A stretch of 36,685 nucleotides of DNA from Shouchella clausii (GTDB taxonomy: Bacteria; Bacillota; Bacilli; Bacillales; Bacillaceae_D). The stretch lies in assembly GCF_001598215.1 (NCBI RefSeq), contig NZ_BCXJ01000011.1:1-36685 (forward strand), in the 5' to 3' direction. The position numbers and the translations under genes are program-made. This document shows positions 1 through 36,685 of the stretch, one piece after another; positions within the stretch are counted from its first letter, which is position 1; every line of letters begins with the position of its first letter. The notes under the pieces were generated by a model. The model made no database searches. It saw only the letters and a list, made by a program, of their open reading frames with translations, and was not told the origin of the DNA.

Positions 1-91
1 TTGACGAGATACCTTGTATCTCTTTTACGCTTGGCTTTTGTTCAGTTTTCAAAGGACTCGTTTGTCGCCGTTCTCTCTTGGCGACTCAATT
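1..91 (-). other. Leader of the downstream rRNA operon (16S gene lies outside the window)
   Basis: On the minus strand this stretch follows a strong promoter and carries a GTCGCC/GGCGAC stem (arms near 64-69 and 80-85) followed by TTTGAAAACTGAAC. That is typical of Bacillus pre-16S leaders, with boxA-like and processing sequences. bofA is directly followed by an rRNA operon in B. subtilis, which fits. No mature 16S sequence is visible, so the gene must start beyond base 1. Confidence 0.7.
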
Positions 92-121
92 AATATACCA
101 TGTTTCCGCCAGTAAAGTCAA
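92..121 (-). promoter_or_regulatory. rRNA operon promoter
   Basis: Minus-strand -35 TTGACT (116-121), an 18-bp spacer and -10 TATATT (92-97). It sits downstream of the bofA terminator and upstream of a leader of rRNA type. A second tandem promoter was not seen. Confidence 0.75.
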
Positions 122-213
122 TATCTTTTTCAAAAAAACTTTAAAACTACTGTTCTTTTGTGGCGCAAAAAGTAATATAACATGGATCAAATGAGGAATG
201 CAATAAGAAATTA

Positions 214-256
214 TAAAAAAACCGCTGGAAAAAGATAGAATGATTTTTCCGCGGTT
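214..256 (-). terminator. Intrinsic terminator of the dnaX-bofA operon
   Basis: On the minus strand, AAACCGCGGAAAAA pairs with TTTTTCCAGCGGTTT (one bulged base, about 14 bp) and is followed by an uninterrupted T run at 214-220. It begins immediately after the bofA stop codon and separates that operon from the rrn promoter. Confidence 0.85.
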
Positions 257-520
257 TCAAAGAATGATTTGTTGCACAGCTACAAGCAAAAGCATCCCTG
301 GCAAGCCAAGTAGCGCGACAGCCGTTGCTGTAATGGCATTAATAGGAATAAACAAACCCGTTGCGGTTGCAAATGAGTTTAGCAAGAACAACAACAGCGT
401 CGCGATAATCAGCCGAACGCCGATTTGTCCGGCTATCCGCAATGGCTTTACTGGCGCTCCTATAATCAAGAGCAAAACGACAATTCCACCTAATATGGAC
501 AATATAAGCCAAGATTCCAT
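257..520 (-). CDS. bofA: BofA, inhibitor of pro-sigma-K processing
   Basis: An 87-residue, almost entirely hydrophobic protein with two or three membrane segments (about residues 4-22, 33-55 and 60-85). In B. subtilis, BofA sits in the outer forespore membrane and, with SpoIVFA, holds the SpoIVFB protease inactive until the sigma-K checkpoint is passed. Length and composition match the family, and the C-terminal part contains GLPGMLLLVAVQQ, as expected. The ATG at 520 is preceded by GAGGTGAT. It is the last gene of dnaX-ebfC-recR-yaaL-bofA, the same order as in B. subtilis, and implies a spore former. Confidence 0.9.
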   Translation of the reverse strand: MESWLILSILGGIVVLLLIIGAPVKPLRIAGQIGVRLIIATLLLFLLNSFATATGLFIPINAITATAVALLGLPGMLLLVAVQQIIL

Positions 521-588
521 CCTATCACCTCAAAGAGAGCTCGTCTTGCTTTACTGTATGATCGCCACAACAAAAAAAGACCCTAAAT

Positions 589-816
589 TCAGGATCCTTT
601 TTGTTTGCGTCTATGGCGGATTCGCGCTTCCCGAAGAAGGAGCGAATAAAGCGCCTCCGCTCGTTTCAATTGGTTCAATAATTCTTCAGAAGGGTCTACA
701 CTATGCGCTAACAGCCTCTTTTGATAATCGATCGATTCTTTTTGGCGTTCCAGCATTTCGTACAACGTTGCTTCTTCTTCTTTACGGAGAACGCCTTTTT
801 TTCGAAAACCTAACAT
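589..816 (-). CDS. yaaL: YaaL family small protein (DUF2508)
   Basis: A charged 75-residue protein, mostly predicted helix (residues 10-70), beginning MLGFRKKG, a typical start for YaaL-type proteins. No biochemical function is established for the family. Identification rests on size, the helical Glu/Arg/Lys-rich character and its exact position between recR and bofA. A TTG codon lies just before the ATG at 816. The ATG is preferred because AAGGTGG (824-830) lies about 7 bases upstream of it. Confidence 0.8.
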   Translation of the reverse strand: MLGFRKKGVLRKEEEATLYEMLERQKESIDYQKRLLAHSVDPSEELLNQLKRAEALYSLLLREARIRHRRKQKGS

Positions 817-828
817 CAAGATGCCACC

Positions 829-1428
829 TTACAATTCACGTCTACCTTCAATTGCTTTAGAAAGCGTTACTTCATCAGCATATTCCAAATCGCCACCGAC
901 AGGCAAACCATGGGCTAGGCGAGTGACTTTAATGCCAGTAGGCTTAATTAAGCGTGAAATATACATTGCCGTTGCCTCTCCTTCAATCGTCGGATTGGTG
1001 GCAACAATGACTTCTTTTACACTCTCATCAGCCTGCAAACGTTTGATCAGTTCCGCGATTTTAATATCTTCTGGTCCAATTCCATCCATGGGCGAAATCG
1101 CCCCGTGTAAAACATGGTAAAGCCCGGTGTATTCCCGCATTTTCTCCATTGCAATTAAATCTCGTGATTCTTGGACAACACAAATCGTTGTACGGTCTCT
1201 ATGCTTATCTTCACAAATCTGGCATGGATCCGTATCTGTGATGTTATGGCATTGAGAGCAGTAAGTTAAATCCCTTTTTGCATGGACAAGGGCTTTCGCA
1301 AACTCAAGCACATCGTCTTCCTTCATATCAAGGACATGAAAGGCAAGGCGGCTTGCTGTTTTTGGCCCAATTCCCGGGAGCCTTGTGAACCCTTCTATTA
1401 ATTTTGCAATCGGTCTCGGGTATTGCAA
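829..1428 (-). CDS. recR: Recombination mediator protein RecR
   Basis: A 199-residue RecR acting with RecO and RecF to load RecA on SSB-coated gapped DNA. Visible parts are an N-terminal helix-hairpin-helix region ([15 protein letters not shown], about residues 17-31), a four-cysteine zinc finger (CSQC ... CQIC, about 57-72) and a Toprim domain with VVQESRDL and [14 protein letters not shown]. The start is a TTG at 1428, with GGGGGC about 9 bases upstream; no ATG fits the conserved N-terminus [11 protein letters not shown]. It follows ebfC by 12 bases in the dnaX operon. Confidence 0.96.
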
Positions 1429-1440
1429 TCTCTTAGCCCC

Positions 1441-1752
1441 CTAGAACATTCCTGGCATGTTCAGTCCTTTAGTGAATTTCCCAAGGTCTTGTTCAACCAA
1501 TTCATCGACTTTCTTTAGCGCTTCATTTGTTGCTGCAATAATAAGATCTTGGAGCATTTCGACATCTTCAGGGTCAACGACATCTTCAGAAATGTTCACT
1601 TCCAAAATCCGTTTGTCCCCGGAAGCAATAACGGTCACCATTCCGCCGCCGACAGTTGCTTCAACTGTTTTTTCTTTTAACTCTTCTTGCGCTTTCACCA
1701 TTTGTTTTTGCATTTTTTGCATTTGCTTCATCATATTTCCCATGTTCTTCAT
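1441..1752 (-). CDS. ebfC: Nucleoid-associated protein EbfC/YaaK
   Basis: A 103-residue YbaB/EbfC family DNA-binding protein. The N-terminus is Met/Gln/Lys-rich ([15 protein letters not shown]), followed by a helix and the conserved [12 protein letters not shown] strand region. The family forms tweezer-like dimers that bind DNA. It is located between dnaX and recR, as in most bacteria. The ATG at 1752 has AAAGGAGATGG just upstream. The gap to dnaX is 15 bases, so it is co-transcribed. Confidence 0.93.
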
Positions 1753-1767
1753 TTAAATCCATCTCCT

Positions 1768-3450
1768 TTAGGAATCAATGATTTCAATCAAATCTTCGCC
1801 AACTAGCTTAACTGCCTCATCAATCAACGGATCAGCTTCTTGCGGATGGTCAGTTTGTTTGTCTTTGACATACTCAGCCTTTATTTGCTGCCATTGTTGG
1901 TTCAGCAATGTCACAAAATCATGACGGCTGTTAAATGTTTGCTTTAGCACTTGGCAAAGAACGCCTCGAAACTTTGTATCCATCATATCACGATGCATTT
2001 CATTTTGAAACGCTAACAGTACCTTCGTATCCGAAGCGGCAACGGGTTTAGAGTCGCTTAGCCATGCATGGGCAGGCACACTCTCCCCTTTTATTTTCTC
2101 CATGATCGCGCCCCACTGGCTTACCGTCTCTTGTAAATCAGCTTTATTGGCGTTCTCTAATAGTTCACGAGCAGCGGCAGGAGTCGCCTTTCCTTGCTGT
2201 GGTGCCCTTGGCTGCATGCGCCGCCGTTCTTTTTGGGCAGGCGCCGGCTCGCTTTTATCAATAGTGTTTGCTTGTTTGACTGAGGCAAGCTCATCTTCAA
2301 GGCGCTTCACTTTTTCTTGTAGTTCGCGAATTTCTTCGTTGCCCACTTGCGCCGTGTCTTGAGCAGGTGCAAGCTGCATTAATTTCATCACAGCCATTTC
2401 AAGCACAATCTTTGGCTGGAGCGCCCATTTCATTTCTTGTTGGCTTTCAGAAAGGCTCTGGATGGCAGCATAAATAAACGGTCTGCTATAAGATTCGGCC
2501 ACTTGAACAAATGCGTCATCAAGGGCAGCTCTTTCAAACAAATCTGCTGTTTCAGGCGCTGTTTTATACAAAAGCAGGTCTCGATAGTATAACAGCAAAT
2601 CTTCCAAGAGCCTTTTCGGGTCTTTTCCGCCTTTAAGCGTTTCGTCAATCGTTTCCAGGACGAGGCGCGCATTTTGTTTTTCCAGCGCTGCTGCCAATTG
2701 ATGAAGCGCTTCTCGGGAAACAGCGCCGGTAATCGTCAAAACATCTTCTGTAGAGACTTTTTCTTCTGAAAAGGAAATGGCTTGATCAAGCAAACTAAGG
2801 GCATCGCGGGCGCCTCCATCAGCTGCTCTGGCAATCAGCTCAATCGCCTCTTCTTCATAAGGCTGTTGGTTGCTGTCAAGTATGAACTTCATTCGATTGA
2901 TTAGCGCTTCATTTGAGATTGGTTTAAAATCAAAGCGTTGGCACCGTGAAAGAATCGTTAACGGAATTTTATGGGGCTCCGTCGTTGCCAAAATAAAAAT
3001 AACATGAGCTGGCGGTTCTTCTAATGTTTTTAGGAGCGCATTAAAAGCCCCTGTTGAAAGCATATGGACTTCATCTATAATATACACTTTATAAGCAACT
3101 TCGCTCGGCGCAAATTTCACTTTATCACGTATATCACGTATTTCATCTACGCCATTATTGGAAGCCGCATCAATTTCAATCACATCGACAACCGAGCCAT
3201 TCGTGATTCCTACACAGGCATCGCACTCATTACAAGGTTCTGCCACTGGAGCTCGTTTGCAGTTGATTGCTTTGGCGACTATTTTTGCTGCACTTGTTTT
3301 CCCTGTCCCCCGTGGGCCTGAAAACAAGTAGGCGTGTGCAAGCTTTTGTTGCAAAAGTGCGTTTTTTAGTGTTTTTGTAATATGTGATTGCCCAACAACA
3401 TCTTCTAGTAACTGCGGGCGCCACACACGGTAAAGGGCTTGATAGCTCAT
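1768..3450 (-). CDS. dnaX: DNA polymerase III subunit tau/gamma
   Basis: A 560-residue clamp-loader ATPase. The N-terminus is RPQLLEDVVGQ, Walker A is GPRGTGKT (45-52), a zinc module has cysteines in CKRAPVAEPCNECDAC, Walker B is IDEVHML, the SRC sensor is LSRCQRFDFKP, and the C-terminal tau region binds polymerase and helicase. Length matches Bacillus tau (about 563). No slippery A-run frameshift signal stands out, consistent with bacilli using tau alone. The ATG at 3450 follows GGGGGGAG. It heads the dnaX-ebfC-recR-yaaL-bofA operon and is divergent from the sigma-clpP pair. Confidence 0.97.
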   Translation of the reverse strand: MSYQALYRVWRPQLLEDVVGQSHITKTLKNALLQQKLAHAYLFSGPRGTGKTSAAKIVAKAINCKRAPVAEPCNECDACVGITNGSVVDVIEIDAASNNGVDEIRDIRDKVKFAPSEVAYKVYIIDEVHMLSTGAFNALLKTLEEPPAHVIFILATTEPHKIPLTILSRCQRFDFKPISNEALINRMKFILDSNQQPYEEEAIELIARAADGGARDALSLLDQAISFSEEKVSTEDVLTITGAVSREALHQLAAALEKQNARLVLETIDETLKGGKDPKRLLEDLLLYYRDLLLYKTAPETADLFERAALDDAFVQVAESYSRPFIYAAIQSLSESQQEMKWALQPKIVLEMAVMKLMQLAPAQDTAQVGNEEIRELQEKVKRLEDELASVKQANTIDKSEPAPAQKERRRMQPRAPQQGKATPAAARELLENANKADLQETVSQWGAIMEKIKGESVPAHAWLSDSKPVAASDTKVLLAFQNEMHRDMMDTKFRGVLCQVLKQTFNSRHDFVTLLNQQWQQIKAEYVKDKQTDHPQEADPLIDEAVKLVGEDLIEIIDS

Positions 3451-3483
3451 CGGCTCCCCCCTTCTTCTTCATTCAGTAACATT

Positions 3484-3512
3484 ATTATAGCCTTTTCTAT
3501 TTCCGGTTTAAA
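3484..3512 (-). promoter_or_regulatory. dnaX operon promoter
   Basis: Minus-strand TTTAAA (3507-3512), 17-bp spacer and TATAAT (3484-3489), about 34 bases upstream of the dnaX start codon. The -10 is perfect and the -35 weak. Confidence 0.6.
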
Positions 3513-3548
3513 GGGCGCTCCATAAAAACTTGTTTCCCCATATCCTTT

Positions 3549-3577
3549 TTGCCCGTAAGAACGTTCTTATTTATATA
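3549..3577 (+). promoter_or_regulatory. Promoter of the sigma factor-clpP pair with a palindromic operator in the spacer
   Basis: TTGCCC (3549-3554), a 17-bp spacer and TATATA (3572-3577). The spacer contains the perfect 14-bp palindrome TAAGAACGTTCTTA (3556-3569), so a dimeric regulator bound there would block RNA polymerase. It is not the Bacillus LexA box, which has four bases between GAAC and GTTC, and not a CtsR repeat. The cognate regulator is unknown. Confidence 0.6.
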
Positions 3578-3603
3578 GAAAGCAATAGAAAGGAGATGCT
3601 TTG

Positions 3604-4269
3604 ATGACAAGCAAGCGCACAGTTGACTTTCAAAAGGCTTGGGACAAATACGCCCAAAGCATAAAGAATCACTGTTTAGCTTTAACAAAAAATCGTTGGG
3701 AAGCAGAAGATTTATACCATGACACATGGCTCAAAGCTTGGTGCCATTGGCATAAGGCAGGCTTAACACGGCTCACAAATGCTTATTTCACTACGATTGC
3801 CAAGCATACATTTATCGACCACTGCCGCAAAACGAAAAGACAGGCTTCGCAAAAACCTTTGTCTGAGGCGAGCAGTGCCACATTTCACGCCGGCTCTGAC
3901 CTTGATTATTTGCTTAAACCGCTTGTGTCGAGCCTGACAGTCAAGCAACTTGGCATTTTCTTGCTTGCAGACGTGTACAAATGGCCGTTAAAAGACATTG
4001 CCCAGGCGTGCCAGCAGTCACTAGGATCAGTGAAAGCCACTCTTTTTCGGGCACGGCAAAATGTTTCAAAACATGTGCGCGAACATTTGGAAGAAGACTG
4101 GAAACTGGCAGACGATCAAGCTTTGCATGTCCAACTGCTTGTAAAAGCACTGGCTGAGGAAAATACCGCACTGATTGTGCAATTGGTAAACGAGACCGTT
4201 CCAGCGTCTGTTTTGCATAGCAAGCATATGAAAATGAAAACGCCAGCACCACAGGCGCTGGCTGCTTAA
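3604..4269 (+). CDS. ECF-like RNA polymerase sigma factor with a C-terminal extension
   Basis: A 221-residue sigma-70 family protein. Region 2 spans about residues 10-78 (AWDKYAQSI ... [14 protein letters not shown] ... [15 protein letters not shown]) and region 4 about 108-158 ([40 protein letters not shown]). There is no region 1 or 3, as in ECF factors. About 60 residues follow region 4, including [20 protein letters not shown], which loosely resembles the start of the SnoaL-like tails of some ECF groups but is truncated. No anti-sigma gene is adjacent. TTG-ATG are in tandem; the ATG at 3604 sits 8 bases from AAAGGAG. clpP follows after 20 bases, so sigma factor and protease appear to be co-expressed. 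Targets are unknown. Confidence 0.85.
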
Positions 4270-4289
4270 GTAAAAAAGGAGCGATTTTG

Positions 4290-4871
4290 ATGAGCACACC
4301 GATTCCATATGTGATGGAACAAACCCATTACGGGGAGCGGAGTTATGACATTTACTCTCGTCTCTTGAAAGACCGGATTATTTTTATCGGCGATGAAATT
4401 ACCGACCCTCTTGCGAACAGCGTCACAGCCCAACTGCTTTTTCTTGCCTCTACCGATCCTGAAAAAGACATTTCCATTTACATTAACAGCCCTGGTGGCT
4501 CCGTTTCTGCAGGCTTTGCCATTCTCGATACGATGCTATACATCAAACCAGACATCCAGACAATTTGCACTGGCATGGCTGCCTCATTTGCAGCCGTTCT
4601 TCTTGTAGGAGGGACCAAAGGGAAACGCTGCGCTTTACCCCATGCAGAAGTCATGATTCACCAACCCCACGGAGGCATGAAAGGGCAAGCGTCTGATATG
4701 GACATTTACGCTCAGCGGATTTTAAAACAACGCAAGGAAATAAACCACTTCATCGCGGAAAGGACTGGACAAACGCCTGAAAAAATCGCCAACGATAGTG
4801 AACGTGACTACTTTATGAGCGCTGCGGAGGCAAAAGACTATGGCGTGATCGATAACATTCTTCCAGTTTGA
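4290..4871 (+). CDS. clpP: ClpP-type serine protease, probable second paralogue
   Basis: A 193-residue ATP-dependent Clp protease proteolytic subunit. The catalytic triad is complete: Ser99 in [11 protein letters not shown], His124 in [10 protein letters not shown] and Asp173 in SERDYF. The oxyanion-hole motif SPGGSVSAG is at 67-75. The N-terminal axial-loop region ([26 protein letters not shown]) is canonical, so it should dock with a Clp ATPase. It differs from housekeeping Bacillus ClpP in [19 protein letters not shown] versus the usual SMGAFLLAAG, and it ends at LPV without the usual charged tail. Context differs too: no clp or trxB neighbour, but a sigma factor gene 20 bases upstream. 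The ATG at 4290 with AAGGAG upstream is preferred over the preceding TTG. Calling it a second copy is inference, since the rest of the genome is not visible. Confidence 0.93.
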
Positions 4872-4878
4872 CTCGTGT

Positions 4879-4906
4879 CGAGCGGCGGGTAACTGTCGCT
4901 CGTTTC
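4879..4906 (+). terminator. Probable terminator after clpP
   Basis: CGAGCGGC pairs with GTCGCTCG (8 bp including one G-T pair, 8-base loop), followed by TTTCT. The T tract is short, so termination may be weak. Confidence 0.5.
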
Positions 4907-5002
4907 TACATATAATAGAGCAAACGAACCGTCCATTTTCGTATTGGCCTATCCCCTTTAAAATAGGTATGGAAAGCTCATTGGCTACATAACACAACAA
5001 AA

Positions 5003-5046
5003 TAAAAAACGCCCCATTCAGCCAGGCAAATACTGACTGATGGAGC
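5003..5046 (-). terminator. Terminator of the SRP RNA transcript
   Basis: On the minus strand, GCTCCATCAGTCAG pairs with CTGGCTGAATGGGGC, allowing one bulge and two wobbles, and is followed by GTTTTTTATTTT. It lies about 75 bases past the mature SRP RNA end, which implies a longer precursor that is trimmed. Confidence 0.75.
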
Positions 5047-5119
5047 ATTATTTCATTCATTTCGTTTTTAAACGATGCGGCACACATCATGTTCGCATCT
5101 GCAAAGAATATAGTAAATA

Positions 5120-5390
5120 CCGTGCACCTTTCCTCGATAACAGCGCCACAAGCGTTACCTGAGCAGTTAGCTCGATCCAGGCACCTCTGCGGCACACGGA
5201 AGGGTCCACTTACTGCTGCTTCCTTCCGGACCTGACAGGGTTCATGGGTTTCCGTTGCGCAGAACCCAAACGTCAACACCACTTACTCAGGGCAGGCCTT
5301 GCAGCACCGAAACCTCAAAAAGGGATTCAACCTCGCTATAGCGGATTGCGAGTTACAGGGCACCGCTACCTCCCCATCTAGCACGGCAAA
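5120..5390 (-). ncRNA. scr: Signal recognition particle RNA (large, Bacillus type, about 271 nt)
   Basis: The minus strand holds the conserved SRP S-domain core (GTCAGGTCCGGAAGGAAGCA at about 5217-5236) and the Alu-side sequence GGAGGTAGCGGTGCCCTGTAAC near the 5' end. The 5' CCGTGC (near 5386) pairs with the 3' GCACGG (5120-5125), closing the molecule, so both ends are defined by pairing; exact processing sites are estimates. The RNA scaffolds Ffh and, in bacilli, HBsu for co-translational membrane targeting. It lies between tadA and dnaX, as in B. subtilis. The transcript should start near 5426 and end at the terminator near 5003, so about 35 bases of leader and over 100 bases of trailer must be removed. 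In B. subtilis this maturation is done by RNase III. Confidence 0.95.
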
Positions 5391-5432
5391 TTGTAAATAA
5401 AGGTAAGCACCTAAAGGTAAGGTGCAAGTTCA

Positions 5433-5461
5433 AGTATACTAGATCGACTAGACAAATGCAA
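5433..5461 (-). promoter_or_regulatory. SRP RNA promoter
   Basis: Minus-strand TTGCAT (5456-5461), 17-bp spacer and TATACT (5433-5438). The hexamers and spacing are identical to those of the tRNA-Ser promoter at 6242-6270. Initiation would be about 35 bases before the mature 5' end. Confidence 0.8.
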
Positions 5462-5464
5462 CCG

Positions 5465-5971
<507 letters not shown>

Positions 5972-6086
5972 TCACACTCCTGATCGTGTTAAAAAAGATG
6001 CCAAAGAGCCCAATCTATTTTCCTTATGCTTTTATTCTTGTTTGATCTTTAAGCTTAAACGGCTTTGTTATCACTATATAATGATA

Positions 6087-6117
6087 AAGAAAAACACGGC
6101 CACTCCAGTGGTCGTGT
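6087..6117 (-). terminator. tRNA-Ser terminator
   Basis: The minus-strand stem ACACGACCACT/AGTGGCCGTGT (one wobble) is followed by TTTTTCTTT, starting 14 bases beyond the tRNA CCA end. Confidence 0.85.
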
Positions 6118-6130
6118 GTATTTGCGAATA

Positions 6131-6223
6131 TGGCGGAGGAAGAGGGATTCGAACCCCCGCGCGGTGTGACCCGCCTGTCGGTTTTCAAGACCGATCCCTT
6201 CAGCCAGACTTGGGTATTCCTCC
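6131..6223 (-). tRNA. tRNA-Ser(UGA)
   Basis: A 93-nt class II tRNA on the minus strand. The acceptor stem is GGAGGAA/TTCCTCC with a G discriminator and an encoded CCA (6131-6133). The anticodon loop CTTGAAA gives anticodon TGA. There is a long variable arm (GGCGGGTCACACCGC) and a T arm with GGTTCGAATCC. B. subtilis carries a serine tRNA directly after serS in this region. Here it is about 24 kb from serS, next to tadA. Confidence 0.97.
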
Positions 6224-6241
6224 GTTTAACTGACAAAAGCT

Positions 6242-6270
6242 AGTATAAGCAATTTTAAGCGAAAATGCAA
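6242..6270 (-). promoter_or_regulatory. tRNA-Ser promoter
   Basis: Minus-strand TTGCAT (6265-6270), 17-bp spacer and TATACT (6242-6247), placing initiation about 12 bases upstream of the tRNA. Confidence 0.85.
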
Positions 6271-6324
6271 GTATTAATCTGGATGATTCTGCCGACAACC
6301 TCATTAGACTGATGTCTACAATCT

Positions 6325-6352
6325 GAAAGGCTGCCAAAATTGGCAGCCTTTC
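6325..6352 (-). terminator. Terminator after the peptide-binding protein gene
   Basis: A perfect 13-bp stem (GAAAGGCTGCCAA/TTGGCAGCCTTTC) starts 4 bases after the stop codon. The T-rich tract (TTTTTA) is on the plus side, so it may act best in that orientation. No plus-strand gene ends here. Confidence 0.6.
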
Positions 6353-6356
6353 ATTT

Positions 6357-7964
6357 TTATTGCTCAATATACGTGTCGTGGAACAAGAAGTCGCCTGAAG
6401 GAGAAACGGCAATGTTTTTCACTTCATCGCGGACGCCATTCAAGTATTTTTTCGTTGTTGTAAATACAACTGGCACTTCTTCGTTTAAGATTGCTTGTGC
6501 TTCTGCATAAAGCTCATTACGCTTGTCTTCATCTACTTCTTTGGCAGCTTCATCTAAAATCGCATCCAATTCAGGATTTGAGTAGAACGAACGGTTGCCT
6601 ACCTCGCCAAAGCTGTCAGAATGGAAGAGCGGCGCCAAAGCGTAGTCTGCGTCTCCTGTTGCTGAGCTCCAGCCAAGGATAAACATTTCATGTTCACCAT
6701 TTCCTGTTGCGTCCAAATATGTGGCCCATTCTTGGATATTGATGTCCACTGTAATGTTCAAATCAGCTAGTTGATTTTGGATGTATTGCGCTAAGTCAAC
6801 ACGTGCAGCTGAATCATTCGTAGAAAGCGTTACTTCAAAGCCATCTTCATAGCCTGCTTCTGCAAGCAATTCTTTCGCAGCTTCTACATCATATGGAAGC
6901 GGCTCTGCATTTGGGTCATGGCCAATAACGCCTGGTGATACTGGGCTTGTCGCCGGAAGTTCGAAGCCGTCTAAAATATCATTGGCAATTACATTTTTAT
7001 CAATCGCCATTGCAATCGCTTGGCGGACGCGGACATCATCAAAAGGCTCTTTCTCGAGATTAAAGCCAAAGTAAGAAGCGGAAATGCTTTCCGTTTCTAG
7101 CAAATGTGCGCCGTCTGTTGCTTCCAACTGGGCAACACCTGACACGTCAAGTGGTTCAATAAAATGAGAGCTTCCTGTTTCAAGTTCTGCTAAACGGGTA
7201 TTGCCATCTGGAACGGTTTTAAACGTGACAGAATCGAGCTTTGCTGGCTCGCCCCAGTACTCTTCGTTTTTCGTGAAGACAAGTTCAGAAGAACCAATTT
7301 GGCCGCTTTCATATTTAAAGTAGCCTGTTCCCGCTGGGTTAGCACCCACTTCAGTCGATGGTTGTTCGCCTTCTTCCATCGCCGCATAGTCAGCATCGAT
7401 AACGTCAGGGCTAATCATGAATCCGCCGTTGTGAGCAAAGCTATAAATGAGCGGCGCAAACGGCTCTTCCGTCACGAACTCAATTTCATAGTCGTTGATG
7501 ACGTTAATTTCTGAAATCTCTTCAAATAAAAATGCCCGTTGTGAGGCAAGTGCTTCATCAGTAATACGTTCAATATTCTTTTTAACGGCTTCCGCGTTGA
7601 ATTCAGCGCCGTCATGGAATTTAACGCCTTCTTGCAGTTGGAACGTCAACGCTGTTCCATCGTCATTCCACTCATAGCCCGTTGCCAAAACCGGTTGCAA
7701 TTCCATGTTTTCGTCAAACTCAACTAAGCCTTCATAAATTTGCCCTTGGACTTGGCCAGATGGCACGTCATTGACTTGATGCGGATCTAAGGCAACAATG
7801 TCGGCATTCATTGCAACGACAAGATCGCCGCCGCCTTGTTCGCCTTCTTCTGCACTTTCACTGCCGCCGGTATTTGTGTTTTCATCTGGTTCACTGGAGC
7901 ATGCAGCTAGTCCAGCAGCTACAGTTAAAGCCATAACACCGTAAAACGGTTTTTTTACATTCAT
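6357..7964 (-). CDS. ABC transporter substrate-binding lipoprotein, peptide/nickel (SBP_bac_5) family
   Basis: A 535-residue extracellular binding protein. The N-terminus MNVKKPFYGVMALTVAAG ends in the lipobox LAAC (Cys about 22), followed by an acidic, Gly/Ser-rich linker (residues 23-47) and the SBP_bac_5 body: YEGLVEFDE, EGVKFHDGAEFNAEAVKKN, DDVRVRQAIAMAIDK. The family captures oligopeptides, dipeptides, glutathione or similar ligands for the importer encoded divergently (permeases and ATPases at 8459-12360). The ligand cannot be fixed from the sequence; it resembles the GsiB/DppA branch. The ATG at 7964 follows AAGGGGGA. It is alone on its transcript, so binding-protein dosage can be set independently of the membrane complex. 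Confidence 0.9.
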   Translation of the reverse strand: MNVKKPFYGVMALTVAAGLAACSSEPDENTNTGGSESAEEGEQGGGDLVVAMNADIVALDPHQVNDVPSGQVQGQIYEGLVEFDENMELQPVLATGYEWNDDGTALTFQLQEGVKFHDGAEFNAEAVKKNIERITDEALASQRAFLFEEISEINVINDYEIEFVTEEPFAPLIYSFAHNGGFMISPDVIDADYAAMEEGEQPSTEVGANPAGTGYFKYESGQIGSSELVFTKNEEYWGEPAKLDSVTFKTVPDGNTRLAELETGSSHFIEPLDVSGVAQLEATDGAHLLETESISASYFGFNLEKEPFDDVRVRQAIAMAIDKNVIANDILDGFELPATSPVSPGVIGHDPNAEPLPYDVEAAKELLAEAGYEDGFEVTLSTNDSAARVDLAQYIQNQLADLNITVDINIQEWATYLDATGNGEHEMFILGWSSATGDADYALAPLFHSDSFGEVGNRSFYSNPELDAILDEAAKEVDEDKRNELYAEAQAILNEEVPVVFTTTKKYLNGVRDEVKNIAVSPSGDFLFHDTYIEQ

Positions 7965-8009
7965 TATTTTATCCCCCTTGTTCTCTTAAATTTCTGTAAA
8001 ACAAATTTC

Positions 8010-8038
8010 ACTATATACTATTTTACACAAATAAACAA
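8010..8038 (-). promoter_or_regulatory. Promoter of the peptide-binding protein gene
   Basis: Minus-strand TTGTTT (8033-8038), 17-bp spacer and TATAGT (8010-8015), about 45 bases upstream of the ATG. Confidence 0.55.
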
Positions 8039-8389
8039 TGTCCTGCTTTAAACATTCACATTAATTAGGACTTTAGTCTTGAATATTCATCCTAATATAT
8101 TGATTTGCTTCATTTTAATGGTAATATCCTATGTTTTTTTGCTTTTCATATCCTGTTTCTTTTATTTTCCTATTATAATAGCGACCATTTTCTACTCTTG
8201 GTTAACAAGTGTGGAGGGAAAAATAGGACGCTATTTATCTCACAATCTGTCTCAAGGATGCCAACTGGATTTATGGTGATTCATCCCTTATTCGATAAAT
8301 CTCCATAAAACTGTGTTCAAATCCGAAAATTCCCTTTGCATATGTCGACATTATTCGCTAAAATACTATATTAAGATTGCTATTTTAGA

Positions 8390-8419
8390 TTGTTTTCGTT
8401 TTAAGACTTAATGTATAAT
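8390..8419 (+). promoter_or_regulatory. Promoter of the permease-ATPase operon
   Basis: TTGTTT (8390-8395), 18-bp spacer and TATAAT (8414-8419), about 40 bases upstream of the permease ATG. Confidence 0.55.
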
Positions 8420-8458
8420 CAGATGATGCGTATAAGTTGAAAAGAAAGGAAGTTGAAT

Positions 8459-9349
8459 ATGTCTCAGGATACTGCAAGTCAGCCAATCGGCCAAGTTGCA
8501 CAAAAGCCTTGGGTGCGAAATTGGAAGGCTTTTTTAGGTCGTTTGTTGTCGAACAAGTCTGCCGTCTTTGGCGGAGTGCTGATTATTATTCTAGCAATCT
8601 TAGCCGTCATCGGCCCTTGGATTGCCCCTCAAGGCATTAATGAACAAGACTTTGCACTTAAATTACAAGGGCCTTCCAGTGATCACTGGTTCGGGACCGA
8701 TGATTTTGGTCGCGATGTGTTTTCACGCATCTTACACGGCTTAAGCATTACATTCCGTATTGGTTTTGTTTCCGTCGCCATCGCAGGAACGGTTGGCACA
8801 GTAATTGGCATTATTTCTGGCTACTACGGCGGCAAAATCGATGCCATTATTATGAGGATTATGGATATTCTTTTAGCATTTCCGAGCATTATCCTTGCGC
8901 TTGCAATCGTTGCGACACTCGGGCCTGGCTTGAATAACATTATTCTTGCGGTAGCAATCAGCGCGTTTCCAGTATTTGCACGGATTGCGAGAGGCTCAAC
9001 ACTATCTGTCAAAAAATTAGAATATATCGATGCTGTTAAAGCGCTGGGTGCTAGCGATACTCGTATTATTTTTAAACATATATTACCAAATACTTTGTCC
9101 CCATTAATTGTACAATCGACTTTATCAATTGCAACTGGTGTTTTATCTGCCGCAGGCCTCTCTTTTCTTGGTTTAGGCGTTTCACCTCCTAGCCCTGAAT
9201 GGGGTGCGATGTTAAACAGCGGAAAAGTATACATGTTCCAGGCTCCGCATATGACCTACGCCCCTGGACTAGCAATTGTCTTGTTTGTCCTCGCCTTTAA
9301 CCTGTTTGGCGATGGGCTTCGTGATGCGCTTGATCCAAAGACAAAATAA
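8459..9349 (+). CDS. Peptide-type ABC transporter permease (DppC/OppC-like)
   Basis: A 296-residue inner-membrane subunit with an N-terminal OppC-like segment, a first membrane helix at about 36-58, the motif HWFGTDDFGRDVFSR typical of DppC/OppC, and five further helices. The EAA loop that contacts the ATPases is DAVKALGASDTRIIFKHILPN (about 195-215). The start is ATG at 8459, 8 bases after AAAGGA; a TTG two codons earlier is less likely. It is the first gene of a four-gene plus-strand operon. The C-type permease precedes the B-type, the reverse of the common dpp/opp order. Confidence 0.9.
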   Translation: MSQDTASQPIGQVAQKPWVRNWKAFLGRLLSNKSAVFGGVLIIILAILAVIGPWIAPQGINEQDFALKLQGPSSDHWFGTDDFGRDVFSRILHGLSITFRIGFVSVAIAGTVGTVIGIISGYYGGKIDAIIMRIMDILLAFPSIILALAIVATLGPGLNNIILAVAISAFPVFARIARGSTLSVKKLEYIDAVKALGASDTRIIFKHILPNTLSPLIVQSTLSIATGVLSAAGLSFLGLGVSPPSPEWGAMLNSGKVYMFQAPHMTYAPGLAIVLFVLAFNLFGDGLRDALDPKTK

Positions 9350-9371
9350 TTTATAGAAAAGAGGTGCGCCT

Positions 9372-10322
9372 ATGTTTAAATTTTTAGTCCGCAGATTGCT
9401 CCAGCTAATACCTGTTATCATCGGGGTTACATTGATCGTTTTTTCATTAATGCATTTTATTCCAGGCGACCCCGCTCAAGTACTTGCAGGCGAATCGGCT
9501 ACGCCTCAACAAATTGAAGCCATTAATGAACGACTCGGTCTGAATGACCCTTATCCAGTCCAATATTTTCGCTATATGACCAACTTAGTTCAATTCGATT
9601 TAGGGAATTCTTTACGGAATGGACAGCCTGTTTCTGATTTAATTCTCCAGCGAATTGGCATAACGCTCGAACTGTCGATATATAGTACGATTCTCAGTAT
9701 TTTTCTTGGCTTGATTGCAGGCGTCCTGTCCGCAACAAAGCGCGGTTCATTCCGTGATTCTGCGATTATGGTGTTGGCTTTATTTGGGATGTCCATGCCA
9801 AACTTTTGGCTTGGCCTTGTGCTGATCCAATGGTTCGCATTAGGCAACATTCCATTTATCGGAAAATTTATCGATACAGCTTGGTTTCCCCCTTCTGGGT
9901 GGGGTAGCTTTGAACAGCTTGTACTACCTGTATTTATGCTAGGCATTTCAGGGGCAGCGATTGTTGCCCGGATGACTCGTTCCAGCATGCTAGAAGTTAT
10001 TAACCAAGACTATATTCGCACTGCTCGTGCCAAAGGGGTTAGGGAACGGATTGTTATTTATCAGCATGCTTTAAAAAATGCGTTAATTCCAGTTATTACC
10101 GTAGTTGGTTTGAGCTTTGGCAGCTTGCTTGGCGGCGCCGTCCTTGCCGAGAGCGTGTTTGCGATTAACGGAATGGGCAGGCTGATTTACGACGCGATCA
10201 ACAACCGCGACTTTCCTGTCATGCAAGGCGGCATTTTAGTTGCTTCGCTTTTGTTCGTCCTTGTTAACTTGCTTGTAGACATTGCCTATCGATTCGTAAA
10301 CAAACGGGTTGAAACGGAATAA
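9372..10322 (+). CDS. Peptide-type ABC transporter permease (DppB/OppB-like)
   Basis: A 316-residue membrane protein starting MFKFLVRRLLQLIPVIIGVTL, the classic DppB N-terminus, followed by PGDPAQVLAGE and NERLGLNDPYPVQYFRYM. The ATPase-contacting loop is DYIRTARAKGVRERIVIYQHALKN. Six membrane helices are expected. It pairs with the upstream C-type permease to form the channel. The ATG at 9372 follows AAAAGAGGTG, and the gap to the previous gene is 22 bases. Confidence 0.92.
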   Translation: MFKFLVRRLLQLIPVIIGVTLIVFSLMHFIPGDPAQVLAGESATPQQIEAINERLGLNDPYPVQYFRYMTNLVQFDLGNSLRNGQPVSDLILQRIGITLELSIYSTILSIFLGLIAGVLSATKRGSFRDSAIMVLALFGMSMPNFWLGLVLIQWFALGNIPFIGKFIDTAWFPPSGWGSFEQLVLPVFMLGISGAAIVARMTRSSMLEVINQDYIRTARAKGVRERIVIYQHALKNALIPVITVVGLSFGSLLGGAVLAESVFAINGMGRLIYDAINNRDFPVMQGGILVASLLFVLVNLLVDIAYRFVNKRVETE

Positions 10323-10349
10323 ATCGTATAAGAGAAAGGAGTGAGACGA

Positions 10350-11372
10350 TTGGCTAATGATCCGATCTTGCAAATACGTGATCTACGTACTTCTTTTTTC
10401 ACGAAGGAATTGGAAGTAAAAGCAGTAGATGGCGTGACATTTGATGTTGAAAAAGGAAAAACGATTGGCATTGTTGGGGAATCTGGTTCTGGTAAAAGCA
10501 TTACGTCCCTATCAATATTAAATTTGCTCTCACATCCAGGAAAAGTGGTCGGTGGGGAGATTTTGTTTAAGGGCGATGATTTATTGAAAAAAACGCCTGC
10601 GCAAATGCGAAAAATTCGTGGCAACGAAATTTCGATGATTTTCCAAGAGCCAATGACATCGTTAAACCCGACTTTTACAGTAGGGCAGCAAATCAGTGAG
10701 TCTTTTCGCATTCACGAAAATTTATCAAAAAAAGAAGCACGTACTCGTTCCATTGAGATGTTGAAACTTGTTGGCATTCCTTCTCCTGAGAAACGGATTG
10801 ACCAATACCCGTTTGAGCTTTCAGGTGGAATGCGGCAACGTGTCATGATTGCAATCGCTCTTGCGTGCAACCCAGACTTGCTAATTGCCGATGAACCGAC
10901 GACCGCACTCGATGTGACGATTCAAGCGCAAATTCTTGAGTTAATTAAAGACTTGCAAAATCGCCTTGGCATGTCTGTTATCATGATCACGCATGACCTT
11001 GGGGTTGTAGCGGAGACATGCGACAATGTCGCCGTGATGTACGGCGGACAAGTCGTGGAGTACGCCTCTGTCCAAGACTTGTTTACGAAACCGCGCCACC
11101 CATACACAGTCGGCCTTATGCAATCATTGCCGCGCCATGATGAAGACGTAGAAGGCGATCTGTCTATTATAAAAGGTTCTGTGCCAGCGCCAGCCGATAT
11201 GCCAAAAGGCTGCCGTTTTGCGCCTCGCTGCCCATTTGCAAGCGACATTTGCAAAGAGCTGCCTGAACTCGAAACAAATGAAGACGGCAGCCAAATCCGC
11301 TGCTGGATTTACACGGATAAATGGGATAAGCCGGAGGTGAATGTACGTGAGCAATACGCTACTAAAAGTTGA
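10350..11372 (+). CDS. Peptide-type ABC transporter ATP-binding protein (DppD/OppD-like)
   Basis: An ATPase of about 340 residues with Walker A GESGSGKS, Q-loop FQEPMTSLNPTFTVG, signature LSGGMRQR, Walker B LLIADEPTTALD, switch His in MITHDLG, and the C-terminal oligopeptide-transporter domain with cysteines GCRFAPRCPFA, a site where an iron-sulfur cluster is possible. A GTG at 10341 overlaps the ribosome-binding site AAAGGAG (10335-10341), so the TTG at 10350, 8 bases downstream, is the better start. Its 3' end overlaps the next gene. Confidence 0.93.
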   Translation: MANDPILQIRDLRTSFFTKELEVKAVDGVTFDVEKGKTIGIVGESGSGKSITSLSILNLLSHPGKVVGGEILFKGDDLLKKTPAQMRKIRGNEISMIFQEPMTSLNPTFTVGQQISESFRIHENLSKKEARTRSIEMLKLVGIPSPEKRIDQYPFELSGGMRQRVMIAIALACNPDLLIADEPTTALDVTIQAQILELIKDLQNRLGMSVIMITHDLGVVAETCDNVAVMYGGQVVEYASVQDLFTKPRHPYTVGLMQSLPRHDEDVEGDLSIIKGSVPAPADMPKGCRFAPRCPFASDICKELPELETNEDGSQIRCWIYTDKWDKPEVNVREQYATKS

Positions 11373-12360
11373 CCATTTAAAGCAATATTTCCCGATTAAA
11401 GGGGGCTTCTTAGGACGGACGGTCAACCATGTCAAAGCAGTTGATGACATTTCGTTTGAAGTCAAAGAAGGCGAAACGGTTTCGATTGTAGGCGAGTCCG
11501 GCTGCGGAAAGTCTACAACTGGCCGGGCAATTCTCCGTCTTGACGAACCGACTTCAGGAAAAATCCAGTTCCAAGGCGAAGATTTGCTTTCGCTGAACCG
11601 CAACCAAATGCGGAAAAAACGCAAAGACTTGCAAATTATTTTCCAAGATCCGTATGCATCGATCAATCCGCGGCAAACGGTTCGCCAAGTGCTTTCAGAA
11701 GCGATGACCATCCAAGGAGTCGCGCCTGCCAAGGATCATGATCGGCTTATTCGCGAACTAATGAAAACAGTCGGTTTAGGCGAACACCAAATTGATCGCT
11801 TCCCTCACGAATTTAGTGGCGGCCAGCGGCAACGCGTTGGAATTGCCAGAGCCTTGGCTGTCAACCCAAAATTGATCATTTGCGACGAAGCGGTTTCCGC
11901 GCTTGATGTATCGATCCAAGCACAAGTCATTAATTTGCTCAAAAAACTGCAACGGGAATTAAAATTAACGTATTTGTTTATTTCCCACGACTTAGGCGTT
12001 GTCCGTCATATTTCAGACCGCGTCATTGTCATGTATCTTGGCCGTATTGTGGAAATGGGCGATAAAAAATCGGTTTTCGATAATCCACAGCATCCGTATA
12101 CAAAAGCGTTGCTGTCTGCGATTCCAAAACCAGATCCGAGCATAAAAAAAGAACGCATCATTTTGCAAGGCGACGTGCCATCGCCAATTGATCCCCCAAG
12201 CGGATGCCGTTTTCATACACGTTGCCCATTTGCAACAGAAAAATGCAAAACAGACGTGCCTGAATTGCGGACAACCGAAGGAATGGCAAATAGCCATGCA
12301 GGGGCATGCCATTACATGGAGGAAATTTCTTCTGGCGAACACCAACCTGCTTATTCTTAA
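11347..12360 (+). CDS. Peptide-type ABC transporter ATP-binding protein (DppF/OppF-like)
   Basis: The second ATPase of the heterodimer, about 337 residues. Walker A is GESGCGKST, the Q-loop is FQDPYASINPRQTV, the signature is FSGGQRQR, Walker B is LIICDEAVSALD (DEAV rather than DEPT, common in OppF), and ISHDLGVVRHI follows. The C-terminal cysteine motif is GCRFHTRCPFA. The GTG at 11347 is preferred: it lies 8 bases after GGAGGTGA, whereas the ATG at 11341 is only 2 bases away. It overlaps the OppD-like gene by 26 bases, so translation is probably coupled. It is the last gene of the operon and ends before a strong bidirectional terminator. Confidence 0.93.
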   Translation: MSNTLLKVDHLKQYFPIKGGFLGRTVNHVKAVDDISFEVKEGETVSIVGESGCGKSTTGRAILRLDEPTSGKIQFQGEDLLSLNRNQMRKKRKDLQIIFQDPYASINPRQTVRQVLSEAMTIQGVAPAKDHDRLIRELMKTVGLGEHQIDRFPHEFSGGQRQRVGIARALAVNPKLIICDEAVSALDVSIQAQVINLLKKLQRELKLTYLFISHDLGVVRHISDRVIVMYLGRIVEMGDKKSVFDNPQHPYTKALLSAIPKPDPSIKKERIILQGDVPSPIDPPSGCRFHTRCPFATEKCKTDVPELRTTEGMANSHAGACHYMEEISSGEHQPAYS

Positions 12361-12370
12361 AAAACGCGAA

Positions 12371-12413
12371 AAAGCCTGCTTTTGGCCATTTTGATGGCTA
12401 AAAGCAGGCTTTT
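12371..12413. terminator. Bidirectional terminator between the two transporter operons
   Basis: A stem of about 20 bp is formed by AGCCTGCTTTTGGCCAT and ATGGCTAAAAGCAGGCT, with A-rich and T-rich flanks (TTTTATTTTTA on the plus side). It serves the convergent OppF-like and GlnQ-like genes. Confidence 0.9.
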
Positions 12414-12417
12414 ATTT

Positions 12418-13140
12418 TTACAAGACTTTGCTTAAAAACGATTTTGTACGCTCGTTTTTCGTTTGTTCAAAAATCTCTACAGGCGTGCCCTCTTCAACAA
12501 GGCGGCCTTCATCCATAAAGAAAACGCGATCACCGACTTCCCGGGCAAACCCCATTTCGTGTGTGACTACGACCATCGTCATCCCTTCGAATGCCAACTC
12601 TTTCATGACAGAAAGGACGTCGCCGACAAGCTCAGGGTCTAGTGCTGACGTCGGTTCATCAAACAGCATCACTTTCGGATTCATTGACAACGCTCTTGCA
12701 ATCGCAACACGCTGTTTTTGCCCGCCTGACAAGCTTGCCGGGTACGCATCTGCTTTATCCCCTAAACCGACTTTCTCAAGAAGCTTCTTGGCTGCCGCAA
12801 CCGCTTCCCCTTTTTCAATGCCCCGCACTTTCAATGGTGCAAGCGTGATATTTTCCAATACCGTCTTGTGAGGAAACAAATTAAAATGTTGAAACACCAT
12901 GCCAACTTCCTGGCGCACAGCGTTAATATTTGTTTTCGGGTCGGCAATGTTGACGCCATCAATGACCACTTCCCCAGATGTAATGTCTTCAAGCCGGTTT
13001 AAACAGCGGAGAAACGTACTTTTCCCAGAGCCAGAAGGGCCGATGATGCAAACGACTTCCTTTTCGCGAATGTCCGTCGTAATCCCTTTTAGCACCTCAT
13101 GTTCTCCAAACGATTTATGCAAGTCATTTACTTTAATCAT
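12418..13140 (-). CDS. Polar amino-acid ABC transporter ATP-binding protein (GlnQ-like)
   Basis: A 240-residue ATPase of the polar amino acid family: Walker [10 protein letters not shown] (about 35-43), Q-loop [15 protein letters not shown], signature LSGGQKQR, Walker [15 protein letters not shown], switch [12 protein letters not shown]. This length and the FNLFPHKT segment are typical of GlnQ, ArtP and EhuA-type proteins. Its start codon overlaps the permease stop (ATGA), showing tight coupling. The substrate is not determined by this subunit. Confidence 0.93.
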
Positions 13141-13775
13141 GTCCGTTCCAGTCTCCGTTCTGTATAGCGTAATAAAAGAGAAGCCGGAATCGTGATCGCT
13201 AAGTAAAACAGGCAGACAAGCAAGTATGTATCAAAATACGAAGCAGATAAACCAGTATACGTTCTGCTTTGATACATTAAATCGGCAACGGCGATCGTCG
13301 ATAAAAGCGACGTATCTTTTAAACTGATAATAAATTGATTGCCGAATGGAGGAATCATCACTTTAATGGCTTGAGGCCAAATAATATAGCGCATTGTTTG
13401 ACTCCCTGTTAAACCTAGCGACCTGCCAGCTTCCATTTGCCCTTTGTCTATCGATTGTACCCCGCCGCGGACAATCTCGGCAATATAGGCGCCTGAGTTA
13501 ATCGCAATGACAAAAATCCCAGTGTAAAGCGGATCAAACCGTAAATCCAACAGACCTGGAATCCCGAAATGGATAAAAAAGATTTGCGCCAGCAAAGGCG
13601 TTCCTCGAATGGCTTCCACAAAAATCGCTGCGATTGCTCTCACGAACCCAATACGAGATAGGCGCATCAATCCGAAAATCGAGCCAACAATACTTCCTAA
13701 AAAAATACCGACGAGCGTAATTAAAACCGTGTATTTCAAACCTTCCCATAAAAAAGGCAATGCCCCAAAATCCAT
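13137..13775 (-). CDS. Polar amino-acid ABC transporter permease (GlnP-like)
   Basis: A 212-residue membrane subunit with about five helices. [17 protein letters not shown] opens the domain, [18 protein letters not shown] follows, and the ATPase-contact loop is [25 protein letters not shown]. Only one permease gene is present, so the channel is presumably a homodimer. The ATG at 13775 follows AGAGGTGAG. Confidence 0.92.
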
Positions 13776-13816
13776 TTTTTATCTCACCTCTTGATGAAAG
13801 CTGCCATAGCGATGTT

Positions 13817-14617
13817 TCACATGCCTTCTGGCCGTTCTCCGAAGTACTTTTCATAAATATCGCCGTACGTGCCGTTTTCCATGAGCGTCGCCAGCGCTTC
13901 ATTTACTGGTTCAACGAGGTCGGAGCCTTTTGGAAAAGCAATCCCATATTCCTCGCCTGTTAAACGCTCGCCTACCATTTTCATTTGCTCTTCTCCTTGT
14001 TGTTGCATGAAGTACTGCACATTTGGCATGTCATATAAAACTGCATCGACGTGGCCAGCAAGCAACGCTTGGTAGGCTTCTGTAATTTCAGGGTAAGCAT
14101 CCACTTGCGCTTCCGTATTATCTTCTAAATACGTTTGACTCGTCGATGACAGCCTCGTCGCCACTTTTGTGGACGAAGTAACGTCGTCTATTGATTGGAT
14201 CACATCATCCTCTTCTGCTACCGCTAGGACCAAGCCTGATTCATAATAAGGATCGGAAAAATCAATGTTTTCTTTACGTTCTTCAGTAATGGTCATCCCA
14301 TTAATGGCAGCATCATAACTTCCTTGTTCAATTCCTGACAACGCCCCGGAAAAATCCATTTGCTGAAATTCAACCGCAAAACCAGCTTCTTCAGCGATCG
14401 CTTTCATTAATTCGATATCAAAGCCTGTTAGTTCATTTGTCTCTAAATCAATAAACTCAAATGGGACAAAATTATTATCAGTAGCTACTTGGTAAGTTTC
14501 AACATTGTCACCATCCGCCCCGCCTGTATGATCGCTCGCCCCTGTTTCACTATTATTACAAGCTGCGAGGACGAGAACAGCACCTGCTACAAAGGCAGTC
14601 CCTAATCGTATGGTCAT
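13817..14617 (-). CDS. Polar amino-acid ABC transporter binding lipoprotein (GlnH-like)
   Basis: A binding lipoprotein of about 266 residues with signal peptide MTIRLGTAFVAGAVLVLA and lipobox LAAC. The SBP_bac_3 fold shows ETYQVATDNNFVPFEFID, LTGFDIELMKAIAEEAG, the ligand-carboxylate motif TEERKENIDFSDPYYESG, and YGIAFPKGSDLVEPVNEAL. The usual binding-loop TGTTS is replaced by RLSSTS, so the ligand may not be glutamine. The second ATG (14617) is preferred because AAGGGGG runs up to the first one (14623). It is the first gene of a three-gene operon lying next to the DoeA-led catabolic operon, so a role in ectoine or diaminobutyrate uptake is possible but unproven. Confidence 0.9.
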   Translation of the reverse strand: MTIRLGTAFVAGAVLVLAACNNSETGASDHTGGADGDNVETYQVATDNNFVPFEFIDLETNELTGFDIELMKAIAEEAGFAVEFQQMDFSGALSGIEQGSYDAAINGMTITEERKENIDFSDPYYESGLVLAVAEEDDVIQSIDDVTSSTKVATRLSSTSQTYLEDNTEAQVDAYPEITEAYQALLAGHVDAVLYDMPNVQYFMQQQGEEQMKMVGERLTGEEYGIAFPKGSDLVEPVNEALATLMENGTYGDIYEKYFGERPEGM

Positions 14618-14650
14618 AGCCATCCCCCTTTTTCTTTTTTTCTGTTAATT

Positions 14651-14684
14651 ATGCTAGTTTAGCATGTTGGTACTGTTAGTACAA
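14651..14684 (-). promoter_or_regulatory. Promoter of the amino-acid transporter operon with two overlapping palindromes
   Basis: Minus-strand TTGTAC (14679-14684), 17-bp spacer and TAAACT (14656-14661). The -10 is embedded in ATGCTAGTTTAGCAT (14651-14665, 6-bp arms around GTT). The TACTGTTAGTA inverted repeat (14671-14681) overlaps the -35. Both have a GTT centre, which suggests a pair of operator sites for one repressor. Confidence 0.6.
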
Positions 14685-14825
14685 AAGCGCTTATCCTTGT
14701 TCTCCCTCGGTGAGCACAAGCATGGTTAAGGAATACCTCGCTTTCCTAATTCATTCGCTAATTAGCGGCCAATAGACCCCTCATTCATATGATATCATTC
14801 TTACAAAAAACAGGCGGTGGCCGTC

Positions 14826-15272
14826 TTGGTATTTAAAAGCGAAAAAGGAATCACTTATTCAGCGATCATGTATTCCCTCATGATCGTATTAAGCATCGAT
14901 ATTGTCTTTGACTTGAATGTAGCCGCTTTCCCAGTGCAAAACGCTTTTATAAAAAAGCCCGTATTGATACTGTTTTTGCTTCTGATTGGTTCGATATTTT
15001 TCAGGACAAAGTATGTCCTTAAACCAGAGTCGAAAACCATTGTCGTTGTGTTTGGTTTTTATAAAAAAACAATCAACATCAATACGATTAAGGCGATGAG
15101 GTTTACAAAGGATTTTTTCGCTTCCCCTGCCCTCTCAAGCAACAAAATCGAAATCGAATACAGTCACTATAATCTTATTCGAATTTCACCTAAAGAGAAG
15201 CAGTTATTCATAGAACAAGTGAAAAGAATCAATCCTGACATAAACATAAAGCAAACAAAAAGAAAGTGCTAG
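14826..15272 (+). CDS. Small membrane protein with a bacterial PH domain (DUF1200-like)
   Basis: A protein of about 149 residues with two membrane segments (about residues 12-30 and 43-58) followed by a soluble domain of about 85 residues. That domain has the pattern seen in bacterial PH-like (bPH_6/DUF1200) proteins: YVLKPESKTIVVVFGFYKKTI, SPALSSNKIEIEYSHYNLI, RISPKEKQLFIEQVKRINPDI. The cellular function of such proteins is not established. The TTG at 14826 gives the family-like N-terminus MVFKSEKG and suits AGGCGG upstream; a GTG at 14817 is the alternative. It is a single gene, convergent with the aldehyde dehydrogenase. Confidence 0.72.
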   Translation: MVFKSEKGITYSAIMYSLMIVLSIDIVFDLNVAAFPVQNAFIKKPVLILFLLLIGSIFFRTKYVLKPESKTIVVVFGFYKKTININTIKAMRFTKDFFASPALSSNKIEIEYSHYNLIRISPKEKQLFIEQVKRINPDINIKQTKRKC

Positions 15273-15414
15273 GACGCTAAAGATCCAGTTGGTCGGCGAA
15301 TTTCTAAGACTGGTTCAACGTTAAAAATCTCTTTCCACTGGGGCAGCTTATCTTCCTATGCGTAAAAACCAATCACCTAGCCTGATAGAAAATGCGAGCG
15401 TTAGGCTACAAACG

Positions 15415-15443
15415 GAGGTTGGGAACGATCTGTTCCCAACCTC
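15415..15443. terminator. Terminator between the PH-domain gene and the DoeA-led operon
   Basis: A perfect 12-bp stem GAGGTTGGGAAC/GTTCCCAACCTC with a 5-base loop lies directly after the aldehyde dehydrogenase stop codon. The T tracts are short (CTTTACC on plus, CCGTTTG on minus). It probably serves both convergent transcripts. Confidence 0.7.
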
Positions 15444-15444
15444 T

Positions 15445-16890
15445 TTACCCATTATGGCGTAATTTAAAACAAACCACTTTCTGCTCTGTCATCTCTAATA
15501 TAGAAAACTTTACGCCTTCGCGCCCTAATCCTGATTGCTTTGTTCCTCCAAATGGCATCGCGTCAATGCGGAAATCGGAGCTATCATTGACCATGACACC
15601 GCCTGCTTCCAGCTCTCGAATTGCCTGAAAAACAGCATTCATATCCTCTGTAAATAAGCCCGCATGCAAGCCATATTCCGATTGATTCGCCCTTTCAATT
15701 CCCTCTGCAAGAGACTCAACCTTATAAAGCAAGACCACTGGCCCAAAAATTTCTTCTTTAGCGAGCATGCAGTCGTCTGGTACGTTTTCAAGCACAGTTG
15801 GCTCATAAAAAGCGCCGCTCCGCTTGCCGCCGCATAGAAGGACTGCGCCCATCCGCAGGGCGTCGTCTACCATGAACGCAACACGCTTTGCTTCTTTTTC
15901 AGATATAAGGGGTCCCATATCGGTCTTTTCAGATAGTTTCTCTCCCATCGTGTAAGCACAGGACTGCTTTACAAACAACTCTTTAAAGCGGTCATAAACC
16001 TCTGCATGGACGTACAAGCGCTGTACGCCTATGCAGTTTTGCCCCGCTGCCCAGAAGGCACCGCTCACATTCGCTTTTACAGCGTCTTCAATATGGGCAT
16101 CTTCGAGGACGATGACTGGTGAATTAGAGCCAAGTTCCATGCTTTTCTTCTTTAAACCTGCCTTTTTGGCAATTTCAAGGCCAGCCTCCATTCCCCCTGT
16201 GAAGGAAACCATTCGCACGTCAGGATGGGTGATAAGCACATCGCCAACTTCACCGCCCAATCCTGTCATAACGGACAATATCCCTTTTGGCAATCCTGCC
16301 TCCATAAAGGCTTCGGCTAACAAGAGTGCGCTTAATGGCGTTGCTGTTGCTGGTTTTAACACAATCGCATTGCCTGCCGCAATAGCTGGGCCAATCTTAT
16401 GGGCGACCAAATTCAGTGGATCGTTAAATGGCGTAATGGCGCCAATGATACCAAGAGGATGTCGTTCGTAATAGCCAAAGCGCCCTGCTCCTCCTGGGGA
16501 CTGGTCAAACGGGATCGTTTCACCCGTTACGCGGCGTGCTTCCTCCGCACATAATCGCAATGTCTCGACACACCGACCTGTTTCCTTCCGTGCTTCGCGA
16601 ATCGTTTTGCTTCCTTCTGTAGCAATGGTACGTGCAAACCGTTCTTTGTGGGCTTCAACAAAATCGGCAGCTCGATTTAAAATGGCCATCCGCTTATAAA
16701 CAGGAAGAGCAGCCGATGCTTTCGCCCCCTCTTTTGCACAAACAATCGCCTGCTCCATGTCTGTTTTGGATGCTTTTGGGACAATCGCGACCAACTGATC
16801 ATTTTCTGGATTCCGAACTTCAATCGTCTCGGTCCGGTCCACCCATTCGCCTGCGAGCAGCATTTGTTGCCGCCTTAGATCCAGTTTCAT
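15445..16890 (-). CDS. Aldehyde dehydrogenase family protein, candidate aspartate-semialdehyde-oxidising (DoeC-like role)
   Basis: A 481-residue NAD(P)-dependent ALDH with Asn156 in TPFNDP, Glu252 in MELGSNSP and catalytic Cys286 in GQNCIGVQR. The EEIFGPV and PFGGTKQSGLGREG motifs of the superfamily are near the C-terminus. The substrate is not readable from the sequence. Phosphonoacetaldehyde- and lactaldehyde-type ALDHs share the GSNSPVIV...GQNCIGVQRLYVH pattern. As the last gene of the operon led by the DoeA-like hydrolase, it could oxidise aspartate semialdehyde to aspartate, the job of DoeC in Halomonas; this is inference from context. The ATG at 16890 follows AAAGGAGGCGG, 13 bases after the previous stop. 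Confidence 0.88.
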   Translation of the reverse strand: MKLDLRRQQMLLAGEWVDRTETIEVRNPENDQLVAIVPKASKTDMEQAIVCAKEGAKASAALPVYKRMAILNRAADFVEAHKERFARTIATEGSKTIREARKETGRCVETLRLCAEEARRVTGETIPFDQSPGGAGRFGYYERHPLGIIGAITPFNDPLNLVAHKIGPAIAAGNAIVLKPATATPLSALLLAEAFMEAGLPKGILSVMTGLGGEVGDVLITHPDVRMVSFTGGMEAGLEIAKKAGLKKKSMELGSNSPVIVLEDAHIEDAVKANVSGAFWAAGQNCIGVQRLYVHAEVYDRFKELFVKQSCAYTMGEKLSEKTDMGPLISEKEAKRVAFMVDDALRMGAVLLCGGKRSGAFYEPTVLENVPDDCMLAKEEIFGPVVLLYKVESLAEGIERANQSEYGLHAGLFTEDMNAVFQAIRELEAGGVMVNDSSDFRIDAMPFGGTKQSGLGREGVKFSILEMTEQKVVCFKLRHNG

Positions 16891-16903
16891 TGGACCGCCT
16901 CCT

Positions 16904-17962
16904 TTAATGACTCTTCACGTTTCTATTCTCCTCCATAAAAAAGTGACAATCGATCAAATCACTTAATAAGGCATAGCCCGTTTCTTTCTTGCCTGCCCCT
17001 GCACCTGTCAACGTAATATCCCCCGCCAGGTCGCAACTGTACGTAATCGCATTCGTGGCTCCATCAATTGATGAAAGGGGATGGCTTGAATCAAGCAACA
17101 TCGGTTTGACAGCCGCCTTTACACCATCAGCAGTTCTCCGAATTGTGCCAAGCATTTTCCAGCGCTTGCCTTGCTGTTTCGCGGTCTGAATCTCGGCAGC
17201 TGACAACGTCTTTAAACCGACCCGTTTCACATCGTCAGGGGTAAGCGCTTCTCCCATAACGGTGTTGGCAAGAATGACGATTTTGTATAAGGCATCGTAG
17301 CCTTCCACATCACTTGTCGGATCCGCTTCAGCATATCCTTTTTCCTGAGCTTGTTTTAAAGCTTCAGAATAGGACATCCCGTCTTCCATCTGTGTTAACA
17401 TATAATTCGTTGTCCCATTTAGGATTCCGTTCACTTCCGTAAACGTATTTCCAATGAGTGCTGTACGGGCTAAGCGTAAAGCCGGCGTTCCGCTCATAAC
17501 CGTGCCTTCAAAACCAAGATAGACACCGTTTTTAGCCGCTAACTCTGACAGTTGTTTGTAAGCCATCGCGATCGGCCCTTTATTGGTCATCACTACATGC
17601 TTTTTTGCCGCAAATGCCGTTTTGCAGTGTGTGATGGCTGGTTCGCCTGTTTTGATATCCGTAAACGTCGCTTCAACAATGACATCTGCATTGGTCTGCA
17701 ATATTGTCGTCATTGCATCGAGACCCCTCACAAGCGTAGCGGAATCAGGATAGTCCTCTAATGAGCCAACAGTCGCTGCCAAATTGAGCACTTTAGCGAG
17801 ATCGAGACCATTTGGATCATACAATGACCCGATTTTAAAATCGGAAATCGCCACTACTTTAGGCGCCATTCCCGTTTGCTGCCTCGTCTTTTCATATTGT
17901 TTGGCCAAAATCTCTGCCAGTCCTTGGCCGACAACGCCAAAACCAAGAATCGCCAATTTCAT
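16904..17962 (-). CDS. Short homoserine dehydrogenase (no ACT domain)
   Basis: A protein of about 352 residues. The nucleotide-binding motif GFGVVGQG is at about 7-14. TNKGPIAMAYKQL, the catalytic region NGILNGTTNYMLTQM and EADPTSDVEGYDALYKIVILAN, with the conserved lysine in ALYKIV, identify homoserine dehydrogenase (aspartate semialdehyde to homoserine). The C-terminal ACT domain of the biosynthetic Bacillus enzyme is missing, so feedback inhibition by threonine is unlikely. It lies in a catabolic-looking operon rather than with thrC/thrB. A GTG at 17974 is buried in the ribosome-binding site AAAGGAG (17974-17980), so the ATG at 17962 is taken as start, at the slightly long spacing of 11 bases. 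It is separated by 8 bases from the upstream M20 gene. Confidence 0.88.
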   Translation of the reverse strand: MKLAILGFGVVGQGLAEILAKQYEKTRQQTGMAPKVVAISDFKIGSLYDPNGLDLAKVLNLAATVGSLEDYPDSATLVRGLDAMTTILQTNADVIVEATFTDIKTGEPAITHCKTAFAAKKHVVMTNKGPIAMAYKQLSELAAKNGVYLGFEGTVMSGTPALRLARTALIGNTFTEVNGILNGTTNYMLTQMEDGMSYSEALKQAQEKGYAEADPTSDVEGYDALYKIVILANTVMGEALTPDDVKRVGLKTLSAAEIQTAKQQGKRWKMLGTIRRTADGVKAAVKPMLLDSSHPLSSIDGATNAITYSCDLAGDITLTGAGAGKKETGYALLSDLIDCHFFMEENRNVKSH

Positions 17963-17970
17963 GGTCGCAC

Positions 17971-19161
17971 TCACTCCTTTTTATTTAAGGCATAGGCGCA
18001 TACGCCTGCCATAAGTGCCGCTCCTTTCGGAAGGCAAGCTTCATCGATTTGGAACTGTGGCGTATGCAAATCAAACTCGCCATGTCGAGGCTGGCAACCT
18101 AAGAAAAACAGCGCCGCTTTTGTCGTTTTGGCCATATGGGCAAAATCCTCACTTCCTAACCCGTAGGGCCCAGTAACAATGCGGTCAATTGGATAAAGAT
18201 GGCTGGCCACTTGTTTAATCAGCGCAATCGCCTCACTGTCATTCACAAGTGCCGGCTCGCCTCGTTCCACTGTACATCGGCCTTCACCGCCAAACACATT
18301 GGCCATAGAAAAGGCATTGCTTATTTCCTCCGTTAGTTTTTTGCGAACATCTTCGTTGTAACAACGGATCGTACCTTCTACTTCAACGATTTCAGGGATG
18401 ACGTTATTTGCTCTGCCGCCATGGATTTGGCCAATGCTAATCACGGCCGGTTCAAGTGGGGAGGAAAAGCGACCAGTCAGTCCGTAAATCGCCGGCAGCA
18501 CTTGCGAAAGCAGCCATATGGCGTCAACGCCTAAATGGGGATATGCTCCATGCCCCCCGCTACCTGTAATCGTCCCTTTAAATGCATCAAAGCTGGCCAT
18601 GCTAGCACCGCTATGAACTTGAATCGCATTCGGCCGCAGCCAAGGACACATATGAAGCGCAAAGGCGATATCGGCTCCAGCCATCGCCCCTGCTTCTATC
18701 ATATAGATAGCGCCAGTCTTCCCAGCTTCGTCCATCTTCTCTTCAGCTGGCTGAAACAAAAAACGCACTGTGCCATTTAGTAAGCCTGCCTGGTGCCGCT
18801 CGCTTAATATCGTCGCTGCGCCAAGTAAAATGGCCGTATGGGCGTCATGCCCACAAGCATGCATCGTCCCTTTTTTGATGCTAGCAAATGAATGTGGCTG
18901 TTCTTCGATCGGCAATGCATCCATGTCAGCGCGCAAAACCACGGTTTTTCCTTGCTTTCCTGCAAGTTCAGCAACGACGCCATATCCACCGACTTGCTCC
19001 GTTACGACCATCCCAGGCAAACGCCTAAGCACCTGTGCCACAAAAGCAGCGGTTTCCTTTTCTTGAAAGCTACGTTCTGGATGTTTATGCAGGTGGCGGC
19101 GCCATGTCATAAGTTGATCTTCCAGTTGCTCAGCCCGTGCCCGAATTCCCAACAGATTCAT
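17971..19161 (-). CDS. M20 family metallo-amidohydrolase, candidate N-acetyl-diaminobutyrate deacetylase
   Basis: A 396-residue enzyme of the aminoacylase/carboxypeptidase Ss1 group. Zinc-site motifs are MHACGHDAH (about 100-108), FQPAEEK, FALHMCPWL, and GLGSEDFAHM near the C-terminus. The dimerisation domain contains GSGGHGAYPHLGVDA. Such enzymes remove acyl groups from N-acyl amino acids. Second downstream of the DoeA-like hydrolase, it could deacetylate N-alpha-acetyl-2,4-diaminobutyrate, a step done by an unrelated zinc deacetylase (DoeB/EutE) in Proteobacteria. This substitution is inference; a general aminoacylase is the alternative. The ATG at 19161 lies 2 bases from the previous stop, so translation is coupled. 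Confidence 0.9.
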   Translation of the reverse strand: MNLLGIRARAEQLEDQLMTWRRHLHKHPERSFQEKETAAFVAQVLRRLPGMVVTEQVGGYGVVAELAGKQGKTVVLRADMDALPIEEQPHSFASIKKGTMHACGHDAHTAILLGAATILSERHQAGLLNGTVRFLFQPAEEKMDEAGKTGAIYMIEAGAMAGADIAFALHMCPWLRPNAIQVHSGASMASFDAFKGTITGSGGHGAYPHLGVDAIWLLSQVLPAIYGLTGRFSSPLEPAVISIGQIHGGRANNVIPEIVEVEGTIRCYNEDVRKKLTEEISNAFSMANVFGGEGRCTVERGEPALVNDSEAIALIKQVASHLYPIDRIVTGPYGLGSEDFAHMAKTTKAALFFLGCQPRHGEFDLHTPQFQIDEACLPKGAALMAGVCAYALNKKE

Positions 19162-19163
19162 AC

Positions 19164-20363
19164 TCAGGCCTCTATTTTGGCAGCCTCGAAAGCCTGCTGA
19201 AAGTCAGCAATGATGTCCTCTCCATCTTCAATTCCACACGAAACGCGAATTAACCCTTCAGGAATGCCCATGGCTGCACGCTCTTGTGGCGTGCATTCAA
19301 CATGGCTCGTTGTCCGCGCTGGTCCCACTGTCGTCTCAACCGCCCCTAAATTTGCAACTTTGTTGGCAAACGCTAGCTTTGGCAATAAGTGGCGCACCGT
19401 ATCGACACCGCCAGCAACAGCAAAGCTTAGCATGCCGCCGAAACCAGACATTTGCGCTTTGGCGATTTCGTGGTTAGGGTGGTTAACGAGGCCAGGATAA
19501 AATACGGTTTCGACCTCTTCCACCGTTTGCAAATAGACAGCTAGCTTCTGGGCATTTTCAGCTTGGCGTTTCACTCGTAATTCAAGTGTTTTCATGCCAC
19601 GCAATATCAAATAAGCAGCCCAAGGATCCATTGTTGCCCCGTTGATTTCCCGATAGTGGTAAATCGCTTCAATCAGGGACTCATCTAAACCGACGACAAC
19701 GCCTCCAAGGGCATCTGCATGGCCACCTAAAAATTTCGTTGCGCTATGGATAACGAGATCGGCGCCAAGAGTGAGTGGGTTTTGATTAACTGGAGTCGCA
19801 AACGTATTGTCGACGACAACTAGAGCGCCAACTTGTTTTGCAGCTACTGCACAAGCGCGGATGTCAGTAATTTTTACGGTCGGATTGGTTGGCGTCTCTA
19901 AATAAACGATCGTGCAGCCTTTGGCCGTTTCTTTTTTGATTTGCTCCACATTTCCTGTTTCACAAAAAACAACCTCGATATTCAACTTGGGCAAAAATTC
20001 AGTAAAAATTTTATTGGTGCCGCCATACGTATCTTTAATTGTCACTACGCGGTCCCCTGGTCTTAGAAACGTATAAAGCGTGTTGGAAATAGCCGCCATA
20101 CCCGTTGAAAAACTAGTTGCTGCATTCGCCCTTTCCAGCACTTTCACTTTATCTTCAAACGCTTGCACGGTCGGGTTTGTATTACGACCATAAATGTGGC
20201 CTTTTTTTCTGCCAACGGCCACTTCATACCATTCGTCCATATCGTCATAGCCAAAAGCCACACTCGGAATGACCGGAACTTGCGTCGCTCCATGGACCAA
20301 ATAGTCTTTTTCCCCTGCCCATACTGCTTTCGTAGCAAACTTGGCATTGTTCATTTTTGTCAT
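19164..20363 (-). CDS. PLP-dependent Cys/Met-metabolism (trans-sulfuration) family enzyme
   Basis: A 399-residue fold-type I enzyme. PLP lysine Lys210 is in HSATKFLGGH, the phosphate-site motif SFSTGMAAI is at about 84-92, the inter-subunit YGRNTNPT is at 58-65, and VVDNTFATP and RTTSHVECTPQER follow, as in cystathionine gamma-synthase, beta-lyase and methionine gamma-lyase. The sequence does not decide between gamma-synthase, gamma-lyase and beta-lyase activity. It is embedded between the DoeA-like hydrolase and the M20 deacylase rather than near met genes, so it may act on a C4 amino acid such as 2,4-diaminobutyrate or an activated homoserine. The ATG at 20363 with GGGGGG upstream is chosen over an ATG at 20408, which lies inside doeA. 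Confidence 0.9.
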   Translation of the reverse strand: MTKMNNAKFATKAVWAGEKDYLVHGATQVPVIPSVAFGYDDMDEWYEVAVGRKKGHIYGRNTNPTVQAFEDKVKVLERANAATSFSTGMAAISNTLYTFLRPGDRVVTIKDTYGGTNKIFTEFLPKLNIEVVFCETGNVEQIKKETAKGCTIVYLETPTNPTVKITDIRACAVAAKQVGALVVVDNTFATPVNQNPLTLGADLVIHSATKFLGGHADALGGVVVGLDESLIEAIYHYREINGATMDPWAAYLILRGMKTLELRVKRQAENAQKLAVYLQTVEEVETVFYPGLVNHPNHEIAKAQMSGFGGMLSFAVAGGVDTVRHLLPKLAFANKVANLGAVETTVGPARTTSHVECTPQERAAMGIPEGLIRVSCGIEDGEDIIADFQQAFEAAKIEA

Positions 20364-20382
20364 GATAAGCCCCCCAATCGAA

Positions 20383-21573
20383 TTATGAAGCAGATGCATT
20401 TGGATCATTGGTCAACAGCTGCCGCGGAAAATCGCAAAGAAGCTCACAGCCATTTTCCGTCACCCGTACGGATTCGCTAATTTCGACCCCAAAGTCGTCA
20501 TACCACATGCCAGGGATGATATGGAACGTCATATTGGCTTGCAGCACCGTCTTATCTCCCTTTCTAATGCTTGCCGTATGTTCGCCCCAATCAGGTGGAT
20601 AATTCAATCCGGCTGAATAGCCAATACGTGCTTCTTTTTCGAGTCCGTAGCGCCCAATCGTCTTCCTCCAGACAGCCTCCACTTCTTCGCACGTGACTCC
20701 AGGCTTCATACATGCAAGCACTTCATTGAGCCCTTCAACGGCAATTTTGGCTATATCGACAACACGCTGCTGCGGCTTTCCAATTGTCACTGTTCTTGCG
20801 AGTGGTGCATGGTAACGTTGATAACAGCCAGCTAACTCAATAATGACTGTATCTTCGCTTGGATAGCGTTGGTCAGACCACGTAATATGAGGAGCGCTTG
20901 TTTTCACGCCTGACGGCAAGAGCGGGACAATCGCCGGATAGTCGCCGCCAAACTCCTCTGTCCCGGCAATTTGTGCGTGGTAAATTGCCGCTACGACATC
21001 GCTTTCTCGTGCGCTCGCGTTAATGGCATTCATGCCGGCATACATCGCCTTGGCCGCAATTTTGCCTGCGCATTTCATATAGTGGATTTCCATGTCTGAC
21101 TTGATGATGCGCACATAGTTGACAAGGTTAGTCGCGTCGACAAACCGGGCGTCTGGCAAGCTTTGCGTAAGACGCTCATGTGCTTTTGCCGTGTAGTAAT
21201 ACGTATCTAATTCAACACCAATGCGGCGGTTGCTTTGGCCAATATCTGCAAGAACTTTTGCGATAAAATCCATCGGGTGACGATCATTCGATTGGACATA
21301 ATGGTCAGGATACGGAATAATTCGTTCATGCATTAACCAAGTTGTCTGCTTAGCAACGTTCGCGTCCATGCCCCGCCCAATCCAAATCGGCTGGTCCTCA
21401 TCGATTAAGACGACTAGCATTTGATGGACATAAAAGCACCAGCCATTATAACCGGATAAATAATTCATATTGGCTGGGTCAGTAAGCAACAGCACGTCAA
21501 TGCCTTTTTCACTCATGCTTTCCTTTGTTTTTGCCAAGCGGACCTGATACTCATCCAATGTGAACGGGAACAT
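20383..21573 (-). CDS. doeA: Ectoine hydrolase-like protein (DoeA/EutD, M24 family without metal ligands)
   Basis: A 396-residue pita-bread (M24) protein. Its motifs match the DoeA/EutD ectoine hydrolase pattern: NMNYLSGYNGWCFYVHQ (35-51), IGRGMDAN (65-72), PDHYVQ, FGGDYPAIVPLLPSG (208-222), SAPHITW, ELAGCYQRYHAPLART (246-261), YPPDWGEHTASIRKGD (325-340). The five metal ligands of true aminopeptidases/prolidases appear replaced: the D-x-G...S-D region reads ELAG...HAP, the HG-GH region reads GYSAGLNYPPDW, and the IEPG glutamate is Ile353. Ectoine hydrolases open the ring to N-acetyl-2,4-diaminobutyrate. The ATG at 21573 follows AAAAGGAGG; an upstream ATG (21624) has no such site. It leads a five-gene operon with 2-20 base gaps. 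Confidence is high for family and moderate for substrate. Confidence 0.82.
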   Translation of the reverse strand: MFPFTLDEYQVRLAKTKESMSEKGIDVLLLTDPANMNYLSGYNGWCFYVHQMLVVLIDEDQPIWIGRGMDANVAKQTTWLMHERIIPYPDHYVQSNDRHPMDFIAKVLADIGQSNRRIGVELDTYYYTAKAHERLTQSLPDARFVDATNLVNYVRIIKSDMEIHYMKCAGKIAAKAMYAGMNAINASARESDVVAAIYHAQIAGTEEFGGDYPAIVPLLPSGVKTSAPHITWSDQRYPSEDTVIIELAGCYQRYHAPLARTVTIGKPQQRVVDIAKIAVEGLNEVLACMKPGVTCEEVEAVWRKTIGRYGLEKEARIGYSAGLNYPPDWGEHTASIRKGDKTVLQANMTFHIIPGMWYDDFGVEISESVRVTENGCELLCDFPRQLLTNDPNASAS

Positions 21574-21613
21574 GTAAACCAGCCTCCTTTTGAGTAGGTC
21601 ATTCGTTTCTTTC

Positions 21614-21641
21614 ATTCTACTCATAAGCCGAAGCTATGCAA
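21614..21641 (-). promoter_or_regulatory. Promoter of the DoeA-led operon
   Basis: Minus-strand TTGCAT (21636-21641), 16-bp spacer and TAGAAT (21614-21619), about 40 bases upstream of the doeA start. The spacing is one short of ideal, compatible with a regulated promoter. Confidence 0.55.
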
Positions 21642-21672
21642 TATTTTGAATGTATGAAAATTCGATTGCTTC

Positions 21673-21716
21673 TGTAGACATTTTGATGGATCAATCCTGA
21701 AGTTGTCTATAAGACA
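21673..21716 (-). promoter_or_regulatory. Candidate activator/repressor sites upstream of doeA
   Basis: The perfect inverted repeat TGTCTATAAGACA (21704-21716, 5-bp arms) and the partial copy TGTAGACA (21673-21680) lie 32 to 75 bp upstream of the -35. Centres are about 33 bp apart, so both would face the same side of the helix. The binding protein is unknown; the PucR-family regulator at 27763-29451 is one candidate. Confidence 0.4.
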
Positions 21717-21772
21717 TCCCTTCTCTAATTTCAAACGAACCTTTCCCACTTAAATTCTTTGTATATGTTTTC

Positions 21773-21820
21773 AAAAAAAAAACCTCCAGATAGACGATTA
21801 AGAACATGTCCACCTAAAGG
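21773..21820 (-). terminator. Terminator after the NhaC-family gene
   Basis: Minus-strand CCTTTAGGTGGAC pairs with GTCTATCTGGAGG (13 bp with wobbles), followed by a run of ten T (21773-21782). It separates the rocD/gdh/nhaC side from the DoeA-led operon. Confidence 0.8.
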
Positions 21821-21875
21821 GGCTAAGCCTATATGATTCGAATGACACAGAAAGACGTGCATGGCGTTCATTACT

Positions 21876-23294
21876 CTAGATTACCTTTTCTGTTTGCTTT
21901 ATACGAGCTGTTGTTTTATTCGGATGACGGTATATAATTGATTTTCCAAGTAAAGTTAAGATAATAGATAGTAGTGGCACGGTGAAGTTTAAAATAGCGT
22001 ATGGGGCATACTGAAAAACATGTACACCTAATGTAGCAAAGATAAATACCCCACATGTATTCCATGGAACAAAAACAGACGTCAATGTGCCTCCATCTTC
22101 TACTGCGCGCGATAAGTTTTTGGAATGCAAATTTTGGTCTTCGTATGTTTTTGCATACATTCTAGCCGGAACAACGATCGAAATATATTGTTCCGAACAA
22201 GAAACATTGGTAGCAAAACTAGAAAGAACCGTAGTGATAATTAAGCGTTTAGCTGTCTTTGCTAATTTTAAAATTTGCTGAACAATCGCCTGGAGCATAC
22301 CAGTGTTTTCAAGTACGCCTCCAAACGTCATCGCCACAATGGTTAAAGATACAGTGTACATCATTGCGTCGATTCCACCACCGTTAAATAGTTCATCTAC
22401 CATATGATTACCTGAGTCAATGATGTAACCATTCTGAAGCGTGGAAACAGCAATACTCAATCCATCTCCTTGTACATAAATTTGACTGAAAAATCCTAAT
22501 ACAATTCCCACAACCAATGCTGGGATAGCTGGTACTTTAAACATCACTAATACAATCACCGTAAGTGGTACAATTAACAGCCAGGGGGAAATCACAAAGT
22601 TATCTTGGAGTGAAGCCATTGTACTATCTATGTCAGCAAAATTTGCTCCATTTCCTTCTATATAATTTTGCCCAAGAAACCAATATACAATCAGTGCAAT
22701 CAAAAGTGCAGGAATCGTGGTTACAAGCATAAATTTGATATGTTCAAATAAGTCTGTCCCTGTTAAACCAGCAGCAAGATTGGTTGTGTCGGATAATGGC
22801 GAAAGTTTATCTCCAAAATACGCTCCTGAGATGACAGCACCAGCGATCATTGCCGCCGGTATTCCCATACTTAAACCAATCCCCATGCCAGCTACTCCAA
22901 TCGTAGCCATGGTAGACCATGAACTGCCAATAGCGAGAGTAACTACAGCGCATATGATGCAAATAGAAACTAAAAATAATGAAGGGCTCATTAATTTCAA
23001 TCCGTAAAAGACCATTGTCGCTACAATCCCCCCACCTATCCATGCACCGATCGTTAAGCCGACAAGAATAATAATGACAACGGCTGGTAAAGCAAGTTTA
23101 ATCCCCTTATACATGCTTTCTTCAATATCTTTCCATTTGAAACCTGCTTTTATCGCCATTAATGCAGCTGCAGCAGTTCCAATCATCAATGGAACATGCG
23201 GATCTCCTTCTAATCCCACGATTGTAACAGCCATTGCTGTAATCATTAGAATGAGTGGTAAGAGCGCTAACCAAAAAGAAATTTCTTTCTTCAT
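21876..23294 (-). CDS. NhaC-family Na+/H+ antiporter or Na+-coupled organic-acid/amino-acid antiporter
   Basis: A 472-residue integral membrane protein with about 11-12 helices. It carries NhaC-family landmarks: VGLTIGAWIGGGIVATMVFYG, IGSSWSTMATIGVAGMGIG, GAYFGDKLSPLSDTTNLA (about 163-180), SEQYISIVVPARMY and VPWNTCGVF. The family includes Na+/H+ antiporters important in alkaliphiles and the malate/lactate antiporter MleN. Lying directly downstream of an ornithine aminotransferase-glutamate dehydrogenase pair, it may instead exchange an amino acid or its product. The sequence alone does not settle this. The ATG at 23294 follows AAGGGGGAG. A 76-base gap with a cre-like site precedes it. Confidence 0.87.
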   Translation of the reverse strand: MKKEISFWLALLPLILMITAMAVTIVGLEGDPHVPLMIGTAAAALMAIKAGFKWKDIEESMYKGIKLALPAVVIIILVGLTIGAWIGGGIVATMVFYGLKLMSPSLFLVSICIICAVVTLAIGSSWSTMATIGVAGMGIGLSMGIPAAMIAGAVISGAYFGDKLSPLSDTTNLAAGLTGTDLFEHIKFMLVTTIPALLIALIVYWFLGQNYIEGNGANFADIDSTMASLQDNFVISPWLLIVPLTVIVLVMFKVPAIPALVVGIVLGFFSQIYVQGDGLSIAVSTLQNGYIIDSGNHMVDELFNGGGIDAMMYTVSLTIVAMTFGGVLENTGMLQAIVQQILKLAKTAKRLIITTVLSSFATNVSCSEQYISIVVPARMYAKTYEDQNLHSKNLSRAVEDGGTLTSVFVPWNTCGVFIFATLGVHVFQYAPYAILNFTVPLLSIILTLLGKSIIYRHPNKTTARIKQTEKVI

Positions 23295-23327
23295 TTTTCT
23301 CCCCCTTGTATATCTCTAGCCAATTCG

Positions 23328-23341
23328 GGCAAGCGCTTACA
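23328..23341 (-). promoter_or_regulatory. CcpA cre-like site upstream of the NhaC-family gene
   Basis: Minus-strand TGTAAGCGCTTGCC matches the catabolite-responsive element consensus TGWAANCGNTNWCA at all but the final position. It lies 33 bases before the start codon, inside the gap after the glutamate dehydrogenase gene, so carbon catabolite repression of the transporter is plausible. Confidence 0.5.
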
Positions 23342-23370
23342 TTTATGTAGTACTGTAAACAATGGAAAAG

Positions 23371-24651
23371 CTAAGCCCACCCCCTAAAATGTGCAGCTTC
23401 AGCTGTTTTTCGAATACCGACAATATAAGAAGCGAGGCGCATGTTTACTTGGTGTTTTTCGGCTGTTGCAAATACTTTATTCATCGAAGAAATAAGTACG
23501 TCACGCATACGATCAGCAACTTCCTCTTTCGTCCAGTAAAATCCCTGGTTATTTTGTACCCATTCAAAATAAGATACGGTTACTCCTCCAGCACTTGCAA
23601 GTACATCGGGAATAATTAAAATTCCTCTTTTACTTAAAATTTCTGTTGCTTCTAATGTTGTTGGGCCATTAGCTGCTTCCACAATAATAGAAGCTTGAAT
23701 GTTTGCAGCGTTGTCGGCAGTTAGTTGATTAGCAATAGCTGCTGGAACTAAGATATCACATTCTTTTTCCAGCAATTCTTTATTGGAAATTCGATTTTCA
23801 AATAAATTTGTTACCGACCCAAAACGGTCACGACGTTTGAGCAAGTAGTCAATATCCAATCCTTCATCATTATATAAAGCACCATGTGCATCGGAAATGC
23901 CAACAATTGTTGCTCCTTTTTCCTTCAAAAACTTAGCAAGAAAACTGCCTGCATTTCCAAACCCTTGGATAATAATCCGAGCATCTTTCACATCCAAGCC
24001 TCTTTTTCGTGCAGCTTCTTCGATGCATATTGTAACGCCTTTTGCCGTTGCTGTTTCCCGACCATGAGATCCACCAAGGACAATTGGTTTCCCGGTAATA
24101 AATCCAGGGGAGTCAAATTCACGGATAAGGCTATATTCATCCATCATCCATGCCATGATTTGTGCATTTGTAAATACATCTGGTGCAGGAATATCTTTAG
24201 TCGGACCAACAATTTGACTAATCGCCCGCACATACCCGCGACTTAATCTCTCAATTTCGCCTAAAGACATTTCACGAGGATCGCAAATAATGCCGCCTTT
24301 CCCCCCGCCATAAGGCAAGTCTACAATTCCAGCTTTTAAGCTCATCCACATCGATAATGCTTTCACTTCTGTCTCATTGACTTCTGGATGAAAGCGGACC
24401 CCACCTTTGGTCGGGCCAACAGCATCATTGTGCTGGGCCCGATAGCCTGTAAATACTTTTGTTTTTCCATTATCCATTCGGATTGGAATACGAACCGTTA
24501 GCATTCGTATTGGTTCTTTTAATAATTCATACATTCCATCTGGATAACCTAGATAGCCAACCGCTTCTTTAATAATTCTCTGTGTTGATTGAAAAATATC
24601 TAACTGGTCTTGCTCTTCTTTTGATTGAATATGCTCTTTTACTGCTTCCAT
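23371..24651 (-). CDS. rocG: Glutamate dehydrogenase (RocG/GudB type)
   Basis: A 426-residue NAD-type catabolic enzyme converting glutamate to 2-oxoglutarate and ammonium. Substrate-site and catalytic regions are GPTKGGVRFHP, MSLKAGIVDLPYGGGKGGI (catalytic lysines) and PAPDVFTNAQIMAWMMDEY. The Rossmann motif is IQGFGNAGS, with EAANGPTT near the C-terminus. Length matches B. subtilis RocG/GudB (424-427). It lies 28 bases downstream of the ornithine aminotransferase gene in the same transcript, so ornithine or arginine nitrogen ends as glutamate and is then deaminated here. Expression is probably driven by the sigma-54 promoter upstream of rocD. Confidence 0.95.
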   Translation of the reverse strand: MEAVKEHIQSKEEQDQLDIFQSTQRIIKEAVGYLGYPDGMYELLKEPIRMLTVRIPIRMDNGKTKVFTGYRAQHNDAVGPTKGGVRFHPEVNETEVKALSMWMSLKAGIVDLPYGGGKGGIICDPREMSLGEIERLSRGYVRAISQIVGPTKDIPAPDVFTNAQIMAWMMDEYSLIREFDSPGFITGKPIVLGGSHGRETATAKGVTICIEEAARKRGLDVKDARIIIQGFGNAGSFLAKFLKEKGATIVGISDAHGALYNDEGLDIDYLLKRRDRFGSVTNLFENRISNKELLEKECDILVPAAIANQLTADNAANIQASIIVEAANGPTTLEATEILSKRGILIIPDVLASAGGVTVSYFEWVQNNQGFYWTKEEVADRMRDVLISSMNKVFATAEKHQVNMRLASYIVGIRKTAEAAHFRGWA

Positions 24652-24679
24652 TTGTCACACCCCTTTTAATAGGCTTCCC

Positions 24680-25879
24680 TTATTTTGATAGAACATGGTT
24701 GATTTTTTCGATAGCCCAATCTAATTCATCTTTTGTGATTACAAGCGGTGGAGCAAATCGAATCGTATTTTCATGTGTTTCTTTACATAGGACCCCTGCT
24801 TCTTTCAACTGTTCACAATACTTGCGAACAGGATGATTGAATTCAACGCCGATAAATAATCCTCGTGCTCGAACGGCTATTAAATCATCATTATCAATTG
24901 CCCGTAATGCCGTTGTAAAATACTCCCCTAATTCTAAAGATTTCTCTGCTAAATTTTCTTCCTCAATTACTTCAATTGCTGCTAGAGAAACGGCACAAGC
25001 TAACGGATTTCCTCCAAAAGTAGATCCATGTGAACCTGGAGTAAATACATCCATAATTTCTTTATTAGCAGCAATAGCCGATACTGGAAAAACGCCGCCT
25101 CCCAATGCTTTTCCCATCACATAGATATCTGGAACGACATTTTCCCATTCACAAGCAAACATCTTTCCCGTTCGTGCAAAACCTGTTTGCACTTCATCGG
25201 CAATAAAGAGGATATGGTTTTCCGTACAGAGATCACGAATGGCTTGTAAGTAACCTTCAGGCGGGATAATGATACCTGCTTCTCCTTGGATTGGCTCTAC
25301 AATCACAGCCGCTGTATTAGGAGTGATTGCTTCACGAATGGCTTGCACATTCCCATACTCTATCTTTTTTATCCCTGGTACAAAAGGTCCGTAATTTTTG
25401 GTCGCTCCTGGATCATTCGATAAGGAGATCGCATTTAATGTCCGACCATGGAAATTCCCTTTTGCCGCAATAATTTCTGCTTTATTGTCTTCGACTCCTT
25501 TGACTTCATAAGCCCAGCGACGAGCTGCTTTAATTGCTGTCTCAACCGCTTCTACCCCTGTATTCATCGGCAACACTTTGTCTTTTCCTGTCAATTCTGC
25601 CATACGCTTGGTCCATGGACCAAGCTGGTCATTATGGAAAGCACGGGAAGTCAATGTTACTTTATCGGCCTGTTCCTTTAATGCCTGGATGATCTTTGGA
25701 TGGCGATGGCCCTGGTTCAACGCCGAATAAGCGCTAAGCATATCCATATATTTGTTGCCCTCAGGATCCTTCACCCACACGCCTTCAGCCTCAGCAATAA
25801 CAACTGGAAGCGGATGATAGTTATGTGCTCCATAAGCATTTGTTTGTTCAATGATGTCATCTGATTTTACAATCGTCAT
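24680..25879 (-). CDS. rocD: Ornithine aminotransferase
   Basis: A 399-residue class III PLP aminotransferase, the usual length for RocD (401). It begins [18 protein letters not shown], typical of ornithine delta-aminotransferase. It has [40 protein letters not shown] and PLP Lys257 in MGKALGGG. The reaction is ornithine plus 2-oxoglutarate to glutamate semialdehyde plus glutamate. The ATG at 25879 follows AAAGGAGGAA. It sits under a -24/-12 promoter with a RocR-like activator gene divergent. A side activity on the gamma-amino group of 2,4-diaminobutyrate is possible and would link it to the neighbouring ectoine operon; that is speculation. Confidence 0.94.
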
Positions 25880-25942
25880 TAAAAATTCCTCCTTTTAGGT
25901 GATGAATCACAATGGTTTCCATTTTGTACTCACTGTTTCTAT

Positions 25943-25960
25943 ATGCAAACTTCATGCCAA
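25943..25960 (-). promoter_or_regulatory. Sigma-54 (SigL) promoter of rocD
   Basis: Minus-strand TTGGCATGAAGTTTGCAT carries the GG (25957-25958) and GC (25945-25946) dinucleotides exactly 10 bases apart and closely matches TTGGCACNNNNNTTGCW. It lies about 65 bases upstream of the rocD start. Confidence 0.88.
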
Positions 25961-26000
25961 AGTTTAAATGCAGATGGTGAAACGGTTTCAAAAGGATTAA

Positions 26001-26050
26001 AGAAAAAAATTTTTGCATACCTTAAAGGATAAACGAAAAATTTTTTTGCA
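26001..26050. promoter_or_regulatory. Tandem upstream activating sites for the sigma-54 activator
   Basis: On the minus strand, two related blocks begin TGCAAAAAAATTTTTCG (from 26050) and TGCAAAAATTTTTTTCT (from 26017). Their TGCA anchors are 33 bp apart, about three helical turns. Each approximates the palindrome TGCAAAAA-TTTTTGCA and continues into similar sequence (TTTATCCTTT and TTTAATCCTTTT). They lie 55-105 bp upstream of the -24/-12 element, where a RocR-like hexamer would bind. Confidence 0.75.
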
Positions 26051-26074
26051 CTTTGTCTGTTTATCGATTAAACT
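26046..26074 (+). promoter_or_regulatory. Promoter of the sigma-54 activator gene
   Basis: TTGCAC (26046-26051), 17-bp spacer and TAAACT (26069-26074). The -35 overlaps the distal activator site, which predicts negative autoregulation. Confidence 0.6.
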
Positions 26075-26095
26075 CACCTTTAAAGGAGGGATATT

Positions 26096-27487
26096 TTGAA
26101 AGAAAATAAAACACAAAAAAATCTAGAACAAATGAATCAACTATATCAAATGCTAGTAGACGAAATAAATGTTGGTATCCATGTTATTGATCAAAATGGA
26201 AATACCATTATATATAATAAAAAAATGATGGAAATCGAATCCATGGTAGATACTGAAGTGCTCCATAAAAATCTTTTAGAGGTTTTTACATTTCACGAGG
26301 ATGAACGCAGTACACTTGTACAAGCATTAAAGACAGGGAAAGTAACGAAGGATGTAAAACAAACGTATTTTAATAATAAAGGCGAAGAAGTCACAACTAT
26401 TAATAATACCTTCCCTTTTATCGAAAACGGGGAAATTACGGCTGCGGTGGAAATTGCGAAAGATATTACCCAGCTGGATCATGTTATTAAGAAGAATGTG
26501 CTGCGAAAAAGAGAGAATCATTACACCTTTGACCAAATCATCGGCAACAGCAAGCCATTTTTAGCGGTTGTAGAAGAAGCAAAACGAGCCGCCCGCACGT
26601 CTTCTTCTGTGCTAATCGTTGGCGAAACAGGCACAGGGAAAGAGTTATTTGCCCAAAGCATTCACTATGCCAGCCCAAGGGCACACGCTCCTTTTCTAGC
26701 ACAAAACTGCGCGGCCATCCCTGAAAATTTAATGGAAAGTTTATTATTTGGAACGAAAAAAGGAGCATTTACCGGGGCATTGGATACCCCAGGCTTATTC
26801 GAGCAAGCTGATGGCGGAACGTTGCTTCTAGACGAAATCAATTCTCTCGACCCAGCTCTGCAAGCGAAATTATTACGCGTTATTCAGGAAAAAACCATCC
26901 GTCGAATCGGCGATACCAAAGACAAAAAAGTCGATGTTCGAATTATTGCTACGATTAATGAAGATCCGATAGATTTGATTGCAAATAACCGCTTACGTAA
27001 AGATTTGTACTATCGCCTCAGCGTCGTAACTTTATTTATCCCGCCACTGCGCGAAAGAAAAGATGATATTCTTCTGCTTATAGAGGAATTCATTCACAAG
27101 TATAACACTTTGTTTCAGATGAATGTAAAGGCTATGAGTGAAGAGGCAAAAGCGATTCTGTTCCAACACGATTGGCCAGGAAATGCTCGAGAACTTGAAC
27201 ATACGATTGAAGGCACCATGAATTTAATTAGTGATGAAACAGAGATTCAAATACACAACCTGCCGTTTCGATTACGCACTCGCTATCAAAAAGAAGCTAA
27301 AGATACGCAAACAGGCAATTTGCCTGCAAAAACATTACAAGAAAAAATAGCAGAGGTCGAAAAGCTCTATATTTTACAAGCCTTAAGAGAAAATAACTGG
27401 AACGTTTCCCAAACTGCAAAAATTCTTGGCATGAGTAGACAAAATCTCCAATATCGGATTAAAAAGTTTCAACTTTCATTGAACTAA
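26096..27487 (+). CDS. rocR: Sigma-54-dependent transcriptional activator (RocR-like)
   Basis: A 463-residue protein with an N-terminal PAS-type sensor (about 15-130, NVGIHVIDQNGNTIIYNKKM), an AAA+ domain with Walker A GETGTGKE (176-183), the sigma-54 contact loop GAFTGA (223-228), Walker B GGTLLLDEI and the arginine-finger region RKDLYYRLSVV, and a C-terminal Fis-type helix-turn-helix (NVSQTAKILGMSRQNLQYRIKKF). In B. subtilis, RocR senses ornithine or citrulline and activates roc operons. Its divergent position to rocD supports the same role. The start is TTG at 26096, right after TAAAGGAGGG. ESLLFGTKKGAFTGA differs slightly from the usual ESELFGHEKGAFTGA but keeps the essential loop. Confidence 0.92.
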   Translation: MKENKTQKNLEQMNQLYQMLVDEINVGIHVIDQNGNTIIYNKKMMEIESMVDTEVLHKNLLEVFTFHEDERSTLVQALKTGKVTKDVKQTYFNNKGEEVTTINNTFPFIENGEITAAVEIAKDITQLDHVIKKNVLRKRENHYTFDQIIGNSKPFLAVVEEAKRAARTSSSVLIVGETGTGKELFAQSIHYASPRAHAPFLAQNCAAIPENLMESLLFGTKKGAFTGALDTPGLFEQADGGTLLLDEINSLDPALQAKLLRVIQEKTIRRIGDTKDKKVDVRIIATINEDPIDLIANNRLRKDLYYRLSVVTLFIPPLRERKDDILLLIEEFIHKYNTLFQMNVKAMSEEAKAILFQHDWPGNARELEHTIEGTMNLISDETEIQIHNLPFRLRTRYQKEAKDTQTGNLPAKTLQEKIAEVEKLYILQALRENNWNVSQTAKILGMSRQNLQYRIKKFQLSLN

Positions 27488-27571
27488 TGGCGTTGCTTTA
27501 CAGTCATCCACTGTTCGTGTGGTGAACTCGGCTTGACATGAAGCACAATAGGGCTACGAAGAGGCGACAAA

Positions 27572-27766
27572 GTGATCACCACGACAGGAGATTACGCTCG
27601 CCTCTCCAGGAAAGTCCGTGTGATACAGACGGTGGTCGACAAAATCGGCAACATTAATCAGACTGGTACGAATTTCCTGTCAAACAAGAAAAAATGCGAG
27701 TGGAGCATGATGATAAACAGTCATGGAACAACAGTATTAATGGATTTTCGAGAGGCAACTGTTTAG
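27572..27766 (+). pseudogene. Possible remnant of a short-chain dehydrogenase gene
   Basis: A 64-codon open frame starting at a GTG whose translation contains VIQTVVDKIGNINQTGTNF, EWSMMINSHGTTVLM and FREATV. In order, these resemble the middle of an SDR enzyme (helix before DILVNNAGTNF, then EW..MIN.NL.GTF.M..EA), with the NNAG core shortened. No Rossmann GxxxGIG start or YxxxK active site is present, and no convincing ribosome-binding site was found. It is either decayed DNA or a chance open frame; treat it as weak. Confidence 0.3.
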
Positions 27767-29451
27767 GAGTTAGGCGTTTGCATGTGGCGTTGGATCATCG
27801 ATATGCGAATGCTTAGATCAAGCAAAAAGACATCATCAGGATTAGCCAATGACAAATGAGTCAGCGCTTCAATTTTCCGAAGCCGATATAGCAGTGATTG
27901 GCGGTGCAAATGAAGAAAACGCGCTGTCTGTGTCACTTTGTTTTGGTTTCTTTGATAGGCGACAAATGTACCGACCAAGTCCATTTGCCTTTGCTCATCG
28001 TAGGCAAAAAGTGGTGCCGCATAGTCTAGCACCAGGCTTCGCAGTTCTGGTTCTTGCCCGATTTTATAGAGGACACGGTCAATGCGCGTATCTGTATAAA
28101 AAATCCGGCTTCCTTGCCCTTTCCTGCCGATGCCAAGCAGTAGTGCCTGTTTCGCTTCTTGATACCGGGCTTCAAACGCATAGGTGTTCATTTGCTGGTC
28201 ACCGATTCCCCACGTTATTTCTACATCGGGAAGCAAATGAGCCAAACGGCGATCAAGCAAATCAAGAAAACCATTAACCGTCGTCCGGTAATCGTCACAG
28301 GGAACGGCTAAATAAATCAATAGCTGCCCATCCATAAACGTCGACATCGTTTCACGTTCAACGGTTACGCCTGCATAGTAGATCTCTTCCTCGATATAAT
28401 GGACCATGCTTCGTTGCCACTCTTTAAATGAGGCTACTTGATCAGAACGGCTATACAGCTCTTCCATATTGTGCAGCATTCCTACTATCGCGATGTATGG
28501 AACGGAAACTTCGTATCCTAGCGCTGCAGCTCTTGTTTTTAGTTGTGCTTCCGTTTCAATCGAACCGTGAGACAAGTCGGCGACGAAATGATTGCGCATA
28601 CGGGCTTCCGTTTCTTGCACTGTGTTCTCTTGCAAAAACCAAAATGCAGCGGCTGTCCCGGCATGTTCAAGCAATATAAAGGCTGTCGCCAGCTCGCTTG
28701 AGGCCATTTTATCCGTGTTGACAGCAAATACATACCCTTGAATTTGCTCATTTGCTTGGATGATCGGCAATATGTGTACGTCTGTGCCATCTGTATGGAG
28801 CGTTTGAATTTTACGTTCGAGGGGGTGGTGCTCACTTTCCTGGCCGCTTGTGCGCATTTGTTTGTATGCTTTACTAACTAGGCCAACCACCGGTTCAGCT
28901 GCATGGCTTTTCCCTTTAATTCGCCCCTGGGCATCCGTTATGACAATGGGCACGGCGGCATAGCCAGCGACATGTTCAGCTAGAGCAGACAAGTGGTTTC
29001 CGGCAAGCATTAAGGACAAGAGTTCCTGTTGTACTTTTTGTGTGAATTGCCAATCGTCCTGCTTTGAATCAACAAGCTTGGCAGTAACCGCCTGTGTAAT
29101 GTCGGCAAAGCGGATCTCCCATGGCAAAAAAAGAATGGGAAACTGCGCATTCTCTGCAAGGGCGCGGACATCTTCGGATAATTCAAACACAAACCGGCCG
29201 ATCGCAACTGCAAGCCCAGACGCTTCCGACTTAATTACATCTTGCACAAAGGAATAAAACGCCTTTGGCTCCTGGGTGCAGCCGATGCCTGTCGTAAGAA
29301 CAAGCTCATTTTGCCTGATAAAGTTTTCCACTGGGGCTTCCGTAATCGAAACCCATTCGACTTGTCGGTAAGGCAACTGTTCTTGTGCAGTCTTAATGAT
29401 GGTAGGCTTCATAATATCCAATTCCATTACTTGTGCCAATGTAATTTTCAT
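27763..29451 (-). CDS. PucR-family transcriptional regulator
   Basis: A 562-residue regulator. The N-terminal PucR/purine-catabolism-like domain (about 1-125) contains VEWVSITEAPVENFIRQNELVLTTG and GLAVAIGRF. There is a central sensor region, and the C-terminal PucR helix-turn-helix domain contains YQRNQNKVTQTARFLHLHRQSLLYRLRKIE. Such proteins activate catabolic operons for purines, amino acids or other nitrogen compounds, usually nearby. Candidate targets here are its own nitrilase operon or the DoeA-led operon. The ATG at 29451 follows a G-rich ribosome-binding site (GGGGGGTGG). It lies 25 bases downstream of the nitrilase gene. It is convergent with the sigma-54 activator region. Confidence 0.9.
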   Translation of the reverse strand: MKITLAQVMELDIMKPTIIKTAQEQLPYRQVEWVSITEAPVENFIRQNELVLTTGIGCTQEPKAFYSFVQDVIKSEASGLAVAIGRFVFELSEDVRALAENAQFPILFLPWEIRFADITQAVTAKLVDSKQDDWQFTQKVQQELLSLMLAGNHLSALAEHVAGYAAVPIVITDAQGRIKGKSHAAEPVVGLVSKAYKQMRTSGQESEHHPLERKIQTLHTDGTDVHILPIIQANEQIQGYVFAVNTDKMASSELATAFILLEHAGTAAAFWFLQENTVQETEARMRNHFVADLSHGSIETEAQLKTRAAALGYEVSVPYIAIVGMLHNMEELYSRSDQVASFKEWQRSMVHYIEEEIYYAGVTVERETMSTFMDGQLLIYLAVPCDDYRTTVNGFLDLLDRRLAHLLPDVEITWGIGDQQMNTYAFEARYQEAKQALLLGIGRKGQGSRIFYTDTRIDRVLYKIGQEPELRSLVLDYAAPLFAYDEQRQMDLVGTFVAYQRNQNKVTQTARFLHLHRQSLLYRLRKIEALTHLSLANPDDVFLLDLSIRISMIQRHMQTPNS

Positions 29452-29476
29452 TCAACCCACCCCCCATTTGAAATTG

Positions 29477-30271
29477 TTACCGGTACAATTCGGGCCGCCT
29501 GCTAGAAAACACCGGCACTCTCTCCCGCACTTCAGCAGCCTTGCTAAAATCCACTTTACATTGAAGCGATTCTTCTTCAGTGCTGCTGGCTTCCACGATA
29601 ATTTCCCCCCACGGGTCAATCACCATCGATGTGCCTGCATAGGCGGTTCCATTATAGCTGCCGACACTATTGCAAGAAAGGAGATAAAACTGATTTTCGA
29701 TCGCTCTGGCTTGCTGCAATGCTTTCCAGTGCATCGCACGCGCCAACGGCCATTCAGCAACAATGAAAAGCACTTCTGCACCTTCTAATGCCAGACGCCG
29801 CGCTAACTCGGGAAAACGCAAATCATAGCAAATAAGGACCGCCATTTTGACACCTTCTAATTCAAATAAGGCAGGTGGCATGCTTCCGCCTTCCATGTAG
29901 GCAGGTTCGTCAAGCATTGGGACAAGGTGGACTTTGTCATACGTGTAGACAAGTTTGCCCTGTGCATCAATTACAAGCGCTGTATTGTAAATGCCGCCGT
30001 CTTTTTTTGTTGCAATGGAACCGGCGACCATGTGGATGCGATGCGCTCGCGCGAGTTGTTGCAAAAATGCAATCGTCTCCCTTCCCTCTTCTTCCGCCAG
30101 TTCACCAAGGTCCTCAAGCTGGTACCCAGTCGTCCATAGCTCAGGCAATACGATCGTAAGCGGCCGCTCTTGTTGCTCACGGCATAGTTGCTCAATCCAC
30201 GTTTTTACACGTTCTCGGTTCCGGTCTGGCTTTCCTGCTAATACTTCCATTTGGAAAACAGCGACATGCAT
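29477..30271 (-). CDS. Carbon-nitrogen hydrolase (nitrilase superfamily), MtnU/omega-amidase-like
   Basis: A 264-residue amidase with the complete catalytic triad: Glu44 (LPELWTTGY), Lys113 (YDKVHLVPM) and Cys148 (LICYDLRFPE). SYNGTAYAGTSMVIDPWGE follows. Length and motifs resemble B. subtilis MtnU (YkrU), a 2-oxoglutaramate amidase, and other omega-amidases that hydrolyse 2-oxo acid amides to 2-oxo acids plus ammonia. Its exact substrate is open. The ATG at 30271, preceded by AAAGGAGC, is chosen over an in-frame ATG at 30358 that lies inside a repeat element. It is probably co-transcribed with the PucR regulator, hinting at a nitrogen-scavenging unit. Confidence 0.9.
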   Translation of the reverse strand: MHVAVFQMEVLAGKPDRNRERVKTWIEQLCREQQERPLTIVLPELWTTGYQLEDLGELAEEEGRETIAFLQQLARAHRIHMVAGSIATKKDGGIYNTALVIDAQGKLVYTYDKVHLVPMLDEPAYMEGGSMPPALFELEGVKMAVLICYDLRFPELARRLALEGAEVLFIVAEWPLARAMHWKALQQARAIENQFYLLSCNSVGSYNGTAYAGTSMVIDPWGEIIVEASSTEEESLQCKVDFSKAAEVRERVPVFSSRRPELYR

Positions 30272-30291
30272 CGTTTTTAGCTCCTTTGTAA

Positions 30292-30491
30292 AAAGCTGCA
30301 GCGTGCTGCAGCTTTCAGACTGTAGACAAACGCTCGCATACGTCGTCGTTTGCCTCACTCATATGCTCATGAACCCACGTTCTATTCGCATCTTCCCTCG
30401 GCCGCACTCCTCGTCTGACAAGCGTTTTCTATCAGTCTGAGTGCAGTTATTGACTTTGTCGACAACCTCAGAGCTGCAGCGTGTTGCAGCT
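30292..30491. repeat. Hairpin-bounded 200-bp intergenic element
   Basis: One end is a 10-bp stem (AAAGCTGCAG/CTGCAGCTTT, 30292-30315) with a T tract on the minus strand. The other end is a 7-bp stem (AGCTGCA/TGCAGCT, 30472-30491) with a T tract on the plus strand. The sequence just inside each end is related: TTTGTCTACAGTCTGAAAG on minus and TTTGTCGACAACCTCAGAG on plus. The whole therefore resembles an inverted pair. The core has CAAACG/CGTTTG arms and an open frame on the minus strand ending MSEANDDVCERLSTV. It resembles the small intergenic repeats of bacilli, but copy number cannot be seen here. The left hairpin probably terminates serS. Confidence 0.55.
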
Positions 30492-30498
30492 TTTTTCT

Positions 30499-31773
<1,275 letters not shown>

Positions 31774-31801
31774 CTAAACGACCTCCTCGTTACTCCTATC
31801 C

Positions 31802-31831
31802 ATTTTACCAAAATTCACAGGAGAAAGAAAA
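31802..31831 (-). promoter_or_regulatory. Likely serS promoter with a short leader
   Basis: Minus-strand TAAAAT (31802-31807) with a weak -35 TTTTCT (31826-31831) 18 bp upstream. Initiation would leave only about 20 bases before the start codon. Confidence 0.4.
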
Positions 31832-31860
31832 GCACACAAGCAGGGCATGCGCCCTGCTTG
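31820..31860 (-). terminator. dacA terminator
   Basis: A perfect 10-bp stem CAAGCAGGGC/GCCCTGCTTG (31837-31860) is followed on the minus strand by TGTGCTTTTCTTTCT. Confidence 0.7.
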
Positions 31861-31916
31861 AAATCAATGGTTCGTGTTTTCTTATGCCATGATGCTATTT
31901 GTCCATTAGCTTAGAT

Positions 31917-33245
31917 TTAACTGAACCAACCGCTAATGGTGTCAGAAACGCTGGACCATAAATTTGAAAAGAAACCGCCAATTCCTCTCATCGACATGGT
32001 GAACCAGCCTGCTTCTTCAACATCTGCTGCTGCAACAAGCTCAATTCCGCTTTGCTGGCTGCCTGGAAGATACTCAACTGGCTCGTCCATGATGACTTTT
32101 AACGTCCCAACCGTTTCTCCTTCTTCTATAGGAGCGACAAGTTCTCCAGATTCATTCGTCTTGTTTTCATCCAGTTCAATTTCAACGGAGTAGTTTTCGT
32201 TCTGCCCTTTTTCAAGCATAAAAGTCAAATCGCGGTCAGTCACGAGTTGGACTTCTTTTTCTTTCCCCCGCGCTACAGAAACGACACCGCCTTCCGGTTC
32301 CGTTCCAGCATCGATGATCCGATGCTCTTCAAACTGATTAAAACCGTAATCGAGCAGTTTTTTCGTTTCGTTAAAACGGTCATCCCGGGTCTCTGTTCCC
32401 ATTACCACAGTAATTAGACGGACACCATTGCGTTCAGCTGTCGCCGTAAAGCTATTGCCTGCCGCATCGGTATATCCAGTTTTCAAGCCATCTACCCCTT
32501 CATAATAATGGGGGCTGTTTGGCAGCATCCAGTTCCAATTTTGCATGTCAATTTTTTCTTCTGGTCCAGAATCAAATACAGCTTCAGGTACACTTGCCGT
32601 ATCAAGCACTTCAGGAAAATCCTTCAACAGGTGATACGCAAGTTGCGCAACGGAACGGGCAGAAAGCGTCGTTTCTCCATCGGCTGGCGTCCCCTCTGGA
32701 TGCTCACCTTGCAAGTCACCATTGTTCAAGCCGCTCGCGTTAATAAACTCATACTTTTCTAGCCCGAGTTCTTCTGCTTTTTCATTCATTTTGGCGACAA
32801 ACTGAGCTTCCGTACCAGCGACATGCTCAGCTAACGCCATCGTCGAAGCATTTGCCGAATAAATCGCCATTGATTCGTACAAGTCTTTTACTGTATACGT
32901 ATAATCCTGGCGCAATGGCACATTGGATAGCTCTCTTTGATGCGATAGTGGCAGTAAATGATCGGATACCGTTACTTCATCTTCCCAAGATATGTCGCCA
33001 TTAGCGATTGATTCAAGCACTAAGTACTCGGTCATCATTTTTGTCATGCTGGCAATCGCCAATTGTTCATCGCTATTATGTTCAAATAAAATTTGTCCAG
33101 TATCGGCATTAATGACAATCGCTGCACTGGCATCTACTGTTAAAGACTGCGCATTCGCAGGCTTAATTGGTCCTAGTACGAAAGCAAGCATAGCCAACGC
33201 AGCGATAAAACGCATTGTCCAGCTTGGTAAACCCTTCTGTTTCAC
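31917..33245 (-). CDS. dacA: D-alanyl-D-alanine carboxypeptidase (PBP5 type)
   Basis: A 442-residue penicillin-binding protein (B. subtilis DacA has 443) that trims the terminal D-Ala of peptidoglycan stem peptides. The signal peptide is about residues 1-32 (RFIAALAMLAFVLGPIKPANA). Active-site motifs are SMTK (Ser66, Lys69), SAN in IYSANAST, and KTG in DGLKTGYTDAAG. A C-terminal PBP5 beta domain is followed by an amphipathic membrane anchor (GGFFSNLWSSVSDTISGWFS). The GTG at 33245, about 7 bases after GGGGG, fits the family N-terminus; an upstream in-frame start would run into the guaB terminator and gene. Confidence 0.95.
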   Translation of the reverse strand: MKQKGLPSWTMRFIAALAMLAFVLGPIKPANAQSLTVDASAAIVINADTGQILFEHNSDEQLAIASMTKMMTEYLVLESIANGDISWEDEVTVSDHLLPLSHQRELSNVPLRQDYTYTVKDLYESMAIYSANASTMALAEHVAGTEAQFVAKMNEKAEELGLEKYEFINASGLNNGDLQGEHPEGTPADGETTLSARSVAQLAYHLLKDFPEVLDTASVPEAVFDSGPEEKIDMQNWNWMLPNSPHYYEGVDGLKTGYTDAAGNSFTATAERNGVRLITVVMGTETRDDRFNETKKLLDYGFNQFEEHRIIDAGTEPEGGVVSVARGKEKEVQLVTDRDLTFMLEKGQNENYSVEIELDENKTNESGELVAPIEEGETVGTLKVIMDEPVEYLPGSQQSGIELVAAADVEEAGWFTMSMRGIGGFFSNLWSSVSDTISGWFS

Positions 33246-33298
33246 CTTTACACCCCCGCTTGTATAACACACAATTGCTATTTTAACACGCTGACACC

Positions 33299-33329
33299 AA
33301 AAAAAATAGATAGGGAAGTCCCTATCTAT
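33299..33329 (-). terminator. guaB terminator
   Basis: An 11-bp perfect stem (ATAGATAGGGA/TCCCTATCTAT, 33306-33329) is followed on the minus strand by a run of eight T. Confidence 0.92.
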
Positions 33330-33351
33330 CAGTAAAAAAATGTGGAATTTT

Positions 33352-34809
<1,458 letters not shown>

Positions 34810-34849
34810 TTATACTAGCTCCCCTCAAACGCCTGAAAATATTATTAGT

Positions 34850-34878
34850 AGCTTAACAATTGGGCAAACTACTGTCAA
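34850..34878 (-). promoter_or_regulatory. guaB promoter
   Basis: Minus-strand TTGACA (34873-34878), 17-bp spacer and TAAGCT (34850-34855). The -35 is perfect. The leader is only about 35 bases, leaving no room for a purine riboswitch. Confidence 0.65.
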
Positions 34879-34922
34879 GACAAGGGTTTAAGTAGTACTT
34901 TTCTGAATTCAGTGTGCAAAAA

Positions 34923-35888
34923 ATGGGGTGTGTATATAAAGTGGAGCGTTTAACTTTTTTTGATTCAGCTTCTTTTACGCGGAACTATTTATTTGAACGT
35001 TATCAAAGCCAGTCATACGATCATGCATCCTCTATGAGTTATCAAAATTGTTACCGGTTTATGTACCAATTGCAGCATGGTTGTTTGTACTTAGCTCAAG
35101 CACAAGTAGCTCCTTTTGCGATCAAACCTATGCTTTTATTTTATGGCCTTTCTCAGCTAATCAAATCTTGTGTTTTATCTGTCGACCCTGATTACCCTGA
35201 AAATGCTGCCGTGCTGGCCCATGGCATCACAACGAGAAAGAGAAAGAAGCAAGGCTACTCTTTTTTAGAAGACGAAGTGAAAGAGCAACGGAACGGCCTT
35301 TATCCTCACATGATTAAAAAATTGTTTCACATGGAACACTCGGAGAATAAATACGCAATGAAAGCTTTACTTAAACAACTTCCTGAAATGCATGCTTGTT
35401 TTGCATTCCTGGTTAATGAAGAACCTTTTATGAAAGGAAAATGGGCTGCCGCCGATAGGATGGTTTTCGAACCGACCTTGCTTGACTTGTATCATATGAC
35501 TGCTAGCCGCTTTCAACAATACGCACTCGAGCAAATGCGAAAGCTCGTGCCAAAAACGCGAACGATTACCGTAGTAGAAACAAAACAGCAAGTAGAAATC
35601 CATTTTGCAAACGCCCAAGCAGCAAAAAACGCTGCTCCCCCTTTTCATTTTGATGAAGATGGCTCCCCCCTCATCCATCGTTCAAAAGCCAATCACTTAC
35701 CATTGCCTGAATTGGCTATTTACTATCTCGTGCTTTATAACTTGAGCATGATCTGCCGTTATGAAACGGAATGGTGGGGAGAACGAATCCATACAATGGA
35801 TTGTGATGAGATCCCATTTATTAAACAATTTCTAGACACAGTCCAAGCACGGACAAAGAAGCTTATCGAACGTCAGTTATTTCAATAA
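34923..35888 (+). CDS. yaaC: YaaC-family protein of unknown function
   Basis: A protein of about 321 residues, soluble and without signal peptide or membrane helix. Visible segments include ENCYRF-like SYQNCYRFMYQLQHGCLYLAQ, IKPMLLFYGLSQLIKSCVL, VLAHGITTRKRKKQGYSFLEDEVKEQRNGLYP and LPELAIYYLVLYNLSMICRYETEWWGE, the pattern of the Bacillus YaaC family, which is encoded divergently from guaB. No catalytic motif is recognised. The start is uncertain: ATG at 34923 has no clear ribosome-binding site, GTG at 34941 has weak GGGGTG upstream, and GTG at 34914 is also in frame. Confidence 0.82.
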   Translation: MGCVYKVERLTFFDSASFTRNYLFERYQSQSYDHASSMSYQNCYRFMYQLQHGCLYLAQAQVAPFAIKPMLLFYGLSQLIKSCVLSVDPDYPENAAVLAHGITTRKRKKQGYSFLEDEVKEQRNGLYPHMIKKLFHMEHSENKYAMKALLKQLPEMHACFAFLVNEEPFMKGKWAAADRMVFEPTLLDLYHMTASRFQQYALEQMRKLVPKTRTITVVETKQQVEIHFANAQAAKNAAPPFHFDEDGSPLIHRSKANHLPLPELAIYYLVLYNLSMICRYETEWWGERIHTMDCDEIPFIKQFLDTVQARTKKLIERQLFQ

Positions 35889-35960
35889 GAAACCATACAA
35901 CACGTTGTCTTGAACAATGGAAATTTTGGGTCCAAACGATTGCTTATATATGGCAACGTT

Positions 35961-36136
35961 CTGGCTCCGGGATCTTTTTCTACGGGGATGCTGCGCGTGA
36001 TGCTTTTTCAACGAAGTCGTTCAGGTAGTCTTACGAAAATGATCCCTGCTGGCTCCGGGATCTTTTCCTACGGGGAAGTCGGGCATGGGGCTTTTCCTAG
36101 GAAGTCGTTCAGGTAGTCTTACGAAAATGATCCCTA
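35961..36136. repeat. Two tandem 88-bp repeats
   Basis: Copy 1 (35961-36048) and copy 2 (36049-36136) share CTGGCTCCGGGATCTTTT at the start and an identical 3' third (AAGTCGTTCAGGTAGTC, then TTACGAAAATGATCCCT). The middle is more diverged. In each unit GGGATCTTTTCCTA (or its near copy) can pair with TACGAAAATGATCCC, so each can fold into a long stem-loop. They lie between the yaaC 3' end and the rrn terminator. The open frames across them are not gene-like. Confidence 0.85.
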
Positions 36137-36273
36137 CGTCTCCCAGGAGGACACGAGGCTGTTCTGTGATGTCTATTCACGTAGCATTTCTATAGGCGCT
36201 TATCTCCATACGTTTAAGTATGTACTTTAACACTCCTTCTTCAAAGCAGCACTCTTTTGCTTCTGCACTTAAC

Positions 36274-36300
36274 AAAAAAGACACCTATTCAGGTGTCTTT
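36274..36300 (-). terminator. rRNA operon terminator
   Basis: A perfect 10-bp stem AAAGACACCT/AGGTGTCTTT (36277-36300) with the T run at 36274-36279 on the minus strand, 8 bases after the 5S 3' end. Confidence 0.9.
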
Positions 36301-36307
36301 AGTATTT

Positions 36308-36423
36308 GCCCGGCAACGTCCTACTCTCGCGGGAGGAAGCCTCCAACTACCATCGGCGCAAAAGAGCTTAACGGCCGTGTTCGGCATGGGAACGGGTGTG
36401 ACCTCTTTGCCATTGTCACCGGA
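36308..36423 (-). rRNA. rrf: 5S ribosomal RNA
   Basis: The minus strand carries the 5S consensus: CAAAGAGGTCACACCCG, GTTCCCATGCCGAACACG, GTTAAGCTCTTTTGCGCCG, ATGGTAGTTGGAGG and GCGAGAGTAGGACG. The ends are set by pairing of CCGGTGAC with GTTGCCGG, giving about 116 nt; the exact termini are estimates. Open frames read across it are artefacts. Confidence 0.97.
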
Positions 36424-36657
36424 CTCTACTTCAGATAAGCTTCGGATTTCTTCGTCCAGTTCGCGTCTCTCAGTCGGTCACGTACGTTTGGGTACGCTCC
36501 CTTCTTCGAGCACTCCTGTCCTCGAACTCCTCGCTTCTCTTTGTCAATCGTTTCGCTTCAGATGCGGCGAAATTACTTCATCTGCTCTGAAGGATATGAA
36601 AAGAATCGGTGATTCTTTCAAAACTAAATCCGAAATACTCAACTGTCAAGAATGTAT
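36424..36657 (-). other. 23S-5S internal transcribed spacer
   Basis: About 234 bases between 23S and 5S, long for Bacillus. Several stems are visible (for example CGTACCCAAACGTACG and AGAATCACCGATTCT). No tRNA gene is present. The TTTTGAAAGAATC segment resembles rrn processing and antitermination sequence. Confidence 0.7.
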
Positions 36658-36685
36658 AGGATAAGTCCTCGACCGATTAGTATCA
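36658..36685 (-). rRNA. rrl: 23S ribosomal RNA, 3' end only
   Basis: The minus strand reads TGATACTAATCGGTCGAGGA followed by CTTATCC, the conserved 3' end of Bacillus 23S rRNA. The rest lies beyond the window. Confidence 0.92.

Follow-up and report, generated by a model that had tools for sequence, protein, structure and literature searches.

A predicted ectoine-degradation operon of Shouchella clausii with a cystathionine-gamma-synthase-family enzyme as candidate for the diaminobutyrate step

RESULTS

Gene content of the locus

The window, meaning the whole stretch of DNA analyzed here, comprises 36,685 nucleotides of Shouchella clausii contig NZ_BCXJ01000011.1. It holds closely spaced genes for an EutD/DoeA-type protein (EutD), a cystathionine-gamma-synthase-family PLP enzyme (CGS), an M20 amidohydrolase (M20), a homoserine dehydrogenase (HSD), and an aldehyde dehydrogenase (ALDH), together with genes for an ABC importer and a PucR-type regulator (Table 1).

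Table 1. Features of the window discussed in the text
Feature	Position	Strand	Evidence
EutD/DoeA-type ectoine hydrolase homologue, 396 aa, M24 fold without canonical metal ligands	20383..21573	-	Family profiles, sequence, fold model
Ribosome-binding site AAAGGAGG before ATG 21573	21583..21590	-	Read directly
Cystathionine-gamma-synthase-family PLP enzyme (CGS; NF006097/PRK08249)	19164..20363	-	732.5 bits, cut-off 600; GGGGGG site at start; 19 bp after eutD
M20 amidohydrolase, proposed N-acetyl-diaminobutyrate deacetylase	17971..19161	-	Profile matches and residues; 2 bp after CGS
Homoserine dehydrogenase (HSD; NF004912/PRK06270)	16904..17974	-	Profile and residues; 4-bp overlap with M20 gene
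Aldehyde dehydrogenase (ALDH), proposed aspartate semialdehyde to aspartate	15445..16890	-	Profile matches and residues; 13 bp after HSD
Amino-acid-type ABC importer substrate-binding protein; weak candidate for an ectoine importer	13817..14623	-	Profiles; beside operon in other Shouchella loci
ABC importer permease	13137..13775	-	GlnP 193.6 bits; EhuC 177.1, cut-off 196.95
ABC importer ATPase	12418..13140	-	GlnQ 340.9 bits; EhuA 317.0, cut-off 345.4
PucR-type regulator; directly precedes eutD in many relatives	27763..29451	-	Profile and neighborhood maps

The eutD interval is filled by an open frame on the minus strand, and the same frame on the plus strand contains stops. The mechanically called reading frame would encode 413 aa, and the 396-aa protein is likely the correct one because the strong ribosome-binding site AAAGGAGG precedes its ATG. 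The gaps along eutD-CGS-M20-HSD-ALDH (19, 2, -4, and 13 bp), all on one strand, predict that these five genes are co-transcribed as an operon; scans for consensus promoters and terminators gave nothing above chance. NhaC-, glutamate-dehydrogenase-, and ornithine-aminotransferase-type genes and a sigma-54 activator lie between eutD and the PucR gene in the window, and the PucR gene adjoins eutD in several other Shouchella loci. The importer scored under the EhuA and EhuC cut-offs, and EhuB was absent among the matches listed at E values up to 1e-30.

Outside the window, the genome carries a eutB homologue (448 bits; cut-off, 413) beside a eutC homologue on another contig, away from the operon. 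A loss of eutB and eutC in Shouchella was thereby rejected, and the pair adds to the ectoine reading developed below. There are three homoserine dehydrogenases in all in this genome, and EutE (TIGR02994) had no match anywhere in it.

EutD and the ectoine hydrolase family

A preliminary description of this DNA, made from the letters alone, had taken the protein to be of the DoeA/EutD type, quoting the motifs GWCFYVHQ, IGRGMDAN, FGGDYPAIVP, and YPPDWGEHT. All four are present in the translation, and the assignment is now well supported. Against Pfam, EutD matched Peptidase_M24 at 129.7 bits, far beyond chance, and Creatinase_N at 73.7 bits. The best NCBIfam model was the ectoine hydrolase model TIGR02993 at 500.6 bits, followed by DoeA_2 (249.3 bits) and archaeal PepQ (115.5 bits). 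The family against which the preliminary description had proposed to score the protein thus came first, but the equivalog cut-off of 613 bits was missed; with the same model a Priestia megaterium relative scored 530.9 bits and the Rhizobium DoeA 819.

The solved structures closest in sequence were those of Halomonas elongata DoeA (6TWK, 6YO9, and 6TWJ) at about 406 bits (best, 405.7), compared with 112.4 bits for a prolidase. An AlphaFold2 model of EutD, built with 28 sequences and having a pLDDT of 90.8, matched the DoeA entries, substrate- and product-bound ones included, with TM scores of 0.93 to 0.95 and 45 to 46% identity. The other 45 entries in the structure match list, which are peptidases, creatinases, and the like, gave TM scores of 0.67 to 0.85. 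EutD is therefore nearer to DoeA than to prolidase or creatinase in both sequence and fold. It also keeps 116 of the 162 window-aligned positions that do not vary among six sequences of Proteobacteria, drawn from five loci. The gene is single in its genome, where the next best matches are 25% identical. Within the genus, the S. tritolerans counterpart of the protein has the same sequence (100% identity), and the S. rhizosphaerae one shares 97% identity with it.

The preliminary description had also singled out the replacement of every canonical metal ligand. The five M24 metal-ligand positions in EutD are E246, P257, Y319, I353, and S366, all of them changed relative to the D, D, H, E, and E kept by two M24 peptidase paralogues of the same genome, with the change at position 246 exchanging one acid for another. 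This is, however, a trait of the family and not a peculiarity of the window protein, a notion we rejected because the same changes run through 239 relatives (rows that include copies of the same genomes from two collections). P257 and Y319 are kept in 239/239 and E246 in 238/239, with one Lys; position 353 is Glu in none of the 239; and position 366 is Ser in 197, Thr in 41, and Asp in 1. The same positions are changed in H. elongata DoeA, which at a TM score of 0.95 and 46% identity has a Glu, residue 255 of its chain, aligned with E246. In a 2020 biochemical paper by Mais et al., Glu255 of DoeA reportedly forms a covalent intermediate, and we take E246 to be the counterpart of this catalytic residue. 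The preliminary description had named as contrary to its claim a protein that matches prolidases or creatinases best and has conserved metal sites; this is not what emerged, as DoeA is the best match and the metal site is changed. The idea of a prolidase or creatinase whose site has decayed was likewise rejected, since sequence, fold, and residue comparisons favor DoeA.

A tree of 66 rows was made of the fetched relatives with two peptidases as root, so that it shows place within the family and not membership. It leaves out 19 named loci (near-duplicates), and one further locus with a 34% M24 match (L153) was fetched and unused. The window protein fell inside a Bacillota set of 38 rows with a support of 93, under the threshold of 95 used for these sets, and the proteobacterial set stood apart with a support of 88. 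It is in this grouping and in its score under the TIGR02993 cut-off that the window protein differs from DoeA/EutD proteins. Taken together, the sequence and model comparisons make EutD very probably an ectoine hydrolase, and the window gene is probably a divergent yet ordinary one.

Families and residues of the other operon enzymes

The remaining operon genes, which the preliminary description did not discuss, are of greater interest. CGS passes the curated score of NF006097 (Table 1) and fails the methionine gamma-lyase model TIGR01328 (380.7 bits; cut-off, 549.7). It shares with the methionine gamma-lyase/cystathionine gamma-synthase family (PF01053) the PLP lysine and the residues around it: K210, Y58, R60, Y113, D185, S207, T209, and R373 are invariant in 159/159 rows, as are G115, R238, and E239. 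It differs from that family in belonging to NF006097, in the invariant Arg238-Glu239 pair, and in having Gly in 159/159 rows at the position of the Cys in the YGC motif of methionine gamma-lyase, for which active-site numbering is given in excerpted text of PMC9307983. Three further members of the family encoded in this genome have the Gly too. Asn338 was weakened as a family mark, being Ser in 10 and His in 2 of the 159 rows and Asn in another family member of the genome.

M20 scored under the DoeB2 cut-off (NF038260; 212.7 versus 550 bits) and passed the general amidohydrolase model TIGR01891 (339.4 versus 153.75 bits), and HSD passed NF004912 (455.6 versus 373 bits). The motif residues of HSD, including the lysine and carboxylate positions, agree with those of the two other homoserine dehydrogenases of the genome. 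The metal-site motifs of M20 (the C-terminal motif lies outside the comparison) and the cysteine and glutamate of ALDH are kept, and the motif residues of all three proteins are largely conserved. Rows below 40% identity for HSD and ALDH, 38% for M20, and 50% for CGS were left out of these residue comparisons, which removes the CGS-family type found in Clostridia.

Gene content and co-occurrence in relatives

A scan of genomes for relatives, covering the best 78 of 140 matches and thus 78 loci, revealed a common layout in Bacilli of eutB-pucR-eutD-eutC-CGS-M20-HSD-ALDH plus a transporter. The cluster on plasmid pBMV_1 of Priestia megaterium ATCC 14581 has EutB and EutC by the annotation of the record. 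Its EutB reached 435 bits with NF005680 (cut-off, 413) but 388.9 with TIGR02991 (cut-off, 413.35), and its EutC-type cyclodeaminase reached 500.7 bits with NF006141 (cut-off, 408) but 425.7 with TIGR02992 (cut-off, 471.65). Another cluster (L061) contains an EhuB of 260.2 bits, over the cut-off of 190.9.

Co-occurrence was counted in 397 Bacillales genomes, drawn evenly, with EutD called at E values up to 1e-60 and at most four first-look candidates scored per genome. EutD and NF006097 were each present in 119 genomes: 113 had both, 6 had EutD only, 6 had CGS only, and 272 had neither (Fisher, 2.5e-83, with relatedness ignored). NF006097 was found in none of 14 control genomes. In 113/113 loci, EutD and CGS were neighbors on the same strand, at most 4,284 bp apart.

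Up to 20 kb around EutD was fetched, which gave one or two loci for each of the 119 genomes and 131 loci in all, with the window's own locus read from the window. Fifteen of the stretches were shorter than 19.5 kb, and absence means absence within the fetched stretches. The neighborhood maps leave out hits covering less than 45% or 50% of the query, and the locus counts leave out CGS hits below 50% identity. By genome, the fetched loci contained CGS in 113, PucR in 101, ALDH in 97, HSD in 92, M20 in 79, eutC in 40, and eutB in 39 of the 119, and EutE in none (0/119). HSD adjoined ALDH in 92/92 genomes, 91 of which had CGS. Among the 113 genomes with CGS, M20 was in the locus of 73 and missing from that of 40, and 22 were without HSD and ALDH. 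Fourteen loci had EutD and CGS without M20, HSD, or ALDH. Wherever M20 or HSD and ALDH are missing in this way, the corresponding steps must be encoded elsewhere or be different.

In four of the six genomes with EutD and without CGS (G259, G361, G300, and G381), a class III aminotransferase lay beside an ALDH and no HSD was in the fetched locus, an arrangement of ALDH and aminotransferase seen in 0/113 loci with CGS. The ALDH of G259 and G361 was of the cluster type, 62 to 64% identical to that of the window, and their aminotransferase was closest to PRK07480, below its cut-off, and shared 37 to 38% identity with the aminotransferase located after ALDH in a eut cluster of Paracoccus. The ALDH of G300 and G381 was distant (34%), and the enzyme beside it was a GABA transaminase over the NCBIfam cut-off; G381 had a second, PRK07480-like aminotransferase near eutD. 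Of the remaining two, one was an exception with EutD, ALDH, and HSD (G349), and one had neither CGS nor an aminotransferase in its loci (G328). Four genomes with CGS had a class III aminotransferase at another position of the locus, namely, HemL-like (L172), EctB (L186 and L187), or ArgD (L191). Any class III aminotransferase was thus in the locus of 4 of 113 genomes with CGS versus 4 of 6 without (P = 1.2e-4, uncorrected for relatedness, and the latter four belong to one family code). On an EutD tree of 120 of the 131 loci, CGS changes five times and the ALDH-linked aminotransferase twice, too few independent pairs for significance.

CGS also occurs outside this setting. A Klebsiella quasipneumoniae plasmid (NZ_CP092403) carries eutC, a eutB-like gene, ehuABCD, an EnuR-like GntR-aminotransferase regulator, doeA, doeB, and then a CGS that is 58% identical to that of the window and, at 651.1 bits, over the NF006097 cut-off. 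The regulator is a gene annotated as an aminotransferase that carries a GntR domain, and neither tblastn nor the record's incomplete gene table revealed an ssd/ALDH or an atf/class III aminotransferase in the 19 kb of plasmid covered. Three genomes of one genus, without EutD, have a CGS-HSD-ALDH unit followed by an amino-acid permease. Two Clostridia metagenome-assembled genomes (MAGs) and Alkalibacterium have a different CGS-family enzyme together with M20 and EutD and no HSD or ALDH; for the two scanned, the best model was methionine gamma-lyase at 468.6 and 464.8 bits (cut-off, 666). In a Bacillota-wide sample of 398 genomes, NF006097 was found in three, the window's own and two others. Both of these others hold a EutD match of 50 to 52% identity that is interrupted by a single in-frame stop, and in one of them the EutD fragment is on the same contig as CGS.

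A proposed pathway and its alternatives

The breakdown of ectoine, a major osmolyte and nutrient, has been elucidated in Proteobacteria. From gene order, family assignments, conserved catalytic residues, and co-occurrence, we infer a route in which EutD would open the ectoine ring without a metal to give N-acetyl-2,4-diaminobutyrate, and M20 would take off the acetyl group, in place of EutE/DoeB, to give 2,4-diaminobutyrate (DABA). CGS would then take the place of the DoeD/Atf transaminase with DABA as its substrate, releasing the gamma-amino group as ammonia and adding water to give homoserine, which HSD would convert to aspartate semialdehyde and ALDH to aspartate. We give this reading of the whole operon, all of its reactions being predicted from sequence, a probability of roughly 0.4.

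Its parts differ in strength. That CGS acts on DABA is somewhat favored. We placed it at this step because four of the six genomes without CGS have the ALDH-linked aminotransferase and no HSD, because the Klebsiella cluster runs doeA-doeB-CGS with no ssd or atf found in 19 kb, because the CGS-HSD-ALDH unit persists in the three genomes without EutD, and because the Clostridia and Alkalibacterium clusters use another CGS-family member beside M20 and EutD. Homoserine as the product is a more tentative suggestion, preferred because of HSD: an aminotransferase yields aspartate semialdehyde in one step and has no need of HSD, which is absent from the four loci with an aminotransferase. Speaking against the proposed route are the CGS-bearing loci that are short of M20 or of HSD and ALDH, the G349 and G328 exceptions, the small number of independent changes on the tree, and the GABA transaminase and distant ALDH of G300 and G381. 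Put more broadly, and with rather less assurance, the Bacilli ectoine route may use an undescribed PLP-dependent DABA gamma-hydrolase, homoserine forming and ammonia releasing, that was recruited from the transsulfuration family and works with HSD in the oxidative direction. Just as tentatively, this enzyme might replace the DABA transaminase in 113 of the 119 EutD-bearing Bacillales genomes sampled, with a member of the same family in the Klebsiella plasmid ectoine cluster.

The alternative that survives best is that CGS is a DABA gamma-lyase forming 2-oxobutanoate and two ammonia, with HSD and ALDH serving another flow. The closest solved relatives of CGS are indeed methionine gamma-lyases, which catalyze gamma-elimination, and HSD and ALDH are missing both from the Klebsiella cluster and from the Clostridia and Alkalibacterium clusters, where a methionine-gamma-lyase-like enzyme accompanies M20 and EutD. 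However, HSD and ALDH are in the CGS locus of 91 of the 113 genomes, and 2-oxobutanoate would leave both without a role; the CGS-HSD-ALDH unit is found even without EutD in three genomes. We consider a gamma-lyase unlikely on this evidence.

It is less likely still that CGS acts directly on the N-gamma-acetyl-DABA made by EutD, releasing acetamide. This compound is the nitrogen analogue of O-acetylhomoserine, which the CGS family handles, and the 14 loci having EutD and CGS without M20, HSD, or ALDH would suit such a reaction. H. elongata DoeA, moreover, yields alpha- and gamma-acetyl-DABA at 2:1 according to excerpts of PMC5924519. Against direct use, acetamide is in our chemical judgement a poor leaving group, M20 is in the locus of 73 of the 113 genomes with CGS, and the Klebsiella CGS is paired with an annotated DoeB deacetylase.

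Could the operon degrade a different small molecule, with the EutD-like protein being no ectoine hydrolase? The score below the TIGR02993 cut-off, and Shouchella clusters without eutB, eutC, or a certified Ehu/Ueh importer, would fit such a reading. We nevertheless hold it to be improbable, given the match of fold and sequence to DoeA, with 116 of the 162 proteobacterial-invariant positions kept, and the EutB, EutC, and EhuB homologues in relatives' clusters as well as the eutB and eutC homologues elsewhere in the window's genome. Finally, although DABA is the amino analogue of homoserine, it is highly improbable that oxidative deamination of DABA is carried out by the HSD-like enzyme, with CGS in another role, as the HSD lysine and carboxylate positions match the two other homoserine dehydrogenases of the genome and, in the fetched loci, CGS is without HSD in 22/113 genomes and HSD without CGS in 1/6.

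Relation to known ectoine clusters

The proteobacterial pathway, described with EutE, Atf/DoeD, and Ssd/DoeC in excerpts of PMC5924519, PMC8739950, and PMC7192451, shares with the window operon an EutD-type ring opening and a final aldehyde dehydrogenase. The window operon differs from eutDE-asnC-ssd-atf and doeABCD in having M20 and not EutE, CGS with HSD and not a class III transaminase, and PucR, with no EnuR seen.

The preliminary description had offered an extension of ectoine degradation to Firmicutes as new. Putative Bacillota clusters of the form pucR-eutBCD-atf/abgB-thrA-adh, without EutE, had already been put forward tentatively in April 2026 (PMC13188858, in excerpt). Their gene order is that of our relatives, and abgB, thrA, and adh correspond by order to M20, HSD, and ALDH. 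The gene at the CGS position is called atf, an equation with CGS by gene order only, and the word "cystathionine" does not occur in the excerpted text. Nor does its main text, to the extent excerpted, mention Shouchella, whose operons in our loci are without eutB and eutC, genes that sit elsewhere in the window's genome. A link of NF006097 to ectoine was not found among the matches listed in the open-licence PMC literature. The Bacillota setting of EutD is hence already reported as putative, while our reading of the rest of the operon was not found in the print sources as excerpted. What merits testing is the alternative DABA step.

If CGS acts on DABA, the Gram-positive pathway would run through different chemistry, a family labeled only "cystathionine gamma-synthase family protein" would gain a function, and clusters read as transaminase bearing would need re-annotation. 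Ectoine use by Bacillota, tentatively predicted in 2026, becomes open to a concrete test enzyme by enzyme, and a different finishing enzyme, if true, would mean a biochemical route that is new and easy to test.

Ectoine degradation in Firmicutes had also been touched on before. A paper of 2023 reports doeA in 14 genomes of the Terrihalobacillus/Aquibacillus group, and doeB in two strains, and cites Sinobaca as a bacterium that makes ectoine and consumes it as well (PMC10203224, in excerpt). In one fetched locus (L186), ectoine-synthesis genes, an EctB over the cut-off and an ectoine synthase, lie beside the cluster. The window's genome has an ectoine synthase with an adjoining DABA transaminase, EctB by position, and is therefore probably both a maker and a degrader of ectoine. 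As a counterpoint to the proposed CGS step, this EctB-like transaminase could in principle itself convert DABA to aspartate semialdehyde.

Plasmid-borne ectoine clusters

An ectoine catabolic and importer cluster that includes a Bacillota-like gene of the cystathionine-gamma-synthase family (CGS) is carried by a Klebsiella quasipneumoniae plasmid (locus L133, NZ_CP092403, 5890-25056), and a CGS at an identity of at least 99% is present in 29 plasmid records. In the annotation of the Klebsiella record, transposase genes lie on either side of the cluster. Plasmid pBMV_1 of Priestia megaterium ATCC 14581 (L131) likewise bears a complete cluster, with pdxS, encoding PLP synthase, placed between eutB and eutD. 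On Rhizobium etli plasmid pRetNXC12d (L134), a gene resembling that of the ectoine hydrolase EutD is accompanied by an M20 amidohydrolase, an AsnC-type regulator and importer genes in duplicate, and a second M24 protein is annotated as two pieces.

Variation in gene content

CGS genes matching NF006097 also occur apart from EutD. Three loci (L143, L146, and L148) hold units of CGS, homoserine dehydrogenase (HSD), aldehyde dehydrogenase (ALDH) and an amino acid permease, which possibly serve the uptake and use of free 2,4-diaminobutyrate or homoserine. At five others (L144, L145, L147, L149, and L150), the fetched stretch around the NF006097 gene is without EutD, HSD or ALDH; that of L144 has, as judged by eye, dehydrogenase-complex-like genes nearby. 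A methionine-gamma-lyase-like enzyme is encoded within or close to the EutD clusters of L090, L096, L101, and L111, from Clostridia, Alkalibacterium, and Sporolactobacillus, and was perhaps recruited separately into them; the model scan of these enzymes covered all but L096. At L186, frames for an acetyltransferase, EctB and ectoine synthase, an ectABC set (13969-16189), adjoin the degradation cluster.

The genome of S. clausii outside the eut operon

A divergent eutC-eutB pair stands apart from the eut operon on another contig of the same genome (L278, G000:C5:196400-203400) and may constitute a hydroxyectoine branch. In several other Shouchella loci the PucR regulator gene adjoins eutD, whereas in the window the two are separated by genes for an NhaC antiporter, glutamate dehydrogenase, ornithine aminotransferase and a sigma-54 activator (21876-27487). 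RNA genes of the window are tabulated.

RNA features of the S. clausii window
Feature	Position	Strand
Large SRP RNA	5120-5386	minus
tRNA	6134-6223	minus
5S rRNA	36308-36423	minus
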